Assembly (NCBI GenBank): GCA_945870575.1
Contig: CAMBSK010000011.1
Span: forward strand, 1-64,000
DNA length: 64,000 bases
From: Bordetella parapertussis
GTDB lineage: Bacteria > Pseudomonadota > Gammaproteobacteria > Burkholderiales > Burkholderiaceae_C
Direction of reading: 5' to 3'
In this document: in pieces, positions 1 through 64,000 of the stretch
Position numbering within the stretch: position 1 is the first letter of the stretch
Layout: each line of letters starts with the position of its first letter
Notes under the pieces: generated by a model
Seen by the model: only the letters and a program-made list of their open reading frames with translations
What the model was told of the DNA's origin: nothing
Databases searched by the model: none
Position numbers and translations under genes: made by a program

Positions 1-665
1 ACCTCGCATTTGCGGGCCACCGCCGCTGCATCCAGACCGGTGCCCGCGCCGGTACACAGTTCAATATCCAAGCCCGTAAGACGCGCCAGCAATAAAGAAG
101 CCGCCGAGGTATTGCCTATGCCCATTTCGCCTAGTAGCAATGCATTACCGGACAAGCCGCTCACCAGTTCCATACCGTTGCGCATGGCTTGTTCGCATTG
201 AGATGTTGTCATCGCTGCTCCTTGTGAAGAGTCGGCGGTGCCATGCTCAGCGCCTGCCACTTTCAGCACAGCCAAGCCTGGCCGTTGCGAGCCCGCAGGC
301 AGGCCTGCTAATAAGTCTCGGTTGACTCCACAATCGACCACCGTTAAAGCCAGACCGTGTTGACGCGCCAGTACGCTGACGGCTGCACCGCCGTCCAAAA
401 AATTTTCAACCATCTGCCAACTCACATCCGCAGGAAAGGCCGATATGCCTTGCGCTGTGAGCCCGTGGTCGGCAGCAAACACCACCATTTGCGGATGTTC
501 CAGCACCGGTTGGTCAGTGCCCAGAATTCCGCCGATTTGTACCGCCAATGCTTCGATCCGGCCGAGTGAGCCCGGAGGTTTGGTTTTGTTGTCCATGGCG
601 GACTGCAATACGCTTTGCAGTGCGGGGTCGTGCAGGTTACTGAGAACGGGAAGCATTGCTTGCAT
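1..665 (-). CDS. cobT: Nicotinate-nucleotide--dimethylbenzimidazole phosphoribosyltransferase (partial, runs off the left edge)
   Basis: This enzyme makes alpha-ribazole phosphate, the lower-ligand precursor of cobalamin, from nicotinate mononucleotide and dimethylbenzimidazole in the cytoplasm. Reading leftwards from the ATG at 665, the frame stays open to the edge. It contains KPPGSLGRIE near residue 30, AADHGLTAQGISAFP near residue 65, a Gly-Gly-Ala-Ala block, VDCGVN near 110 and GIGNTSAAS near 185, all typical of CobT. A second ATG lies at 656. The C-terminal third is outside the window. It follows cobQ by 27 bases on the same strand and is the last visible gene of the cobalamin operon. 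Confidence 0.93.
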   Translation of the reverse strand, partial: MQAMLPVLSNLHDPALQSVLQSAMDNKTKPPGSLGRIEALAVQIGGILGTDQPVLEHPQMVVFAADHGLTAQGISAFPADVSWQMVENFLDGGAAVSVLARQHGLALTVVDCGVNRDLLAGLPAGSQRPGLAVLKVAGAEHGTADSSQGAAMTTSQCEQAMRNGMELVSGLSGNALLLGEMGIGNTSAASLLLARLTGLDIELCTGAGTGLDAAAVARKCE

Positions 666-692
666 GGGATATGAATTTTTCGTAAAAACATC

Positions 693-2189
693 TCAGCATA
701 GCAATTCGTCCAGCACGCCGGGCTCAAAGTGCGCCTGCACATAGTCTGCCAGACCATCGAACACGCTGTCCAAGGTCGGCACCGGTTGCGAGCGGCCCGC
801 GCCAAACATTGCTTGCACAGCAGCAGCGTCTTCAAACAAACCGTGCACATACACGCCCAGCACATTGCCCTGCGCGTTGTGCCAGCCTAGGCCATCGGGC
901 AAGGCAGCGTGCGCCACGACACCGGCCTGCGCCATGCCCGCGTGCTGCTGCGTCTGTCCGTGGTGTATTTCATAACCACTCACCGCCACGCCTGCCAGCG
1001 GCGCAAACGGCGATGCTGTGCAAGCGGCCAGCGCGTCTGAAAAACAGGCCTGCGTATGGCGCACGGTTTTATCGGTTTCAAACACGGTGGCCAATGGCAG
1101 TAGCCCCAAGCCAGGCGCATTGCCGTCTATGCCGTGCGGGTCTATCAAAGCCTCACCCAGCATTTGCAAACCACCGCAAATACCCAATACCGCTCCGCCC
1201 TGTTGTGCGTGCAGTGCAATCGCGGCATCCAGGCCTTGGGCGCGCAACCAAGCCAAGTCGCCGCTGGTGTGTTTGGAGCCGGGCAGGATGATCCAATCAC
1301 CGGGCTTTAAGCCGGCCAGGTCTACTGGGCTGCGCACCCATTGCAAACGCAGGCCCGGAATATTTTTTAAGGGCTGGAATTCGTCCAGGTTGCTGATGCG
1401 CGGATACGCAATGACCGCGATCGTTGTTTGCACTGCGCCGCTGGCGATGCTGCGATCATCAAACACGCCGTCTTCTTCAGGCAAACCGTGCTGCCACCAC
1501 ATCGGCAAAGTCGCCACCGTGGGCACGCCGGTCAAGTCTTGCAACATCTGCGGCGCGGGTGCCAGCAGTGCTGCGTCCCCGCGAAACTTGTTCAGCACGA
1601 AACCGCGCAGCAGTGCGCGCTCCTGCGGCGGCAACAAAGCCCAGGTGCCGTACAGATGCGCAAACGCGCCACCTTTGTCGATGTCGGTCACCAGCAAACA
1701 AGCGGCCTTGGCATGCAAAGCGACGCGCATATTGACGATATCGCTACTCGACAAATTGATTTCAGCCGGAGAGCCTGCGCCTTCGATGACCACCACATCG
1801 TTGTCCGCTATCAACGCGTCGAGTGCGGCGGCGATGCGCGGCCATACATGCAGGCTACGCTCGCGCCAGGGCATGCGCGTCAGCGCCTCGTCCACATGGC
1901 CGAGCATGACCACCTGGCTGTGCGTGTCGCGCTCGGGCTTTAAGAGCAGCGGGTTCATGCGCACATCGGGCACGGCGCGCGCGGCCAGCGCCTGAAAGTA
2001 TTACGCGCTGCCTATCTCGCCTTGGCCGTTGCGGGACGCCACCACCCGCGCGTTGTTGCTCATGTTCTGCGCTTTGAAAGGCGCGACCTTCAAACCCTGG
2101 CGCGCGTAGTAGCGGCACAAGGCGGTGGTCAGCCAGCTTTTACCTGCGCCGCTGGTCGTGCCGAGCACCATGACGCAACGGGCGCTCAT
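693..2189 (-). pseudogene. cobQ: Cobyric acid synthase, interrupted by one in-frame TAA codon
   Basis: CobQ/CbiP amidates four side chains of adenosylcobyrinate a,c-diamide using glutamine and ATP. The N-terminal piece (2189 to 2001) has the P-loop [10 protein letters not shown] and the block [11 protein letters not shown]. It ends at TAA (2003-2001), immediately after GEIGSA. The same frame continues without any length change as YFQALAARAVPDVRMNP through the synthase domain, then a glutamine amidotransferase domain with ICGG (nucleophilic Cys) and the YEIHHG block, stopping at 693. The family usually has Gln where the stop lies, so CAA or CAG to TAA is the simplest reading. Without the stop it would be 498 aa, the normal length. 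An internal ATG at 1973 would give 426 aa lacking the P-loop. It overlaps the upstream gene by ATGA. Confidence 0.88.
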
Positions 2190-3244
2190 ACGCTGCCCGC
2201 TTGTAGCACTTTGCCCACTTGCAAGTCAAGCTGCAAGTGCGCGAACAACGCATCTTGCGCCACAGGCGGCAACACCGCGAGCCGGAAAAAACCCGGCAAG
2301 CCCAGCGACGCGGTGTCCCGCAATTTGATGCCTGCTGCGCGCAGCGCCGGCAGATCTATATCTGTAGGCGCACGGGCGCAGAAAAAATTGGCCAAGCTCG
2401 GTAAAAATTCCCAGCCTAAATTTTCTAAGGCCGCCAACTGGCGCTGCTTCCAGACTTGCAACTGGCTGCTGCATTGCGCCAGCCATGCCTGGGTATCGGC
2501 TTGCACCCAGTTGTGCAACATGGCCACACCGTGTGCGCCCACCGGCCAGGAAGGTGCAAGCGCTTGCAGCGACTGCACCGTCGCATCTGCTTGCAGCGGC
2601 GCAATCGCATACGCAGCACGCACGCCGGTTAGACCTAGCGCTTTATTGGGTGTCCACAAACACCAGACCTTGTCACGCTGCACATCGGTCAGGGAGGACT
2701 GGCCTTGTAGTTGTAAGGGTGCGTACGCGCAATCGAGCACCAGTTGCGCATCAGGCGGCTGCGGCGTACTGTGCGGCTGGTGCAACCAGGCTGGCCAGAG
2801 GCTGTGCGCCTGACCCAGCGGACTCGAGGGTTCACATGCCCACAGCAGTTGCGCCGCCTGCGGGTCCTGCACCTGACGCAGTCCCCAGGCCTGCGCGGCA
2901 TAGGCATAGTCGCCATACGCGCGAGCAGGCAGCCAGACCTGGGCCATATCACCCCGTGCGCTTGCCCTTTGCGCCGCCAGCGCACTGATACGGAAGATGA
3001 ACTCGCTGGCACTGCCCGCCAGCATAATGCGCCTGAAATCAACCGCATGAAAGTCTGCCAGCGCCTGGCGCAAGTCGCGGTAATCCGGGTCGGGGTAGTG
3101 CGTAGTGTCGGCGTGTTGCACAGCGTGCAGGCTTTGCGGGCAGGGGCCGCAAGCGTTGCTGTTGGTGGAGAAATCAAAGCGTGCAACACCTAAGGCATCG
3201 GCACCACCGTGCACGCGCATGGGCTTATCAGCTTGCAACGTCAT
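2186..3244 (-). CDS. cobD: PLP-dependent aminotransferase-fold enzyme, L-threonine-O-3-phosphate decarboxylase type
   Basis: This is a 352-aa type I aminotransferase-fold protein of the histidinol-phosphate aminotransferase/CobD family. It probably makes aminopropanol phosphate for the nucleotide loop; rhizobial literature calls the same family CobC. Seen are [12 protein letters not shown] near residue 20 (family FSxNxNP-like), [11 protein letters not shown] near 50, a cofactor-binding stretch with LDCAY, and [18 protein letters not shown], which holds the likely PLP lysine. The ATG at 3244 was chosen because it overlaps the TGA of cbiB (ATGA) and starts at the family N-terminus; a longer upstream extension would run back through cbiB. 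It overlaps cobQ by four bases downstream. Confidence 0.87.
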
Positions 3245-4257
3245 GGCGACACCTTCAGCATGCCTACCAAGGTAAACAATACCAGGCCTGCAACGCCGAT
3301 CCACAGCGCCCGGCCCGCCAAGCGGATGGCGCGCCCGGTGTCCGCAGCTTGGGGCTCGCGGCCTGGCGCATTCAGCACATACACCTGCGGCTTGCTCAGA
3401 CTGCAACCCAGCGCCAACGCCATCGCAGCCATGGGCCAGCCGCTGTTGGGTGACGGTGTGCGCGCGGCGTCGCGGTATAACGACTTTAAGGACACACCTG
3501 CCGCAGCCAGCACCAGCAGCAAGGCGGTGATACGCGCCGGTATCCAACTGAGCACATCGTCCGCGCGTGCCGCCCATTTGCCGGCCCATTGCAAGTTGCG
3601 TCCACGGTACATGCCGGGGTAGCCCCACATGGCATCGGCCGTATTGGCAAAGCGGTACATCAGCGCGCCGGGCAGGCCCAGCACAACAAACCAAAATATA
3701 GGCGCGACCACCGAGTCGTTCAGGTTTTCCGCCAGCGACTCGATCACGCTTTCACGCACCTGCACCTCGCTTAAATCCGTCACATCCCGGCTGACCAGAA
3801 AGCGCAAACGCTCGCGCCCGCGCGCCAGTGATCCAGCGGGCAAACCGCTGAGGGCTTCCTCCACCGCCTGCGCCTCCGTGCGCAACATGGCCCAAGCCAA
3901 GGCAGGTTTCAACACAATGCCCAGCAGCAGCGCAGCCCCCAGTAGGCCCGCCCAGCTTATCGGCTCCAGCCAGGCCAACAAACTTTGTTCGATGGCGCAG
4001 GCCGCAGCTCCCACCAGCAACATACCCCACAGCCAAGCCAGTGCGCCCAGCAGGAATGCGGGTAGGTCAGCCTGTTCGTTTTCGACAGCGGTACCGGTGG
4101 AAGCCAGTGCCTGGCGGCTCAGGGATTGCACTTGCTGCCCAGCCCAATTCAAGTAATTACCCATCCACACCACCGGGTGAAAGCGCACCGGCGGCTCGCC
4201 TAGGAAATGGTCAATGGCTAAAGCCACCAGCAAGGCCAGCACAGGCAGACACAGCAT
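3241..4257 (-). CDS. cbiB: Adenosylcobinamide-phosphate synthase, membrane protein
   Basis: CbiB attaches aminopropanol (phosphate) to adenosylcobyric acid in the inner membrane. The protein starts MLCLPVLALLVALAIDHF followed by LGEPP and FHPVVWMG, the signature of the family N-terminus, and has several hydrophobic segments. Family features further on include RFLVSRDVTDL, SVIESLAENLNDSVVAPIFW and TADAMWGY. An upstream start at 4332 is possible (363 aa, overlapping the ferredoxin gene by 32 bases), but the extra 25 residues are polar and not conserved in type, so the ATG at 4257 is preferred (338 aa). The gene lies inside the cobalamin operon. Confidence 0.92.
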   Translation of the reverse strand: MLCLPVLALLVALAIDHFLGEPPVRFHPVVWMGNYLNWAGQQVQSLSRQALASTGTAVENEQADLPAFLLGALAWLWGMLLVGAAACAIEQSLLAWLEPISWAGLLGAALLLGIVLKPALAWAMLRTEAQAVEEALSGLPAGSLARGRERLRFLVSRDVTDLSEVQVRESVIESLAENLNDSVVAPIFWFVVLGLPGALMYRFANTADAMWGYPGMYRGRNLQWAGKWAARADDVLSWIPARITALLLVLAAAGVSLKSLYRDAARTPSPNSGWPMAAMALALGCSLSKPQVYVLNAPGREPQAADTGRAIRLAGRALWIGVAGLVLFTLVGMLKVSP

Positions 4258-4300
4258 GGCCGCATCGGGTGTGGAAATGAATGCGGTCAAACCCACAGGC

Positions 4301-4675
4301 TCAGTCGGCACTGCCGCGCTGCGCGGGAACATCGACCTGCGGACTCTGGTGAAAAACCAAATCCTGCACCGCTTGGTCGCCTACCAAGTGCTCGGCAATG
4401 ATGCGATCTAAATTGGCGGCTGTCACGTTGTAGTACCAGGTGCCCTGGGGCTGCACACACATCACCGGCCCGCCCTTGCACGCGCCAAAGCAGTTGACGC
4501 TATTGAACTTGGTGCGCCCGGGCCCTTCATGGATGCCTGCCGCTTTGAGCTTGGTCCACAAACTGTCGTACAGCGCCTGTCCTGCGCCCTCCTCGCCGCA
4601 GCGCGGGCCGGTGCACAGCAGCACATAGTGTTTGTAGGGGCTGATGCTGGGTTTGAGAACGGCTTCAATGGTCAC
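4301..4675 (-). CDS. Thioredoxin-like [2Fe-2S] ferredoxin
   Basis: This is a small redox protein with the pattern of thioredoxin-fold 2Fe-2S ferredoxins. An LLCTGPRCGEEG segment (Cys-x4-Cys) near residue 22 is followed by VNCFGACKGGPVMCV (Cys-x3-Cys, then another Cys) near residue 65. Such ferredoxins often sit in cobalamin gene clusters, where a role in cobalt reduction or corrinoid handling has been suggested, but its exact partner cannot be read from the sequence. The GTG start at 4675 (124 aa) fits the fold; a longer form from the GTG at 4720 is possible. It sits between cobO and cbiB. Confidence 0.8.
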   Translation of the reverse strand: MTIEAVLKPSISPYKHYVLLCTGPRCGEEGAGQALYDSLWTKLKAAGIHEGPGRTKFNSVNCFGACKGGPVMCVQPQGTWYYNVTAANLDRIIAEHLVGDQAVQDLVFHQSPQVDVPAQRGSAD

Positions 4676-4756
4676 AAGCGGGCTTTCTGTTGCTAAGAAT
4701 GTGTAAGCGCCGGTCAGCACCAGCGCATAGAGAAACTGTAAAGTGAAAACAGCACA

Positions 4757-5326
4757 TTAATCCTCAATCCCGCGCTGCGCCGGGATGCCAGCTTGGAACG
4801 CATGCTTCACCATCGTCATCTCGGTCACGGTATCGGCCAGCGCGATGATTTCGGGTGGGCAGCGGCGTCCGGTGAGCACCACATGCACATGGCTGGGGCG
4901 GCTGCGCAAGGTGTCCAGCACATCGTCCAGCGGCATCCAGCCGTAAATCAGCGGGTAGGTGATTTCGTCCAGCGTGACCATGAAATAGTCGCCACTGTCG
5001 ATGGCCGTTTTGGCTTTTTGCCAGCCATCGCGTGCCAATTGCGCACTGTGTTCAAGGTCCTGGCTTTTCCAGCTAAAGCCGTCGCCCAGGCCTTCAATGG
5101 GGATGCCCAGTTGTTCAAACATGCGGTGTTCGCCAAAGCGCGCCGAAGGCACTTTCATGAACTGAAAAATCTTTACCTTTTTGCCGCGTCCGTGGGCGCG
5201 CAAAGCCAGGCCGAAAGCCGAGGTGCTTTTGCCTTTGCCGTCGCCGGTGTTCACGATGATGAGGCCGCGGCGCTCGCCCTCGGATTTGTCGTAGGGCTTT
5301 TCGGTGGGGGGCGTTTCTATTTGCAT
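4757..5326 (-). CDS. cobO: Cob(I)yrinic acid a,c-diamide adenosyltransferase (corrinoid adenosyltransferase)
   Basis: This 189-aa enzyme adds the 5'-deoxyadenosyl group to reduced corrinoids. The P-loop [12 protein letters not shown] lies at about residues 28-40, and [14 protein letters not shown] (Walker B-like) near 117 and [11 protein letters not shown] near 148 are typical of the CobO/BtuR/CobA family. The length is normal. It sits between cobB and the ferredoxin gene with short gaps (29 and 81 bases), so it is probably cotranscribed under the riboswitch upstream of btuB. Confidence 0.95.
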
Positions 5327-5355
5327 ATGGAGAGGACTTTCAAAAAGTGTGATGC

Positions 5356-6690
5356 TTATGCTTGCCCGGTAAACAGCGCTGCGGTGGCTACCGGATTGGA
5401 CGCAAACCAGGCATGAAAGTAGCTGGCTTGCACCGGGCCAAGCTGGAACAAGGCTTCGCCCACATCGGGCTTAGGCTCCTGACCAGGGCGTGAGGTACGC
5501 TGGCGCACCGCCGCAGTGCTTTGGCAAGTGGAGTAATGAAACGTATGGCCACGCAACAGTCCAGCTGTTGTGCGCAGTTGCTGTGGACCTAAAGCGGCCA
5601 GGCGTTTTTGCATGCGCACCGTGCCTGGCAGCAAAGCCCATTGCTCGTGGCTTTGGCCGTCGGCATCGATCAGCGTTTCAAACAACACCATCATGCCGCC
5701 ACATTCTGCCCAGACCGGTTTGTTGAGGGCGATATGTTGCGCCAGGCTATCGCGCAGCGCATGGTTGGCACCCAGCACGTGCGCGTGTAATTCCGGGTAA
5801 CCGCCGGGCAGCCACACAGCATCACAGACCGGCAAAGCGCTGTCTTGCAAGGGCGAGAAGAACACCAGTTCTGCGCCCAACTCCCGCAAGCAATCCAGAT
5901 TAGCCTGGTAAATAAAACAAAACGCGGCGTCGCGCGCGACGGCAATGGTGCGACCTTGCAAAAGTTTGCCCGGGCTTGCGGCGGGCTGTAGCCCGACGGG
6001 CAAGTGCAAAGCCCAGTGCGCCATGTCTTTGGGCGACATGCGACCCAAAGGCGTCGCGGCCAGCGCATCGGCAGCAGCATCCAGACGCACCATCGCATCG
6101 CCCACTTCACTGGCTAGCGTCAAGCCCAGATGGCGCTCGGGCAAAGTAAAGGTGTCATCGCGCATCAGAGCACCCAGCCATTCGGCCGGTGCACGCACAC
6201 TGTTTTTTAGCATCGCGGCATGACCTTCGCTAGCCACGCGGTTGGCCAATACACCGGCCCAGGGCATGGCCGGGCGATAGTGTTGCAATCCCCAAGCGAG
6301 CGCGCCAAAGGTGCCGGCCATAGCGCCTGCATCGATGACCGCCAAAACATGCAGCCCAAAGCGCTCGGCCAGATCAGCTGCGCTGGGCTCGCCGTCAAAC
6401 AGCCCCATCACGCCTTCGACGATGATCAGGTCTGCCTCAGACGCCGCCTGCGCCAAGCGCGCACGGCAGTCCTCTGCGCCGGTCATCCACAAATCCAATT
6501 GGTACACCGGCTGGCCGCTGGCCAGCGCGTGCCAGTAAGGGTCCAGAAAATCCGGCCCGCACTTGAACACCCGCACCTTGCGCCCCTGGCGCGCATGCAA
6601 TCGCGCCAAGGCCGACACGACCGTCGTCTTGCCCTGACCGGAGGCCGGGGCAGCGACGAGGATGGCGGGACAGACGGAGGCAGGTGTCAT
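5356..6690 (-). CDS. cobB: Cobyrinate (or hydrogenobyrinate) a,c-diamide synthase
   Basis: This glutamine-dependent enzyme amidates the a and c side chains of cobyrinate. The P-loop [15 protein letters not shown] is near residue 13, [11 protein letters not shown] near 44, and the C-terminal glutamine amidotransferase domain has [10 protein letters not shown] near 295 and ECGGMMVL with the nucleophilic Cys near 335. Its 444 aa match the CobB/CbiA family. The start overlaps the stop of cobU by ATGA. Whether it acts on the cobalt-containing or cobalt-free ring cannot be told here, because no early corrin genes are in the window. Confidence 0.94.
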
Positions 6691-7271
6691 GCGCTGACTC
6701 CTTTGACTGTCAAAGCCTGACCGGCGACCATCCAGGTCAGTCGCTCACAGGCTGAGGCCAAGCGCTGATTGACCAGACCTTGCGTATCTACAAACGCCCG
6801 GACTTCTGCGCCCATGGGAATCACACCACCGCCTATGTCATTGCTGATCAACAACACAGGCCCGGGCGCAGAGGCTATCGCCTGACACAGTATGTCGGTT
6901 TGTATCAGCACTTCTGCTTGGGACATGAGCGGTAAATTTGCATCCACTGGCATCTGCAAATTCGTGAGCCATAAAGTGATGCAATCGATGACCAGCAAGC
7001 GGTGTGTACGGCTGTGCTCTGTCAGCATTTGCGCCAGCCGCCTTGGTTCTTCCAGCGTCTGCATGGCAGGTACGCGCTGTTGTCGCTGTAGGCGGTGGCG
7101 TTCAATGCGCGCTTGCATTTCGCTGTCACCGGCCAACGCCGTGGCGATCAGCACAGCTTCGTGGTCCGGCGATGCCGCCAGCCAAGCGGCAGCCAGTTGT
7201 TCTGCACGTGCGGATTTACCGCTTTTCTGGCCGCCCAGTATCAGTTCACTTTTTGCCCATGCCAATGTCAT
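6687..7271 (-). CDS. cobU: Bifunctional adenosylcobinamide kinase / adenosylcobinamide-phosphate guanylyltransferase
   Basis: CobU/CobP phosphorylates adenosylcobinamide and then forms AdoCbi-GDP for nucleotide-loop assembly. The protein has the N-terminal P-loop LILGGQKSGKSARAEQLA, VLIATALAGDSEMQARIERH with the family histidine, LLVIDCITLWLTNL, and ISNDIGGGVIPMG near residue 143. At 194 aa it is of normal length. It is nine bases downstream of btuB and overlaps cobB by four bases, so the three are translationally close. Confidence 0.94.
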   Translation of the reverse strand: MTLAWAKSELILGGQKSGKSARAEQLAAAWLAASPDHEAVLIATALAGDSEMQARIERHRLQRQQRVPAMQTLEEPRRLAQMLTEHSRTHRLLVIDCITLWLTNLQMPVDANLPLMSQAEVLIQTDILCQAIASAPGPVLLISNDIGGGVIPMGAEVRAFVDTQGLVNQRLASACERLTWMVAGQALTVKGVSA

Positions 7272-7280
7272 GACAGTCCT

Positions 7281-9086
7281 TTATTTGGGTTGCCATTGCA
7301 CGCCAACAAACACATTGCGCCCGGCGGTGTAGTAACCGTCAGCCAGTTGGTAAGACTGGTCAAACGCATTGTTCAAGCGCAGCAGCAAGCTGTAGTCTTT
7401 GTCTATCTGGCGCTGCCCCCACAGGTTGAACAGCTGAAAAGCGGATAACACGCTTGTGTTGTCGTTATCGTCGAAACGTTTGTCCACCCACTGCCATTCG
7501 CCGCCCAGTTGCCAGGCCTGCCATTGTGTGTCTGCCGCCAGCTTTAAGCTGTTGTCGGCGCGGCGCGCCAGTGCCTTGCCGGTGTCGGTATTTTTCGCGT
7601 CCAGCCTGTCATAAGAACCGCTGAACTTGACATCGCGATAACGGGTGGCTACTGAAAGTGTCAAGCCTTGCAAGCGGGCATGATCGATATTTTCATAGCA
7701 ATTGCATTCACCTGTGGCGTAGAAATAGTCAATGAGGTTTGATATGCGGTTGCGATACGCGACCAGACTCAGACTGTCATTTTGGTATGCGTACTTCAAA
7801 CCAGCTTCAATGTTGTCTGAGCTTTCAGGCTCTAAACCGGCATTGCCACCATACTTATAAAAGCGCTGGAATAGCGTTGGCGCCCTGAAAGCACTGCCTG
7901 CCGATGCGCGGAGTTGCCACGCGTCATTCAACTCGTAGGCATAGGCCGCCTGAGCCGTATTTTTATCACCGAAATCGCTGTCTGTGTCGTGGCGTGCGTT
8001 CAATTGCAAGCTGTGCTGCTCTAGCATCAGACCGTAGCCCAGCGCCAACGCATTTTGTGAGCGCTCGGTGCCAGCAGGTGTTGTCGATGTATTGTCCAAA
8101 GCATCCTCGCGGCGCTCCAGGTTTGCCTGAAAGCGGTGTATGTCCATGCTGTAGTCGTTTTGAAACACATAGTTGCGCAACACCGTGTTTGTTGCGTACT
8201 TTGATCCGGGCTGCGTGATGTAGTCATAGCGGCTGCGAGTCAGTAACAGCTTGCTTTGATAGCCTGGTGTCCACTGCGCCGTCCAATTTAAGCCTGTGGT
8301 TTGAATGGTTTCTACGTTGTGGTCGTCTTCTACAGAGCTTGAATCGTACTGCGCATCCATCCTGCTTTGCAACAAAGTAGCCTCGAGCTTATGGTCTTTA
8401 TTGATTTGCAACCCCAAACGCGCGGTTTCCGAATGGCTGTCGTAGCCATCACTGTCTAGGTTCTTGGCTTTCAATACATTGAAGCCTTTGCTCTTTTCCT
8501 TGGTTACGCCAACGGCATAGTCCCATTGTTCTTGCGCACCAGTGAAACCAGCATTGACCTGATAGGTGTTGTAAGTACCTGCGCCAACACCTGCATAAGG
8601 CTGAAATGCGCCTTCTCCTCTGCGGGTGAACAACTGCACCACCCCGCCTATGGCGTCTGAGCCATAAATAGCAGCCGCCGGGCCGCGCAGTATTTCTATG
8701 CGGTCGATTTGCGCCAGCGGCAATGTCTGCCAGGTGAAGCCGCCGCTACCGGACTGGGATTCAATCCGCACACCGTCCACATACACAGCGGTCTGGTTCG
8801 TGTTCGCACCCCGGATAAATAAACTGGTCGTGTTACCCGCTCCGCCATTGCGGGCAAACTGCACGCTGGGGTAGCTCGACAACACATCAGCAACACCGAC
8901 AGCCCCACTTCGTTCAATAGCTTGACGGTCTATCACCGTGACATCGGTGAGCACCTCGCTGACCAGCTGCTCGGTGCGAGTCGCTGTCACCACCACTTCA
9001 TTCAGGATTTGTGCAAAAGACGGCCATACGGTGGCGCAGCACACCGCGATCAAGCCCGGCCTCAGGGCTTTCAAACAAGCAAACAT
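7281..9086 (-). CDS. btuB: TonB-dependent outer-membrane cobalamin receptor
   Basis: This 601-aa outer-membrane receptor probably imports vitamin B12 or other corrinoids. A signal peptide (about residues 1-25) is followed by a TonB-box-like stretch EVVVTATRT, a plug domain with ILRGPAAAIYGSDAIGGVV near 132, and a long beta-barrel with aromatic girdles ending in a C-terminal aromatic-rich strand (VFVGVQWQPK). The call as BtuB rather than a generic TonB receptor rests on the cobalamin riboswitch upstream and the cobalamin operon downstream. It is the first gene of the operon. Confidence 0.9.
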   Translation of the reverse strand: MFACLKALRPGLIAVCCATVWPSFAQILNEVVVTATRTEQLVSEVLTDVTVIDRQAIERSGAVGVADVLSSYPSVQFARNGGAGNTTSLFIRGANTNQTAVYVDGVRIESQSGSGGFTWQTLPLAQIDRIEILRGPAAAIYGSDAIGGVVQLFTRRGEGAFQPYAGVGAGTYNTYQVNAGFTGAQEQWDYAVGVTKEKSKGFNVLKAKNLDSDGYDSHSETARLGLQINKDHKLEATLLQSRMDAQYDSSSVEDDHNVETIQTTGLNWTAQWTPGYQSKLLLTRSRYDYITQPGSKYATNTVLRNYVFQNDYSMDIHRFQANLERREDALDNTSTTPAGTERSQNALALGYGLMLEQHSLQLNARHDTDSDFGDKNTAQAAYAYELNDAWQLRASAGSAFRAPTLFQRFYKYGGNAGLEPESSDNIEAGLKYAYQNDSLSLVAYRNRISNLIDYFYATGECNCYENIDHARLQGLTLSVATRYRDVKFSGSYDRLDAKNTDTGKALARRADNSLKLAADTQWQAWQLGGEWQWVDKRFDDNDNTSVLSAFQLFNLWGQRQIDKDYSLLLRLNNAFDQSYQLADGYYTAGRNVFVGVQWQPK

Positions 9087-9113
9087 AAAAGTAGTCCAAC
9101 AAAGAAACTTGTT

Positions 9114-9131
9114 GTCGGCATCCCCGCCGAC
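9114..9131 (-). promoter_or_regulatory. Hairpin in the riboswitch expression platform
   Basis: A perfect six-base stem (GTCGGC/GCCGAC) with a six-base loop lies between the cobalamin riboswitch aptamer and the btuB start codon. A second CAACAA/TTGTTG pairing lies nearer the start. Neither is followed by a U-tract, so control of translation rather than of termination is the more likely mode. This is an inference from position. Confidence 0.4.
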
Positions 9132-9159
9132 GTCAAGCGATCAGCCAGACACGCGGTCT

Positions 9160-9356
9160 GACCCCCTGTTGGCCGGTATCCGGGCTGGCGGAACTGTTTG
9201 CGTCGCCTTCCCGCCGGCTTATTCAAGGCCGACAGTGGCTGAGTGACACAAGCTGAACTGAGAACAGTTCGTCCGCTTGACCGTTGCGGGGGCAGCGCAG
9301 GCTGAGTGATTCAAAGGCTTATGAACCGATCTCCTGCTTCCCGTTTAACTGCCGCA
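9160..9356 (-). promoter_or_regulatory. Cobalamin (AdoCbl) riboswitch
   Basis: Read on the minus strand, the region shows the conserved cobalamin aptamer elements in order: a 5' GGGAAGCAGG block, TGCCCCCGCAACGGT (9280-9293), AGCCACTG (9233-9240), GGGAAGGCG (9204-9212) and a B12-box-like GCCAGCCCGGATACCGGCC (about 9167-9186). This is the standard architecture of the class. It lies about 75 bases upstream of btuB and should repress btuB and the downstream cob genes when adenosylcobalamin is abundant. Confidence 0.92.
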
Positions 9357-9534
9357 TGTGAATCACGCGGCGGGCACCAACGGGCTAAATATAATTCAAT
9401 ATAAATTTAAAGTAAATATTAAAGTAGTATTTAATTGCAACTGATAGCTAAACCTACGCCCTGTATGGCGAGTCATCATAGTCAGCAGACCGATTCATAA
9501 GCGTATGCTGAGCCTTTAAATGCTGGAGCAATGA
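9357..9534. other. AT-rich intergenic region between the riboswitch and a divergent small gene
   Basis: The stretch from the riboswitch to the gene at 9535 is AT-rich around 9388-9440 (ATATAATTCAATATAAATTTAAAG) and probably holds the btuB promoter on the minus strand and one for the divergent gene. No open frame of interest and no RNA gene was recognised. Confidence 0.4.
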
Positions 9535-9906
9535 ATGGAAAATTTCTGGGTATGGGCGCTGGTCTTTGTTGTCTTGAGCCCGTTGATTCTGGGGCTGCTG
9601 TTGATCGGCCTGCAAAAAAAGGTACGCATTATTCACAGTGTGTCGGGCATCGCAAAAAACGGCTATACCGGATACAGCTGGACGTATTTGTTGTTCGGCT
9701 GGTTTGTGCCGGTGGTGCGCGGTGAACTCGGCGTCGGCGTGCTGCACCTGGTCATCACGCTGGTGTCATTCGGTTTATCTCAATTGATTTTTCCATTTTT
9801 GTACAACCGCCAGTACATGAACCGCATGTTGACCAGCGGCTGGGTGCTGGACATCGCAGACCCAAATTACAACCTGGCCAGAAAAAAACTCAATATCATC
9901 AACTGA
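9535..9906 (+). CDS. Hypothetical small membrane protein
   Basis: The family is not recognised. The 123-aa product has an N-terminal transmembrane helix (about residues 4-26), a cytoplasmic-looking QKKVRIIHSVSG stretch, a second hydrophobic segment WTYLLFGWFVPVV, and a third at HLVITLVSFGLSQLIFPFLY, ending in a polar tail with NRQYMNRMLTSGWVL. That tail pattern resembles small inner-membrane proteins in which a 'GW' motif follows the last helix. GGAGCA lies eight bases before the chosen ATG. It converges with the amidase gene, overlapping its 3' end by eight bases. Confidence 0.6.
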   Translation: MENFWVWALVFVVLSPLILGLLLIGLQKKVRIIHSVSGIAKNGYTGYSWTYLLFGWFVPVVRGELGVGVLHLVITLVSFGLSQLIFPFLYNRQYMNRMLTSGWVLDIADPNYNLARKKLNIIN

Positions 9907-11302
9907 GGCGAGCCGGCTGTCGTGAATGCCAGTCGGTGACGCGCTGAAACGCGCTGCCTGCGCGTATGAGTGTGGCTTCATCTAAATTCGCTGACACAAG
10001 CTGTATAGCGACCGGTGTGTTTTTCACTGTGAAGCCCGCAGGCAAGGTGATGGTCGGGCTGCCGCTCATGTCGAACGGCGCAGTGAATTTAATCAAGCGC
10101 GCCAACTCGGCGGGCACCGTGCCGATGACTGACATCTCTTGGGTGGTCGGTGACGCCATGGGTTGCGCCGGTATCAACAGCAAATCGCAGTTTTGGAAAA
10201 ACCCGCGCACCGCGCCGGTGAAAGCGCGGCGGCGCAACCAGATTTTTTGCATCTCGACCGCAGAAATGGAACGCCCGAATTCAATCAATCCACCCAAACC
10301 CGGCCCGTACAAATGTTTGTTTTTCGGATGCCAAGGCTCGTGCGCGACAGCGGTCTCAGCAGCACAGGCCGTGCCCCAATCAGCAACCATGTCTGTCACA
10401 TCAGGAAAGCGCACATGCCGCATGTCGGCGCCCAGCGATTGCAACACATCAAAAGCGGATTGAACCGCTTTTTGCATGTCCACATCCAAACCGGCGCAAT
10501 ACTCGGGGTCAAAGCCAATGCGCAAACCGCTCAACTGCGTGTTATCACCACACACGTAATCCGGCACAGGCGCGTGCAATGCCACGCTGTCATCTGCATC
10601 TGCGCCTGCAATCAAGCCCAGCATGTGTCCACAGTCCATGGCGGTGCGCGCCATCGGCCCGATATGGTCAAGGGACGCAGCCAATTCAAACGCACCATGA
10701 ACCGGCACACGCGCCCAGGTGGGCTTGAGGCCGGTCACACCATTCGCGGCTGAAGGAAAACGGATGGAGCCGCCGGTGTCTGTGCCAATGGCTGCAAAAC
10801 ACAATCCCGCCGCGACAGCCACACCGGAGCCGCTGGAGGATGCGCCCGACCAATGGTCGTCATGCCAAGGGTTGATGGGCGGCGGCACATCCGGATGGTG
10901 ATCGGCGAAAGCCGCTTCGGTCATGGTAAGTTTGCCGAGCAACACCGTGCCTGCTTGGCGCAAGCGTTTCACTACCGTGCCGTCGTAGGCGGGTTTGAAG
11001 TCGCGCATCATCGGCATACCAGCAGCGGTGACGATGTCTTTGGTGTAGCACAGGTCTTTCAATGCAATCGGCACGCCGTGCAAAGGACTGAGTATTTGGC
11101 GGCGCATGATCATGGCGTCTGCGTCACGCGCCTGCTTTAAAGCGATGTCATGCGAGACGGTGGCGTAGGACAACAAACGTTTGTCGACACGCTCAATCCG
11201 GTTGAGCATCATCTGCGTGAGTTCGACAGAAGACAGTTTTTTGCTGTGCAGCAGTCCTGCCAGTGTGTATGCGTCCAGAAAAGCCAGTTGGTCGTCAGTC
11301 AC
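9899..11302 (-). CDS. Amidase signature family enzyme
   Basis: This cytoplasmic hydrolase belongs to the amidase signature family. The Ser-cisSer-Lys triad is visible: Lys82 in [11 protein letters not shown], Ser157 in [14 protein letters not shown] and nucleophile Ser179 in [16 protein letters not shown]. At 467 aa it is of usual length. The start is a GTG. It is the last gene of the amide transporter operon, 23 bases after the acyl-CoA synthetase, so it most likely hydrolyses an imported amide. The substrate cannot be named; glutamyl-tRNA amidotransferase subunit A is less likely because gatB and gatC are absent. Confidence 0.88.
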
Positions 11303-11325
11303 TGTGTGCTCTCTGTCGTCACTGC

Positions 11326-13113
11326 TTAAGCGGTTTGCGGGGAACGCAAACCGAGTTCATTCACCATGCTTTGACGCATCTGGAATTTTTGCGGCTTGCC
11401 GGTGGCTGTGAGTGGAAATTCGCGCACGATGCGCAGATAACGCGGTGTTTTGTAATGCGCCATGCGCGAGCGGCAAAACTCAATGAACTCTTCTGCTTCA
11501 GCAGTTTGCCCGGTTCGCAATATCACCCATGCGGCGATTTCTTCGCCATATTTCGCATCCGGCACGCCAAAGACTTGCACGTCCAGCACCTTGGGGTGTT
11601 GCATCAACTGGTTTTCAATTTCACGCGGAAATACGTTTTCTCCACCACGAATCAACATGTCTTTGACGCGACCCACGATATTGCAATAGCCTTGTGCGTC
11701 GATGGTGGCCAAGTCGCCGGTGTGCATCCAGCCTGCATCGTCAATGGCCTCGGCGGTTTGCTGCGCGTCTTCCCAATAGGAGCGCATCACCAAATAACCG
11801 CGCACACACAACTCACCCGGCACGCCCACCGGCACCATGCGTCCATGCTCGTCAATCACCTTGGCTTGCACATGCGGTTGTATGCGACCGACCGTGGACA
11901 CCCGCCGCTCCACCGGATCAGACACATGCGATTGGAAAGACAGCGGCGAGGTTTCGGTCATGCCGTAGCCGATGGTGATTTGCTTCATGTTGAGCGTACG
12001 CATCACGGCTTGCATGGTCTCAACCGGACAAGGCGCACCGGCCATGATGCCGGTACGCAATAAACTGAAATCCATGTTCGCCACGCCCGGTTCGGCCAGC
12101 ATTGAGACAAACATGGTGGGCACACCGTGCAAGGCGGTGCAGCGTTGTTTCAACACCGCTTTGAGGGTGGCGGCGGCATCAAAACCTTCGCCGGGAAACA
12201 CCATGGCCGCGCCTGCTGCGGTGCAGGTCAACACACCCAACACCATGCCAAAGCAATGGTAGAGCGGCACGGGTATGCACATGCGGTCTTCGTGGGTCAA
12301 GGCCATGGACTTGGCCGCAAAACGCGCGTTGTTGACGATATTGAAATGCGACAGCGTGGCACCTTTGGGGTTGCCCGTGGTGCCGCTGGTGAATTGGATG
12401 TTGATGGCGTCGTCCGGGTCGAGCGCGGCAGACAAGTCTTTCAAACGCGCGTGTTGCGCAGGACCGGCTTGTTGCAAAAAATCTTTGAAGCGCATCGCGC
12501 GCGCAGGCACCGGTTGCTTGGCAGCTTCATGGGCGGGCAATGAAAGTTCATCCAGCACAATGACGTGCTTTAAATGTTCTAGCCGCAATGAAGTCAAGTC
12601 GCCTGCCGGCCCAGGTCTGTCGATTTCAGGGGCGAGTTGACGCAAAGTGTCCAAGTAGTCATTGGATTTGTAAGCACGCGCCATCACCAGCATGCGGCAA
12701 CGCACTTTGTTCAAGGCGTATTCGAGTTCACTGCTTTTGTAAGCGGGGTTGATATTGACCAACACCGCGCCGATACGCGCTGTCGCAAACTGGGTCAGCA
12801 ACCATTCCAAGCGGTTCGGTGACCAGATGCCGACCCGGTTACCCCGGCGTATGCCCATGGCCAGCAAAGCGGCAGCCATGTTGTCAGCCTGTTGTTGCAA
12901 GTCATACCAACTCAAACGCTGGTTTTGTGCGACAAACACGGCCGCGTCCCGCGACCCGTGACGCGCCACCGCGCGGTCGAGTAACTGCGGAATCGTCATG
13001 AAATGCAAAGACGCATCGGTGGGACCGGCGACAAAAGACAGTGATCCCGGCGGACTCAACTTGTGGTCCGCACCGCCTTTGACCCAATCTGACAAAAATG
13101 GATTGTGGGACAC
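11326..13113 (-). CDS. AMP-forming acyl-CoA synthetase
   Basis: This 595-aa adenylate-forming enzyme activates a carboxylic acid to its CoA thioester. The nucleotide motif FTSGTTGNPKGATLSH is near residue 234, IGYGMTETSP near 375, the YWEDAQQTAEAI and WMHTGDLATIDAQGY blocks near 470, and the C-terminal lysine region PLTATGKPQKFQMR near 570. Layout and length match medium-chain or fatty-acyl-CoA synthetases. The start is GTG. Placed between two amidases and a transporter, it probably activates the acid that an amidase releases. Substrate inference only. Confidence 0.88.
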   Translation of the reverse strand: MSHNPFLSDWVKGGADHKLSPPGSLSFVAGPTDASLHFMTIPQLLDRAVARHGSRDAAVFVAQNQRLSWYDLQQQADNMAAALLAMGIRRGNRVGIWSPNRLEWLLTQFATARIGAVLVNINPAYKSSELEYALNKVRCRMLVMARAYKSNDYLDTLRQLAPEIDRPGPAGDLTSLRLEHLKHVIVLDELSLPAHEAAKQPVPARAMRFKDFLQQAGPAQHARLKDLSAALDPDDAINIQFTSGTTGNPKGATLSHFNIVNNARFAAKSMALTHEDRMCIPVPLYHCFGMVLGVLTCTAAGAAMVFPGEGFDAAATLKAVLKQRCTALHGVPTMFVSMLAEPGVANMDFSLLRTGIMAGAPCPVETMQAVMRTLNMKQITIGYGMTETSPLSFQSHVSDPVERRVSTVGRIQPHVQAKVIDEHGRMVPVGVPGELCVRGYLVMRSYWEDAQQTAEAIDDAGWMHTGDLATIDAQGYCNIVGRVKDMLIRGGENVFPREIENQLMQHPKVLDVQVFGVPDAKYGEEIAAWVILRTGQTAEAEEFIEFCRSRMAHYKTPRYLRIVREFPLTATGKPQKFQMRQSMVNELGLRSPQTA

Positions 13114-13149
13114 CTTATCTGTTACCTGCTGTCTGATGCTTTGTGAGGC

Positions 13150-15648
13150 TTAGAAATTGCGCCAGTCACCGGCTTGCTCGAACGCATGGGCAGCGCGGTA
13201 AATGGTGGACTCGTCCCAGTGCTTGGCGACCAGTTGTACGCCGATAGGCAAACCGTTGGACATACCGCAAGGCACGCTCATAGCCGGGTGGCCAGTGACA
13301 TCCAGCGGACAGGTATTGCCCAGCATTTCCAAGGCGCGTTGCACATAGAGTTTGAGCGACGCATTGGCGGGCGGCAACGGTGTGGCCTTCATAGGTACGG
13401 TAGGCAACAACAGCAAGTCATAACGCGACAAAGCGTCGTCATAAGCTTTAGCAAGTACGCGGCTCAGGTTTTGCGCCTTGGCGTAAAAATGGCCACGGTA
13501 ATTTTTGATGAAATATTCACCCGCCATCATGGAGACTTTGAGTGAGGGGGACAATTCATCGGCACGCGCGCGCCAGGCGGAATGTGCGTCCAGCAAACTG
13601 GTGGTGTACAAACCTTTCCAGTTGAATCCCATGCCGTTGCCGTTCATCATTTGAGCTTGCAAACCTTCGACGGCAATCGCGGTCCAGATGGCTGGGCCGT
13701 CCATGTGCATAGGCACAGACACGTCTTCGACAATGGCGCCCATAGCGCGGAACCGGTCTGCTGCCTGGCGCACTTTGTGATCGACATCGGATTCGCTGTC
13801 GGCGCGGTTAAAACCTTCAAGCAACACACCGATACGCAAACCGGAGACACCGCGTCCTAATGCTGCGGTGTATCTGTCCACGCGCGGGCTGTATTGGCGC
13901 GGATCCAAACCGTCAGCGCCCGCAATCACTTCGAGCAACAAAGCGTTGTCCGCCACATTGGCTGTCATGGGTCCTGCATGGTCAATGGTGGCTTCGATAG
14001 GCATGACACCGGTGTAAGGCACCAAGCCGTGGGTGGGTTTCATGCCGTAAATGCCACACCATGAAGCAGGCATGCGGATAGAGCCGCCTTGGTCACCGCC
14101 AATGGCCAAATCGAGTTCACCTGCACCGACCAAGGCAGCCGAGCCGGATGAAGAACCGCCTGCGGAGTAGCCATAGCGGTAGGGGTTGTGTACCGGACCT
14201 GCGGCATTGGTGTGGCTGCCGCCGGACAAACAAAAATACTCGCAATGCGCTTTACCAGCAATGGTGCCACCGGCATCCAAAATACGTGTGACCAACGTGG
14301 CATCCACATCGGGCACATAGCCTTCCAGAGATGACGCGCCATTCATCATGGGCACGCCCGCCAGACACACGTTGTCTTTGAGCACCACGCGTTTGCCGCT
14401 TAAGGGGCCATGCGCGGCACCGCGCACTTCACTTTTGACGGCCCAGCCGTTCAAAGGGTTATCTGCGGGGCTGGGTTTGATGCCGGGAGTGCGCGGGTAG
14501 CGCACTGGAGGCAGGTTATCAGGCAACTGCGTCAATCGGTCGTAGGACTGGAAAGTGCCTTCCATGATTTCAAGGTATTCAGCTACTTCGCGGGATGACA
14601 TGTTCATATGCAGCGATTCGACAATGGCATGCATTTGATCGACAGTTGGACGTTTGACAGTAGACATGATTCCCCCGGGGCCGGTGGCCTTAGATTCGAT
14701 GGCGGTTGAATGCGACCGCTTGTTGGTAGAAGAAGTTTTGACCGATGGACGACTGTCCGCACGCACATGTTCTGCACTGGCGTGGATGCTTGCAGGAGCA
14801 GGCGGTGTGTGATGAGATGAATGCGACGCAGGCGCTGGGTTGTGCGCGCTTGCAGGTTTGGCTGCTTGCGTGTGCGGGCTGTGTGTCATGCGCGCCGAGC
14901 CCATGCCCAGCAATTCACTCAAACCGCCGCCGCTCAATTGACTGGCATGCAATTCTTTGATGATGGTGCCGCGCTCAAACACCACGACGCGGTGTGCGAC
15001 ATCCAGCACCAAGTCCAAATTTTGTTCAACAATGATCAAGGCCAAGCCGAATTCATCCCGCAGTCGAGCCAGCGTAGCGCCAATCTCTTGCACGATGGAC
15101 GGTTGAATGCCTTCACTGGGCTCGTCCAGCAACAACAACCAAGGCTTGGGAACCAGTGCGCGTGCCAAGGCCAAAATTTGTTGCTCGCCGCCTGACAAAG
15201 AGCCACCTTTGCGGTCCAGCAGCACACGCAAACGCGGGAACTGATCGACCACGCGCTCCACCGATTGTTCTTCGGTTTCGCCTATATCTTCGCGCCAGGC
15301 CATGCGCAGGTTTTCAAGTGCGGTAAGGCCGGGCAAAATGCCGCGACCTTGCGGCACATAACCAATGCCCATTTGTGAACGCTGGTGCGCTGGTGAACCG
15401 GTGGCTTCGCTGCCGTCAAGAACAATGCGCCCGCCGCTGGTAGGCAACAGACCCATGATGACTTTGAGCAGCGTGGTTTTGCCCATGCCGTTATGGCCGA
15501 CGATGCCGACCGCCTCGCCTTCATGGATTTGCAGATTGACGCCATGCAGCACCGGGACACGGCCGTAGCCTGCGCGCAAATCGGCGACTTCCAGCACCAC
15601 ATCGGCGCGCTCAAAATGATCTGCGTTGGAGTTGTGTGACTCAGCCAT
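13150..15648 (-). CDS. Fusion of an ABC transporter ATPase (LivF/UrtE type) with an amidase
   Basis: The frame runs 832 codons without interruption. Residues 1-250 form a branched-chain/urea-type ABC ATPase: Walker [12 protein letters not shown], the LSGGEQQ signature and Walker [13 protein letters not shown]. Residues about 253-327 are a low-complexity linker rich in His, Ala, Ser, Pro and Thr. Residues about 328-832 form a complete amidase signature enzyme with [11 protein letters not shown] (Lys), [15 protein letters not shown] (cis-Ser) and [14 protein letters not shown] (Ser). Met328 (14667) looks like a natural amidase start and follows a GGGGGA ribosome-binding-like sequence, so a free amidase could also be made. 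It starts two bases after the LivG-type ATPase stop. Confidence 0.88.
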
Positions 15649-15650
15649 GC

Positions 15651-16376
15651 TTATTTCGCCCGGTTGCCAATGTAAACCTCGCGCACTTTGGCGTTGTTCA
15701 AAACCGCATCGGTAGAACCTTCCATCAACACGGCACCTTGATGCAAAACAGTGACCGTGCCGCCCAGCATTCGCACAAAATTCATGTCATGGTCGACCAC
15801 GACCACGGCGGCTTGCTGGTTGATACCGTGAATCAGTTCGACCAGACGGTCTGCTTCAGCGCCGGTGATGCCAGCAGCAGGTTCGTCGAGCAACACCAGT
15901 TTGGGACGTTGGCACAAGACCAAACCGATCTCGACAATTTGTCTTTGGCCGTGCGCGAGCTCACCGACACTGCGACGCAAATGTGTTTGCAAACCAAGTT
16001 CGGTAACCACGCGGTCAACCTCGGGAGATGCGCCATTTTTGCCGTGAATACGACGCGCCGACAACCACAGGTTTTCCCAAACCGTCAAGCCGTTCATCAC
16101 CGAGGGCACCTGGGTTTTAATGCCTACGCCTAGCTGCACAATTTCGTGCGGCCGCCAGCCGGTCACATCCTGTCCGCGGATAAATACGCGGCCGTTGCTG
16201 TGGTTAATCAGATGCTGACCGGTCAGGCACTTGAATAAGGTGCTTTTACCGGCGCCGTTGGGGCCGATCAGGCAACGCAGTTCGCGTTCGCGCAAACTGA
16301 AATTGACGTTATTCACAGCCAGCACGCCGCCGAAGCGCATGGACAAATCACGGGTTTCGACAATCATTTCACTCAT
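15651..16376 (-). CDS. ABC transporter ATP-binding protein (LivG/UrtD type)
   Basis: This is the first of two ATPases of a branched-chain amino acid/urea/amide-type importer. Walker A is [14 protein letters not shown] near residue 35, the signature is [13 protein letters not shown] near 138 and Walker B is [14 protein letters not shown] near 160. [21 protein letters not shown] is the typical UrtD/LivG Q-loop region. At 241 aa it is of normal length. It overlaps the LivM-type permease by four bases and is followed two bases later by the ATPase-amidase fusion, consistent with a coupled transporter operon. Confidence 0.92.
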
Positions 16377-17467
16377 GAACCGTGCCCCGTTTTGTCCTGT
16401 GCGGCGGCGGGCCGCTGCTGGCGTCGTTCACCGCCGCGTCGGCGCAAACTGTTAGAGCGCGCCCGGCTGACGCTGCGCTGATCCTGTTGATGGCGCCAGC
16501 CCAGAATCGAAGGCAGCAAACCGCGCGGCAGCAGCAGTACCACCAGCACCAAAATGGCGCCAATGACCAGCGAGTTGTCAATAAAAGTTTGACCGCCGAG
16601 CAAAAGCTTCATGGTGCCCAGCAGAACAGCACCTATGACCGGGCCCATCAAAGTACCTAAACCACCGGCAATCACCCAGATGATGACTTCGACCGATTGA
16701 CCCAGGCCGAACAGAGCAGGTGTGACAATTTCGGCCCAACTCGCAAACAAACACCCTGCCATACCAGCCATGGCGGCAGACAGAGAAAAAATGGCGGTCT
16801 TGTATGCAGGTGCGTTGTAGCCCAGCAGTTCAATACGCGCTTCGTTTTCGCGGATGCCCAACAAGATGCGACCAAAAGCGCTGGACAACACCCAGCGCGA
16901 AATGAGGTAGCAAAAGACCAGGCAGCAAACCACCAGGTAATAAAACGGCACTCCGAAAATCGGCGTTGACGGATCACCGGGCACATTCAGAATGGGAAAA
17001 GCCGGAATCCCGTTGAAACCACCTAAGCGTGCATTGCCTATGCTGTAAGCGTCGCCTGCGGTCGCTCCCATGAACTTGGCCAAGATCAGCGAAAACACCA
17101 AGGTGATCACGCCCATGTACACATCGCTGATACGACCGTAAAACATCATCGCGCCTATGAGTGCCGCCACGAAAGCAGGCAGCAAAATAGCCAGCATCCA
17201 GGCCGCCGTGCTTTCACCCAGATTCATGGACGTGATGGCGTAGGTATAAGCGCCGAGACCGAAATACGCGGCATGCCCGAAGCTGAGAATACCGGCATAG
17301 CCCCACATCAAACCTAGCGACAAGGCAAACAAAGCCCAGATACCCAGCAGAGTTGGCGTGTTGGTATCAAAGAATGCCGGCAGCAGCAGCAGCAAAATGA
17401 AAACAGTGATGATCCAGCCCCAATGGGTGCGACCTGCGCTGGAGAATTTGGCGGCGTCTCCAATCAT
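16373..17467 (-). CDS. ABC transporter permease (LivM/UrtC type)
   Basis: This 364-aa inner-membrane permease has about ten hydrophobic segments. Family marks are WALFALSLGLMWGYAGILSFGHAAYFGLGAY near residue 43 and the cytoplasmic coupling loop RILLGIRENEARIELLGYN near 215, both typical of the LivM/UrtC half. The C-terminal tail after residue 315 is Arg/Gln-rich and longer than usual. It overlaps the neighbouring permease and ATPase genes by four bases on each side. Confidence 0.92.
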   Translation of the reverse strand: MIGDAAKFSSAGRTHWGWIITVFILLLLLPAFFDTNTPTLLGIWALFALSLGLMWGYAGILSFGHAAYFGLGAYTYAITSMNLGESTAAWMLAILLPAFVAALIGAMMFYGRISDVYMGVITLVFSLILAKFMGATAGDAYSIGNARLGGFNGIPAFPILNVPGDPSTPIFGVPFYYLVVCCLVFCYLISRWVLSSAFGRILLGIRENEARIELLGYNAPAYKTAIFSLSAAMAGMAGCLFASWAEIVTPALFGLGQSVEVIIWVIAGGLGTLMGPVIGAVLLGTMKLLLGGQTFIDNSLVIGAILVLVVLLLPRGLLPSILGWRHQQDQRSVSRARSNSLRRRGGERRQQRPAAAQDKTGHGS

Positions 17468-18330
17468 GGTGCGTTACGGAAAAACCGACCGGTGATGCCC
17501 TGGGGCATGAGGCGCAATAGCACCACAGCGAAGGCCAACATGGCGATTTCCCCGATCACAGGCGTGGAGCCGAAAGACACCACCTGATTGATGGTGCCGA
17601 AAATGACGGAGCTTGAAAGAGTGCCTGTAATGACTGCTGCACCGCCGGTGATGACGGTGATGAAGGCCTTGGCAATATATGCACCGCCTGACGAAGGCAG
17701 CAAACCGGTTAAGGGTGCCAGCACACCACCGGCCAGACCCGACAAAGCTGCACCGACAGTGAATGTCCACATGTAAACACGCTTAGGGTCATAGCCCAGG
17801 GAAGACGCCACATCGGCGCTTTGCATGGCGCCACGCGCTATCAACCCCAGACGGGTAAACCTCATCACCAGCCACATGCACAGAATCAGCAATGTGGCAA
17901 TACCGATGATGAACAGGTTATAGCCACCCATTTGGAAATCACCGAGTTCGTAACCCGGAATGGGAGCCGGCACACTGACCGCAGTGTTACCAAAAATGAA
18001 AGTGACGATACCGACGATCAACAAAGACAAGCCCCAAGTCGCCAGCATGGTGTCTATCATGCGCCCGTACAGTTGGCGCACCACCAATCGCTCGACCAAC
18101 AGGCCAAGAATGCCGACCACCAGCGGTGAAATCACCAGCATGGCGAAATAAATATTGATGTCGGCCTTGGCACAGGCAATGGTGGTGTAGCCGCCGACCA
18201 TAACGAATTCACCATGCGCCAGATTAATCACCCGCATCATGCCGAAAACAACTGCCAGCCCGGCGCTGGTCAGCACCAGAAAGGCAATCATATAAATGAT
18301 TTCTAAAAGTACAACCGCCGCGTAATCCAT
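17464..18330 (-). CDS. ABC transporter permease (LivH/UrtB type)
   Basis: This 288-aa inner-membrane permease partners the LivM-type subunit. The N-terminal GLAVVFGMMRVINLAHGEFVMVGGYT segment and the coupling-loop region RGAMQSADVASSLGYDPKRVYMWTF are hallmarks of the LivH/UrtB family. Eight or so hydrophobic segments are visible. It follows the substrate-binding protein gene after a 61-base gap that contains a strong hairpin. Confidence 0.92.
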   Translation of the reverse strand: MDYAAVVLLEIIYMIAFLVLTSAGLAVVFGMMRVINLAHGEFVMVGGYTTIACAKADINIYFAMLVISPLVVGILGLLVERLVVRQLYGRMIDTMLATWGLSLLIVGIVTFIFGNTAVSVPAPIPGYELGDFQMGGYNLFIIGIATLLILCMWLVMRFTRLGLIARGAMQSADVASSLGYDPKRVYMWTFTVGAALSGLAGGVLAPLTGLLPSSGGAYIAKAFITVITGGAAVITGTLSSSVIFGTINQVVSFGSTPVIGEIAMLAFAVVLLRLMPQGITGRFFRNAP

Positions 18331-18350
18331 GTTCGCTCTCTGAGACTTGA

Positions 18351-18378
18351 GCGTCCCGGCTCACAGGAACCGGGACGC
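18351..18378 (-). terminator. Intercistronic hairpin between the binding-protein gene and the permease genes
   Basis: GCGTCCCGG (18351-18359) pairs perfectly with CCGGGACGC (18370-18378) around a ten-base loop. No U-tract follows in the minus direction. Such hairpins after periplasmic binding-protein genes commonly stabilise the upstream message or partially terminate, giving excess binding protein. The role here is inferred. Confidence 0.55.
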
Positions 18379-18391
18379 GATCCGACAAGGT

Positions 18392-19627
18392 TTAAATCTT
18401 CACTTCGTACTGTTTGTTGTCTTTAGGATTTTTCTGCAAGTCACAGAACTGCAACGTGTCTGAAGGCTGACGCGCTTTGAACTGCTGCTTGATGGTCAGC
18501 TTCTGGTTTTTCACTTCCATCACGTTGATGTCCAAAATGGCGTGGTGGGTTTTCGGGTCGAGGGTGACCGTGCCTCCAGGACCTTGAATGCTGACACCGG
18601 ATTCGATGGCTGCCAGCATTTTTTCGCGGTCCAGTGAACCGGCTTTCTTGACGCAAGCCGCCCACAACATGATGCCCTGGTACTGAGACACAGCGATTTC
18701 GTGAACCAGTTTGGTGTCGCCGAAACGCTTAGCCCATTTAGCCAGAAACTCTTTGTTAGAAGGGTTGGCATTTTCCTGGCTGTAGTTACCGGCGATCAAA
18801 ATGCCGTCGCCTTCTGCAGCGGACAAAGCCAGATGCTCGTTACCCACACCGAAAGTGGTGGAACACAAAGGGATCTTTTTGTTCATGCCGGATGCTGCCC
18901 ACTGGCGGAAGAAAGACATGTGTGCACCGCCGACCAGAGCGGCCACAACGAACTTGGGCTTTTCTTGCTGTATCTTGGCGATGGTCGAACCGAAGTCAGC
19001 AACGTCAAGCGGGAAGAAGTTGGTTTGCAGCACTTTGCCGCCGCCCTTGGTAATGTAGTGTGTCAACCATTTGGCAGTGATCTGACCGTAGTTGTAGTCA
19101 GCGGCCAGCACGTAGGCGGTTTTGCCCCATTGCTTGAGCGCGACTTCGACAATCGGCTCGACCGCTTGCGCCGGTGTGGTGCCGGTACAAACGATGTTGC
19201 GGTCACACACGCCGCCTTCGTAAAGCACGTTATAGAAATACAGTGAATTGGCGCGGTGGAATGTCTGGCGAATGGCTTCGCGCGACGCAGAGGTGATGCC
19301 GCCGTGAGTGACGTCAACCTTGTCGTCACGTGTCAACTGTTGTGCGTATTTGGTGTAGAGCGCAATGTCTGATTGGGAGTCATATTGCACCACTTGGATT
19401 TTGCGACCCAGCAATCCGCCGGCAGCGTTGATTTCTTCGGCAGCCAACGTGGTGGCCATCACCATGGGCTTGCCATAGGCGTCCAGGTTGCCCGAGTTGT
19501 CCAGAATGGAGCCGAGTTTGATCGGCGCGCCCTGTGCCAGAACCAGCTCAAAAGGGATGGTGGCGCCCAGTGCGGTCAGACCGGCTGAACCAGTTCCAGC
19601 CAAAAATTGGCGACGTGAAAAGCTCAT
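18392..19627 (-). CDS. Amide/urea-type ABC transporter substrate-binding protein (twin-arginine signal)
   Basis: This 411-aa periplasmic binding protein belongs to the type I fold used by UrtA and AmiC. The N-terminus SRRQFLAGTGSAGLTAL is a twin-arginine signal, with cleavage probable after about residue 31. The mature part starts IKLGSILDNSGNLDAYGKPM, and NAAGGLLGRKIQVVQYDSQSD and HGGITSASREAIR are typical of the urea/short-chain amide group. It is the first gene of the transporter operon. With two amidases downstream, an amide-type ligand is favoured over a branched-chain amino acid. The ligand itself cannot be read from sequence. Confidence 0.88.
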   Translation of the reverse strand: MSFSRRQFLAGTGSAGLTALGATIPFELVLAQGAPIKLGSILDNSGNLDAYGKPMVMATTLAAEEINAAGGLLGRKIQVVQYDSQSDIALYTKYAQQLTRDDKVDVTHGGITSASREAIRQTFHRANSLYFYNVLYEGGVCDRNIVCTGTTPAQAVEPIVEVALKQWGKTAYVLAADYNYGQITAKWLTHYITKGGGKVLQTNFFPLDVADFGSTIAKIQQEKPKFVVAALVGGAHMSFFRQWAASGMNKKIPLCSTTFGVGNEHLALSAAEGDGILIAGNYSQENANPSNKEFLAKWAKRFGDTKLVHEIAVSQYQGIMLWAACVKKAGSLDREKMLAAIESGVSIQGPGGTVTLDPKTHHAILDINVMEVKNQKLTIKQQFKARQPSDTLQFCDLQKNPKDNKQYEVKI

Positions 19628-19706
19628 GGTGATACTCCTGAAAAATGAGCGGATTGCTCTTGGGTTGGGGAAGCGAAAACGGGTGAATGAATCAAGTCAT
19701 GCGGCA

Positions 19707-21326
19707 TCAGGTCTTTTTGTCGCCGCCGGACGCAGGCTTGCCGGCAGCAGCATCTATGGAGCCGGAGAGATCAACGCCGATCTGGTCACCGATGCTTTTG
19801 AGCGCGGGCAATTGCAAAGCCATGCCCAGAATACTGTCCATCACCTGTGTCACAGGTGGTTTGCCTGCGCCACCATCGACAGAGCCACCGGGGCCGGGGC
19901 CGCCAGCGCCATTGGTAGCGCCGAATCCGCTGACATGGTTGATGCGTATGCTGTCGATTTTTTCGATAGGCTTCATCATGTGTGACATGATTTCTGGCAA
20001 GCGGTCCAGGCGGTATTGCTCCAGTTTCATATGTAACACCGGGGTGCTGAGCGCATTTTCAGCCTCAATCAGCGCACGCGAACCTTCGGACTCGGCGAGC
20101 ATGCGGGCTTTTTCAGCAGCCGCGCGGGTGTGTGTGGCTTCTGCTTCCGCCTTGGCGCGCTTGAGCAAAACCACCACCTCTGTAGCCGCATTGGCTTCAG
20201 CCACTTCACCGGCTTCCTTGACGCGCTTTACAGCCATTTCAAGAGAGCGATCAGCGACGGCGCGCTCGCGGTCAGTCTGCACTTTTTCCTGCGCCAGAAT
20301 CACTTCGGTGCGAGCTAACTCAGCAGCTGCTTGAGCGTGCGCTTCTTCAGCCTGCTTGGCCGACAAAGTGATGGAGCTTTCCAGTTTGCGCACTTCTGAG
20401 CTCAACTGAGCTTCGATTTCGGATTTGCGCAATTCACGTTGTTTTTCGATCTCGCGCATGCGGGTCTCCTGCTCACGACTGATTCGTGCCGCCTCTGAGG
20501 CCGCCTGCGACTCTTCACGCGAACGTGCTGTTTCAGCGTCGCTTTGCGACTTGATTTTTTCGATCTCAAGGCGCTGGCTGATCTGCGCTTCTTCCTCTTG
20601 CTGATTCAACAACAAGCGCTGTTTGGTGGCATCAAGTTGCGTCTGGCGCACTGAGATATCCGCCTCGGCTTCAATTTGCACACGTTTTTTGCGGTTGACC
20701 GCAATGATTTCAGCCAGGCGGCGCATACCGACTGAGTTGAAAGCATTGTTTTCATCAAGCGCGGAAAAAGAAGTTTGGTCCAATCGGGTCAAGGACACAG
20801 AGTCCAGCACCACGCCGTTTTCCGCCAAATTGCCTTTTAGCAAAGCGGAAATATCAGCGACGAACTGCGAGCGCTTTTCATGGATCTGGTCCATGGTGCG
20901 GCTGGCGGCAATCGCTTGAACCGCATCAATAAAACGGCCTTCAAGCAGGTTACGCATTCCATCGGGATTGAATGCTTTGGAGCCCAGCGACTGGGCAGCT
21001 GTAGCCACGCCTTCGATAGTGGGTTGAACCCGCACATAAAATTCGAGTTCGGCATCGACCCGCATGCGATCTTCTGTGATCAGAGATTTTTCAGCCACCC
21101 TGCGTACTTCAACGCGTATGGTGCGCAAATTGATCTCGTCAATTTTGTGAAGAAAAGGCAATGACAGGCAACCGCCTGAAATAAGCGTCTTCTGTCCGCC
21201 GAAACCGGTGCGGATGATGGCAACGTCACGACTGGACTTGCGGTAGAAATGATTCAAAAAAGTGACCAGCGCCGCTATCACGACAACCAGAACCACCACC
21301 CCAAACAGCCAGGCCAGCACAATCAT
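19707..21326 (-). CDS. Flotillin-like SPFH/band 7 membrane protein
   Basis: This 539-aa protein has one N-terminal transmembrane helix (about residues 2-26), an SPFH domain (about 30-230, with RVRAEVR-like and FYVRVQPT strands), and then a long heptad-rich coiled coil rich in Glu, Ala, Arg and Gln (about 235-440). The C-terminus is Gly-rich and may be disordered. The architecture matches flotillin/YqiK proteins that form scaffolds in the inner membrane. The gene lies just upstream of the amide transporter operon on the same strand, 79 bases away. Functional linkage is not shown. Confidence 0.85.
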   Translation of the reverse strand: MIVLAWLFGVVVLVVVIAALVTFLNHFYRKSSRDVAIIRTGFGGQKTLISGGCLSLPFLHKIDEINLRTIRVEVRRVAEKSLITEDRMRVDAELEFYVRVQPTIEGVATAAQSLGSKAFNPDGMRNLLEGRFIDAVQAIAASRTMDQIHEKRSQFVADISALLKGNLAENGVVLDSVSLTRLDQTSFSALDENNAFNSVGMRRLAEIIAVNRKKRVQIEAEADISVRQTQLDATKQRLLLNQQEEEAQISQRLEIEKIKSQSDAETARSREESQAASEAARISREQETRMREIEKQRELRKSEIEAQLSSEVRKLESSITLSAKQAEEAHAQAAAELARTEVILAQEKVQTDRERAVADRSLEMAVKRVKEAGEVAEANAATEVVVLLKRAKAEAEATHTRAAAEKARMLAESEGSRALIEAENALSTPVLHMKLEQYRLDRLPEIMSHMMKPIEKIDSIRINHVSGFGATNGAGGPGPGGSVDGGAGKPPVTQVMDSILGMALQLPALKSIGDQIGVDLSGSIDAAAGKPASGGDKKT

Positions 21327-21683
21327 GAAAAATCTCCCGGGACGATAAGTAACCCAAAAAAATTCATTCTAGTTTTATTCTGGCGGCGCTGTCTACGTAA
21401 TAGCCCTGTGAATTCAATAGGTAGCATTTCTTGTGTTTTTTAACGGCCATTGAGGAAAAACGCACAGACATGGCGCCCCTTACCATCTGCATGACGCACT
21501 AAGGCAAGAGCGAATTTCTCAGACTGAGACAGGGCTTTGAAACACCGGGCAATCACTGGCTTGATCGCAGTCTGATGAACGCAGGCCTTACATTCAAGGT
21601 CATGCTTTGTGTCGACAGTAGGCTAAAAATAAAGCGCAAGAAACCATTACCTATCAATCATTCAACAACAACGGGAGAACACC
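21327..21683. other. Intergenic region without a recognisable gene
   Basis: This 357-base gap separates the flotillin-like gene from the divergent carboxymuconolactone decarboxylase-like gene. It probably holds both promoters. A CGGGAGA sequence eight bases before the ATG at 21684 is a likely ribosome-binding site. No RNA gene, convincing hairpin or conserved small frame was recognised. Confidence 0.4.
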
Positions 21684-22061
21684 ATGGACAGCCATTCTTT
21701 TGAAAAGGGCTTGAAAACCCGCCGCGAAGTGCTGGGCGCAGAGTACGTCGACACCTCATTGAAAAATGCTGACGACTTCAATATGCCTATGCAAGAACTC
21801 GTCACCCAGTACTGCTGGGACGAGATCTGGAACCGCCCAGGGCTGGATAGGCGCACCCGCAGCATCATCAACCTGGCCATGCTGACCGCTTTGAACCGCC
21901 CGCATGAACTCAAACTGCATGTGCGCGGCGCCGTCAACAACGGACTGAGCAAAGAGGAAATCTCCGAAATCTTTCTGCAAACCGCTATTTACTGCGGTGT
22001 ACCGGCGGCCATCGACAGCTTCCGGGGCGCCAAGGAAGTGTTCAAAGAGATGGGGATTTGA
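21684..22061 (+). CDS. Carboxymuconolactone decarboxylase family protein
   Basis: The 125-aa protein matches the small AhpD/CMD alpha-helical family and is closest in pattern to 4-carboxymuconolactone decarboxylase (PcaC-like). Seen are RREVLGAEYVD near residue 13, EIWNRPGLDRRTRSIINLAMLTALNRPHELKLHVRGA across 48-85, and EISEIFLQTAIYCGVPAA near 97. It lacks the CxxC of peroxidase-type AhpD. It is followed, with a short overlap, by an oxidoreductase gene, so the pair probably acts on one ring-cleavage or related intermediate. Confidence 0.85.
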   Translation: MDSHSFEKGLKTRREVLGAEYVDTSLKNADDFNMPMQELVTQYCWDEIWNRPGLDRRTRSIINLAMLTALNRPHELKLHVRGAVNNGLSKEEISEIFLQTAIYCGVPAAIDSFRGAKEVFKEMGI

Positions 22062-22948
22062 GCTTGAGCGCGCCTGTCATTGCCTTCATAGGCCTGGGTC
22101 AAATGGGACTGCCCATGGTTGGCAATCTGCTGCGCGCTGGACATAAGGTGCAGGCTTTTGACCTGAACCCGCATGCCGCCGATGCTTTGCAAAGCGAAGC
22201 TTTGTTCAGCCGGGCCGACTCGGCCGCCGCCACACTGACGCAAGCGGATATCGTCATTTTGATGCTGCCCGACAGCAAAGTTGTCGACGATTTGCTGTGG
22301 AACGGCGCGCCTTCGCTGGCTGATGTGTTGACGCCTTCGCAGATTCTGATCGACATGGGTTCGTCGGATCCGGTGAGGTCGCGGGATAACTTCGACAAAC
22401 TGGCGGCCAAAGGGATTGCCTTTGTCGATGCGCCTGTATCAGGCGGTGTGAAACGCGCAGTTGACGGTAGCCTCTCCATCATGATCGGCGGCGAAACTTC
22501 CGCCGTTGATAAAGTGCGCCCGGTGCTGCAAGCCATGGGCAAAAATCTGGTGCACCTGGGTGCCGCCGGTGCCGGTCACGCGGTCAAGGCTTTAAATAAC
22601 TATGTCTCAGCCTCAGGATTGCTGGCTGTCAGCGAAGCCCTGGCTGCGGCAGAACAGTTCGGCATAGACCCGCATCTGGTGAATCAAGTTTTCAATACGT
22701 CCACCGGGCGCAACAACACCACCGATGTGAAAGTTGAGAACTTCATGTTGTCCGGCAGTTTCAATTCCGGCTTTTCGCTGGCTTTGATGCGCAAGGATTT
22801 GCAGACTGCGCTTGGCTTTATTGAACGCATGGGCATACCGGACCACCAAGCCGCCGCTTGTACCCGCACTTGGGTAGACGCTGAAGGAGCATTGAAACCC
22901 GGGGCAGATCACACCGAGATGTACAAGTTCATACGTCACGCCTCTTAA
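22058..22948 (+). CDS. NAD(P)-dependent 3-hydroxyisobutyrate dehydrogenase family oxidoreductase
   Basis: This cytoplasmic beta-hydroxyacid dehydrogenase starts with the Rossmann motif FIGLGQMGLPMVGNLLRAGH. The substrate-binding DAPVSGGVKRAVDGSLSIMIGG lies near residue 128 and the catalytic-lysine block GAGHAVKALNNYVSA near 170. At 296 aa it is of typical length. The start is TTG at 22058, overlapping the preceding stop, or the TTG two codons later; GGGGAT precedes it. The substrate (3-hydroxyisobutyrate, tartronate semialdehyde or other) is not determined. Confidence 0.9.
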   Translation: MSLSAPVIAFIGLGQMGLPMVGNLLRAGHKVQAFDLNPHAADALQSEALFSRADSAAATLTQADIVILMLPDSKVVDDLLWNGAPSLADVLTPSQILIDMGSSDPVRSRDNFDKLAAKGIAFVDAPVSGGVKRAVDGSLSIMIGGETSAVDKVRPVLQAMGKNLVHLGAAGAGHAVKALNNYVSASGLLAVSEALAAAEQFGIDPHLVNQVFNTSTGRNNTTDVKVENFMLSGSFNSGFSLALMRKDLQTALGFIERMGIPDHQAAACTRTWVDAEGALKPGADHTEMYKFIRHAS

Positions 22949-22976
22949 TGCTTTTGCGCAAACGCTTTTCTTGAAC

Positions 22977-23360
22977 ATGTCAATGCTTGACACTATCCGC
23001 CAATGGGCACGCCGCATCAAACAAGATGCGGTGATGTTGTGGTTTGCATGTCGCGATCCGCGAACCCCGTGGCTTCCGAAAATCATTTGCATGCTTGCGG
23101 TCGCCTATGCCTTAAGCCCTATCGATCTGATCCCCGACTTCATTCCGGTGCTGGGTTACCTGGACGACGCCATTCTTTTACCCGCCATGGTCTGGCTGGC
23201 GGTGAAATTGCTGCCAGCTGTAGTGGTCAGCGACTGCCGCGCTGAGGCCGCCGAATGGATGCAACACAATGAACGCAAGCCGGTCAGTCGCTGGGGGGTT
23301 GTGTTTGTACTATTGGTTTGGAGTCTGGCGCTGCTGCTGTTGGCCTGGTGGTGGTTCTGA
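22977..23360 (+). CDS. YkvA-type (DUF1232) membrane protein
   Basis: This 127-aa protein contains the DUF1232 signature DPRTPWLPKIICMLAVAYALSPIDLIPDFIPVLGYLDDAILL between about residues 28 and 68, followed by a second hydrophobic block and a C-terminal helix ending in WWWF. The family is a small inner-membrane protein of unknown function. The ATG at 22977 was chosen; a TTG at 22971 and an ATG at 22983 are alternatives. No strong ribosome-binding site is visible. Confidence 0.82.
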   Translation: MSMLDTIRQWARRIKQDAVMLWFACRDPRTPWLPKIICMLAVAYALSPIDLIPDFIPVLGYLDDAILLPAMVWLAVKLLPAVVVSDCRAEAAEWMQHNERKPVSRWGVVFVLLVWSLALLLLAWWWF

Positions 23361-23452
23361 TGGCTTGTTGTCATCAAATCCAAAGCAGACTTTGAGCCTG
23401 CTGCATCGCTAAGCCATACAATTTTGCTCACGCTGCAAGCAGCGAATAGAAA

Positions 23453-24040
23453 GTGATTTTGGAATCCTTGCTTATTTCCACCGGGGTGGTGGCACTTGCC
23501 GAAATCGGCGATAAAACCCAATTACTGGCCTTTATTCTGGCTGCGCGTTTTAAAAAACCGCTTTCCATCATTGCAGGCATTCTGGTGGCCACTTTGTTTA
23601 ACCACGGGCTTGCAGGTGCATTGGGCGCCTGGATCACCGCCATGGTCGATCCGTCGATTCTGCGTTGGGTCCTGGGTGTGTCATTCATTGCCATGGCGGT
23701 GTGGACGCTGATCCCCGACAAAATCGAAGAAGAAGAAACCGAGGTGGCACTGAAACTCGGCGTGTTTGGCGCGACATTGGTCACGTTCTTTCTGGCCGAG
23801 ATGGGCGATAAAACACAAATTGCCACGGTGGCGCTGGCAGCGCATTACCCTTACCCGCTGATGGTGGTGGCAGGCACCACGCTGGGCATGTTGATTGCCG
23901 ATGTGCCTGCGGTTTTTATCGGCGACAAACTGGCTGACCGCATTCCTATGAAACTGGTGCACCGTATTGCTGCCGCCATTTTTGCGGGCTTGGGCGTAGC
24001 GACTTTGCTGGGCGCAGGTCAAAACTTGATGGCTTATTGA
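23453..24040 (+). CDS. TMEM165/GDT1 family cation transporter (probable manganese exporter)
   Basis: This 195-aa inner-membrane protein has two copies of the family motif, EIGDKTQ near residue 17 and EMGDKTQ near 117, in antiparallel repeats of about three helices each, joined by an acidic EEEETE loop. Bacterial relatives export Mn2+; eukaryotic GDT1 exchanges Mn2+/Ca2+. The start is GTG at 23453. It ends inside the converging gene's stop (7-base overlap). A manganese riboswitch was looked for in the 92-base leader and not recognised. Confidence 0.88.
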   Translation: MILESLLISTGVVALAEIGDKTQLLAFILAARFKKPLSIIAGILVATLFNHGLAGALGAWITAMVDPSILRWVLGVSFIAMAVWTLIPDKIEEEETEVALKLGVFGATLVTFFLAEMGDKTQIATVALAAHYPYPLMVVAGTTLGMLIADVPAVFIGDKLADRIPMKLVHRIAAAIFAGLGVATLLGAGQNLMAY

Positions 24041-25005
24041 TCCGGGTGCCTGGTACAACTTCTGAACACTTCCGAGTACATGCGCAAACGCTCACGGCTG
24101 GGCATTTGCGTGTCTGAAATCAAATCGGCGATATCGCCGGTAAGCTGCAAAAACTCCGGATTGCAATGGTGTTTGATGCTGTTGGTGTAAATGGTTTTAG
24201 GCTGCCACTGGTTTTCGCGCATTAAAAATGCATAGTGAACCAACTCGTGCCCCAGCGCCCAATTCACCATAGAGCGGCTCCAAGCTTGTAAAGTGCGCGG
24301 CGACACATTGATTTGCAATGCATTGCCGGGCTGGTCTTCAGACGGAAATTCAAACACCATGCGCGCGCTGGTAGGTAAGGCCGGCTGAATAACCAAACGC
24401 GGCAAAGGCGCATCCGCTGGTGCGCCAGTTTTGGATTTGACAAAACGCCAGATCAGTCCCAGCGCTTGACTGTCAAAGGCCTTGTCAGTCAGCGGTGCTG
24501 CTACTGCAGTGATATTTTCCGCATTGGAATAGTCGACTTCCAGTTGTCTGACCTTCAGCTCGGCGAACCTGAAATTCAACATGCAGACTTCGAGATCCAG
24601 ACTCAGCGGTGGCACCATGACATTGTTATGCGCCGCCAGATTGGCCTGCATTTGCTGACTGAAGTCGCGGCTGAATACAGCCTGGCGCTCAACCGCTTCG
24701 CGTTCTGTGACACCGCTTTTGATGCTCAAAAAATAACCGATACGGGCATACATATCGCTGTGCGATAAATACGCATTAGCGCTACGGCGCTGCTCTTCGT
24801 GCACAGGGTTGGCGGCGAAGTAATGGCCTATGGTCTCGAACATGGTGGCGCAACGGCTGGCCACATACGCGAGTTCAGTTTTTTCCTCTTTCCAGTCCGG
24901 ATGCTCAAGGGTCCAGTTGTGCAACCTGGACAAGTCCTGGGCCTGCGATGTCTTACACACACAGAACAATGAAATAAAAAATACCCGCAGCCACATGCAC
25001 GTCAC
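24034..25005 (-). CDS. Secreted HExxH-motif protein, putative metallopeptidase of unknown family
   Basis: The 323-aa product has a signal peptide (about residues 1-22, ending SQAQ). A GHELVH sequence places His253, Glu254 and His257 in a classic zinc-peptidase HExxH motif, preceded by WALG and followed by YAFL. Cys residues at several positions (for instance RCATMF, EVCML, KHHCNPEF, RSCTRH) may form periplasmic disulfides. The remaining sequence is not recognised. A third zinc ligand cannot be named with certainty, though the downstream Glu/His-rich segment KHHCNPEF is a candidate. Confidence 0.65.
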   Translation of the reverse strand: MTCMWLRVFFISLFCVCKTSQAQDLSRLHNWTLEHPDWKEEKTELAYVASRCATMFETIGHYFAANPVHEEQRRSANAYLSHSDMYARIGYFLSIKSGVTEREAVERQAVFSRDFSQQMQANLAAHNNVMVPPLSLDLEVCMLNFRFAELKVRQLEVDYSNAENITAVAAPLTDKAFDSQALGLIWRFVKSKTGAPADAPLPRLVIQPALPTSARMVFEFPSEDQPGNALQINVSPRTLQAWSRSMVNWALGHELVHYAFLMRENQWQPKTIYTNSIKHHCNPEFLQLTGDIADLISDTQMPSRERLRMYSEVFRSCTRHPDQ

Positions 25006-25090
25006 CCTGTTTTGTTAAAGGCATATTAATGCAGCCCGGGGCTATTCGCCTATGCTGCATCAATGCACCCGTGGCGCAGGGGTATTCAAG

Positions 25091-26188
25091 TCAGCGCTCG
25101 TCGTAACTCACAGTGACTGCATCGCTGGTGGGGCGCGACTGACATGAAAGTACAAAGCCTTGTCTGGTTTCCCATCCTTCCAGCGTGAAGTTTTTTTCCA
25201 TGGCCACGCTGCCTTGCATCACCTTGGCGCGACAGGTACAGCACACACCGCCGCGGCAGGAGTACGGCAGGTCTAAACCCGCGGCTAAACCGACATCAAG
25301 AATTTTTTGCTCTGGCGTCATGTGCAGATTGTGTTGCTTGCCGTCCAGAATCAAGGTCAAGGCTACGCTGGCAGCTGAGTGCTGCTGCATTTCAGTGGAA
25401 CCCGCAGGCAAAGCTTTACGCTCTGGTTGATCAGCAGAAGCAAAGCGCTCACTGTGTATTCGTTCTGCCGCTACACCGGCTTGCAACAAGGCGCGGCAAG
25501 TGTCATCCATCATGCTGACCGGGCCGCAGACAAACACTTCCTCCAGGCTCTGCGGCGGCAACAGCGTTTGCAGCAAGGCCGTGACCTTGGCGGCGTCCAA
25601 ACGCCCTTGCAGCAAATCAATCTCCAGCGCCTGACGCGACAGCACATGCACCAGGGTGATGCGACCGGTATAGCGGTCTTTCAAATCCTGCAAGGCTTCG
25701 TTGAACATGACAGACGCCATGTTGCGGTTACCGTAGACCAGCGTGAAATGCGAATCCGCTTGTTGCTCCAGGCTGCTGCTCATGATGGACAGCAAGGGCG
25801 TGATGCCCGAGCCGCAGGCAAATCCGGCACGGTGTCTGGCCCCGGGTTGTTGCATCACAAAATTGCCAAGTGGCGGCATCACAGACAGCATGTCACCTTC
25901 ATTGAAAAGCTTGACCGCATGGTTTGAAAATACACCGCCTTGAACAGCACGAATGCCTATTTCTATTTCCTTGTGCAAATCCAGGCGACTGCGACTGCTG
26001 CAGATGGAATAACTGCGGCGCAATTCTTTGCCGTCAACGAAAGCTTTCAAGCTCAGGTACTGACCGGGTTGAAAAGCGAACAAGGAATGCAAGGCAGCTG
26101 GAACCGCCAAAGTGACAGCCACCGAACCACCCGCCTCAGGCCGCAGGCGTGCAATACGCAACTCATGGAAACTTAATCGATCAGACAT
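25091..26188 (-). CDS. paaE: Phenylacetyl-CoA epoxidase reductase subunit
   Basis: PaaE delivers electrons from NADPH to the di-iron epoxidase PaaABC. The 365-aa protein has an FAD-binding domain (RRSYSICSS near residue 58), an NAD-binding domain (GFACGSGITPLLSIM near 122) and a C-terminal plant-type [2Fe-2S] domain (YSCRGGVCCTCRAKV near 308, last Cys in FVLSCQS). It ends the paaABCDE operon and starts nine bases after paaD. Confidence 0.94.
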   Translation of the reverse strand: MSDRLSFHELRIARLRPEAGGSVAVTLAVPAALHSLFAFQPGQYLSLKAFVDGKELRRSYSICSSRSRLDLHKEIEIGIRAVQGGVFSNHAVKLFNEGDMLSVMPPLGNFVMQQPGARHRAGFACGSGITPLLSIMSSSLEQQADSHFTLVYGNRNMASVMFNEALQDLKDRYTGRITLVHVLSRQALEIDLLQGRLDAAKVTALLQTLLPPQSLEEVFVCGPVSMMDDTCRALLQAGVAAERIHSERFASADQPERKALPAGSTEMQQHSAASVALTLILDGKQHNLHMTPEQKILDVGLAAGLDLPYSCRGGVCCTCRAKVMQGSVAMEKNFTLEGWETRQGFVLSCQSRPTSDAVTVSYDER

Positions 26189-26197
26189 CAGACGGCG

Positions 26198-26773
26198 TCA
26201 ATAAGGTTTGAAATAGTCGAACGGCTCCATGCACGCCAGGCATTTGTACATGGCCTTGCAGGCAGTAGAGCCGAAATGCGATGTTTCTGTGGTCTCAACT
26301 GAGCCGCATTGAGGACAGGCCACTTGCACAGGCGCGCGTTTTTGCACCAGGCGGATGCGGTTTTGCCCGTCAACTGCCGGTTTGCTGTGCGGCGGCGCAA
26401 TGCCATAGGCCAACAACTTGGCTTTGGCTACATCGGTGATCCAGTCGCTGGACCAGGCGGGTGACAAACGTGTGATCACACTAGCCTGCATCCCTGCCTG
26501 TTGCAAGCAGCGGCGCACATCGTCTTGCATTTGTTCCATGGCCGGGCAGCCGTTGTAGGTGGGCGTGATGATGATTTGCAAGCCTTGCGGCTGCCGGTTC
26601 ACCGCACGCAACACGCCGATTTCGCGCAGCGACACCACGGGTATCTCCGGGTCGCAGACAGACTCCAGCAATTGCCAGACAGCGAAATCTGCATGCGCCG
26701 GCGCGGGCAGATGCAAAGGCCCGTCAGGCAAAGCCTCGAGAAATGAAGCCTCAGGCGCTGAGAGGTTCACCAC
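26198..26773 (-). CDS. paaD: Phenylacetate degradation protein PaaD (DUF59/MIP18 family with zinc-finger-like tail)
   Basis: PaaD is needed for function of the epoxidase complex and is thought to help with iron-sulfur or di-iron assembly. The 191-aa protein has a DUF59 core (SVCDPEIPVVSLREIGVLR near residue 36, PTYNGCPAMEQM near 71) and a C-terminal Cys-rich module, CPQCGSVETTETSHFGSTACK followed by YKCLACMEPFDYFKPY. The start is GTG and overlaps the paaC stop. Confidence 0.93.
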   Translation of the reverse strand: MVNLSAPEASFLEALPDGPLHLPAPAHADFAVWQLLESVCDPEIPVVSLREIGVLRAVNRQPQGLQIIITPTYNGCPAMEQMQDDVRRCLQQAGMQASVITRLSPAWSSDWITDVAKAKLLAYGIAPPHSKPAVDGQNRIRLVQKRAPVQVACPQCGSVETTETSHFGSTACKAMYKCLACMEPFDYFKPY

Positions 26774-27534
26774 GTGGCGCCCGGATGTTGCCTGGCCAGG
26801 CTTTGCATCTCGGCCAGTAAATACGACATGTGTTCAGTATGAATGCCGGCCCTGCCCTGGGTGACATAGCCGTCACTTGGCGGCAGCTGCAACCCGGCTT
26901 GTGTCAGCACTTCATGGACAGTGGTTTGCCAAGCTGAATGCAAAACGGTTGTATCGCCCAAAACAGCTTGTGCCGACGGCCATTCGCTCCAGAACTCTTG
27001 TGTGTAAGGCATTAAAAAATCAATCGCTGCCTGAGCTCTGGCATGAGATTCTTCGGTGCCATCGCCAAAGCGCACCAACCAGTCGGCGGCGTGCTGCAAG
27101 TGATACTTAACCTCTTTCAATGATTTGACCGCAATCGCAGCGAGTTGTGCATCCGCATGGTGTTGCAGTTGTTCCCAGACCAGCAGCATGTAGGCGCTGA
27201 ACAAAAAATTGCGGGTGATGGTGATGGCATAGTCGCGCTCGGCACGCGCAGACGGCGCCAGCGCCGTGCTGTGCGGCAATTCAAGCAAGGTGAAATTCAG
27301 AAAGTCCTGCTGATCACGGAAATAAGCCAAGGAGTCTTCAGTGCTGCCATCGTCACGCAACTCAGCGACGTGTTGGTAAAGCAATCTGGCCTGCCCTATC
27401 AAATCGAGTGAGTTGTTGGCCAGGGCCAGGTCTTCTTCCAAAATCGGGCCGTGGCCGCACCACTCGGCGTTGCGTTGTCCGAGTATCAACGCGTTGTCAG
27501 CCAGATGCAGCACAAACTCAGCCGACGCGTTCAC
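26767..27534 (-). CDS. paaC: Phenylacetyl-CoA epoxidase structural subunit PaaC
   Basis: PaaC is the ferritin-like partner that stabilises the catalytic subunit PaaA. The 255-aa protein shows the PaaC pattern: LADNALILGQRNAEWCGHGPILEEDLALANNSLDLIGQARLLYQ at residues 10-53, FLFSAYMLLVW near 110, and KEVKYHLQHAADWLVRFGDGTEES near 138. It overlaps paaB by four bases. Confidence 0.95.
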   Translation of the reverse strand: MNASAEFVLHLADNALILGQRNAEWCGHGPILEEDLALANNSLDLIGQARLLYQHVAELRDDGSTEDSLAYFRDQQDFLNFTLLELPHSTALAPSARAERDYAITITRNFLFSAYMLLVWEQLQHHADAQLAAIAVKSLKEVKYHLQHAADWLVRFGDGTEESHARAQAAIDFLMPYTQEFWSEWPSAQAVLGDTTVLHSAWQTTVHEVLTQAGLQLPPSDGYVTQGRAGIHTEHMSYLLAEMQSLARQHPGATW

Positions 27535-27833
27535 ATGTGCCCCACTTCATCCGGAATGACAAAAAACGTGGGATGGCGGTAGACCTTGTCTTTGGCCGGT
27601 TCAAACAAAGTGTCTTTATCGCCGGGGTCGCTGGCGGTGATGGCGGCAGACGGTATGACCCAGATGCTGACACCTTCCTGGCGACGCGTGTACACATCGC
27701 GCGCCATATGCAATGCCTGCTGCGCGTCGGCGGCGTGCAAACTGCCGCAGTGCTTGTGCTCAATGCCTTGTTTGCTGCGCACAAACACTTCCCACAAAGG
27801 CCATTCATTGGCTATGGATGCAGAAGTGCTCAT
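27531..27833 (-). CDS. paaB: Phenylacetyl-CoA epoxidase subunit PaaB
   Basis: This 100-aa small subunit bridges PaaAC dimers in the epoxidase. [41 protein letters not shown] fills residues 11-51 and is diagnostic of PaaB. It starts four bases inside the stop of paaA and overlaps paaC by four bases, so the three are translationally coupled. Confidence 0.95.
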
Positions 27834-28867
27834 GCGGCCTCCTGTTGTTGACGCTGTTGTTGTTTGCGAGCGTAGGCCATGGCGGCGTCACGCACCCACT
27901 GGCCATCCTCGTGCGCTTTGACGCGTGTGGCCAATCGCTCTTTGTTGCACGGGCCGTTACCGTTGACCGTGGCCCAGAATTCGTCCCAGTCAATCTGGCC
28001 GTAATCATGGTGACCGCGCGCTTCGTTCCACTTTAAATTCGGATCGGGCAAGTTAACGCCCAACACAGCCGCTTGCGGCACGGTGGCATCAACAAACTTT
28101 TGTCGCAAGTCGTCATTGCTGACGCGCTTGATACCCCAGCGCATGCCTTGTTTGCTGTTGGTGCTGTCAGCGTCCGGCGGGCCAAACATGGCCAGGCATT
28201 TCCACCACCAGCGGTTGACCGCGTCCTGCACCATGGCTTGTTGCTCAGCCTTGCCTTGCATCATCACCATCAATGACTCGAAGCCCTGGCGCTGGTGAAA
28301 AGATTCTTCTTTGCAAATACGCACCATGGCGCGGGCATACGGGCCGTAACTGCAACGGCACAAAGGAATTTGATTCATGATGGCCGCACCATCAACCAGC
28401 CAGCCGATGACGCCGACATCGGCCCAGGTGAGCGTGGGGTAATTGAAGATGGAACTGTATTTGGCGCGACCGGTATGCAGCGCATCCAACATCTGATCGC
28501 GGCTGGTGCCCAAAGTTTCAGCCGCGCTGTACAAATACAAACCATGGCCGGCTTCATCCTGCACTTTGGCGATCAATATGGCTTTGCGCTTCAAACTGGG
28601 CGCGCGGCTGATCCAGTTGCCTTCGGGCAGCATGCCCACAATTTCGCTGTGAGCGTGCTGGCTGATCTGGCGCACCAAGGTTTTACGGTAGGCCTGCGGC
28701 ATCCAGTCTTTGGGCTCGATCTTGCCGTCGGCGTCTATCACCTCATCAAAACGCATTTGCGCTTTGACCAGCACCTGCTGCTCATGGGCTGACAACACCG
28801 TTTTAATATCGCGGCTGGCGGCCGCTGTGACCGGGCCATCGGGCACATTGAATGACTGTGTGTACAT
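27830..28867 (-). CDS. paaA: Phenylacetyl-CoA 1,2-epoxidase catalytic subunit PaaA
   Basis: PaaA is the di-iron monooxygenase subunit that epoxidises phenylacetyl-CoA. The 345-aa sequence contains the carboxylate and histidine iron-ligand regions typical of the family, [21 protein letters not shown] near residue 103 and [15 protein letters not shown] near 185. It heads the operon, with the paaX gene divergent upstream and a candidate PaaX operator in the 123-base gap. Downstream catabolic genes (paaF, paaG, paaK, paaZ) are not in this window. Confidence 0.96.
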
Positions 28868-28900
28868 GCTTCACCTCGTTGTAGGTGGGCGCATCTTAAC

Positions 28901-28940
28901 TGATACATAAAAACAGTCAAATCACATTTATTTTGTATCA
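28901..28940. promoter_or_regulatory. paaX: Candidate PaaX operator in the paaA-paaX intergenic region
   Basis: TGATACA (28901-28907) and its inverted copy TGTATCA (28934-28940) lie 26 bases apart in the short region between the divergent paaA and paaX genes, extended by A/T-rich matches on both inner sides. A TGATxC-type element agrees with the general look of PaaX sites in other proteobacteria. It could serve both promoters. Binding is inferred. Confidence 0.6.
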
Positions 28941-28990
28941 TTTCATGAGACCATGCCGTCTGCCGTCCACAGCTTTCACCCTTTTGACCC

Positions 28991-29929
28991 ATGACCGAGT
29001 TAACCGATAAACGATTACTGCGATTTTGCCGCCAGGACCGCATGCAAGCCGGTTCGCTCATCATTTCCATGTTTGGCGACGCCATTTATCCGCGTGGTGG
29101 CGCTATTTGGCTGGGATGTCTGATCCGCATGCTGGCCCCGCTTGAGATCAATGAACGATTGATACGCACCGCCATTTACCGCTTAGTCAAAGAAGACTGG
29201 TTGGTCACACATACACAGGGCAGACGCACTGACTATGCATTGAGTGCCAGCGGGATCAACCGTATTGAAGAGGCCTCCAAAGCCATTTACGCTATTCAGT
29301 CACCGCCCTGGGATGAGCGCTGGCGATTGCTGTTGACGTCAAACAGCATGAGCAACAAGGACAGAGAGCGTTTGCGCAAAGCATTGGTTTGGCAAGGCTT
29401 CGGTATGTGGCAAAACCAGGTGTTTGTCCATCCAGGTGCAGATTTGCAAGTGGCCTTGTCCTTGCTTCAAGGCGAAGGCTTGGGACATTTGCAAAAACAT
29501 ATCTGGCCGCTGGCGGGCGACAGTCTGTTGACAGGTTCGGGTGTCACCGACCAACAGGTGGCTACGCAGTCATGGGGCCTGGCGCAACTGGCCCAGAGTT
29601 ACCGCCTGTTTGTCAAAACTTATCAGCCCTTGGTAGTTGAATGGCCTGTCAAAAAAACATGCAAGAGTCACATCCAAAACCAAAAAGCTTTTTTGCTGCG
29701 TCTGTTACTGATTCATGACTATAGACGCCTGCTGCTGCGCGACCCCGCCTTGCCGCAAAAGCTGTTACCCGGCGACTGGCCTGGACAGGCTGCACGAACC
29801 GTTTGCACACAAATGTATGCTGCACTGTCTGTCCCCAGCGAGACATACTTGGAAGAGCATATGCAACTTGCTGATGGTCGATTGACCGACAGCCTCATAT
29901 TGTTTCAAAATCGTTTTCGAATATGTTGA
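28991..29929 (+). CDS. paaX: Phenylacetate-responsive repressor PaaX
   Basis: PaaX represses paa genes until phenylacetyl-CoA binds. The 312-aa protein has an N-terminal winged helix (about residues 15-75: SLIISMFGDAIYPRGGAIWLGCLIRMLAPLEINERLIRTAIYRLVKEDWL with the recognition helix around RLIRTAIYRL), then a TQGRRTDYALSASG hinge and the PaaX C-terminal domain (PPWDERWRLLLT near 101). It is divergent from paaABCDE, the normal arrangement for local control. Confidence 0.94.
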   Translation: MTELTDKRLLRFCRQDRMQAGSLIISMFGDAIYPRGGAIWLGCLIRMLAPLEINERLIRTAIYRLVKEDWLVTHTQGRRTDYALSASGINRIEEASKAIYAIQSPPWDERWRLLLTSNSMSNKDRERLRKALVWQGFGMWQNQVFVHPGADLQVALSLLQGEGLGHLQKHIWPLAGDSLLTGSGVTDQQVATQSWGLAQLAQSYRLFVKTYQPLVVEWPVKKTCKSHIQNQKAFLLRLLLIHDYRRLLLRDPALPQKLLPGDWPGQAARTVCTQMYAALSVPSETYLEEHMQLADGRLTDSLILFQNRFRIC

Positions 29930-30003
29930 TAATCAGAAGATCAAAAAATCCTTGCATCGACAAGAAGTCGAGACTGCTTGTTGCATAAAAAAGAAAGTCA
30001 GCG

Positions 30004-33000
30004 ATGTCGTTCAATGTTGTAGGTCTGGCGCTTAAGCGTCCTTATACGTTTGTCGTGATGGCCCTGCTGCTGTTGATCATGGGCCCACTGGCAGCCCTCA
30101 GAACACCTACAGACATTTTTCCTGAAATCCGCATCCCCGTGATCGCCGTGGCCTGGGCCTACACAGGTCTGCCACCGGATCAAATGGCCGGTCGCATAAG
30201 CACTTTGTATCAACGCGTGCTCACTACCACGGTCAATGACATTGAACACCTAGAGGCGAATTCATACAACGGCCTTGGTATTGTCAAAATTTTCTTTCAC
30301 CCCGGTGTGAATATTGCAACTGCCAATGCACAAGTAACGGCTATTTCGCAAACGATGCTCAGGCAAATGCCCCCAGGCGCGCTGCCGCCGCTGATCGTCA
30401 ACTACAACGCCTCGACGGTGCCGATTCTGCAACTGGCCCTGGCCGGCAAAGGCTTGTCCGAACAAAATCTGGCCGACTACGGCTTGAACCTGGTGCGCAC
30501 ACCGTTAGTCACTGTCCCGGGAGCAGCCATTCCTTTCCCCTACGGCGGCAAGATGCGTCTGGTACAGGTTGACCTCAAACTGCCTGAATTGCAAGCGCTG
30601 GGTCTGAGTGCGCAGGATGTGGCGAGTGCACTGGCAACTCAAAACATCATCATTCCAGTTGGCACTCAAAAAATCGACTCGCTGGAATACTCCATTAACC
30701 TGAACAACGCAGTTGTCAATATCAAGGATATGGCTGACCTGCCGGTCAAATCAGTCAACGGTGCGATGGTCTATGTGCGTGATGTTGCCAATGTGCATGA
30801 CGGCAATTCACCGCAGACCAATATTGTTCACGTCAACGGCAACCGTTCGGTGTTGATGTCCGTGCTGAAGAACGGATCCACTTCTACGCTGTCGATTGTT
30901 GACGGCATACGCGAAAAGCTAGATGGCATGAAGGCCACCCTGCCGCCTAACTTGACGGTGCAACCTATCAATGACCAGTCACTGTTTGTTCGCGCCGCCA
31001 TCAAGGGCGTTGCAGTCGAAGCCATGATTGCTGCAGCGCTCACCAGCATCATGATTTTTCTGTTCCTGGGCAGTTGGCGCTCTACTTTGATTGTGGCTGT
31101 GTCTATCCCTTTATCCATCATGGGCGCCATCCTCGGTTTGTATGCGCTGGGCGAAACCCTCAACATCATGACGCTGGGCGGCCTGGCACTGGCCGTCGGC
31201 ATCTTGGTTGACGATGCGACCGTCACCATTGAAAGTATCAATTGGCACCTTGAGCAAGGCAAAGACGTGGAAACCGCCATTCTTGACGGTGCCGCCCAGA
31301 TCATCGCCCCTGCTTTTGTGTCCTTGCTGTGTATTTGTATTGTGTTTGTGCCCATGTTCTTTTTGGAAGGCGTGTCGCGTTTTCTGTTTGTGCCATTGGC
31401 CCTGGCTGTCATGCTGGCCATGGCCTGGTCATTCTTTTTGTCGCGCACCCTGGTGCCGACCATGGCCAATTACCTGCTCAAACCCCATGCTGCCCACACG
31501 GATATGCACGGCAGTTTCGGCCAACCGCGCACCCGCAATCCGATTGTCAAGTTTCAACGCTGGTTTGAAGCCCGTTTCGAAAGCATTCGGGACAGCTATA
31601 AAAACCTGCTGGGGGTTTGCCTGCAAACCCGCTGGCCAATCGTCATCGGTTTCATGAGCTTTGTTGTGGCCTCCTTTGCGCTGGTGCCTTCCCTGGGCAG
31701 CAACTTCTTTCCGGATGTAGACGGCGGGCAAATCCTGTTGCATGTGCGTGTGCCTATAGGTACCCGGGTAGAAGAAACAGCTGCACGTTTCGCTCACATT
31801 GAAAAAGCCATACAAAAAGTCATTCCCTCGGAAGAGATCGTCACGCTGGTTGACAACATCGGTCTGCCGCCTAGCTGGATTAACACGATTTATAACAATA
31901 CCGGCGTGATCGGCACCATGGACGGCGACATACAAATTGCCCTTCGCAAGGGGCATGCGCCCACCGCCGACTATGTACGAGAATTACGCAAAACACTGCC
32001 GGCGGCCTTTCCCGACACCACTTTTTACTTCCCGCCGGCCGATATCGTCAGCCAGATTCTGAATTTCGGCGCACCCGCACCGATTGACATTCAAATTCGC
32101 GGCGCCAACCTGAGCGCCAATTTTGATTACGCCAACATACTGCTGAAAAAGATACGACAGATTCCCGGTATCGCCGATGTGCGCATACAGCAGTCCGCCA
32201 GAAGTCCGGTGTTTGAAGTCAACATGGATCGCTCACAAGCCCTGGACATGGGCATCACCCCCAGGGATGTGACCAACAACCTGGTGGTCAATCTGGCCGG
32301 CAGCAGCCAGGTGGCGCCTACTTACTGGCTCAATCCCGCCAATGGTGTGTCTTACAGCGTTGTCATGCAAACCCCGCAGTACAATCTTGACTCGCTGGAT
32401 GAACTGGCCAACCTGCCCATTATTTCAGGCAGCGGTCAGCAGGTGCTGGGTTCTGTCGCCGAATTCAAACGCACCACTAAAAACAATCTGGTCAGCCAAT
32501 ACGATATTCAATCGATGGTGCAAATACACGCCACATCGCAAGACACCGACTTAGCCAGCGTCGCATCTGAAGTGCGCAAAGCCATTGCAGACACCGAAGC
32601 GGCTTTGCCCAAGGGCAGCAAAGTCGTACTGCTGGGCCAGGTCCGCACCATGGAAAAAGCTTTTTCCGGTTTGCTGTGGGGACTGGTCGGTGCGATTGCG
32701 CTGATTTACTTCTTGATTGTGGTCAATTTCCAATCCTGGCGGGATCCCTTCGTCATCATCAGTGCCTTGCCGGCTGCCATCGCCGGCATCGTCTGGATGT
32801 TATTTACTACCCGCACCACCTTGTCTGTGCCCGCACTCACCGGCGCCATCATGTGCATGGGTGTAGCCACAGCCAACAGCGTGCTTGTCATCAGTTTTGC
32901 ACGCGAGCGTCTTGATGAACTCGGCGACCCGGTGGCCGCCGCGCTGGACGCCGGTTTTGTGCGTTTCCGGCCTGTGTTGATGACCGCGCTGGCGATGATC

Positions 33001-33198
33001 ATCGGCATGATTCCCATGTCCCTGGGCCTGGGTGAGGGCGGGGAGCAAAATGCGCCCCTGGGGCGCGCAGTCATCGGCGGCCTGTCCTTTGCCACAGTGG
33101 CCACCCTGATTCTGGTTCCTCTGTTATTCAGTATGGTGCATTCGCGTCACCGCCCTTCCAAAATTGCACCGCTTTCCCCTGGAGTTCCTTATGTCTGA
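30004..33198 (+). CDS. RND-family efflux transporter permease
   Basis: This 1064-aa inner-membrane pump has the RND layout: a first helix at about residues 13-35, a large periplasmic loop, helices 2-6 from about 338, a second periplasmic loop and a final helix bundle. The fourth-helix motif GILVDDATVTIESINW contains the paired acidic residues used for proton relay. It resembles the HAE1/MdtB-like branch more than the metal (CzcA) branch. It begins 75 bases after paaX but is not evidently part of that regulon. Its stop overlaps the start of the adaptor gene by eight bases. Confidence 0.92.
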   Translation: MSFNVVGLALKRPYTFVVMALLLLIMGPLAALRTPTDIFPEIRIPVIAVAWAYTGLPPDQMAGRISTLYQRVLTTTVNDIEHLEANSYNGLGIVKIFFHPGVNIATANAQVTAISQTMLRQMPPGALPPLIVNYNASTVPILQLALAGKGLSEQNLADYGLNLVRTPLVTVPGAAIPFPYGGKMRLVQVDLKLPELQALGLSAQDVASALATQNIIIPVGTQKIDSLEYSINLNNAVVNIKDMADLPVKSVNGAMVYVRDVANVHDGNSPQTNIVHVNGNRSVLMSVLKNGSTSTLSIVDGIREKLDGMKATLPPNLTVQPINDQSLFVRAAIKGVAVEAMIAAALTSIMIFLFLGSWRSTLIVAVSIPLSIMGAILGLYALGETLNIMTLGGLALAVGILVDDATVTIESINWHLEQGKDVETAILDGAAQIIAPAFVSLLCICIVFVPMFFLEGVSRFLFVPLALAVMLAMAWSFFLSRTLVPTMANYLLKPHAAHTDMHGSFGQPRTRNPIVKFQRWFEARFESIRDSYKNLLGVCLQTRWPIVIGFMSFVVASFALVPSLGSNFFPDVDGGQILLHVRVPIGTRVEETAARFAHIEKAIQKVIPSEEIVTLVDNIGLPPSWINTIYNNTGVIGTMDGDIQIALRKGHAPTADYVRELRKTLPAAFPDTTFYFPPADIVSQILNFGAPAPIDIQIRGANLSANFDYANILLKKIRQIPGIADVRIQQSARSPVFEVNMDRSQALDMGITPRDVTNNLVVNLAGSSQVAPTYWLNPANGVSYSVVMQTPQYNLDSLDELANLPIISGSGQQVLGSVAEFKRTTKNNLVSQYDIQSMVQIHATSQDTDLASVASEVRKAIADTEAALPKGSKVVLLGQVRTMEKAFSGLLWGLVGAIALIYFLIVVNFQSWRDPFVIISALPAAIAGIVWMLFTTRTTLSVPALTGAIMCMGVATANSVLVISFARERLDELGDPVAAALDAGFVRFRPVLMTALAMIIGMIPMSLGLGEGGEQNAPLGRAVIGGLSFATVATLILVPLLFSMVHSRHRPSKIAPLSPGVPYV

Positions 33199-34348
33199 TT
33201 TTTCTACCCATCGTGTTTCCCGTGGCTATTTATGGACTGCTGCCGTTGTATTCGCCTTGGTAGCCGCAGGCATTGTGATCAATGGACTGAATGTACGTTC
33301 CACCGACGCAGCCCAATTGAAAGCCAATACCGAAAAGCAGGCCCTGACAGTGGTGAGCGTGATTTCACCGATACCTGCAACGGAAGCTGGCTTGTTGTCT
33401 TTGCCCGGTCGCTTCGAAGCTCCGCGCGCACCGATTTACGCCCGTGTCAGCGGCTATTTGAAAAGCTGGAAAACTGAAATAGGCACGCCGGTCAAAGCCG
33501 GTCAGTTGCTGGCAGAAATCGACACGCCTGACCTGGATCAGCAAATCCTGCAAGCCAAAGCCGAACTAGCAACCACCCAAGCAAATGCGGTACTGTCAGA
33601 GAACACCGCCAAGCGCTGGAAATCGCTGGAAGCTGCCAATTTCGTCTCGTCCCAGGCGGTAGAGGAAAAAGTCGGCGATTACAACGCCAAATTGGCAGCA
33701 GTCAATGCGTCACAAGCCAACGTCAATCGCTTGCTGTCGATGAAAAACTTTGCCCGCATAGTGTCGCCGTTCGATGGCGTAGTGACTGCACGTAATACTG
33801 AAGTTGGCGCCTTGATCAACACCGTCAGTGAACCCGGCAGAGAGTTATTTGTCGTTACCAATACCAAGCGTCAGCGTTTGTATGTCAGCATTTCGCAAAA
33901 TCAGGTGTCCTTCATTCGCCAGGGCAGCAAGGCCAAATTCACGCTGCCTAGTCAACCCGGCAAGGTATTCACTGCCTCAGTAGTTAATATGTCGCAAGTT
34001 ATCAATAGCAGTTCCGGCAGCATGCTGGTGCAATTGGCTGCAGAAAACTCCAAGGATGATTTTCTGTCCGGTGGCTTCGCCAGCGTCAGCTTTGCCATAG
34101 ACGCACCAGCCGATCGCTTCACGCTGCCACCGAGTGCTTTGATTTTCTCCAAAGCAGGCATCGCTGTGGCTATCGTAAATGCTCAAAACAAAGTTGAACT
34201 CAAACCCTTAGTTATTGCGCGCGATCACGGCAGCAAGGTTGAAATCCTGTCAGGCATTCAGGCAAGCGACAAAGTCATTGAAAATCCACCCGATGGTGTG
34301 GCCCAAGGTGATGTTGTGCAAATCAGCGTAGTTGAAGCAAAGCCTTAA
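33191..34348 (+). CDS. RND efflux periplasmic adaptor (membrane fusion protein)
   Basis: This 385-aa adaptor has an N-terminal membrane anchor (about residues 12-32), a lipoyl-like half (RFEAPRAPIYARVSGYLKSW ... VKAGQLLAEIDTPDLDQQI), an alpha-helical hairpin (about 115-165) and the second lipoyl half (IVSPFDGVVTARNTEVGALI). The ATG at 33191 overlaps the permease stop. Gene order is unusual, since the adaptor gene more often precedes the pump. No outer-membrane channel gene is next to it, so TolC-like channels from elsewhere are presumably used. Confidence 0.9.
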   Translation: MSDFSTHRVSRGYLWTAAVVFALVAAGIVINGLNVRSTDAAQLKANTEKQALTVVSVISPIPATEAGLLSLPGRFEAPRAPIYARVSGYLKSWKTEIGTPVKAGQLLAEIDTPDLDQQILQAKAELATTQANAVLSENTAKRWKSLEAANFVSSQAVEEKVGDYNAKLAAVNASQANVNRLLSMKNFARIVSPFDGVVTARNTEVGALINTVSEPGRELFVVTNTKRQRLYVSISQNQVSFIRQGSKAKFTLPSQPGKVFTASVVNMSQVINSSSGSMLVQLAAENSKDDFLSGGFASVSFAIDAPADRFTLPPSALIFSKAGIAVAIVNAQNKVELKPLVIARDHGSKVEILSGIQASDKVIENPPDGVAQGDVVQISVVEAKP

Positions 34349-34560
34349 GTTCGCCACCAAAGTGCTATTGAATGGTTGTTGAATAACGTTTGATGTCGTT
34401 GATTTACAAATTCTCGAAAAAGTGAAATTTAGTAAATTAATCATTTCTTGACTCAATATGACAAAACGTTAATAATTCCTCAACTTTTTGCCACGCTAGA
34501 TGACACACCTACGTTTTTTTGCGGCGCATGACAAGCGACACAATTTACCCTTGATGGAGT

Positions 34561-35025
34561 ATGTGCGTGTTGTTTGATCATTGCGCACAATGCCAACGAT
34601 GTTGCAACGTCGAGTCGGGTTACCCGCCTTTAGACATTACGCTGACCAGCAATGAAGAGAAGAAATTAGGCTCGGTTTGCATTGAGACGCGCTGCGAGCA
34701 CTTGGGTCCTCAAGGCTGCACCATGGGTATTGAGAAGCCATTCGGCTGCAGTCTTTACCCTCTCAGTTACAACCCCAAAAACAAAAGTTTTTATTTCGAT
34801 ACCGACTGTCCGCTGATGGACGATTACATGCTCGGTTTGAAAGACGCAGACAGCGACGCCTCCGAGCACTTGTCACGCATGCGCCAAACTATTTTGCAAC
34901 TGGAGCAAACCGATCCCAAGTTCTTGAAAAAGAACCACGCGGTTGACGTCATTTATTTCGATCTGAAAAAGATTCCTGCGTTACATTCCACAACAAAACA
35001 ATTCAAAAAAAAATCAAATACATAA
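34561..35025 (+). CDS. YkgJ-like CxxCxxCC-type metal-binding protein
   Basis: This 154-aa cytoplasmic protein begins with a Cys cluster CAQCQRCC (about residues 8-15) followed by RCEHLGPQGCTM and GIEKPFGCSLYPLSY, the pattern of the zinc/iron-chelating YkgJ family of unknown function. The C-terminus is Lys-rich. The start may be ATG 34561 or the GTG two codons later, which is better spaced from GGAG. It is ten bases upstream of the acyltransferase-like gene, probably in one operon. Confidence 0.75.
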   Translation: MCVLFDHCAQCQRCCNVESGYPPLDITLTSNEEKKLGSVCIETRCEHLGPQGCTMGIEKPFGCSLYPLSYNPKNKSFYFDTDCPLMDDYMLGLKDADSDASEHLSRMRQTILQLEQTDPKFLKKNHAVDVIYFDLKKIPALHSTTKQFKKKSNT

Positions 35026-35035
35026 AGGCAACAAC

Positions 35036-35947
35036 ATGAATGGCATGCTTTACCAATTCAAACCTGCGCAACAGTTTCCCGCCGCGCCCAAGGTGCACGA
35101 AGTCGGAAACCAGAGCTGGACTGAAGACAACCTGCTGGTTGAAAGTGAGCACAACGACATTCTTTACTACACCACCCGCTGGGACGCGCTATGCCCTTAT
35201 ATCAATGTGACCCTGGAAATGCTGGATGCTGCTCCGCGCCCTTTTGTGGTTTATGCGTTGCCACCGGACAGTCCCTTTGGCGTACCTATCAATGACAAAT
35301 ACGGCCTGGTCAACACCATGGACGAAAACTTTTGGATTGAACCGCGTCGCGAACGCAAATTTCGTGAATACGACAAGCAATACAAAAATTTTGTCTACAC
35401 CGAAGAAGTCATCCCGGGCTCTGATCTGACAGTGGAAGACATGTTTGAGATGGGCGGCGAGCATTTCGCCAACTATTACATCGATGACCGCGAAGTCGAA
35501 GGCTTTGTCGACTATGTGCGCAATTTGGATGTGCTGGTATTGCGCGTACATAGCCCCGAGGGCGAACTGGTGCTGACCGATGTCTCTATTTTGCTGCCTC
35601 AGTACAACCAGTTGTACGGCAGCTTTTGCCAATGGAACCGGGACTATAAAAACCGTTCACCCGGCATCTACGCCTGTTTACAGGCTTGCCGCTGGGCACA
35701 GAAAAACGGCTTGCGTTATTACAACCTCGGTCCGGTGGACGACTACGGCTACAAAGCCCTGTTCGTGACCGACTTTGAGCCTATTTATGCGCTGGCCCTG
35801 ATTGATTCCGATCACCCGCTGGCCACCGATCCGACCTCACCGCTGATCACCGATTTCAAACCGCATGAATTAAACCAGGTCTACCGCCACCAACCGGTGG
35901 ATAACCTGAGCGTCATCGAGCACACCGCGCTTGCAATGGCCGGTTGA
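35036..35947 (+). CDS. Putative GNAT-like acyltransferase
   Basis: The 303-aa protein is not firmly recognised. Its C-terminal half has features of GNAT/aminoacyl-transferase folds: a GIYACLQACRWAQKNGLRYYNLGP helix-strand near residues 217-240 and DDYGYKALFVTDFEPIYAL, which resembles the final strands of FemAB or Ate/Bpt-type transferases. The N-terminal half is acidic and aromatic-rich, without a signal peptide. It directly follows the YkgJ-like gene and ends with its stop abutting the stop of the SET-domain gene on the other strand (TGA|TCA). A role in modifying proteins or lipids is only a guess. Confidence 0.5.
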   Translation: MNGMLYQFKPAQQFPAAPKVHEVGNQSWTEDNLLVESEHNDILYYTTRWDALCPYINVTLEMLDAAPRPFVVYALPPDSPFGVPINDKYGLVNTMDENFWIEPRRERKFREYDKQYKNFVYTEEVIPGSDLTVEDMFEMGGEHFANYYIDDREVEGFVDYVRNLDVLVLRVHSPEGELVLTDVSILLPQYNQLYGSFCQWNRDYKNRSPGIYACLQACRWAQKNGLRYYNLGPVDDYGYKALFVTDFEPIYALALIDSDHPLATDPTSPLITDFKPHELNQVYRHQPVDNLSVIEHTALAMAG

Positions 35948-36367
35948 TCAGAAATAATGCTTTTCGCCGAAGCTGATGTCGTAATCGATAAAAAGCTCTT
36001 CACCTTCGGCGATGTGCGCAAGGCTTTCGAGCGCACCGTTTTTCTTGAAGCGTAAATTGGGTTGCTTAGAATGATTGAGGTATACCGCCAGGTCAAATGA
36101 ATTCAAGCCTATGCTTGGGATACTGACTGACTTTCTATCGTAAAAGCAAAACATATCGATTTGACTAAGCACACCTTTGGGTAGGTGTTTTATATCTTTT
36201 TTATCAATGTCAATTTCCTTGAAATGCAAATAACTTTTTAAAGGGTTTACGCCTTTGGAAATGGGCCGCACCGCAAACACGCCAATGCCGTGTATCGGCG
36301 ACACACCGAGTTTACAGAATACTTCTGATTCCAGATGCTGGAGTATTTTCTTCTTGGACGTAGGCAT
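35948..36367 (-). CDS. Small SET-domain protein (putative lysine methyltransferase)
   Basis: The 139-aa product is essentially a bare SET domain. CKLGVSPIHGIGVFAVRPISKG (about residues 18-40) is the N-terminal SET strand region. FDLAVYLNHSKQPNLRFKK near 92-110 corresponds to the NHS/NHxxxPN motif that binds S-adenosylmethionine. EGEELFIDYD near 122-131 is the C-terminal ELxxDY motif carrying the catalytic tyrosine. No post-SET cysteine region is seen. The ATG at 36367 overlaps the start codon of the divergent PAP2 gene; an upstream TTG at 36403 is an alternative. Confidence 0.72.
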   Translation of the reverse strand: MPTSKKKILQHLESEVFCKLGVSPIHGIGVFAVRPISKGVNPLKSYLHFKEIDIDKKDIKHLPKGVLSQIDMFCFYDRKSVSIPSIGLNSFDLAVYLNHSKQPNLRFKKNGALESLAHIAEGEELFIDYDISFGEKHYF

Positions 36368-37250
36368 GGAAGCACTTTCTCGTTTGAAGACGACTATAAC
36401 CAATGCAGTCTTACGGTTATGGCCTCTGCTTACAATCTTGCCGATGTTTCAGCTAATACCTGCACCGGACAAGCCCCGTCTGACTCTTCTTCTTATTTTT
36501 TCCGTTACTTTGATGCTCGGCGGTTTGCTGTTGTTCCTCTCGCCCATGAATTTGCAATCCATGCTGTGGCTGAACCATCTGACACCCGGCCTGGACTACT
36601 TCTGGTCATTCATTACCCAATTTGGCGATGGCGCTGCGGTCCTGCTGCTGTTGCTTGTGATCACCCGTTTCAGCCAGAACGGTAATGCTCTCAGCCTGAA
36701 AATCTTTTTGCTCGGCTCCCTCCTGTCGCCGTTGCTCAAATCCTGGGTGGCCTCGCCACGCCCGTTGGGTGTGGTGCAGCCTGATCTGTTGAACAGAATA
36801 GGCCAGCCCCTGACCGGAGCCAACTCCATGCCCTCTGGCCACAGCCTGACGGTTTTTGCTGGCATAGGCGTGATTCTTCTATGCTTCTCCCTTAAAGCCC
36901 GCCACTGGCCGGTGGCCGCACTGCTGGTGTTGCTGGCGGTACTGGTTGCACTATCGCGCGTCATGGTAGGCGCGCACTGGCCGGCCGATGTGCTGGCCGG
37001 TGCCGGTTCGGGCCTGGCGGTGGCACTGCTGGCCCAGCGCTGGGAAGCGTCGCAAGCCTGGCAACCCTATTTACAAAGACGACCGGCGCAGTGGGGCCTG
37101 CTGTTGACTGAAATCGTGTTGGCCGGTTATTTGCTGACAGCGACTACCGCCACCGCAGCCGAACGTATGGCGTTTGACCTGATCGCCACCATCGGCATAG
37201 CCGGGGCCATGTCCAGGCTGTCGTTCATTCGCCGCCAGCCATGGGCATGA
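36366..37250 (+). CDS. PAP2-family membrane phosphatase
   Basis: This 294-aa inner-membrane protein has about seven to eight hydrophobic segments and the three PAP2 motifs: KSWVASPRP, SMPSGHSL and SRVMVGAHWPADVLAG. The family dephosphorylates lipid phosphates such as undecaprenyl diphosphate, phosphatidate or lipid A. The chosen ATG (36366) overlaps the divergent SET gene's ATG, leaving no room for a conventional leader, so a later start near MFQLIPAPDK is possible. It overlaps the next PAP2 gene by four bases. Confidence 0.85.
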   Translation: MEALSRLKTTITNAVLRLWPLLTILPMFQLIPAPDKPRLTLLLIFSVTLMLGGLLLFLSPMNLQSMLWLNHLTPGLDYFWSFITQFGDGAAVLLLLLVITRFSQNGNALSLKIFLLGSLLSPLLKSWVASPRPLGVVQPDLLNRIGQPLTGANSMPSGHSLTVFAGIGVILLCFSLKARHWPVAALLVLLAVLVALSRVMVGAHWPADVLAGAGSGLAVALLAQRWEASQAWQPYLQRRPAQWGLLLTEIVLAGYLLTATTATAAERMAFDLIATIGIAGAMSRLSFIRRQPWA

Positions 37251-37960
37251 AAGCACGTCATCGCCGATTAATGCCGACTTGGCTGCTGTTGCTTGCCTGT
37301 GTGCTGCTTTTTCTGGTCTGGCCCGAACTCGATTTGATCGTGACACGGTCTTTTTTTGATCCAGTGAATCAGGAGTTCCCTGCCAATGCAGTACCGTGGG
37401 TCAAATGGGTTTACGACGAAACACCTGCGATCAATCAGTCGCTGGGGCTAATGATGTTATTGGCCTTGTTGCTGCAATGGATACGTCCGGGCTGGCTCGG
37501 CCTGCGTGTACGCAGAAGCATGTGCGCCTGGCTGCTGGTGGTCACCATCGGGCTGGGTTTTGCAGTTGATTGGGTGCTGAAAGACCATTTTGGGCGACCG
37601 CACCCCTATCAGACGCATGTATTCACCGGCGAGCAGGATTTTGTGCCGGCCTTTCATTACCGCCCGCTGTGTGATCTCAATTGCTCGTTTGTCAGTGGCC
37701 ACGCAGCTGGCGGCTTTGTCTGGATGGCTTGGGGCATGTGGGGTTGGCGCAGGCGGCGTCAAGCTTGGTTGCTGGCAGGCGTGGCGGCCGGCAGCTTCTT
37801 TGGTGCAGCGCGCATCATGCAAGGCGGTCATTTTTTGAGCGACGTGGTGTTCTCCGGATGGGTGATCTGGCTCAGCATGTTAGCCATACGGTCTCTGTGG
37901 CTGCGCCTTCGACGCCGCCGCATGCAGCAACATGCCACCAGCAAGCCATCAACTCAGTAA
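37247..37960 (+). CDS. PAP2-family membrane phosphatase, LpxE-like
   Basis: This second PAP2 protein (237 aa) has KDHFGRPHP, CSFVSGHAAGGF and ARIMQGGHFLSDVVFSGW, matching the branch that includes the LpxE and periplasmic lipid phosphatases. An N-terminal helix, central helices and a C-terminal Arg-rich cytoplasmic tail are visible. The ATG at 37247 gives an ATGA overlap with the preceding gene; another ATG is at 37241. The tandem suggests two related but different lipid-phosphate substrates. Confidence 0.85.
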   Translation: MKARHRRLMPTWLLLLACVLLFLVWPELDLIVTRSFFDPVNQEFPANAVPWVKWVYDETPAINQSLGLMMLLALLLQWIRPGWLGLRVRRSMCAWLLVVTIGLGFAVDWVLKDHFGRPHPYQTHVFTGEQDFVPAFHYRPLCDLNCSFVSGHAAGGFVWMAWGMWGWRRRRQAWLLAGVAAGSFFGAARIMQGGHFLSDVVFSGWVIWLSMLAIRSLWLRLRRRRMQQHATSKPSTQ

Positions 37961-38021
37961 AAATCAAGTCGCAACATAATGGGCTACATTGGCAACTTTT
38001 GAATTTTAAATAAGACACAAC

Positions 38022-38783
38022 ATGGAACTACTTTCTGACCCGCACATGTGGATGGCCTTGGCCACCTTGACCTTGCTTGAACTGGTGTTGGGCATAGACA
38101 ATATTATTTTCATTTCCATTCTGGTCAGCAAACTGCCCCGGGATAAACAGGAAATGGCGCGACGCATAGGCTTGTTCATGGCCATGTTTTTGCGCATTGC
38201 CTTACTGCTGCTGCTGTCTTACATCATCGGCTTGGTTGAACCGCTGTTCAGCGTGATGGATCAGGCTTTTTCAGGTAGAGACCTGATATTGCTGGCTGGC
38301 GGCTTGTTTTTGATCTGGAAAAGCACCGCAGAGATTCACCAATCGCTGGAAGGCGAGGACGAAGACCACGCCACTAACATCAAGCCCAAGGTCAATTTGA
38401 TCGCCACCATCGTCCAAATCATCATCATTGATCTGGTGTTCTCGCTGGACTCGATCATCACTGCTGTCGGCATGGTCGACGATGTGCGCATCATGATTGC
38501 CGCCGTGGTCATTTCTCTGGGTCTGATGATGTTGTTTGCCCGCGCCATCGGTGAATTTGTCGAAGCACATCCATCCATCAAAATGCTGGCGCTGAGTTTT
38601 CTGGTGGTGGTCGGTGTGGTGCTGGTTGCCGAAGGTCTCGGACACCATGTACCCAAAGGCTATATTTACTTTGCGATGGCTTTCTCGTTTGGTGTCGAGT
38701 TGCTCAATATCCGCTTTCGCAAATCAAAAGCCAAACCAGTCAAGCTGCGCGAGGCAAGCATGCCCGGTGAAGATGATGAGTAA
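38022..38783 (+). CDS. TerC-family integral membrane protein
   Basis: This 253-aa membrane protein starts MELLSDPHMWMALATLTLLELVLGIDNIIFISIL, the typical TerC N-terminus with the membrane-buried acidic residues ELVLGIDN, repeated as DLVFSLDSIITAVGM in the second half. About seven to eight helices are present. The family is linked to tellurite resistance and to metal (Mn) loading of exported enzymes. The cytoplasmic loop is acidic (EGEDEDHA). The 61-base leader after the PAP2 gene gives no clear regulatory structure. Confidence 0.92.
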   Translation: MELLSDPHMWMALATLTLLELVLGIDNIIFISILVSKLPRDKQEMARRIGLFMAMFLRIALLLLLSYIIGLVEPLFSVMDQAFSGRDLILLAGGLFLIWKSTAEIHQSLEGEDEDHATNIKPKVNLIATIVQIIIIDLVFSLDSIITAVGMVDDVRIMIAAVVISLGLMMLFARAIGEFVEAHPSIKMLALSFLVVVGVVLVAEGLGHHVPKGYIYFAMAFSFGVELLNIRFRKSKAKPVKLREASMPGEDDE

Positions 38784-38787
38784 GACA

Positions 38788-39321
38788 TCAACACCCGCTG
38801 TCATTCACTGCGCCGTCGGGCATGACGGTTTTGCAGAATTTGACATCATCGAGTTTGGCGCCGTCCATTTTTGCGCCTTTCAGATTAGCGCCTGCCAACA
38901 CAGCGCCTTTCATGTTGGCATTCAGCAGCACTGCATCGCCGAGGTCGGCGCCGCTTAAATTGGCCTCGCGCAGGTAGGAGTTCGTGAAGTTAGCCAGGTG
39001 CAGATTGGCGCCGCTCAAATCGGTGCGGCGCAGATTCGCGTCTTCAAAATTGGTGACCAGCGTACGCTTTTCCATCGGGCGCTCGCTCAAATTGGCCTTG
39101 GTCAGCACTGCGCCGGACAGGTTGGCGTTTTGAAAATCGGCACCGCGCATATCGCGCCCTCCCAGGGGTGCATCAGTCAGGTCGCAGTATTTGCAGACAT
39201 TGGTGGTTTTAAAGTCTTCCATCTTGCCCGCGTCAAACGCTGCTACGGCCCAAGGCCAGACAGCACATGCGGCAGCAAGCGCCAGCGGCAACAGTTGATA
39301 AGGTTTTTGAATAACAGTCAC
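38788..39321 (-). CDS. Periplasmic pentapeptide-repeat protein
   Basis: This 177-aa protein has a hydrophobic signal-like N-terminus (about residues 8-30) and then a run of pentapeptide repeats A(D/N)LXX from about residue 55 to 160, for example ANLSGAVLTKANLSE, ANLRRTDLSGANLHLANF and ADLGDAVLLNANMKG. These fold as a right-handed quadrilateral beta-helix. Cys pairs (CKYC near 42, FCKTV and the terminal Cys) may form disulfides. The GTG at 39321 was chosen because AAAGGG precedes it at good spacing. Function unknown. Confidence 0.78.
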   Translation of the reverse strand: MTVIQKPYQLLPLALAAACAVWPWAVAAFDAGKMEDFKTTNVCKYCDLTDAPLGGRDMRGADFQNANLSGAVLTKANLSERPMEKRTLVTNFEDANLRRTDLSGANLHLANFTNSYLREANLSGADLGDAVLLNANMKGAVLAGANLKGAKMDGAKLDDVKFCKTVMPDGAVNDSGC

Positions 39322-39448
39322 GGCAAGACCCTTTAAAATCAATGAAATACGGATTTCGAATAATAACCAATAGCCTAGGCCTGACTTGGCCGTCAACAAG
39401 TACCCTCGCCGGGCCATCATGCGATGATCAGGATATTGAAAGGCTGTT

Positions 39449-39907
39449 ATGCAATTGTTGTACTCCATAGCGTCACCAGCGCGGCCATTTATCCGTCACG
39501 CGTTTCAGTGTTTGGCGGCTTTTTTATTTTTCAGCCAATCAGCACTTGCCTACACACTGACATGTGATTTGCAAGGTTCATTTCCGGAGCTGGACAAAAT
39601 CACCTTAGAACCGGCCCAGGTAAAGGTAGACATCACCTCCATCGGTGACCATTTGTACATTCGCATAGACGGCCCTAAGCTTTACAATTTCTTTGTCAAT
39701 ACACTCAGAACCCCTGAGTTTGAAGGCACTGACCTGACCTCCAAAACCAGTATGTGGGTCAAGCGCAAAAATCTGAAGACCATGGAAGAATCGGAAATCA
39801 AAATCAACCGTGAACCGGTCAATATCAAAGCCATCAAAGATGTGCAAAGGTATGGAAAGAAACTGAAGTTTTACGTCGCCGGTCCTTGCCAACTCCCGCC
39901 TGGATGA
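39449..39907 (+). CDS. Hypothetical secreted protein
   Basis: The family is not recognised. The 152-aa product has a signal peptide with the hydrophobic core CLAAFLFFSQSALA (cleavage after about residue 34). The mature part is about 118 aa, rich in beta-strand-like alternation and Lys, with two Cys (TCDLQG near the start and GPCQLPPG at the end) that could form a disulfide closing the domain. It is followed one base later by the PF10118-like gene. Confidence 0.6.
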   Translation: MQLLYSIASPARPFIRHAFQCLAAFLFFSQSALAYTLTCDLQGSFPELDKITLEPAQVKVDITSIGDHLYIRIDGPKLYNFFVNTLRTPEFEGTDLTSKTSMWVKRKNLKTMEESEIKINREPVNIKAIKDVQRYGKKLKFYVAGPCQLPPG

Positions 39908-39908
39908 T

Positions 39909-40739
39909 TTGAAAATGAATCCACTTATTGTTCGACAGTTATTGATCGATTTAGATACACCTTTTGCATTGCGCTGGAATGGCGGCGACGCGTTCGCATC
40001 CGCCTTTATGAATGCTTTGTCGCTGAGTTTTCCTGCTGGCGAGCAGTTTTTCCTGGACAGCGTGCGTGAGGGTCTCAAGCAATTGCCTGCAGATCAACAA
40101 GCCTTGTTCAAGGACGAGGTCAAAGGCTTTATCGGCCAGGAAGCCACACACCGGCGTCTGCACACTTTGTACAACCGGCATTTGCTCGATCAAGGCATGG
40201 TCAACCATTGGGAACAGCGCGCGCTCAAACGCATTGCCATCCTCAAAGAAATGGACATACGTCACTCTGTGGCTGCGACTGCGGCAAACGAACATTACAC
40301 CGCTGTGTTTGCCCATTGGTTGCTGTCCAACGAATGGTTTTTCAACCTCGCCGAGCCTCGACTCCAAACCCTTTGGTTATGGCATGCGAGCGAAGAGTCG
40401 GAGCACCGCAGCACAGCTTTTGACTTGTACCTGGCTTTGGACGGTAATGAAGAATGGCGGCTGCGCTGGATGCGCCGTGTGACCTGGTTTTTCCTGACCG
40501 ACTTGTTGCGCCAGACTGTCAACAACCTGTGGCACGATGGCAGTTTGTTTAAGCTCTCCACCTGGTCCAGCGCATGGCGGCATTTGTTTGCCCAAGGTGG
40601 CTTGTTTCGCGAGAGTTTCGGCCTGTGGCGAGACTATTTCAAACCCGGTTTTCACCCGTCGCAACATCCGGATCTTCTATCGAAACAATGGCTGCAACAA
40701 CATTTGGATGCTTTCACACCGGTAGCGCAAGCTGCTTGA
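39909..40739 (+). CDS. Predicted metal-dependent hydrolase (PF10118-like)
   Basis: This 276-aa helical protein resembles the COG3687/PF10118 family of predicted metal-dependent hydrolases. Candidate metal ligands are arranged as in ferritin-like folds: FIGQEATHRRLH near residue 75, TAANEHYTAVFAHWLL near 120 and WHASEESEHRSTAFDLY near 160. The start is TTG 39909 or ATG 39915. The reaction is unknown. The next gene encodes an alpha/beta hydrolase on the same strand. Confidence 0.75.
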   Translation: MKMNPLIVRQLLIDLDTPFALRWNGGDAFASAFMNALSLSFPAGEQFFLDSVREGLKQLPADQQALFKDEVKGFIGQEATHRRLHTLYNRHLLDQGMVNHWEQRALKRIAILKEMDIRHSVAATAANEHYTAVFAHWLLSNEWFFNLAEPRLQTLWLWHASEESEHRSTAFDLYLALDGNEEWRLRWMRRVTWFFLTDLLRQTVNNLWHDGSLFKLSTWSSAWRHLFAQGGLFRESFGLWRDYFKPGFHPSQHPDLLSKQWLQQHLDAFTPVAQAA

Positions 40740-40767
40740 TTTTTTTGATACCCCAACAGACCGCACC

Positions 40768-41703
40768 ATGCTAGACCCGCAAGCCCAAACCCTGCTACAA
40801 CTGATGGTTGAACGCGGCATCCCTGCCTTTAATGCACAAACACCGGTGGAAGCACGCCAAGCCTATTTGACGCGCAAAGGCTTTACCCAACCGGATCCAC
40901 CCGCTGTTTCGCATTGCCACGATCATCTGGTGCTTTTGAACGGGGTCAACATCAAGATCCGCGAGTTCCGCCCCGACGGTGCGACTTCCGTCGAAGTGCT
41001 GCCCGCCTTGGTCTATTACCACGGCGGCGGCTGGGTGATAGGCGATGTAGACACCCATGACGTGCTGTGCCGCCAGTTGTGCCAGGCCAGCGCTTGCGCC
41101 GTGTTTTCAGTCGACTACCGGCTTGCACCCGAGCATGTGTTTCCGGCCGCTTACGACGATGCACAAGCCGCTTTTCAGTGGGTGGCGGCGAATGCGCTCA
41201 GCTTGCACATTGACGCCAAACGAATCGCTGTAGGCGGCGACAGCGCCGGCGGCAACCTGGCTGCCACCGTGTGTCTAGGTGCCCGTGGCGGCAAGCACCT
41301 GCCTGCGTTTCAATTGCTGATTTACCCGGCCACGCTGATGTACCCGGACACGCAAAGCTACCGGGACAACGGTGAAGGCTATGCCCTCACCGCAGCGGTG
41401 ATGGACTGGTTCATGGACCATTACCTGCCGTCGCGAGACCTCGCCCACGACTGGCGCGCGTCGCCGTTGAAAGCGCAATCGCACGCTGACCTACCGCCCG
41501 CTCTTGTGCTGACCGCAGGTTTTGATCCGCTGCGCGACGAAGGCCGCTTGTACGCGGATGCTTTATCTGCCGCCGGCGGCAGCGCTGAATACATTTGCTT
41601 TGAACGTCAGATACACGGCTTCATCACCATGGGTCGTGTCATGCGCGAAGCACATACCGGCGTGGCGGTGTGCGCCAATGCCCTCAAGCGTTATCTCTTT
41701 TAA
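40768..41703 (+). CDS. Alpha/beta hydrolase of the hormone-sensitive lipase family
   Basis: This 311-aa esterase/lipase has the oxyanion motif YYHGGGWVIGD near residue 83, the nucleophile elbow AVGGDSAGGNLAA near 155, an acid in GFDPLRDEG near 252 and a His in ERQIHGFITMG near 281, completing the Ser-Asp-His triad. No signal peptide is seen. It lies 12 bases upstream of the molybdenum hydroxylase operon, so it may be the first gene of that unit. Confidence 0.9.
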   Translation: MLDPQAQTLLQLMVERGIPAFNAQTPVEARQAYLTRKGFTQPDPPAVSHCHDHLVLLNGVNIKIREFRPDGATSVEVLPALVYYHGGGWVIGDVDTHDVLCRQLCQASACAVFSVDYRLAPEHVFPAAYDDAQAAFQWVAANALSLHIDAKRIAVGGDSAGGNLAATVCLGARGGKHLPAFQLLIYPATLMYPDTQSYRDNGEGYALTAAVMDWFMDHYLPSRDLAHDWRASPLKAQSHADLPPALVLTAGFDPLRDEGRLYADALSAAGGSAEYICFERQIHGFITMGRVMREAHTGVAVCANALKRYLF

Positions 41704-41715
41704 GAAAGCCAAACG

Positions 41716-42177
41716 ATGAAACTCAATGTCAATGGTCAAAACCATACTTTAGATGTAGAGCCTGAAATGCCACTGCTATGGGCTTTGCGCGATGAACTCG
41801 ACATCAAAGGCCCTAAATACGGCTGCGGCATCGCCCAGTGTGGCTCTTGCACCGTGCTGCTCAACGGCGAACCGGTGCGCTCGTGCAGCTACCCGGTGTC
41901 CTCTGCGGATGGGCAACAGGTGATCAGTATTGAAGGCCTGGCCGACAAGGGAAAACTGCACGCGGTGCAGCAAGCATGGATAGACCACCAAGTGCCGCAA
42001 TGCGGTTATTGCCAGGGCGGTCAGATACTGGCGGCCGTAGCTTTGCTAAAGAAAAAACCCCAACCCAGCGACCAGGACATAGACGCGGCCATGACCAACA
42101 TCTGCCGCTGCGGTACCTATGCACGCATGCGCACCGCCATACACGCCGCAGCGCGTCAGGCCGGAGGTCAATCATGA
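41716..42177 (+). CDS. Molybdenum hydroxylase small [2Fe-2S] subunit, isoquinoline 1-oxidoreductase alpha type
   Basis: This 153-aa electron-transfer subunit belongs to the xanthine dehydrogenase superfamily. The plant-type cluster is in [18 protein letters not shown] with the fourth Cys in VRSCSYP. The second cluster is in [10 protein letters not shown] and [15 protein letters not shown]. Like IorA it is a stand-alone small subunit. Its TGA overlaps the ATG of the large subunit (ATGA). The natural substrate is unknown. Confidence 0.9.
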
Positions 42178-44330
42178 ACACCACTGCACTCAACCGCCGC
42201 CGGTTTTTACAAGTCAGCAGCAGCACCGCTGCCTCGCTCAGTCTGGGCTTTGTCTGGCCGAATGCCGCCATGGCCGCCGATCAAACAGAAGTCAACGCTT
42301 GGATAGAGATACACAGCGACGAGTCCATCGTCATACGCTATGCGCGCACCGAAATGGGCCAAGGCAGCCGCACCTCGGCGCCCATGTTGATCGCTGAAGA
42401 ACTGGAAGCCGATTGGCAAAAAGTGCGTGTGGTCGATGTGCCTGCGCATGAAAACCTGAGCCGCAAGCGCGCCTACGGCGACATGGCCAGTGTCGGCAGT
42501 CGCACTATTCGCATGTCGCAAGACTATTTGCGCAAAGCCGGTGCCGCCGCCCGCATCATGCTGATAGAAGCCGCAGCCCAGCGATGGAGCGTGCCAGTCG
42601 GCGAATGCAAGGCCGTGCTCGGTCATGTGTTTCACAACCCCAGCCACAAAAAACTCAGCTACGGCCAATTGGCAGCCGAGGCAGCCAAACTGACACCACC
42701 CAAAGACATTCCGCTCAAAGACCCGAAAACCTGGACCTTGGCAGGCAAACCGCTGCCGCGCGTAGATATCACCGATATCGTCACCGGCAAGATCCGCTTT
42801 GGCGTGGACGTGCAATTGCCGGGCATGCTGCATGCAGCCATCGCTCATTCGCCGGTGTTCGGCGGCACTGCTAAGTCGGTAGACAGCAGCAAAGTGGATA
42901 ACCGGCGCGGCATCGTCAAAGTCATCAACCTCGGCGAATTTGTGGCCATGGTGGCTGACAACTGGTGGCGCGCCAAAGAAGCTTTGCGCGATGTCGCCAT
43001 TGATTGGGACAACGGCAAGAACGGCGGCGTCAACAGCGCCGGTCTGATGCAGTATTACCGTGACGGTCTGACACAAACAGAGGTTGCGACTTCCCGCAAC
43101 GACGGCGACACCCTGGCCGCACTGCAAGCGGCGTCCAAAGTGATAGAGGCCGATTACTACACACCTTATCTGGCGCACGCCACCATGGAACCCATGGTTT
43201 GCACGGCTTTGCTGATCGACGACAAACTCGACATCTGGGCGTCCACCCAGAACCCGGAATCCACACTCACATCGGCTGCTGCGACCGCCGAGGTGCCGCA
43301 GGAAAATGTGCGCGTTTTCGCCATGCAAATGGGCGGCGGTCTGGGCCGCAAAGGTACGCAGGATTTCACCCGCCAGGCGGTGGCCCTCGCCATGCGACTG
43401 CCGGGCAAACCAGTCAAGCTGATGTGGAGCCGGGAAGAAGACATGCAGCACGACTTGTACCGCCCGGCCAGCCTGGTGCGCATGCGTGCGGCGTTGGACA
43501 CGTCCGGCAAACCGCAGGCCTTGCATGTGCGCGTCAGCGCCCCTTCGATTTTTTCTCAGTTGCTGCGCATGCCGTTGCAAAACGGTATAGACAACCAGGC
43601 CGTGGCCTGTTTTCCGGACCACCCCTATGCCATACCGAACACGCTGGTCGACTTTGCCATGCGCAGCACGCATGTGCCGGTAGGCTTTTGGCGCACGGTC
43701 GGGCATTCACAAAACCCGTTTGTGCGCGAATGCTTTCTGGATGAACTCGCGCATGCGGGCGGCCAAGAACCGCTGGCCTACCGCTTGTCCTTGCTGCCCA
43801 ACAACGAGAAAGCCAACCGCGATCGCAGCATGTTGATGGCCGTGGCCAAGGCCGCCGACTGGGACAAACCGCTGCCTGCCGGTGTGCACCGCGGCATTGC
43901 CAGCGTAGACGGTTACGGCAGTTGGACGGCGTGCGTGTGTGAAGTCTCGGTCAGCGCGCGTGGCGAAGTGAAAATCCACCGCGTTGTGATCGGCATAGAC
44001 CCGGGCTACGCGGTCAATCCCGACAACATACAAGCGCAATTGCAAGGCAGCGTGGTGCATGGTTTATCTGCCATCTTCTGGGGCGAGTTGACGGTTAAAG
44101 ACGGCCGTCTCGAGCAATCCAATTTCCACGACTACCGCATGATGCGCATGAACGAAATGCCCAAGGTGGAAACCGTGATCGCGCCCACAGGCGGCTTTTG
44201 GGGCGGTGTCGGCGAGCCGGCCCAGGCGCCGCTTGCGCCTGCGCTGGTCAATGCCTTGTTTGCCGCCACCGGCAAACGCATTCGCTCGCTGCCCTTAAAA
44301 AACCACGGCTTGAGTCTGGTGAAAGCATGA
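42174..44330 (+). CDS. Molybdenum hydroxylase large subunit, isoquinoline 1-oxidoreductase beta type (twin-arginine signal)
   Basis: This 718-aa molybdopterin-binding subunit has an N-terminal twin-arginine signal ([17 protein letters not shown], cleavage near AMAAD). IorB-type marks are [26 protein letters not shown] near 340, GGGLGRKG and the catalytic-glutamate block [11 protein letters not shown] near 680. Such enzymes hydroxylate N-heterocycles or aldehydes and work in the periplasm. Directly downstream, with an ATGA overlap, is soxX, so the two are translationally coupled. The catalytic FAD subunit of xanthine dehydrogenase is absent, as in IorAB; electrons may leave through a cytochrome c. 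Confidence 0.9.
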
Positions 44331-44740
44331 AGCGCGGGTTGGTTTGTCTGGCACTGATGTTTGCCGCCAATGTGTGGGCGATCGATCTCAGCATGCCGCC
44401 GACCAAGTCGGCGGCCACCGCCAATGTCGAGCGCGGGCGCAAACTGTTGATCAACCGCCAGGAAACCGGTTGCGTGCTTTGTCACCGCATTCCCGGCATG
44501 AAAGAAGGCGGCGAAATGGGGCCGGTTTTGAGCGGCTTGAGCCAGCGCATGTCGGCCGATCAAATCCGCCAGCGCATCGCCGACTGGCGCGCAGTAAACC
44601 CCCAGACCTTCATGCCGGCCTATTTCAGCAGCAAAGGTCTTCATAATGTTGCCAAGCCACTGGTTGGTAAAACCGTACTCACCGAGCAAGGCCTGGAAGA
44701 CATCGTGGCTTATTTGCTTGACGCTACCAAAGGACCTTGA
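44327..44740 (+). CDS. soxX: SoxX-like monoheme cytochrome c
   Basis: SoxX pairs with SoxA to attach sulfur substrates to the SoxY carrier. The 137-aa precursor has a signal peptide (about residues 1-20), the heme site CVLCH (Cys49, Cys52, His53) and a candidate axial Met96 in the TFMPAYF motif typical of SoxX. The C-terminal EQGLEDIVAYL segment also fits. The ATG at 44327 lies in the ATGA overlap with the molybdenum hydroxylase gene, and its TGA overlaps the soxY ATG. Confidence 0.86.
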   Translation: MKRGLVCLALMFAANVWAIDLSMPPTKSAATANVERGRKLLINRQETGCVLCHRIPGMKEGGEMGPVLSGLSQRMSADQIRQRIADWRAVNPQTFMPAYFSSKGLHNVAKPLVGKTVLTEQGLEDIVAYLLDATKGP

Positions 44741-45246
44741 TGTATTTGTTGTCTCGCCGTGACTGGCTTCGCCGTTTCAGCCTGAGCACTGCCGGGCTGT
44801 GGGCAGGGTCAACCGGCTTATCCAAGGCCCAGGACATGTCGGTGTTAGGCCGAGTGCAAGACCTGAGCGATGCGCGTTTGCGCACTTTCGATGAAATAGT
44901 CTCAGCTTATGTGGTGCGCCAGCAATTGAAAAACGAAGGCATGGGTTTGACCATGCCTTTGCTGGCTGACAACGGTCACCTGGTGCCACTGAGCTTGAAG
45001 GTCGACAGCCCGATGACCGAGGAGTCGCATGTCACCCACGTCTACATATTGTCCCAACTCAACCCGGCACCGCTGATTGCCATGTTTGTGCTGGGACCAT
45101 GGAATGGCAAAGCGGAACTCAGCATGCGCGTTCGTCTTTCCGGCACGCAAATGGTGGTGGCGCTGGCGCGCATGTCCGACGGCAACTTCCGCTACGCGAC
45201 GAGCCAGGTGTCTGTCACTGAAGCCGCCTGTGTGGACAACGGATAA
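44740..45246 (+). CDS. soxY: SoxY-like sulfur carrier protein with a non-canonical C-terminus
   Basis: SoxY carries sulfur intermediates covalently on a C-terminal cysteine. This 168-aa precursor has a twin-arginine-like N-terminus (SRRDWLRRFSLSTAGL) and a SoxY-type fold. The tail reads TEAACVDNG: the Cys (residue 164) is kept but the canonical GGCGG swinging-arm motif is not. It probably belongs to a divergent SoxY group. The ATG at 44740 is preferred over the TTG at 44737 because of the overlap with the soxX stop. Confidence 0.82.
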   Translation: MYLLSRRDWLRRFSLSTAGLWAGSTGLSKAQDMSVLGRVQDLSDARLRTFDEIVSAYVVRQQLKNEGMGLTMPLLADNGHLVPLSLKVDSPMTEESHVTHVYILSQLNPAPLIAMFVLGPWNGKAELSMRVRLSGTQMVVALARMSDGNFRYATSQVSVTEAACVDNG

Positions 45247-45249
45247 AGC

Positions 45250-45600
45250 ATGACCGCCGCCCGTTTACAAGTTCCCGCGCGCATCGTCGAAGGCGATGTG
45301 TTCAAACTGCGTTTGCTGGTGCAGCATCCCATGGACAGCGGCTTTTTGCGCAACCTCGAAGGTGTGCTGGTCAAGCGCAATGTGATCCGCCATTTGCAAT
45401 GCATCTTCCATAGCAAGGAAGTATTCCGGGTCGAGCCTACCACCGGCACCGCGGCCAACCCCTTGTTCGAGTTTTATTTGCGCGCCACCACGTCTGGCGA
45501 GTTGTATTTCCGCTGGGTCGACGACAAGGGCTATATCGGCGAGTTACGCCACAACCTGGTGGTTATTCCCGCCAATCAATCTAAAGCACCCAAAACCTGA
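45250..45600 (+). CDS. soxZ: SoxZ-like sulfur carrier partner
   Basis: SoxZ binds SoxY and supports the carrier arm in the periplasm; it is exported with SoxY and has no signal of its own. The 116-aa protein contains VEGDVFKLRLLVQHPMDSG and FRVEPTTGTAANPLFEFYL, typical of the Ig-like SoxZ fold. It follows soxY by three bases and touches soxA (the last base of its stop is the first of the soxA start). Confidence 0.88.
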   Translation: MTAARLQVPARIVEGDVFKLRLLVQHPMDSGFLRNLEGVLVKRNVIRHLQCIFHSKEVFRVEPTTGTAANPLFEFYLRATTSGELYFRWVDDKGYIGELRHNLVVIPANQSKAPKT

Positions 45601-46445
45601 TGCCACGTCTTTTTTGCTTGTTTTCGCTGCCATCCGCCAAGCAGCCGCGCAGCGTCTTGCGCCAGCGCTTGTTGGCTGCCGTGCTGCTGTTGCTGAGTCT
45701 AGGCCATGTCTCAGTCATGGCGCAACAGCGTTTGCTGCCGCTGGACAAGGTGCAATCCGGCCTGGCGTTTACCGGCCCTGAAATTCTGGAATTGCAAGCC
45801 GACGACTTTGCCAACCCTGCCCTGCCCTATTTGGACAAAGGCGCCAAGTTGTGGAGCCAGGGTGCTGGCAAGGCAGACAAAAGCTGTGAAAGTTGTCACG
45901 GCGACAGCAACAGCAGCATGAAGGGCGTGGCCACGCGTTACCCGGCCATAGACAAAGCCAGCAAGAAACTCTACAACCTGGAAGACCGCATACGCAACTG
46001 CCGCACCAAACAACAAAAAGCCTCTGACTGGCCGCTGGAATCCGATGAATTGCTGGCGGTCAGCTTGTATGTGACATCAGAGTCCAACGGCATGCCGGTT
46101 CAAGCCAATATCGAAGGCAAGGCCAAATCGCATTTTGAAAACGGCCAGAAAATATTCATGACCCGCCAAGGGCAGTTGAACATGGCCTGTACCCAATGCC
46201 ATGACCAACGCTACGGCATCAAGCTCTATACCGACAAACTCAGCCAGGGCCAGCCGAATGCCTACCCGGCCTACCGTATCGAGTGGCAGCGACTGGCTTC
46301 GCTGGAGCGGCGACTGCGGTTTTGTTACAACGGCGTGCGCGCCGAAATACCTGCCTGGGGCCACGGCGTGATGCGCGACATCAGCCTGTACCTGATGTGG
46401 CGTGCGCAAGGCCTCAACATAGAAGTGCCTTCAGTGCGCAAATAA
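45600..46445 (+). CDS. soxA: SoxA-like diheme cytochrome c
   Basis: SoxA with SoxX catalyses oxidative coupling of a sulfur compound to SoxY. The 281-aa precursor has a signal peptide (about residues 25-41), an N-terminal heme site CESCH (Cys96, Cys99, His100) and a C-terminal heme site CTQCH (Cys197, Cys200, His201). Cys242 in RRLRFCYNGVRAE corresponds to the active-site heme-ligand cysteine of the family. It ends the IorAB-SoxXYZA unit. No soxB, soxC or soxD follows. Confidence 0.86.
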   Translation: MPRLFCLFSLPSAKQPRSVLRQRLLAAVLLLLSLGHVSVMAQQRLLPLDKVQSGLAFTGPEILELQADDFANPALPYLDKGAKLWSQGAGKADKSCESCHGDSNSSMKGVATRYPAIDKASKKLYNLEDRIRNCRTKQQKASDWPLESDELLAVSLYVTSESNGMPVQANIEGKAKSHFENGQKIFMTRQGQLNMACTQCHDQRYGIKLYTDKLSQGQPNAYPAYRIEWQRLASLERRLRFCYNGVRAEIPAWGHGVMRDISLYLMWRAQGLNIEVPSVRK

Positions 46446-46448
46446 GCT

Positions 46449-47297
46449 TTAAAAAGTAGCCAACACTTTTTTCCACAACTCGGGGGTCACCTCGGGCATG
46501 ACACCGAACCAGGCCGCAAAACCCGGACGCGCCTGGTGCAGCAACATGCCCAGCCCGTTCACCACAGGATTACCGCGCGCTTTGGCGCGCAACAACAAAT
46601 CGGTATGCAAGGGTGTGTAAACAATGTCCGACACCAATGCATGCACAGGCAAGGCCGATAAATCAATGTCCAGCGCGGGCTGACCTTGCATACCTTGCGT
46701 GGTGGTATTGACCAACAAGCCAGCATCAGCCAGCGCGGCGTGACGTTGTGACCAGTCCAGCGCTTGCACCGGCGCACCGAAGTCTGCCGCCATGGCCTGC
46801 GCTTTGTCTAAGCTGCGATTGAGCAAACGGATGTTTTTCACCCCGGCGTCGGCCAAAGCCCAGACCACCGCCCGGGCTGCGCCGCCTGCCCCCAGCACCA
46901 CGGCCGCGCCCCGGTCAGCACGCCAGCCGGGCTGAGCTTCGCGCAAACTGTGTATGTAGCCGAAGGCATCGGTGTTGGTGCCGCGTAAGCTGCCGTCGGT
47001 ATTCACCACCACGGTGTTGACCGCGCCGATCTGGCGCGCCACCTCGTCGAGTTGGTGGATACAGTCCAGCGCATCTATTTTGTGCGGCAAGGTCAGGTTG
47101 CAACCGGCAAAACCCAGCGCCGGTAAACCGCTGAGCGCCTGCGGCAAATGCAAAGGATTGACGGCCAACGGCACATAGGCACCGCGCACACCGTAGTGCG
47201 CCAGCCAGTGGCTATGTATCAGCGGCGAACGCGAATGCGAAATCGGCCAGCCCATGACCCCGGCAAGCTTGAAATCGGTAGAGGATTGACTGCTCAT
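46449..47297 (-). CDS. aroE: Shikimate dehydrogenase
   Basis: AroE reduces 3-dehydroshikimate with NADPH in aromatic amino acid synthesis. The 282-aa sequence has GWPISHSRSPLIHSHW near residue 16, NLTLPHK with the catalytic lysine near 70, GTNTDAFGY with the aspartate near 106, VLGAGGAARAVVWAL as the NADP motif near 135 and NTTTQGMQG near 205. It converges on soxA with only three bases between stops and is a housekeeping gene inside the sulfur block. Confidence 0.95.
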   Translation of the reverse strand: MSSQSSTDFKLAGVMGWPISHSRSPLIHSHWLAHYGVRGAYVPLAVNPLHLPQALSGLPALGFAGCNLTLPHKIDALDCIHQLDEVARQIGAVNTVVVNTDGSLRGTNTDAFGYIHSLREAQPGWRADRGAAVVLGAGGAARAVVWALADAGVKNIRLLNRSLDKAQAMAADFGAPVQALDWSQRHAALADAGLLVNTTTQGMQGQPALDIDLSALPVHALVSDIVYTPLHTDLLLRAKARGNPVVNGLGMLLHQARPGFAAWFGVMPEVTPELWKKVLATF

Positions 47298-47405
47298 GGT
47301 GCGACAAGCATAGCGGTTTGCAGCGCTGCCCCGCCGCCCGCCGTTTGCAGCCTTTGCTTACCGGCGACTGTGAAACAATCTATGCTTATCCAATAATGCT
47401 CTCTG

Positions 47406-49778
47406 ATGTACGAAGCAAACAACGCCAGCAGTCACAGACTGCACCAGTTTCTGGCCGATATGACCAGGCTGGTTGATACCGCCCCCCAAGAAGCCGAACT
47501 GCTGGCTCAAGGCCGTCGCATGTTGCAAAACCTGTTGCAACAGGACGATTGGCTGCACCCTGAACTGGCGCAAGCCCATCCCGCCCATTACCAGCAGTAC
47601 CTGATTTATGCCGATCCGCAAGACCGGTTCTCGGTGGTCAGCTTTGTCTGGGGACCGGGCCAGTCCACGCCCATCCATGATCACACCGTTTGGGGTTTGA
47701 TAGGCATGCTGCGCGGCAGCGAATCCTGTCAGCCTTACAGCCGCATGTCGGATGGCCGCTGGGTGCCGGCCGGTTTTCAAATTGACATGCTGCCCGGCGA
47801 CATCGAAGCCGTCTCGCCGCGCATAGGCGATGTGCATAAAGTATGGAACGCATTGCCCGGCCAGGTGTCCATCAGTATCCATGTGTATGGCGGCAACATC
47901 GGCAAGATAGAACGCCACAGTTACCGAGAAGACGGCACGCGCAGCAACTTCGTGTCCGGTTACTCTAATGTGCTGCCTGTGACGGCAGTTTCCCCAACTG
48001 CACTAGCACCAGTGGCCATGGCTTCGCAAACGCCGCAGGCGCCTGTGACAACCGCACCCCATGCACCGCACACATCCGCCGCGCCTTTAGCCTTGTTTGC
48101 GGATTCTTCAGCAACAGCTGATGCCACTGTGTCTGACAGACCACTTAATCAACTGCCGGACGACGCTTTCGACACAACCACGGCTGCTTATGCTGTCGCC
48201 ACCTTTCAAGACGTGCGCCAGACCTTGCTGGACAAACAGGAAATCGCTCTGGTCGATGTGCGCGAAGAAGACATTTATGCGCAAAGCCATCCGCTGTTTG
48301 CCGTCAACCTGTCTTATGGCCGCATCGAATGCGAAGCCCGCTTGCGCATACCGCGCCTGGACACTGCGTTGGTGTTGCTAGACAACGGCGAGGGTTTGAC
48401 GCTGCGTGCAGCACAGGTGTTGGCGCGCATGGGCTACACGCAGATAAGTACTCTTCAAAACGGTTTGAGCGGCTGGGCAGCCGCCGGCGGTGAGTTGTTC
48501 CGCGACGTCAATGTGCCCGGCAAAGCCTTCGGCGAACTGGTCGAATCCAAACGCAAGACACCGTCTATGTCGGCCACCGAGGTCAAGGCCTTGATCGACA
48601 GCGACGCCGACATGGTGGTGCTGGACGCCAGACGTTTTGACGAATACCAGACCATGAGCATCCCGGGCGCCATCAGCGTGCCCGGCGCGGAACTGGTGCT
48701 GCGTGCGCGCAGCCTGGCGCCAAGCGCAACCACACGCATCGTGGTGAACTGCGCGGGCCGCACGCGCAGCATCATCGGTACCCAATCGTTGGTGAACGCA
48801 GGCATCCCTAACCCTGTGTGCGCCTTGCGCAACGGCACCATAGGCTGGACGCTGGCTGGGCTGGCGCTGGAGCACAAAGCCAGTCAAGTTTTCGGCGAGG
48901 TCAACGACGCTGACCGCAAAAAAGCCGCTGCCTCTGCACTGGCGTTGCTGTTTCGCGCCGGCGTGCAACGCATAGACAAACAGGACTTGCAAGCCTTGCT
49001 AGCCGAGGCTACACGCAACACCTATGTGTTTGACGTTCGCACGCCCGAAGAGTTCGCGCTCGGTCATCTGCCTGGCGCGCGCAGCGCACCGGGCGGGCAA
49101 CTGGTGCAGGAAACCGACCACCATGTCGGTGTGCGCGGTGCGCGCATCGTGCTGTACGACGACGACGGGGTACGCGCCTCCATGACGGCCTCATGGCTGG
49201 CGCAAATGGGCTGGGATACTTACGTTCTCAAAGACCTCAAGCCCGGGGATTTGCAAGACACCGGCGTGCTTGATTACGCCTTGCCCGAGCCGCTGGCACC
49301 AGTGGCTGAAGTCGATCCGGTCACGCTCAAGGAATGGCTGGCCAACCGCAGCAACCTGAGCATGGTCATCGATGTGGGCGACAGCGCCACCTATATCAAA
49401 AGGCACATACCGGGCGCCTGGTGGCTGCTCAGATCACAACTGGCCCAGGACTTCAGCCGAGTGCACAAAGCCAACCGCTATGTGCTGACCTGTGCCGACG
49501 GGCGGGCTTCGCGTTACGCGGTCGCCGAATTGCAACCACTGCTGCGCTCAGGTGTGCAGGTGCTGTGGCTGAGCGGCGGCAATGCAGCCTGGATGGCGCA
49601 AGGTTTCAGCACCCAGCAAGGCGAGTCCTACCTGGCGAGTCCGCGGATTGACCGTTACCGCCGACCCTATGAAGGCACCGACAACCCGGCGCAGGCCATG
49701 CAAGCCTACCTGGACTGGGAATACGGCCTGGTAGAACAGCTGCGCAAGGACGGCAGCCACCATTTCAAAGTGATTTAG
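47406..49778 (+). CDS. Thiol dioxygenase (cysteine dioxygenase type) fused to four rhodanese domains
   Basis: This 790-aa cytoplasmic fusion has an N-terminal cupin thiol dioxygenase (about residues 1-185) with the iron ligands His91 and His93 in TPIHDHTVWG and His144 in GDVHKVW. A Pro/Ala/Thr-rich linker (about 195-240) follows, then four rhodanese domains (about 260-365, 380-490, 525-625 and 640-760). The expected catalytic Cys is present in domains 2 (VVNCAGRTRS) and 4 (VLTCADGRAS), while domains 1 (LLDNGEGLT) and 3 (LYDDDGVRA) lack it. Alternating active and inactive domains look like two tandem-type sulfurtransferases. It probably links thiol oxidation to persulfide transfer. Confidence 0.87.
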   Translation: MYEANNASSHRLHQFLADMTRLVDTAPQEAELLAQGRRMLQNLLQQDDWLHPELAQAHPAHYQQYLIYADPQDRFSVVSFVWGPGQSTPIHDHTVWGLIGMLRGSESCQPYSRMSDGRWVPAGFQIDMLPGDIEAVSPRIGDVHKVWNALPGQVSISIHVYGGNIGKIERHSYREDGTRSNFVSGYSNVLPVTAVSPTALAPVAMASQTPQAPVTTAPHAPHTSAAPLALFADSSATADATVSDRPLNQLPDDAFDTTTAAYAVATFQDVRQTLLDKQEIALVDVREEDIYAQSHPLFAVNLSYGRIECEARLRIPRLDTALVLLDNGEGLTLRAAQVLARMGYTQISTLQNGLSGWAAAGGELFRDVNVPGKAFGELVESKRKTPSMSATEVKALIDSDADMVVLDARRFDEYQTMSIPGAISVPGAELVLRARSLAPSATTRIVVNCAGRTRSIIGTQSLVNAGIPNPVCALRNGTIGWTLAGLALEHKASQVFGEVNDADRKKAAASALALLFRAGVQRIDKQDLQALLAEATRNTYVFDVRTPEEFALGHLPGARSAPGGQLVQETDHHVGVRGARIVLYDDDGVRASMTASWLAQMGWDTYVLKDLKPGDLQDTGVLDYALPEPLAPVAEVDPVTLKEWLANRSNLSMVIDVGDSATYIKRHIPGAWWLLRSQLAQDFSRVHKANRYVLTCADGRASRYAVAELQPLLRSGVQVLWLSGGNAAWMAQGFSTQQGESYLASPRIDRYRRPYEGTDNPAQAMQAYLDWEYGLVEQLRKDGSHHFKVI

Positions 49779-51003
49779 CCAAAGCCTGCACCCAAGCCAG
49801 TTGGCGCGGCAAACACACGGTTTGCAAGTCATAGCGTTCGATAGCTCGCGCTCGCGCCGCCTCACCCAAGCGCTGGCGTTCAGCGGGTTCATTCATCAAC
49901 CGGTTGATGCCTTGCACCCAGGCGGCTACATCAAAAAACGGCAGCAAGCGGCCGGTGACGCCGTGTTGAATCGCTTCGTGCACAGGCCCAGTGTCGCTGG
50001 CCAGAATGGCGCAACCGCTGCTCATGGCCTCTATCAAACTCCAGCTCAACACAAACGGGTAGGTCAGGTAGACATGAACCCGGCTGATTTGCAGCATGGT
50101 GAGGAACTGCGGGTAACTCAGCCTGCCCAGAAAATGCACGCGCTGCCAATCGCTGTCCGGGATTTGAGCGCGCACTTCGTCGATGAAGATTTGCTTCCAA
50201 GTTTTTCCCTCAGGCGCTTTGGCACCATAACTCACGCTGTCGCCGCCGACGATCAACACCTGCGCCTGCGGGCGCAGCCGCAGCACCCTGGGCAGGGCAC
50301 GCATAAAGATGTGGTATCCACGGTAGGGCTCGAGGTTGCGGCTGACAAAAGTCAGCACTTCGTCGTCCCGCGACCAACTGCGTCCATCCTCTAAGCTCAA
50401 CCTGGTAGCCGGGTCAGGCCGAATGGCGACGGTATCAATGCCGTCGTGCACCACCGTGATTTTTTCGCGCATGGACGGGTCATAGGTTTGCGCCTGCCAG
50501 TGGGTGGGCGAGACGGCTGCTTCCACGCTCTGATGCTGCAAAACGGCAACCGCATTTTTCAACAGCAAACGGCTGTCGGCACTGATTTCGGGTTTGGAGA
50601 ATTCTGGATCGAAATGCACATCCTGACCCTCGGACTGGTAGAACATTTCGTAAAACAAACCTAGGCGGGTGTCGGGCCAGACCTGTTTGATGAACAGGCT
50701 TTCGCCCCAGGACGGATGCGCAATCACCACATCCGGATAAAACCCCTGTTGCTTGAATTGCATAGCCCAATGCAACACCGCTTCGCCGCGAATGACCTTG
50801 GCTTCCACGTCGATGATCCACGGGTGAATCCCGGGCGTGCTGCTGCGTTTGGGGAAATAAGTATGCACCTGCACGCCTTGCCACAACATGCCGGGTTTGT
50901 TGGCCAGCAGCAGCGCATGCACTTCGTGGCCGGCAGCAGCCAGAGCCGGTGCCAGGTGTTTGAACTGACCCGGGAAATTTTGATGTAGAAAAAGAACCTT
51001 CAA
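49765..51003 (-). CDS. GT4-family glycosyltransferase
   Basis: This 412-aa protein has the GT-B layout. The N-terminal domain starts MKVLFLHQNFPGQFKHLAPALAAAGHEV, and the C-terminal domain has a FVSRNLEPYRGYHIFMRALP block near 222 and the donor-binding SWSLIEAMSSGCAILASDTGPVHEAI near 322. It transfers a sugar from a nucleotide or lipid donor, but acceptor and pathway cannot be deduced. No other polysaccharide genes are nearby. Its 3' end overlaps that of the dioxygenase-rhodanese gene by 14 bases on the other strand. Confidence 0.88.
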   Translation of the reverse strand: MKVLFLHQNFPGQFKHLAPALAAAGHEVHALLLANKPGMLWQGVQVHTYFPKRSSTPGIHPWIIDVEAKVIRGEAVLHWAMQFKQQGFYPDVVIAHPSWGESLFIKQVWPDTRLGLFYEMFYQSEGQDVHFDPEFSKPEISADSRLLLKNAVAVLQHQSVEAAVSPTHWQAQTYDPSMREKITVVHDGIDTVAIRPDPATRLSLEDGRSWSRDDEVLTFVSRNLEPYRGYHIFMRALPRVLRLRPQAQVLIVGGDSVSYGAKAPEGKTWKQIFIDEVRAQIPDSDWQRVHFLGRLSYPQFLTMLQISRVHVYLTYPFVLSWSLIEAMSSGCAILASDTGPVHEAIQHGVTGRLLPFFDVAAWVQGINRLMNEPAERQRLGEAARARAIERYDLQTVCLPRQLAWVQALAKSL

Positions 51004-51596
51004 TTGTCAGCAGCTCGGCCCCAGCTCATGCGTTGCAGCAAACCGTCACGCTTGACCAGCACGTGCCAGACCACGGCTGCCAGATGCAAGGCGATCAAAG
51101 CCATGAATAGGAGAGCAAAAAGTTCGTGCACTTCGCTCAACAAAGCTTTCATGTCCGGCTGCGGTTCAAACAAACGCGGCAACGTGTTGCCAAAGAACTT
51201 AATGGGGTATTGAGAAAAATTAGAACCAATGAAACCGGACAAGGGCATGGCCACCATACACACGTACATCAAACCGTGGTTCAACTTTGAGACGATGTGT
51301 TGCCAGGTGCCGGGCGCGGTGACTGCCGCAGGTGCCGGGTGGCTGATGCGCCAGCCCATTCGCCAAACAATAAACACTGCGATCACCAGGCCTATGGATT
51401 TGTGAATATTGAACCAGCCGCCCCGATAACCCGGCGGTTCTTTGGGCAGGTCTACCATCCACAGACCCAGCACCAATTGACCGATCAATGCCAGAGCCAG
51501 CAACCAGTGCAACAGCACCAGAATCCGGTCATAACGCTTTGTGTCAGCTTCGTGCGCGCCGGCGTCTGCATCAGAAATCAAGTTGTCGTTAGCCAT
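51000..51596 (-). CDS. Cytochrome b561-family membrane protein
   Basis: This 198-aa inner-membrane diheme b-type cytochrome has four helices carrying paired histidines: VLLHWLLALAL (helix 1), FNIHKSIGLVI (helix 2), KLNHGLMYVC (helix 3) and EVHELF ... HLAAVVWHVLV (helix 4). YPIKFFGN is typical of the bacterial CybB-like group. It may pass electrons from quinol or act as a superoxide:ubiquinone oxidoreductase. It overlaps the glycosyltransferase start by four bases. Confidence 0.9.
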   Translation of the reverse strand: MANDNLISDADAGAHEADTKRYDRILVLLHWLLALALIGQLVLGLWMVDLPKEPPGYRGGWFNIHKSIGLVIAVFIVWRMGWRISHPAPAAVTAPGTWQHIVSKLNHGLMYVCMVAMPLSGFIGSNFSQYPIKFFGNTLPRLFEPQPDMKALLSEVHELFALLFMALIALHLAAVVWHVLVKRDGLLQRMSWGRAADN

Positions 51597-51784
51597 GTCA
51601 GCGTCCGTTCAAAAAGAGAGTGCTAAGTGTGCCACGACTCAAGCGAAAGGCTCAATACCGTCATTCCCCCGAAAGTCGGCAGTACAGACGGCTAAGTTAT
51701 TATCCTGCCCACTCTTTGGCCGCTGCGGCTTTGGTTGCCATATTAAGCCGCAGACAATTGGCATTTTTTGACAGGTGGTTAGTT

Positions 51785-52465
51785 TTGAAGTCTTTTTTAA
51801 AGCGGCTTAAGACAGCCAATCCCAAGTGGGACGTAGAACCTTTGTGGTTTGAATGGCTGGTGTTGCTGGGTTTGTTTATTTTTTCCACTTGGTTGTTGGG
51901 CATCAAAGGCGTATGGCAGCTGCTAATCAGCTCTGACCCTACCGGCATCACGCTGGTCATCATCGTGGTGTTTGCGGTGTCCACCCTCTGGTGCGGTGTG
52001 CGATCGCGCGAACTCGCGCGTCAACGCCAACTGCTTGACAAGGCAGCCGCTCGCGGACTTGAAGGTCTGCTCAAAACCGAATGCTGGGCTGGTGAATACT
52101 GGGCCGCACTGGCCGCCAATCCTCAGGACAGCGGCGCTCCGTTGGATTTGCTGATGGAGAAAACCCATGGTCCGCATTCGACAGCCTGGTGGGTCAACGG
52201 GGTACAACTCAAACTGGGATTGCTGGGCAAGGTCATCGGGTTTTCTGTACTGGCCATGCAAATCGGTCAAATACAAAACTTCGACCCCAGCCAGGCGCAG
52301 GATTTGTTGCGCAACCTCACCTCAGGCCTGGGCGTGGCCTTGCTGACCACCATGGTCGGTCTGATCGGAAATATTTTGCTGGGCTTGCAACTCACACGCA
52401 TGGACCGCTTCGCCGACCAATTGCTGGGTCAGGCACAACGCCACGGATTGATCATCGGTCGCTGA
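51785..52465 (+). CDS. MotA/TolQ/ExbB-like proton-channel family protein
   Basis: This 226-aa membrane protein has two helices near the N-terminus (about residues 18-37 and 48-70), a cytoplasmic loop, and a TolQ/ExbB-type C-terminal pair: LGLLGKVIGFSVLAMQI near 150 and LTSGLGVALLTTMVGLIGNILLGLQL near 180. It is shorter than canonical MotA. The TTG at 51785 was chosen because AGGTGG lies six bases before it; a longer GTG form from 51620 adds a basic stretch without family character. It is the first gene of a four-gene unit upstream of the PQQ dehydrogenase. Confidence 0.7.
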   Translation: MKSFLKRLKTANPKWDVEPLWFEWLVLLGLFIFSTWLLGIKGVWQLLISSDPTGITLVIIVVFAVSTLWCGVRSRELARQRQLLDKAAARGLEGLLKTECWAGEYWAALAANPQDSGAPLDLLMEKTHGPHSTAWWVNGVQLKLGLLGKVIGFSVLAMQIGQIQNFDPSQAQDLLRNLTSGLGVALLTTMVGLIGNILLGLQLTRMDRFADQLLGQAQRHGLIIGR

Positions 52466-52480
52466 CGCGATTGACACGCC

Positions 52481-53110
52481 ATGCGCAAAAACCGTTTTTC
52501 CCGCGAGCCTGAGGTCGATCCTTTTTACGACATGTTGTTCAACATGCTGATCGCCTTCGTCTTTTGTTTCATCATTGCGCTGCTGGCCATGAACCCCAAG
52601 GCCACCAAAAGCGGGGACATTCCTGCCAAAGCCGAATTCATCATCACCTTGTCCTGGCCGGACATGGACCCGAATGACTTAGACCTGTGGTTGCAAGGCC
52701 CCTCCGGTGAAAGTGTGTGGTTTCGCAACCGCGAAGCCGATTTGATGCACCTGGATCGCGACGACCGCGGCAACTCCAACAACACCATCATGGTCAATGG
52801 CAATAAAGTGGTCAATCCCTTGCGCCAGGAAGTGGTGACCATACGCAGCATCGTGCCAGGTGAATACGTCATTAACGCGCACTATTACGAAACCAAAGAC
52901 ATAGACGCCAGTGACCCTAAAGCAGGCCAACCGGTGTTGGCAACGCTGTCCGTTATCAAGGTCAATCCCAAGGCCGAGGTGGTGTTTTACGGCCAGTCCA
53001 CGCTGCAAGCACGCGGCAAGGAAGTCACCATGGCCAGATTCACAGTTACTCCCGAAGGTGGTGTAGACAATGTCAACACCATCCCCAAAAACTTAATCAA
53101 GTCTTTCTGA
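52481..53110 (+). CDS. ExbD/MotB-like single-helix protein with a periplasmic domain
   Basis: The 209-aa product starts with a basic cytoplasmic tail, then DPFYDMLFNMLIAFVFCFIIALLAM, where Asp residues precede and enter the helix as in ExbD/TolR. The rest (about residues 45-209) is a periplasmic beta-rich domain with LSWPDMDPNDLDLWLQGPSG, reminiscent of the DUF2135/YfaP-like 'DxDLW' fold, instead of a peptidoglycan-binding OmpA domain. It follows the TolQ-like gene by 15 bases. A proton-motive partner pair is likely; the target is unknown. Confidence 0.65.
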   Translation: MRKNRFSREPEVDPFYDMLFNMLIAFVFCFIIALLAMNPKATKSGDIPAKAEFIITLSWPDMDPNDLDLWLQGPSGESVWFRNREADLMHLDRDDRGNSNNTIMVNGNKVVNPLRQEVVTIRSIVPGEYVINAHYYETKDIDASDPKAGQPVLATLSVIKVNPKAEVVFYGQSTLQARGKEVTMARFTVTPEGGVDNVNTIPKNLIKSF

Positions 53111-53111
53111 T

Positions 53112-53609
53112 ATGACGCTGACCTTCATCATTGTTTTTGCGCTCATCGCTTTGTTGTTGGCGTTGGCGCTGGTGTATTCCAACTGGCCGAACTGGCTCAA
53201 GGGTTTGCTGGCTCTGGCTGTCAGCTGTTTTTATTTCTTCGGTTTCGGCGCTGTGCATTCGCTGCTGGGTATTCCCAGCACCGACGCGCTGCCAGATCGT
53301 TTCGTCATGCTCGCCGCCTTGGTTGACGAGCCGCGCGGTAAATTCCCCGGTGCCTTGTATGTCTGGGTCACACCGATTGAAGAAGGCGAAAACTTTTTAC
53401 AACCGCGTGCTTACAGACTGCCCTATACACGTAGCTTGCACGAACAAATTTCGGATGGCATGCGCAAGGGCCGCGAAGGCGTGCCGCAAATGGGCACTGC
53501 TGAAGTCAAGCAAGGTAACGGCAAGGGCTCCAGTTGGCTCAACCCCGGCAGTGATGAACAAGAAGTCAAGATCATGGACTTGCCCACGCCTCAGGTGCCG
53601 GAAAAATGA
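53112..53609 (+). CDS. Hypothetical membrane-anchored protein in the TolQ/ExbD-like operon
   Basis: The family is not recognised. Two hydrophobic segments (about residues 2-22 and 29-52) lead to a periplasmic or cytoplasmic domain of about 110 aa containing YVWVTPIEEGENFLQPRAYRLPYTRSLHEQI and a Gly/Lys-rich stretch. It starts one base after the ExbD-like gene and overlaps the lipoprotein gene by four bases, so it is part of the same system. Confidence 0.6.
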   Translation: MTLTFIIVFALIALLLALALVYSNWPNWLKGLLALAVSCFYFFGFGAVHSLLGIPSTDALPDRFVMLAALVDEPRGKFPGALYVWVTPIEEGENFLQPRAYRLPYTRSLHEQISDGMRKGREGVPQMGTAEVKQGNGKGSSWLNPGSDEQEVKIMDLPTPQVPEK

Positions 53610-54328
53610 AGATGCGCATTTCCCTGCTTGCCCTGAGTGCTGCGCTTGTGCTCAGCGCCTGCGATCAACCGGTCAAAGAAAATGCCTTGTTCCCGCTGGC
53701 CGCCGGCAAAAGCTGGACTTACCAGGTTGAAACCGTGTATGACGAACCTGACGGTAAAACATTGCGCTACACACTGGAAATGCGCAACTTGGGCAGCGCG
53801 GCATTGGCCGACGGCAGCACCGCTTGGATACGCCGCAGCAGCAACGGCCATGAATACTGGCTAACCACTGACGATAAAGTCATTAGCCGCGTGGCCATGA
53901 AAATACCGACCAAAGGCCAGGCATACATGGACCCCGAGCCCCGCACCGTCTTGCCACAAGCGCCGACGCTTGGCAGCAGCTGGACCAGCACCACCGTGCC
54001 GTATTTTTTACGCCGCCGCAACGAACAACCCTCTGAATTCAGGTACCTGGATAAATTCAAAAATATGCCTATGGTTTTTACCGTGGCCGACATGGACGTC
54101 AAGATCAGCACACCGGCCGGGCAGTTTGAACACTGCATGCGGGTCGACAGCAAAATGGCCATGATGCTGTGGAACGATCAGGCCAACGCCTACAAGCCCA
54201 CGGACTTGACGACCCGCGAGTGGTACTGTCCGGATGTAGGTCTGGTGCAAGTGGAACGCGATGAGCCGACCACCGCCAAATTTTTTCAAGGCGGCAGCAT
54301 GCGCATGAAGCTGCTTCACTACGAGTGA
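53606..54328 (+). CDS. Hypothetical lipoprotein in the TolQ/ExbD-like operon
   Basis: This 240-aa protein has a lipoprotein signal with the lipobox LSAC (Cys19) followed by Asp, a residue that in enterobacteria favours inner-membrane retention. The mature domain is beta-rich (SWTYQVETVYDEPDGKTLRYTLEMRN near 37, FEHCMRVDSKMAMMLWN near 173). Family not recognised. The ATG overlaps the preceding stop (ATGA). It is followed by a 235-base gap and the PQQ dehydrogenase gene. Confidence 0.65.
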   Translation: MKMRISLLALSAALVLSACDQPVKENALFPLAAGKSWTYQVETVYDEPDGKTLRYTLEMRNLGSAALADGSTAWIRRSSNGHEYWLTTDDKVISRVAMKIPTKGQAYMDPEPRTVLPQAPTLGSSWTSTTVPYFLRRRNEQPSEFRYLDKFKNMPMVFTVADMDVKISTPAGQFEHCMRVDSKMAMMLWNDQANAYKPTDLTTREWYCPDVGLVQVERDEPTTAKFFQGGSMRMKLLHYE

Positions 54329-54505
54329 TCGATCGACCTTCAAGCTGTCGCTAGTCTTACGAGCGAAAAACACCATTGCTTCGCGCATTGAATTTTTTTC
54401 AATCATCCCTACATCAAACTGACATTTGAGTCTGTATCGTTTTGAGAAATTCAACCGCTTGAATAACCCAACTAGGGTTTGCACTAGGCAGGGTCTTATA
54501 CAAGT

Positions 54506-54541
54506 CTAGGAAAATTCCACTCGTTAGTTGTGTTCTCCTAG
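54506..54541. promoter_or_regulatory. Weak inverted repeat in the leader of the PQQ dehydrogenase gene
   Basis: CTAGGA (54506-54511) and TCCTAG (54536-54541) are perfect inverted copies 24 bases apart, 23 bases before the start codon. They could be a regulator site or part of a leader structure. An AAGGA ribosome-binding sequence follows. Evidence is limited to the symmetry. Confidence 0.25.
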
Positions 54542-54563
54542 TTAAAACCCTGAAGGATTTTTT

Positions 54564-56243
54564 ATGAAACTGTTAATTAAGTCAGTCGCATTGGCTGCTA
54601 CTTTGGGTGCTGCCGCCTTGGCCAGCGCCCAAAGCTGGCCAATTTACGGCGGCGACGCTGGCAATCAGCGTTACAGCCAAGCCGGTCAAATCACCCCGGC
54701 CAACGTCAACAAATTGAACGTCAAATGGGCGCTGCAACTCGGCACCAACCGTTCACAGGAATCCACACCTATTCTGGTGGGTGATACCCTGTACGTGACT
54801 TCTTCTTTCGGCCCGAAAAACGTTTTTGCTGTGAACGCAAAAACCGGTGAAGTCCGTTGGAAATACTCACCTGAAATGCCAAAAGGCGTTGATCAGTATG
54901 CTTGTTGCGACGTTGTCAACCGCGGCGTTTCTTACAACGACGGCAAGATTTTCTTTGGCCGCCTGGACGCACAAATCACTGCACTCGACGCCAAAACCGG
55001 CAAGGAAATCTGGACCTCTAAAGTGGTGGATTACACCCAAGGTTCCGCCATCACTTCACCCCCCACCCTTGTCAAGAACATGGTCATCACCGGCTTTGCC
55101 GGCGGTGAATACGGTGTTCGCGGCGCCATCGTCGCTTTGGACCAAGCCACCGGCAAGGAAATCTGGCGTACCCACACCGTTCCGCTCGGCAACGAAAAAA
55201 ATGCTGACACTTGGAAAGGTGACTCAGGCAAAACCGGCGGCGGCGCTGCATGGTTCGTCGGTTCTTACGATCCCAAGCTGAACCTGATTTACTACGGCAC
55301 CAGCAATCCTGCGCCTTGGTCTGCCATTGTTCGCGGCAATGACACTTCCGATGTCGGCAAGTTCACCAATCTGTACACGGCTTCTGTGGTGGCTATGAAC
55401 CCTGACACAGGCAACATCGTGTGGCACTACCAGTTCACACCGCATGATGCATGGGACTATGACGGCGTGAATGAATTGGTGCTGGCTGACCTGCCTATCG
55501 ACGGCAAGACAGTTCCGGTCCTGATGCAGGCTAACCGTAACGGCTTCTTCTACGTGATTGACCGCGCTAACGGCAAACTTCTGTCTGCCAAACAGTTCGT
55601 TGACGGCGTCAACTGGGCCACCGGCATCGACATGAAAACCGGCGCTCCTATCGAAACCGCTAACAACGAAAAGCGTCCTCGCCTGAAAAAATGGGCCAAA
55701 GACATTTGCCCCAACCTGATTGGCGGCAAAAACTGGATGCCTATGTCTTACAACCCCAAAACAGGCCTGGTCTACATCCCGACCATGAACCTGTGTATGG
55801 ACCTCGAAGGCCTTCAAGAAGACTACAAACGCGGCCAGTTCTACCTAGGCGTGAACTTTGACTTGAGCAAAGTCGGTGCCGGCGGCCACGGTGGCGGTTT
55901 GAAAGCATGGGACCCCGTCAAGCAAAAACAAGTGTGGTTCAACAAAGAAGAACTGCCTTTCAACGGCGGCACCATGACCACTTCTACCGGTCTGGTTTTC
56001 GCAGGTGACATCAAAGGCGTGTTCCGCGCCATGGACGCCAAAACCGGCAAAGAACTGTGGAAGTTCAACACAGGTTCCGGCATCACTGCTGCTCCTATGA
56101 CCTACACACTCGACGGCAAGCAATACCTTGCAGTCGTGTCAGGCCGCATACTATCTATCCCTGCGTTCTTCGGACCACTGGGCGAGAGAATGGTTGCAGC
56201 CAGCCCTGAAGGCGGCACATTGTTTGTGTTCGCTTTGAACTGA
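54564..56243 (+). CDS. PQQ-dependent alcohol dehydrogenase with lanthanide-type Asp-x-Asp signature
   Basis: This 559-aa periplasmic quinoprotein has a signal peptide (about residues 1-22) and the eight-bladed propeller with repeated W-motifs such as VNAKTGEVRWKYS and LDAKTGKEIWTS. Cys114-Cys115 (YACCDVV) is the vicinal disulfide over PQQ. The active-site block HDAWDYDGVNE has Asp298 (catalytic) and Asp300, the extra aspartate that marks lanthanide-dependent enzymes. Sequence around GGEYGVRG and HYQFTPHDAWDYDGVNE is closer to the PedH/ExaF alcohol branch than to strict XoxF. It is followed by a strong terminator and then by its probable electron-acceptor gene. Confidence 0.88.
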   Translation: MKLLIKSVALAATLGAAALASAQSWPIYGGDAGNQRYSQAGQITPANVNKLNVKWALQLGTNRSQESTPILVGDTLYVTSSFGPKNVFAVNAKTGEVRWKYSPEMPKGVDQYACCDVVNRGVSYNDGKIFFGRLDAQITALDAKTGKEIWTSKVVDYTQGSAITSPPTLVKNMVITGFAGGEYGVRGAIVALDQATGKEIWRTHTVPLGNEKNADTWKGDSGKTGGGAAWFVGSYDPKLNLIYYGTSNPAPWSAIVRGNDTSDVGKFTNLYTASVVAMNPDTGNIVWHYQFTPHDAWDYDGVNELVLADLPIDGKTVPVLMQANRNGFFYVIDRANGKLLSAKQFVDGVNWATGIDMKTGAPIETANNEKRPRLKKWAKDICPNLIGGKNWMPMSYNPKTGLVYIPTMNLCMDLEGLQEDYKRGQFYLGVNFDLSKVGAGGHGGGLKAWDPVKQKQVWFNKEELPFNGGTMTTSTGLVFAGDIKGVFRAMDAKTGKELWKFNTGSGITAAPMTYTLDGKQYLAVVSGRILSIPAFFGPLGERMVAASPEGGTLFVFALN

Positions 56244-56255
56244 TCTGACGTAAGT

Positions 56256-56287
56256 TAAAAACACCGCCCTCGGGCGGTGTTTTTTTA
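56256..56287 (+). terminator. Rho-independent terminator after the PQQ dehydrogenase gene
   Basis: ACACCGCC pairs with GGCGGTGT around a CTCG tetraloop (56261-56280), preceded by an A-run and followed by a run of seven T residues. It ends 44 bases after the stop codon and separates the dehydrogenase from the binding protein-cytochrome gene, so partial read-through or a second promoter is needed for the latter. Confidence 0.93.
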
Positions 56288-56473
56288 TCTGCACAAGAAG
56301 ACAATGCCAAAGCTAAGTTTCAAAACATTCTGCTCAAGCATCAATGAATGCTCAACAGCATTCAAGTTTCATACAGCCGAGTTTTTTGAAAGTTTGCTCA
56401 TCACGCGGATTGCTGCTTCACATTTTGACCCGCTGAATTCCAGCTTATTCCTTTCAACTTCAGGAGTTTTTAA

Positions 56474-57613
56474 ATGAATAAATTCATGTTCCGATTCGTC
56501 AAAACTGCACTGACCGCGACTGCACTGATAGCCGCGACCGTCACCTCATCCATGGCTGCAGAAGCCCTCAGGGTGTGCTCTGACCCGGACAACCTGCCTT
56601 TCAGTAAATCAGAAGGCGCCGACAAAGGTTTGTACATAGAACTCGCCGATATGGTCGGCCAGCGCATGGGCGCAAAAGTTGAATATGTTTGGTGGCTGTC
56701 GTTCAACCAGCGTAAAGCGCTGCGCAACACCATGGAAGGTTGCGATGCCTATTTCGCCCTGCCTGCAGATGCTGAATACAAAGTCAAGGGCTTGGCGAAA
56801 ACCAATGCTTTTCTGAATGTCAGTTACGCCATCGTCGCACCGAAAGGTTTGACAGTCACCACACTGTCGGACTTGAAACCCCAAAAGATCGGCGTGCTGC
56901 ATGCTTCTCCGCCGCAAATTCTGCTGGCTTCAAAAGGTAGCTACACAACCAGCATTTTCCGTTCACAAGAAGAAGCGTTTGAAGCTTTGAACAAAAAGGA
57001 AATTGATGCTGCATTGCTATGGGGACCAAGTGCGGGCTTTGACAATAAAAAGCTGTTCGACAACCGCTGGCAAGTCATTCCCATCAACGGCGAAGGCTTG
57101 GGCGGCCAAGTAGCAGTGGCAGTGTCCAAGGACAACCCGGAGCTGAAAGACCGCATCAACAAAGCGCTGGAAGAACTCAAACCTGAAATTCAACAATTGA
57201 CTGTGAAATACGGTTTTCCTTTGCAAGTGCCTCTCATTGTCAACAGCCGTAAAACCAACACCCATTACGCTCAGTCGACTGTGACACCGGCAAAAACCGG
57301 CTTCATGAAAGTCAGCGACAAATCAACGCAACGGGAATGGCTGGTGGCTGAAAGCGGTGACACGATTGCCGAAGCTAAATCCAACTTCAACAACAAATGC
57401 TCTCACTGCCACGGTAGCAACGGCGCCAGCCCCATCTCAGAGCGCGATCTTCGCAAGCTCAAGCTTCGTTATAAAGATGAGTGGAAGGAAGTGACCTACA
57501 CCACCATCACCAAGGGTCGCTCAGACTATGGCATGCCAGTATGGGGAGGCATAATCCCAGACGAAGAAATCAGAGCCATCATCGAGTTCTTGGTCACCGT
57601 GCAAAAGAACTGA
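56474..57613 (+). CDS. Periplasmic binding-protein-like domain fused to cytochrome c (XoxJ-XoxG-like)
   Basis: This 379-aa secreted protein has a signal peptide (about residues 1-28). Residues about 30-255 form a family-3 solute-binding-like domain (LRVCSDPDNLPFSKSEG at its start, YIELADMVGQRMGAKVEYVWW next), the MoxJ/XoxJ type linked to PQQ dehydrogenases. Residues about 290-379 are a cytochrome c domain with CSHCH (Cys309, Cys312, His313) and a likely axial Met in DYGMPVWGG. In methylotrophs the two functions are separate proteins (XoxJ and XoxG). Placed next to the PQQ dehydrogenase, it probably accepts its electrons. Confidence 0.85.
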   Translation: MNKFMFRFVKTALTATALIAATVTSSMAAEALRVCSDPDNLPFSKSEGADKGLYIELADMVGQRMGAKVEYVWWLSFNQRKALRNTMEGCDAYFALPADAEYKVKGLAKTNAFLNVSYAIVAPKGLTVTTLSDLKPQKIGVLHASPPQILLASKGSYTTSIFRSQEEAFEALNKKEIDAALLWGPSAGFDNKKLFDNRWQVIPINGEGLGGQVAVAVSKDNPELKDRINKALEELKPEIQQLTVKYGFPLQVPLIVNSRKTNTHYAQSTVTPAKTGFMKVSDKSTQREWLVAESGDTIAEAKSNFNNKCSHCHGSNGASPISERDLRKLKLRYKDEWKEVTYTTITKGRSDYGMPVWGGIIPDEEIRAIIEFLVTVQKN

Positions 57614-57625
57614 TAGCTGGGTTTT

Positions 57626-58081
57626 TTAAGCAGCCTTGCCCGTTAAAACAGGTAAGCCCTGGACCCGAGAAAAATCTCTGTCGTGGGTCACCAGGGCTGC
57701 TGCGCCTATATCCAGGGCCGAGGCCAGTTGCACTGCATCCGGAAATTTCAAACGGTATTGCGCCCGCAACTGTGCCGCCATGCTGGCTATGGACGCCGAC
57801 AACGGCACCACTTGGTAGCGGTTCAAGGCTTTTTCATAGCGTTTGGCCAAAGCAATTTGCTTTGCCTTGAACGGACCGGCCAACACCTCAGCCAAAGTGA
57901 CCGTGGTCAAGGCCAGTTGTAAACGGCCAAGCTCTGCGGCTTCGAACAAACCTAGAAACAGCGGCGCGAATTGCGCGTTGTCTTCCAACACGTAAATCCA
58001 AGGCGCGGCGTCCACCAGCACCGTGTCACCATCGCTCAAACCGCCCCACGCTGAGTTGTAGGCAGGCACACGCTCAGTCAT
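57626..58081 (-). CDS. PIN-domain toxin (VapC-like ribonuclease)
   Basis: This 151-aa PIN-fold protein has the acidic residues of the family: VLVDAAPWIYVLED (first Asp, about residue 24), TLAEVLAGP (Glu, about 65), FPDAVQLASAL (Asp, about 117) and THDRDF (Asp, about 137). VapC-type toxins cleave RNA. The ATG at 58081 was chosen; it lies four bases after the antitoxin stop, with GAGG at a good distance. It forms a pair with the Phd-like gene upstream. Confidence 0.86.
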   Translation of the reverse strand: MTERVPAYNSAWGGLSDGDTVLVDAAPWIYVLEDNAQFAPLFLGLFEAAELGRLQLALTTVTLAEVLAGPFKAKQIALAKRYEKALNRYQVVPLSASIASMAAQLRAQYRLKFPDAVQLASALDIGAAALVTHDRDFSRVQGLPVLTGKAA

Positions 58082-58085
58082 GGCC

Positions 58086-58352
58086 TCAGTCCTGCCACTC
58101 GTTGCGCAACTGCGCGACTGCTTTGGCCGCACCTTGTGGCCAGAGCCCGCGCCCGCTGCCACGCAAGGCCAAAATGCCGCCCGATGCCAGCTGCTTGCCC
58201 TGCCCTGCGTGCCAGTCTTGCACCGGCACGACCATGGCCACGGGTTTGCCGTGGCGGGTGATTTCGCTGCTGTAACCGGCTTGCGCCTCTGCCGCGATCA
58301 GCGGTAACTGCGCACGCGCTTGCTCTAATCCATATGTTTTCTTGTTGCTCAT
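58086..58352 (-). CDS. Phd/YefM-type antitoxin
   Basis: The 88-aa protein has the Phd/YefM N-terminal DNA-binding pattern: YGLEQARAQLPLIAAEAQAGYSSEITRHGKPVAMVVP. The C-terminal part, with ALRGSGRGLWPQG, should wrap the toxin. A strong GGAGG ribosome-binding site precedes the ATG, and a 23-base near-perfect palindrome lies 15 bases upstream, a likely autoregulatory operator. It is paired with the PIN toxin downstream. Confidence 0.85.
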   Translation of the reverse strand: MSNKKTYGLEQARAQLPLIAAEAQAGYSSEITRHGKPVAMVVPVQDWHAGQGKQLASGGILALRGSGRGLWPQGAAKAVAQLRNEWQD

Positions 58353-58366
58353 GACATCCTCCTTTT

Positions 58367-58389
58367 ATTCCGTACAGACTGTACAGAAT
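58367..58389. promoter_or_regulatory. Palindromic operator of the Phd/PIN toxin-antitoxin operon
   Basis: ATTCCGTACAG-A-CTGTACAGAAT is a 23-base palindrome with one mismatched pair, centred on 58378, 15 bases upstream of the antitoxin start codon. The position and symmetry match operators bound by Phd-type antitoxins. It also resembles a CTG...CAG pattern but lacks the spacing of a LexA box. Confidence 0.6.
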
Positions 58390-58419
58390 CAAGGGCTTTT
58401 GTCAAGCTGGAAAGGCTTT

Positions 58420-58827
58420 TCAGGTCATCCAATCCTCAAGCTTCAAGCCCGGCACCCGCCCGAAGTGCCGCATGTTGTGGGTCACCAAGGACAGGCCCAG
58501 CGCCAATGCATGCGCGGCGATTTGGGTATCCATCTCGCCAATAGGCTGCCCGGTTTGCTGCAGGTGGGCGGCAATGTCGCCATACCGGTCTGCGGCCTCC
58601 AGCGTCCATGGCAAAACGGGCAACTCATTGAGCAGCAAATCAATAGTTCGGCGGCGTTTGTCATCGGCTTGCAGCAGTGCCAGTCCAAACCGTGTTTCGG
58701 CGCGGGTGATGGCGGAGATGGCGACCTCTTGCTTTTTGAGCGCCGCCCACATGCGCTTTTGCAGCGCGGCTGAACTGTTGCGCGCAAAGTAGCCCAGGAT
58801 GTTGGTGTCGACCAAGTACTTGATCAC
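58420..58827 (-). CDS. vapC: VapC-type PIN-domain ribonuclease toxin
   Basis: This 135-aa toxin has the PIN acidic centre: YLVDTNILGYFARN (Asp7), AITRAETRFGL (Glu near 44), GEMDTQIAAHALALG (Asp near 100) and a late THNMRHFGRV where Asp is replaced by Asn. VapC enzymes of this type cut tRNA or rRNA. It overlaps the VapB gene by four bases (ATGA), the usual translational coupling. Confidence 0.9.
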   Translation of the reverse strand: MIKYLVDTNILGYFARNSSAALQKRMWAALKKQEVAISAITRAETRFGLALLQADDKRRRTIDLLLNELPVLPWTLEAADRYGDIAAHLQQTGQPIGEMDTQIAAHALALGLSLVTHNMRHFGRVPGLKLEDWMT

Positions 58828-59165
58828 TTGCGACCCTTGGTTTTGGCGGCGCGCTTAGCCGTTACTTTTGCAGAGGCTTTGGCGGCTGGTGCAGCTTCCC
58901 AGTCAGCAAACGGATTTTTAGGTGGCTTGTTGTACCGGCTGGCATCAGACAAAAAATCGTCGGGCAAAGGGTTTTCGGCAATGGCGGCCATCAGCGCATC
59001 GAGCCGACGTTGTCGCAAGATGGCCGTGTCCTTGGGCCTGAGCGTGATCTCGCCCGTCACCTCGTTGCGTGCAATCCACATTTCATCCACATCCACGCGA
59101 AAGGCCTTGGGCAAACGAATCGCTTGGCTGTTGCCGTTGGTAAAAACTTTGGCGGTAGCAAGCAT
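58824..59165 (-). CDS. vapB: VapB-type antitoxin with a basic C-terminal extension
   Basis: The 113-aa antitoxin starts with an AbrB/SpoVT-like domain: AKVFTNGNSQAIRLPKAFRVDVDEMWIARN. The central part, with NPLPDDFL, binds the toxin. Residues about 92-113 form an unusual Ala/Lys-rich basic tail (KASAKVTAKRAAKTKGRK) not needed for the family fold; the normal VapB is about 75-90 aa. A histone-like nonspecific DNA contact is possible. Confidence 0.88.
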   Translation of the reverse strand: MLATAKVFTNGNSQAIRLPKAFRVDVDEMWIARNEVTGEITLRPKDTAILRQRRLDALMAAIAENPLPDDFLSDASRYNKPPKNPFADWEAAPAAKASAKVTAKRAAKTKGRK

Positions 59166-59284
59166 GGCGGCCTCCTTGAAATGTATCTATGAAAACGTAC
59201 CTACTTTATCACCGAATATGACCTTCTGCCAAAGTCAAAATGCCCCAAGCCAAGTTGCCGCAATTAGCGAGGGAAAATATAGGA

Positions 59285-59575
59285 ATGAATGACACAAATG
59301 CTCGCACCGACCAACCGCGCAACCCCCTTCATGGTTTGACGCTCGAGGCGATCGTGCGCGCCCTTGAAGCGCACTACGGTTGGGAAGAGTTGGCCCTCAA
59401 GATTCCTATCCGCTGTTTTTCGCACGACCCGAGCGTCGGTTCGAGCTTGAAATTCCTGCGCAAAACGCCTTGGGCGCGTGAAAAGGTGGAGAGCCTGTAC
59501 CTGTTCATGCTGAGGGAGCAAGCGCGCAGGGGGCCTATGCCTATCGGATGCAAATTGCCTACGTCAAATTTGTAG
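59285..59575 (+). CDS. VF530-family DNA-binding protein, 3' end probably replaced
   Basis: The 96-aa protein matches the VF530 (DUF2132) family: NPLHGLTLEAIVRALEAHYGWEELALKIPIRCFSHDPSVGSSLKFLRKTPWAREKVESLYLFML. The family is a small double-stranded DNA-binding fold. After LREQARRG the last dozen residues (GPMPIGCKLPTSNL) are out-of-frame reading of a higB remnant, so the native C-terminus was probably lost at a deletion junction near 59533. The ATG at 59285 follows AGGA closely. Confidence 0.8.
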   Translation: MNDTNARTDQPRNPLHGLTLEAIVRALEAHYGWEELALKIPIRCFSHDPSVGSSLKFLRKTPWAREKVESLYLFMLREQARRGPMPIGCKLPTSNL

Positions 59576-59628
59576 GCACGCACGCCGAATACGACAAGAT
59601 CGATGCGGCCTCAGTGGATCAGTCATGA
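59536..59628 (+). pseudogene. higB: 3' remnant of a HigB-type toxin gene
   Basis: In a frame different from the overlapping VF530 gene, 30 codons read YAYRMQIAYVKFVGTHAEY followed by DKIDAASVDQS and TGA. The KFVGTHAEYDKID block is the hallmark C-terminus of HigB mRNA-interferase toxins. Nothing upstream continues the toxin, so only the last third survives. The stop lies where a higB stop should be relative to the HigA gene that follows. Confidence 0.78.
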
Positions 59629-59645
59629 GCGTCAAGGAGAGAACC

Positions 59646-60014
59646 ATGGAAATCACCCCCATCCGTACAAAGAAAGATTACCGCACAGCACTGCGCATCG
59701 TGTCAAAGCTGGTCGATCAAGACCCCTCGCCTGACACACCAGCAGGCGAACACCTTGATGTGCTCTCTACCTTGATTGAGGCCTATGAACGCAAGCACCA
59801 TCCGATTGACTTGCCTGACCCGGTAGAAGCCATCAAGTTCCGCATGGAACAAGCAGGGCTGTCGATCAAAGACCTGGAGCCGATGATCGGGCAGGCCAAC
59901 CGTGTTTATGAAGTGCTTAATTACAAGCGGCCCCTGACGCTGCGCATGATCCGAAATTTGAACAAAGGCTTGGGTATCTCTGCGCAGGTGCTTATTACTG
60001 ATAGCGCCCAATAA
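59646..60014 (+). CDS. higA: HigA-type antitoxin, orphaned
   Basis: This 122-aa antitoxin has MEITPIRTKKDYRTALRIVSKLVDQDPSPDTPAGEHLDVLSTLIEAYERKHHPIDLPDPVEAIKFRME, typical of the HigA branch that pairs with HigB, and a C-terminal XRE helix-turn-helix around DLEPMIGQANRVYEVLNYKRPLTLRMIRNLNKGLGI. GGAGAG lies eight bases before the ATG at 59646; a start at 59625 overlapping the remnant stop is possible. The cognate toxin gene is truncated, so this is probably an orphan regulator. Confidence 0.87.
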   Translation: MEITPIRTKKDYRTALRIVSKLVDQDPSPDTPAGEHLDVLSTLIEAYERKHHPIDLPDPVEAIKFRMEQAGLSIKDLEPMIGQANRVYEVLNYKRPLTLRMIRNLNKGLGISAQVLITDSAQ

Positions 60015-60047
60015 ACCGGAAAATTTACCGTTGGCATTTGAACCGCA

Positions 60048-60145
60048 GTGAAAAACCTGAAAGACGTGAAAGCCAAACTGCTGGCCAACCCCGCCGTTCG
60101 ACAAGCCTATGACGCACAAGCGCCCGAGTTTGAGCTGGCCCGTGA
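60048..60145 (+). pseudogene. Truncated first copy of an XRE-family antitoxin gene
   Basis: The GTG-started frame reads MKNLKDVKAKLLANPAVRQAYDAQAPEFELAR, nearly identical to the first 32 residues of the two intact copies at 62016 and 63694. After GAGCTGGCCCGTGA homology stops abruptly, and the helix-turn-helix domain is missing. The frame then runs on through unrelated sequence antisense to the DinD-like gene. A gene fragment left by recombination or insertion is the best explanation. Confidence 0.82.
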
Positions 60146-60147
60146 TG

Positions 60148-60188
60148 GGAGGTGGCCATTTCTGAAAAGTCGCCGCATTAAGCTATGT
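60148..60188. repeat. Junction repeat, copy A
   Basis: GGAGGTGGCCATTTCTGAAAAGTCGCCGCATTA and flanking bases resemble the stretch at 63609-63650 with about three quarters or more identity. Copy A sits exactly where the first antitoxin copy breaks off. It could be an end of a lost mobile element or a recombination junction. No transposase is present in the window. Confidence 0.5.
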
Positions 60189-61109
60189 GCCCTTGGCCAC
60201 CTTCGACTTCACCCTAACTTTGGGCTGGCTCGGCGCTGCCGGTTGGGGCGCATCCAGCAAATCGCGCGTGTTTGGCGCGGCAAGGTAGTTGGCTTTGCTC
60301 ACCACCTTCTTACCCGTTTTGGCCTCTAGCGCTTTGCGGGCGTTGCCGGCAATCTTTCCGCCCTCTTTGGCGGATGTGCGGTTCTCCACAAAACCCTGAG
60401 CGTCGCTGCGGCGGGCAATCTCGGTGGTGCTGGCTTCTCCCAGCATGGTGAAGATCAACTCCAGGTCGGTCATGTGGTCGCGCAGCTTGTTACCGGTCTT
60501 CACCAGATCCAGGCCTTTGAGCTGGCTGTGTTCGACGGGCGTCACACCAAAAGTGGCGCGGGCAATTTCGGCGGTGAGTATCGAATACTCTTTGCCCTCG
60601 GCCACGCCCCGCGCCTTCCACTCATCGGTCAGCTCTCCACGCACAGAGATGGAGCGCAACCGCTTCTCGATCCATGCCGGCGGGTAACCCTTGGCCTTAT
60701 AAAGCTCGCGGGCGCGGGCGCTGGCCAGTTCGGGGTTTTCAATTTCTTTGACTCGCTCGTAACCCACCTGCGCCAGCCAGCGTTTGAACGGCTCGGCCTT
60801 GGGCGAGGGGATGGACTGGATGATGCGAAACAGGCCTTCGGTGTTGGCGCAATTGGTTTCTCGCATCTTTCCGTCTGAGGTCCGAAGCGCAAGGGGGGTA
60901 CAAGTTGTACCCCAGTTGGCGTCCAGAGCAGGGTCACGGCTACGCATCTTCTTGATGTATTGCCGTGGATCTGCCGAATCGGTTAACACCACGATGACAT
61001 CGCTCAGGGCAAACCACCACTCCTCGTTGTGCCAAACACGGCGAATGGTGGTTTCTTGGAATACCGCGATGTGGTGCGCGGGTTCGTTGGGAGGGGTGAT
61101 TTTGGTCAT
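60183..61109 (-). CDS. dinD: DinD-like BRO-N domain protein (DNA-damage-inducible protein D family)
   Basis: This 308-aa protein has an N-terminal BRO-N domain (RRVWHNEEWWFALSDVIVVLTDSADPRQYIKKMRSRD, then LRTSDGKMRETNCANTEGLFRII near 75-97) and a C-terminal part resembling E. coli DinD (VEHSQLKGLDLVKTGNKLRDHMTDLELIFTMLGEASTTEIARRSDAQGF). The tail is Lys/Pro-rich. A LexA-box sequence lies 14-33 bases upstream, in keeping with SOS control. E. coli DinD inhibits RecA strand exchange. Phage antirepressor relatives are an alternative, but the damage box favours DinD. Confidence 0.82.
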   Translation of the reverse strand: MTKITPPNEPAHHIAVFQETTIRRVWHNEEWWFALSDVIVVLTDSADPRQYIKKMRSRDPALDANWGTTCTPLALRTSDGKMRETNCANTEGLFRIIQSIPSPKAEPFKRWLAQVGYERVKEIENPELASARARELYKAKGYPPAWIEKRLRSISVRGELTDEWKARGVAEGKEYSILTAEIARATFGVTPVEHSQLKGLDLVKTGNKLRDHMTDLELIFTMLGEASTTEIARRSDAQGFVENRTSAKEGGKIAGNARKALEAKTGKKVVSKANYLAAPNTRDLLDAPQPAAPSQPKVRVKSKVAKGT

Positions 61110-61122
61110 ATTGCGCCCAAAA

Positions 61123-61142
61123 AACTGTTATTTTATACAGTA
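61123..61142. promoter_or_regulatory. LexA (SOS) box upstream of the DinD-like gene
   Basis: AACTGTTATTTTATACAGTA contains CTGT-N8-ACAG with an A/T-only centre, which matches the gamma/betaproteobacterial LexA consensus. It begins 14 bases upstream of the DinD-like start codon and would cover its promoter. Confidence 0.8.
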
Positions 61143-61264
61143 GTTTGCCGTTAGATCAATCGCTATTTTTTGCCTGGGCGATGGCAGTTTGGGATGCGCT
61201 GCAATCCACCTTCTGGCCTTTAGAACGCGCTGTTTATGCGGGCCTGCCGCAAGGCTTGCCCCGT

Positions 61265-61489
61265 TCAACCCAGCTTTGGCCAGTTGATTTGAACTTTGCG
61301 GTTGTTGGCCAAGCAGTCGCGAAGATACAAGTTGATCAGGCTTTGATAGGGAACCCCTGCATCCTCTGCCATGCTTTTGAAATAGATGACAACATCTTCT
61401 GACAGACGCATCGTCACAGGCTTTTTGAGCTTGGATGCATAGGGATTTTTGCGGGCCTTGAGTTTGAGGAGATCGTATTCGACTTTCAT
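61265..61489 (-). CDS. brnA: BrnA/CopG-type antitoxin, without an adjacent toxin
   Basis: The 74-aa protein has KPVTMRLSEDVVIYFKSMAEDAGVPYQSLINLYLRDCL, the ribbon-helix-helix pattern of BrnA antitoxins. The matching BrnT gene normally lies just upstream, but the 150 bases before the ATG at 61489 show no BrnT-like frame. A deleted remnant of a second brnA copy lies at 62316-62386, also without brnT. It is probably an orphan antitoxin. Confidence 0.78.
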   Translation of the reverse strand: MKVEYDLLKLKARKNPYASKLKKPVTMRLSEDVVIYFKSMAEDAGVPYQSLINLYLRDCLANNRKVQINWPKLG

Positions 61490-61659
61490 ATGAGAGCAAC
61501 TATCTGCAGCGAATGACTGCGTACTGTACAGCGCAGGAGTTGGTCAAAAAAAACCTGAGTTTTGATAGCCCCCGCGGCGCAGTGGGCGCACTAAACTATT
61601 GGAAGGAAATTGCCCGCATACATATAAAGCTTGGATTAAGCGAGACCTAGGGGAGATAC

Positions 61660-62019
61660 ATGAAAAACCCAAAAGATAGCAAAAAGGCTATACTCGAATC
61701 CCAGTGGACTGTGACCCTGCATCCACTGGCGGAACATGAATTACAGACCATTCCCGCCGATATGCAAGCCCGGTTTTTGCACATCGGTGAAATGCTGGAA
61801 GAGCTAGGGTCGCAGCGTGTGGGCATGCCGCACATACGGCCACTGGAAAGCAAGCTGTGGGAAATACGCATGACTGGCCGCGATGGTATTGCCCGTGCTG
61901 TTTACGCTGCCGTTCAGGGGCGCACTTTGCTGGTGTTGCATGTGTTTGTGAAAAAGACGCAGACCACACCACGAAGCGCGATTGAAACCGCATTGAAACG
62001 CTTGGAGGAATCGACGTGA
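61660..62019 (+). CDS. RelE/HigB-like (phage Gp49-type) toxin
   Basis: This 119-aa toxin shows the pattern of the Gp49-like/RelE family: WTVTLHPLAEHELQTIPADMQARFLHIGEMLEELGSQ, then MPHIRPLESKLWEIRMTGRDGIARAVYAAVQGRTLLVLHVFVKKTQTTP, with the conserved Leu-Trp-Glu-Ile-Arg and Phe-x-Lys-Lys-Thr-Gln-x-Thr-Pro blocks. GGGGAG precedes the ATG. The TGA overlaps the GTG start of the antitoxin (GTGA). This is the only complete copy of this toxin in the island. Confidence 0.88.
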   Translation: MKNPKDSKKAILESQWTVTLHPLAEHELQTIPADMQARFLHIGEMLEELGSQRVGMPHIRPLESKLWEIRMTGRDGIARAVYAAVQGRTLLVLHVFVKKTQTTPRSAIETALKRLEEST

Positions 62020-62303
62020 AAAGCCTGAAAGACGTGAAAGCCGAACTGCTGGCCAACCCCGCCGTTCGCCAAGCCTATGACGCACAAGCGCCCGAGTTTG
62101 AGCTGGCCCGTGAACTGATTGCCGCACGCACACAAGCAGGCCTGACGCAGGGCGAAGTGGCAGCACGCATGGGCACGACCCAAAGCGTGGTGGCACGCAT
62201 CGAAAGTGGCAAAGGCACGCCATCCATGCGGACAGTGAAACGTTTTGCCAGTGCGGTGGGAGCGCGTGCCGTGGTGCGTATGGAGCCCTTGAGGCCCGCA
62301 TGA
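62016..62303 (+). CDS. XRE-family antitoxin (second of three copies), paired with an intact toxin
   Basis: The 95-aa antitoxin has an N-terminal KDVKAELLANPAVRQAYDAQAPEFELARELIAARTQAGLTQGEVAARMGTTQSVVARIESGKGTPSMRTVKRFASAVG: an alpha-helical toxin-binding start and a Cro/CI helix-turn-helix (about residues 37-80). The GTG start overlaps the toxin stop. Nearly identical copies lie at 60048 (truncated) and 63694 (intact, toxinless). Confidence 0.9.
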   Translation: MKSLKDVKAELLANPAVRQAYDAQAPEFELARELIAARTQAGLTQGEVAARMGTTQSVVARIESGKGTPSMRTVKRFASAVGARAVVRMEPLRPA

Positions 62304-62315
62304 ACGCAAGGTCTG

Positions 62316-62386
62316 CGCCGTTCAACCCAGCTTTGGCCTTCTGACAGACGCAAGGTCACAGGCTTTGTGTGCTTGGTCCGAGCCAA
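62316..62386 (-). pseudogene. brnA: Internally deleted remnant of a brnA-like antitoxin gene
   Basis: Read on the minus strand, the segment starts MARTKHTKPVTLRLSE, matching the middle of the BrnA protein at 61489, then jumps to the bases that encode the end of that gene (GGCCAAAGCTGGGTTGAACGG). About 115 bases between the two matching ends are missing. The matching + strand ends are CCGTTCAACCCAGCTTTGGCC and TTCTGACAGACGC. This is a clear deletion scar. Confidence 0.75.
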
Positions 62387-62437
62387 AATTGTGTACGCTG
62401 AGATTCACAAAATCGCTTGGGCTGTAAAGGGAAAAAG

Positions 62438-62716
62438 ATGGAAGCTACCAAAGTAGGTATTCGGGAATTTCGCGCTGGCATGGCTGAATTCATTGCGTCC
62501 AGCACGCCAGTTGCTGTGACACGCCATGGTCAAACCATTGGCTACTTCATCCCCACCCACGGCCAAGCCGATGCAGATGTTGCCTCGCTGCAAAAAGCCA
62601 GCGCAACCTTGGATAGCCTGCTTGCGGCTAAGCGGGTTGATGTTGAAGCCGTGGTTGCAGATTTCAAATCAGCGCGTAAAGGTGCAAAGGCACCCAAGAA
62701 AAGCGCATCTAAATAA
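62438..62716 (+). CDS. Phd/YefM-type antitoxin with basic tail
   Basis: The 92-aa protein begins MEATKVGIREFRAGMAEFIASSTPVAVTRHGQTIGYFIPTHGQ, the Phd/YefM DNA-binding half with the typical VAVTRHGxxIGYF strand. The tail is Lys/Ala-rich (SARKGAKAPKKSASK). The start at 62438 is preferred; an upstream in-frame ATG at 62417 adds seven residues. Three bases after its stop begins a truncated PIN toxin gene. Confidence 0.82.
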   Translation: MEATKVGIREFRAGMAEFIASSTPVAVTRHGQTIGYFIPTHGQADADVASLQKASATLDSLLAAKRVDVEAVVADFKSARKGAKAPKKSASK

Positions 62717-62719
62717 AAA

Positions 62720-62890
62720 ATGAGCGACAGAGCGATTGTTCTGGATGCCAACATCCTGATTCGCACGGTGCTGGGTAAATCCACTTTTGCGCAAATTCAT
62801 TGCCAGATCAATGGGGGTGCTCAGACAGTTACGCGTGATCGACGAGCAGCACTTACGCGTTTGTTAAGGGTGACGTCTCCACCCAAGTGA
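62720..62890 (+). pseudogene. Truncated VapC-like PIN toxin gene
   Basis: The frame starts MSDRAIVLDANILIRTVLGKS, a clear PIN N-terminus with the first catalytic Asp. After about 35 codons it runs into the 3' end of the opposite-strand antitoxin gene and stops at codon 57. The other catalytic residues are absent, since a full PIN toxin is about 130-145 aa. It was cut off by the arrival of the neighbouring module. Confidence 0.78.
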
Positions 62891-63174
62891 TCGATCACCA
62901 CTGAAGGACGATCAGGGAACTTGGCCACCAATTCCAGCTTTCCGCCCATGCTTTCCACGTAGTGGCGCATCGTTGAAAGCAGCATGTCGCTGCGTTTTTC
63001 CAGACGGGAAATGGTGTCCTGACGCACCCCTAAGGCAGCGGCCATTTGCTCTTGGGTTTGCTGAACTGCAAGGCGAAGGTCTTTGAGTGTCGCCAACTCC
63101 ATGGCCCGATCTTCCACCCGTTTTTTCCGGTCTTTGGGCAGCGTTGCCATCACGTCATCGAGTTTTCTTGCCAT
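62821..63174 (-). CDS. XRE-family antitoxin of a RelE/HigB-type module
   Basis: The 117-aa protein contains a helix-turn-helix around LRLAVQQTQEQMAAALGVRQDTISRLEKRSDMLLSTMRHYVESMGGKLELVAKFPDRP, typical of antitoxins encoded downstream of their toxin (HigBA order). It overlaps the toxin stop by 20 bases. The Arg-rich C-terminal tail reads into the truncated PIN pseudogene on the other strand. Confidence 0.87.
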   Translation of the reverse strand: MARKLDDVMATLPKDRKKRVEDRAMELATLKDLRLAVQQTQEQMAAALGVRQDTISRLEKRSDMLLSTMRHYVESMGGKLELVAKFPDRPSVVIDHLGGDVTLNKRVSAARRSRVTV

Positions 63175-63544
63175 TTTTGGACTCCTTTGTTGATTGACTC
63201 AAAGTTGCCAGGTGATCGTCGTAACGCGCATCGGCCACCGTGAGTAAGCGCTTGTAAAACCTTCGCTGATCTGCCCCACCTTTATCGCCACCAACCAGCA
63301 AGATCGCTTGTCGTTGGGGATCGAAAGCAAAGGCGACTCGCCAAACCTGACCACTCCAAGAAAACCGAAGCTCTTTCATGTTGCTGTGTCGTGAACCCTT
63401 CAGGGTATCGACTGTGGGTCGCCCTAAATCAGGTCCAAAAGTGGCCAGCAACTTGGCATGCGCCAAGAGTTCGTCTTGAAGCTCAACCTCCAAGGCTTCG
63501 AACTCAGCATCAAAGGCATCGTGAAATAGAACGGTCCAGGTCAT
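63155..63544 (-). CDS. RelE/HigB-type toxin (addiction module killer family)
   Basis: The 129-aa toxin has the pattern of the Gp49/RelE killer family: FHDAFDAEFEALEVELQDELLAHAKLLATFGPDLGRPTVDTLKGSRHSNMKELRFSWSGQVWRVAFAFDPQRQAILLVGGDKGG. The KELRF-x-WRVAFAFDP core and the LLVGGDK strand are typical. It precedes its XRE antitoxin with a 20-base overlap. An imperfect TATGGACTT/AAGACATA symmetry lies just upstream of the start. Confidence 0.88.
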   Translation of the reverse strand: MTWTVLFHDAFDAEFEALEVELQDELLAHAKLLATFGPDLGRPTVDTLKGSRHSNMKELRFSWSGQVWRVAFAFDPQRQAILLVGGDKGGADQRRFYKRLLTVADARYDDHLATLSQSTKESKNGKKTR

Positions 63545-63608
63545 TGGTAAATTATGGACTTAAAGACATATTACGTCAAATTCATTTTGGGCGACAAATA
63601 GACTTGTC

Positions 63609-63650
63609 GGAGATGGCCATTGCTGAAAAGTAGCCTCGTTACGCTATTGG
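63609..63650. repeat. Junction repeat, copy B
   Basis: GGAGATGGCCATTGCTGAAAAGTAGCCTCGTTACGCTATTGG resembles the stretch at 60148-60188 in the same orientation. Copy B sits just before the point where homology to the toxin 3' end of the second module begins (63671). Both copies therefore mark module breakpoints. Confidence 0.5.
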
Positions 63651-63670
63651 ACGGAAATTGTCCATATTAG

Positions 63671-63696
63671 TTGAAACGCTTGGAGGAATCGACGTG
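63671..63696 (+). pseudogene. Last eight codons of a duplicated RelE/HigB-like toxin gene
   Basis: TTGAAACGCTTGGAGGAATCGACGTGA is the same as the end of the toxin gene at 61993-62019 (LKRLEEST and stop). Nothing of the toxin lies upstream. The duplication therefore carried the antitoxin plus only the final codons of the toxin, which include the ribosome-binding GGAGG for the antitoxin. Confidence 0.75.
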
Positions 63697-63981
63697 AAAA
63701 GCCTGAAAGACGTGAAAGCCGAACTGCTGGCCAAGCCCGCCGTTCGCCAAGCCTATGACGCACAAGCGCCCGAGTTTGAGCTGGCCCGTGAAATGATTGC
63801 CGCACGCACGCAAGCAGGCTTGACGCAAGGCGAAGTGGCCGCGCGCATGGGCACGACCCAAAGCGTGGTGGCACGCATCGAAAGTGGCAGAGGCACGCCG
63901 TCCATGCGGACAGTGCAACGTTTTGCCAGTGCGCTGGGAGCGCGTGCCGTGGTGCGCATGGAGCCTTTGACGGCTGAATGA
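63694..63981 (+). CDS. XRE-family antitoxin (third copy), toxinless
   Basis: The 95-aa protein differs from the copy at 62016 at only a few positions (KP for NP, EM for EL, GR for GK, VQ for VK, LG for VG, TAE for RPA at the end). The helix-turn-helix QAGLTQGEVAARMGTTQSVVARIESG is intact. Only the last codons of the toxin precede it, so it is an orphan that may still bind the toxin or the operator of the intact module. The start is GTG, overlapping the remnant stop. Confidence 0.88.
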   Translation: MKSLKDVKAELLAKPAVRQAYDAQAPEFELAREMIAARTQAGLTQGEVAARMGTTQSVVARIESGRGTPSMRTVQRFASALGARAVVRMEPLTAE

Positions 63982-64000
63982 TTTGCTGCTGCAAAGTAGG

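Follow-up and report, generated by a model that had tools for sequence, protein, structure and literature searches.

Organization of the gene string

The window, which is the entire 64,000-nucleotide stretch of Bordetella parapertussis DNA that was analysed, contains a single tight string of six genes on the + strand at positions 41716-46445, whose starts were refined from the sequence. MoS (41716..42177, +) is the small subunit of a molybdenum hydroxylase with two [2Fe-2S] domains (Pfam Fer2_2 1.3e-27 and Fer2 5.4e-8), and MoL (42174..44330, +) is its large molybdopterin subunit, with a twin-arginine motif and Glu681 within FWGGVGEP. These are followed by the monoheme cytochrome c SoxX (44327..44740, +; NCBIfam TIGR04485, 69.3 bits with a cut-off of 61), a paralogue of the sulfur-carrier subunit SoxY with a Tat-like leader SRRDWL (44740..45246, +; Pfam SoxY 1.7e-26), the SoxY partner SoxZ (45250..45600, +; Pfam SoxZ 2.4e-19, NCBIfam 64.4, below the cut-off of 76) and the diheme cytochrome SoxA with its active-site Cys (SLERRLRFCYNGVRAE; 45600..46445, +; NCBIfam TIGR04484, 215.9 with a cut-off of 110). 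MoS/MoL and MoL/SoxX each overlap by 4 bases, SoxX/SoxY and SoxZ/SoxA each by 1 base, and SoxY and SoxZ are separated by a gap of 3 bases; the SoxY start was taken as the ATG at 44740, the ORF list having TTG at 44737. The initial annotation had described these six genes in this order with overlaps or gaps of at most three bases, and the order is borne out, with overlaps of 1-4 bases and a gap of 3. Its statement that soxB is missing likewise holds for the gene string 41716-46445, within which neither soxB nor SoxCD was found.

Upstream, an esterase of the hormone-sensitive lipase family (40768..41703, +; Pfam Abhydrolase_3 3.2e-74; NCBIfam LipP1, 352.5 with a cut-off of 350) ends 12 bases before MoS and is probably on one transcript with it. 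It is present at 16 of the 23 loci L001-L023 and at 0/40 extended loci from other lineages, and hence is a clade-specific addition. The same applies to a predicted metal-dependent hydrolase (PF10118; 39909..40739, +; Pfam Metal_hydrol 2e-70), which ends 28 bases upstream of the esterase and occurs at 15/23 loci L001-L023.

SoxX, SoxY, SoxZ and SoxA homologues occur together, as in the canonical Sox system, and the carrier cysteine, the heme motifs of SoxX and SoxA and the SoxA active-site cysteine are retained. One CxxCH is present in 77/77 module SoxX ORFs and two in 75/75 module SoxA ORFs. Alignment of the window SoxA to 1h31 and 2c1d places a Cys at the corresponding position in both, which we take to be the active-site residue; a pattern search recognized it in 73/75 SoxA ORFs and visual inspection in a 74th, and the remaining ORF is wrongly extended.

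Altered SoxY arm and the molybdenum hydroxylase

The carrier arm of the window SoxY (45217..45243, +) ends in TEAACVDNG and not in the canonical GGCGG, with retention of the carrier cysteine (codon 45229-45231). TEAAC[VIL]DNG is kept in 36/36 aligned relatives, and GGCGG is found in 0/82 module SoxY ORFs, a tally that leaves out the GGCGG loci L024 and L135-L137 as non-module loci. In the subfamily as a whole the arm reads mostly AAC[IVL][ED], and this motif separates module SoxY from canonical SoxY with GGCGG. The nearest model is NCBIfam TIGR04487, to which the window SoxY matches at 106.4 bits, below the cut-off of 172 and yet better than to any other model, while relatives from the wider group pass it (L207, for example, at 212 bits); the NCBIfam model for 'true' SoxY is also missed, with 86 vs 125 bits. 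When the SoxY tree was built without the arm, 83 altered-arm rows still stood apart from 14 GGCGG rows (SH-aLRT 96). The AlphaFold model of SoxY (pLDDT 73.6) matches the Paracoccus SoxYZ structure 2oxh (Foldseek E 5.8e-8), and its arm residues 164-169 have a pLDDT <50; the arm is predicted to be flexible. The altered arm TEAACVDNG was absent from the description given in the initial annotation.

MoS and MoL have the features of the two-subunit, exported-type xanthine oxidase family, namely a 2Fe-2S small subunit, a molybdopterin large subunit, the catalytic Glu and the fold. Glu681 of MoL is presumably the catalytic residue, from its known role in the family. Exactly 8 Cys are present in 18 of the 20 tallied MoS ORFs, the remaining two having 10 and 11. 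The MoL N-terminus carries the twin-arginine motif RRRFL, and the protein also holds GVGEP. This twin-arginine motif, shared by the window MoL and 49/51 linked MoL rows, predicts twin-arginine export; of the two rows without it, L208 lacks its start and L093 starts in a wrongly extended ORF. The best solved-structure match to MoL is the acetic-acid-bacterial membrane-bound aldehyde dehydrogenase (Gluconobacter, PDB 8gy3), and no NCBIfam equivalog cut-off is reached, the best being 172 bits vs 994.55 for a model of another enzyme. Since no IorAB model is among the NCBIfam matches listed for MoL, the designation of the subunits as IorAB-type stands for the two-subunit molybdenum hydroxylase family and not for a curated named enzyme, and the label is a mere family resemblance.

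All 51 linked MoL fall inside one 57-row clade (SH-aLRT 99), with 17 other paralogues outside. W676, beside the catalytic E681, is present in 51/51 linked MoL, and Pro occupies this place in 16/17 outside paralogues. The clade also includes four rows from Sinorhizobium, Rhizobium and Methylosinus with no Sox genes nearby, and two further orphan MoL (G010 and G011), from which it follows that the molybdenum enzyme can probably work alone. In addition, the module-bearing genomes contain 15 loci of paralogous molybdenum hydroxylases without Sox genes nearby, with the twin-arginine motif in 14/15 rows. When five annotated Sox-free MoS-MoL pairs were inspected, a c-type cytochrome was found to adjoin four. 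An XdhC-family gene adjoins the Methylosinus pair.

Such observations bear on an explanation in which the enzyme is a periplasmic oxidoreductase of the ordinary kind, acting on aldehydes or N-heterocycles, with SoxXA mainly as its electron acceptor and SoxYZ dealing with stress or with a distinct sulfur by-product; the genes would then be co-regulated and mechanistically uncoupled. The aldehyde dehydrogenase as nearest solved structure, the cytochromes adjoining Sox-free pairs and the same-clade MoL without Sox genes all argue for it, but it leaves unexplained why all linked MoL fall in one clade and why the altered arm is shared, and we regard it as unlikely.

Recurrence of the module and distribution of soxB and soxC

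This two-subunit molybdenum hydroxylase lies beside the altered-arm SoxY at 19/20 extended loci of the Burkholderiales G001 family and at 19/20 extended alphaproteobacterial loci, all picked from the best-scoring TIGR04487 loci. Of the 30 best TIGR04487 loci in the G001 family, 29 have MoL; it was not seen at any of 25 short loci with ordinary SoxY or SoxB, and the identical gene order is found on complete plasmids of Methylobacterium sp. NMS14P and Roseomonas marmotae. A search for this adjacency in other genomes, as the initial annotation had proposed, hence reveals a pairing that recurs in two classes and is not unique to one genome. That unrelated genes came to lie together by chance or passively is exceedingly improbable: a few loci lack one or other half (L010, L011, L107 and L153 have SoxXYZA and no MoL nearby), but order and tight spacing are kept across two classes, all linked MoL fall in one clade and the SoxY subfamily is marked by its arm, and this candidate was rejected on cross-genome conservation. 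Since many other bacteria have this pairing too, the molybdenum hydroxylase and its variant SoxXYZA appear to form an oxidation system of their own that is as yet uncharacterised.

The smallest version of the module is found in G223, a near-closed genome on one contig of 6.65 Mb, which retains MoS-MoL-SoxY-SoxZ and throughout which no SoxA match was found. This minimal unit directly ties SoxYZ to the molybdenum enzyme and indicates that loading by SoxXA is not always needed; for an ordinary oxidoreductase, it is left unexplained why SoxYZ, which has no redox cofactor, should stay when SoxA is lost. Another recurrent partner is flavocytochrome c sulfide dehydrogenase (FccAB), which occurs at 13/20 extended alphaproteobacterial loci, in many copies between MoL and SoxX or adjoining the module, and is missing from the window module and from 17/20 extended beta loci. 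Cys 187 and 358 (L207 numbering), which we take to be the redox pair of 1fcd, are present in 20/20 rows of this enzyme, and the enzymes of L025 and L026 match Pfam FCSD_central and FCSD-flav_bind.

Both the minimal unit and the recurrence of sulfide-oxidising FccAB in alphaproteobacterial copies would suit another role for SoxYZ, that of supplying sulfur in the periplasm so that the molybdenum cofactor regains its terminal sulfido ligand once exported. SoxXA and FccAB would load sulfane sulfur onto the arm, and SoxB would be dispensable, since the sulfur is passed on and not removed by hydrolysis. However, the 15 paralogous, mostly twin-arginine-bearing hydroxylases manage without Sox genes nearby, as do same-clade MoL in other lineages, and the known sulfuration route of the cofactor is cytoplasmic, XdhC-type and precedes export, all of which renders this role distinctly unlikely.

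soxB was not found in 19/21 alpha and 10/49 beta TIGR04487-bearing genomes, of which 14/19 and 6/10, respectively, have MoL at the Sox locus. G238 and G437 (both near-closed) and G370 have one SoxY and one SoxA each, the module's own, and neither soxB nor soxC was found in these three genomes. Occurrence of the module without soxB or soxC implies that the usual thiosulfate cycle is not needed. The initial annotation had set soxB elsewhere in the genome against its proposal; such a gene is no rule, but in the beta sample it is common and enriched in TIGR04487-bearing genomes (39/49 vs 177/350, p = 1e-4, kinship uncorrected), so that a connection with the canonical pathway is possible there. The locus nearest to the window among 26 related ones is in G001, whose genome has soxB.

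This enrichment also favours an inorganic variant, in which the molybdenum enzyme replaces SoxCD in oxidising the sulfane sulfur on SoxY and sulfate is set free by a hydrolase encoded elsewhere, which is SoxB in genomes that have it; SoxCD is indeed also a molybdenum enzyme with a cytochrome acting on SoxY. Against it stand the 19/21 alpha genomes without soxB and the kept catalytic Glu of carbon-oxygenating chemistry, the xanthine oxidase family inserting oxygen at carbon. Furthermore, soxC is present in all 10 tested beta soxB-positive genomes, so that no SoxCD gap exists there to be filled, and of two alpha soxB-positive genomes G545 has soxC and G784 does not. Overall, such a substitution appears decidedly doubtful.

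Putative mechanism and relation to known systems

We base a tentative proposal on what was observed: the gene string, how widely it occurs, the conservation of its catalytic residues, and genomes that have it without soxB and soxC or, in one near-closed case, without soxA. The genes quite possibly, if short of probably, encode a self-contained module that oxidises a sulfur-containing substrate, probably an organic one, in the periplasm and is separate from thiosulfate oxidation. Sulfur chemistry is favoured by the retained SoxA Cys and by FccAB at the alphaproteobacterial loci, and W676 speaks for a distinct active site. The substrate, for which an organic thiol or another organosulfur compound is the likeliest candidate, would be joined by SoxXA to the Cys of the altered SoxY arm, as expected from SoxXA chemistry and the intact active sites, a step weakened by the SoxA-free genome. 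The exported molybdenum hydroxylase may then oxidise a carbon of this substrate, either while it is held on SoxYZ or immediately before it is loaded, with water as the oxygen source and electrons passing via the iron-sulfur clusters to cytochrome c, as expected from the enzyme family. The product would not be a SoxY-bound sulfone and hence SoxB would not be needed, and the remaining sulfur may be released or recycled by flavocytochrome c sulfide dehydrogenase where present and otherwise by other enzymes. No xanthine oxidase-family enzyme is known to act on protein-tethered substrates, which counts against the proposed module, as do the Sox-free MoL of the same clade, the SoxXYZA loci with no MoL nearby, the soxB enrichment in the beta sample and the lack of FccAB in the window module and most extended beta loci. 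A possible, if less than likely, view is that SoxYZ is no thiosulfate carrier here and acts as a dedicated swinging arm of the molybdenum hydroxylase, its Cys holding an organic substrate or sulfane sulfur for the molybdenum site, with SoxXA and FccAB as optional chargers. The suggestion in the initial annotation of either a different substrate or a new means by which the SoxYZ-bound group is loaded or released is in keeping with the widespread link and the soxB/soxC-free genomes. If the enzyme acts on the SoxYZ-bound group, a carrier hitherto known from the oxidation of inorganic sulfur would have gained a new function, and the cargo of the arm is directly addressable by mass spectrometry.

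With the canonical SoxXYZABCD system of the Paracoccus type, the module shares homologous SoxX, SoxY, SoxZ and SoxA, heme motifs, the SoxA active-site Cys and the carrier Cys of the arm. It differs in the lack of SoxB and SoxCD in the window string, both also not found in several whole genomes, in an arm that is mostly AAC[IVL][ED] instead of GGCGG, and in the co-encoded molybdenum hydroxylase. Genomic and metagenomic surveys take soxX, soxY, soxZ and soxA as markers of thiosulfate oxidation, and a widespread sox gene set that belongs elsewhere would be miscounted as such, for which the arm motif provides an easy discriminator. In the accessible part of the account of the SAR324 partial sox cluster (PMC4782131), a molybdenum hydroxylase is not connected with the SoxYZ genes. 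FccAB/SoxF accompanies many alphaproteobacterial copies of the module and not that of the window.

The Gluconobacter aldehyde dehydrogenase 8gy3 and IorAB-like enzymes resemble MoS-MoL in having two subunits, a twin-arginine motif, a GxGE motif and the same fold, and an FAD subunit does not adjoin MoS-MoL either. In contrast to them, MoL belongs to a separate clade in which FW precedes GGVGEP, Pro being the usual residue there in outside paralogues, and is encoded with Sox carrier proteins. The closest curated model for the window SoxY, TIGR04487, is named 'SoxY-related AACIE arm protein', and its inspected members lie, with few exceptions, in a MoS-MoL-SoxXYZA string. The window SoxY differs by its sub-cut-off score and the arm AACVDNG, but fits this group by its AACIE-type Cys arm and the same neighbourhood, which are criteria of our own reading and not of NCBI's definition. 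TIGR04557, a quinoprotein dehydrogenase-associated SoxYZ-like carrier, is likewise named for a link with a periplasmic dehydrogenase and not for sulfur oxidation; it is only weakly matched by the window SoxY (55.5) and SoxZ (40.5 bits vs 140) and, by its name, is one fused protein tied to PQQ enzymes, whereas the window has separate SoxY and SoxZ with a molybdenum enzyme and SoxXA. If the swinging-arm view holds, the present module, taken with these quinoprotein-linked carriers, would cast SoxYZ as a carrier that serves periplasmic dehydrogenases in general, a protein-bound equivalent of glutathione or coenzyme A, and thiosulfate oxidation would be only one of its specialised uses.

The gene string of the window and its relatives

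The genes for the small (MoS, with two [2Fe-2S] domains) and large (MoL, molybdopterin) subunits of a molybdenum hydroxylase and those for SoxX, SoxY, SoxZ and SoxA follow one another in this order at 41716-46445 on the forward strand. The initial annotation had described these six genes as a compact order with overlaps or gaps of at most three bases and lacking soxB, and this was found to be so, with successive overlaps of 4, 4, 1 and 1 bases, a single gap of 3 bases and no soxB among the six. Upstream on the same strand lie genes for an esterase (40768-41703), ending 12 bases before MoS, and for a predicted metal-dependent hydrolase (39909-40739), ending 28 bases before the esterase gene, and both are probably part of one transcript with the module. 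The next gene after the module is aroE on the opposite strand. Promoter-like sites within 39300-46700 showed no excess over chance (3 seen, 3.0 expected).

The region 47406-49778 (forward strand) encodes a 790-amino acid protein with four rhodanese domains, preceded by a region without a Pfam match that by eye resembles a cysteine-dioxygenase-type cupin. Since 19 of the 23 loci L001-L023 have this gene on the far side of aroE, its product may be part of the sulfur physiology of the module. The stretch 54564-57613 (forward strand), at a distance of about 8 kb from the module, encodes a PQQ-dependent alcohol dehydrogenase (TIGR03075, 656.7 vs a cut-off of 480) followed by a protein that combines a MoxJ-like binding domain with a cytochrome c domain. 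The reverse strand of the window further carries a single 832-amino acid ORF with an N-terminal ABC transporter ATPase domain and a C-terminal amidase domain (13150-15648), a bacterial SET-domain protein (35948-36403) and, close to the window end, a BRO-N domain protein (60183-61109), a family common in phages.

Scanning a single genome of each species yielded 26 related loci (L001-L026), of which L024 was rejected as a module locus, as it is an ordinary SoxY locus with the GGCGG arm. Counting gene presence per locus by tblastn, the Burkholderiales loci L001-L023, mostly from freshwater bins and some cut at contig ends, contain MoL in 21/23, MoS in 18/23, SoxX in 20/23, SoxZ in 22/23 and SoxA in 19/23 cases. 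L010 and L011 have SoxXYZA without MoL, and L021-L023 present MoS-MoL-SoxY-SoxZ with no SoxX in between. L022 comes from Limnohabitans sp. JirII-31, whose genome (G022) harbors elsewhere a second, diverged module (L191, G022:C6:1-14000) with SoxXYZA on one strand, MoL-MoS facing it on the other and a SoxY arm reading ATACFDET. L013 and L016 have the freshwater Burkholderiales gene order; they come from public metagenome bins whose titles, Rickettsia typhi and Bordetella parapertussis, look wrong.

Using the NCBIfam model TIGR04487 ('SoxY-related AACIE arm protein'), matches above cut-off were obtained in 49/399 genomes of the Burkholderiales family (beta) that includes G001, which carries the nearest of the 26 loci, and in 21/385 genomes of the alphaproteobacterial class of G025 (alpha). 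MoL lies beside Sox genes in 29 of the 30 best TIGR04487 loci of the G001-family search. The search for this adjacency in other genomes, proposed in the initial annotation, thus revealed its recurrence, MoL being present in 19/20 beta and 19/20 alpha extended loci, which were taken from the best-scoring ones and are no random sample. Only 9/27 short alpha loci (L109-L134 and L138) include MoL, in many cases because the flavocytochrome c sulfide dehydrogenase (FCSD) occupies the upstream side. No MoL was detected by tblastn at 25 ordinary GGCGG SoxY and SoxB loci of 1.8-4.7 kb, with a reach of about 1.5 kb; these controls derive from 14 genomes, with a SoxY locus and a SoxB locus both obtained in 11 of them. 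Publicly annotated examples of the module are found on plasmid pNMS14P1 of Methylobacterium sp. NMS14P and in Roseomonas marmotae. An AACIE SoxY is also listed for Polaromonas sp. JS666. Neorhizobium galegae has the same string with MoL unannotated and readable only as a 657-amino acid open stretch without the usual start.

A frequent order in alphaproteobacteria is MoS-MoL-small cytochrome c-FCSD flavoprotein-SoxX-Y-Z-A, and by tblastn FCSD is present in 13/20 extended alpha loci vs 3/20 extended beta loci. The product of this gene contains both FCSD domains, with Cys at positions 187 and 358 (L207 numbering) in 20/20 rows. One alphaproteobacterial string (L026, 932-16619) combines two MoS-MoL pairs, two SoxYZ pairs, SoxX, SoxA, FCSD and two formylglycine-generating-enzyme-like proteins.

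An altered carrier arm with conserved SoxXA

SoxY of the window ends in TEAACVDNG, in contrast to the GGCGG of the C-terminal Cys-containing carrier segment of known SoxY proteins. Among the best 120 of 494 relatives in the protein database, 118 end in TEAAC[VIL]D followed by NG or KG; the other two have AACVES and a different, apparently broken end. The TEAAC-x-DNG arm does not vary across 36 aligned SoxY rows, and among 82 SoxY ORFs of module loci, GGCGG occurs in none and AAC[IVL][ED] in 65. TIGR04487 is the closest curated model for the window protein, which scores 106 bits, under the cut-off of 172; beyond the curated name, no description of a function for this subfamily was found in the open-access literature searched. 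After removal of the arm, 83 altered-arm and 14 GGCGG rows still separate with an SH-aLRT of 96 in a quick build of 141 columns only, without bootstrap and with a midpoint root for drawing only. The predicted structure of the window SoxY resembles Paracoccus SoxYZ, with low model confidence in the arm, as expected for a swinging arm.

SoxA has two CxxCH motifs in 75/75 ORFs and, by pattern match and inspection, the active-site Cys in 74/75, the exception being a wrongly extended ORF, while one CxxCH is present in 77/77 SoxX ORFs. Because these heme motifs and the SoxA active-site Cys are kept, SoxXA presumably retains the activity that attaches sulfur to a carrier cysteine.

Genomes with and without soxB

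An altered-arm SoxY locus is present in 25/26 genomes behind L001-L026 (the arm at L020 is lost at a contig end). Nine of these 25 have soxB above cut-off and one (G005) has a partial soxB, and each of these ten has an ordinary SoxY in addition. G024 brings the number of genomes with soxB above cut-off to ten and has an ordinary SoxY only. In the larger samples, soxB was counted at E <= 1e-100, giving 216/399 beta and 38/385 alpha genomes (213/399 and 38/385 above the model cut-off). The lack of soxB noted for the gene string in the initial annotation extends at this threshold to the whole genome in 19/21 alpha and 10/49 beta genomes bearing TIGR04487; it does not do so in the remaining 39/49 beta carriers, one of which (G317) has only a partial soxB. 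In beta, soxB is commoner in TIGR04487-bearing genomes than in others (39/49 vs 177/350, p = 1e-4 without kinship correction), and in alpha the two are unlinked (2/21 vs 36/364, p = 1). Among the soxB-free carriers, MoL was seen at the Sox locus in 14/19 alpha and 6/10 beta genomes, a count covering short loci only for G516, G494, G570 and G650 and leaving out the loci of G230, G037, G415 and G322; in soxB-free G514, no MoL was found over 18 kb around the Sox locus.

soxC was found in 16 of the 48 genomes tested, comprising all 10 beta and 1/2 alpha with soxB and five without soxB. Gene absence is a weaker observation in draft genomes than in G223, G238, G437, G626 and G771, where one contig is about the whole genome. 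G238 and G437 consist almost entirely of a single contig and G370 largely does (5.59 of 5.9 Mb); each of the three has one SoxY and one SoxA, both of the module, and neither soxB nor soxC was found in them. That the Mo enzyme would substitute for SoxCD, which the joint presence of soxC and soxB in all 10 beta genomes would not call for, is regarded as improbable. A one-for-one replacement of SoxB by the Mo enzyme was dropped, given the different chemistry and no evidence for it.

G223 (one contig, 6.65 Mb) keeps MoS-MoL-SoxY-SoxZ, with a second SoxY-like stretch in a long ORF elsewhere, and no soxB, soxC or SoxA (at E 1e-8 or better) was found in it. Therefore, the most reduced form of the module encountered consists of the Mo hydroxylase and SoxYZ, and this retention of SoxYZ without SoxA argues that SoxYZ is the Sox part that matters most to the Mo enzyme. 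The same pairing could be read as SoxYZ donating sulfur to the Mo site, a role that we consider quite unlikely.

Proposed working and known systems

A first MoL tree with 15 same-genome paralogues had suggested that Sox linkage is nearly exclusive to one clade. This was ruled out by an enlarged tree with near relatives from plasmids, in which four rows of the linked clade are without Sox genes; both trees are quick builds without bootstrap, midpoint-rooted for drawing only. These members of the clade that occur apart from Sox genes speak for a Mo enzyme that is able to act alone. They would also suit an ordinary Mo oxidoreductase with the Sox proteins as bystanders, a reading that is held to be rather unlikely. 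Two lone MoL genes of this clade (L189, 6288-8450; L190, 3410-5572), with no small subunit found beside them, come from genomes whose Sox operon is without MoS and MoL, and the L189 gene has TctC receptor, Amdase-like, isochorismatase-like and PEP-mutase-like genes among its neighbours. In Sinorhizobium meliloti, a SoxY-SoxZ-cytochrome c-FAD oxidoreductase set (L212, 6851-9292) with an arm ending in TNGCL has no adjoining SoxXA or MoL, and on plasmid NZ_CP021805.1 a MoL (47% identical to that of the window) and a SoxY are about 434 kb apart. Carbon monoxide dehydrogenase was dropped as an identity for MoL, as large-subunit models scored far under cut-off.

We tentatively favor a periplasmic module that could oxidize a sulfur-containing, probably organic compound. 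Its genes, their conservation and their presence in genomes without soxB are observed, and its substrate, step order and tethering are inferred. SoxXA would load the compound onto SoxY, the Mo hydroxylase would oxidize one of its carbons either on the carrier or immediately ahead of loading, and the leftover sulfur would be handled by FccAB or by other enzymes. SoxB would not be needed in such a module, since no sulfone hydrolysis would take place.

No description of the pairing of a Mo hydroxylase with a Sox carrier was found in the open-access literature searched. TIGR04557, the NCBIfam SoxYZ-like carrier linked to PQQ dehydrogenases, represents a parallel case with a weak match to the window proteins. 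A study of SAR324 reported a flavocytochrome c beside SoxY and SoxZ and, as a separate observation, an isoquinoline 1-oxidoreductase in draft genomes from that work; its authors surmised a novel mechanism (PMC4782131). The SAR324 genes may represent the same module as that of the window.
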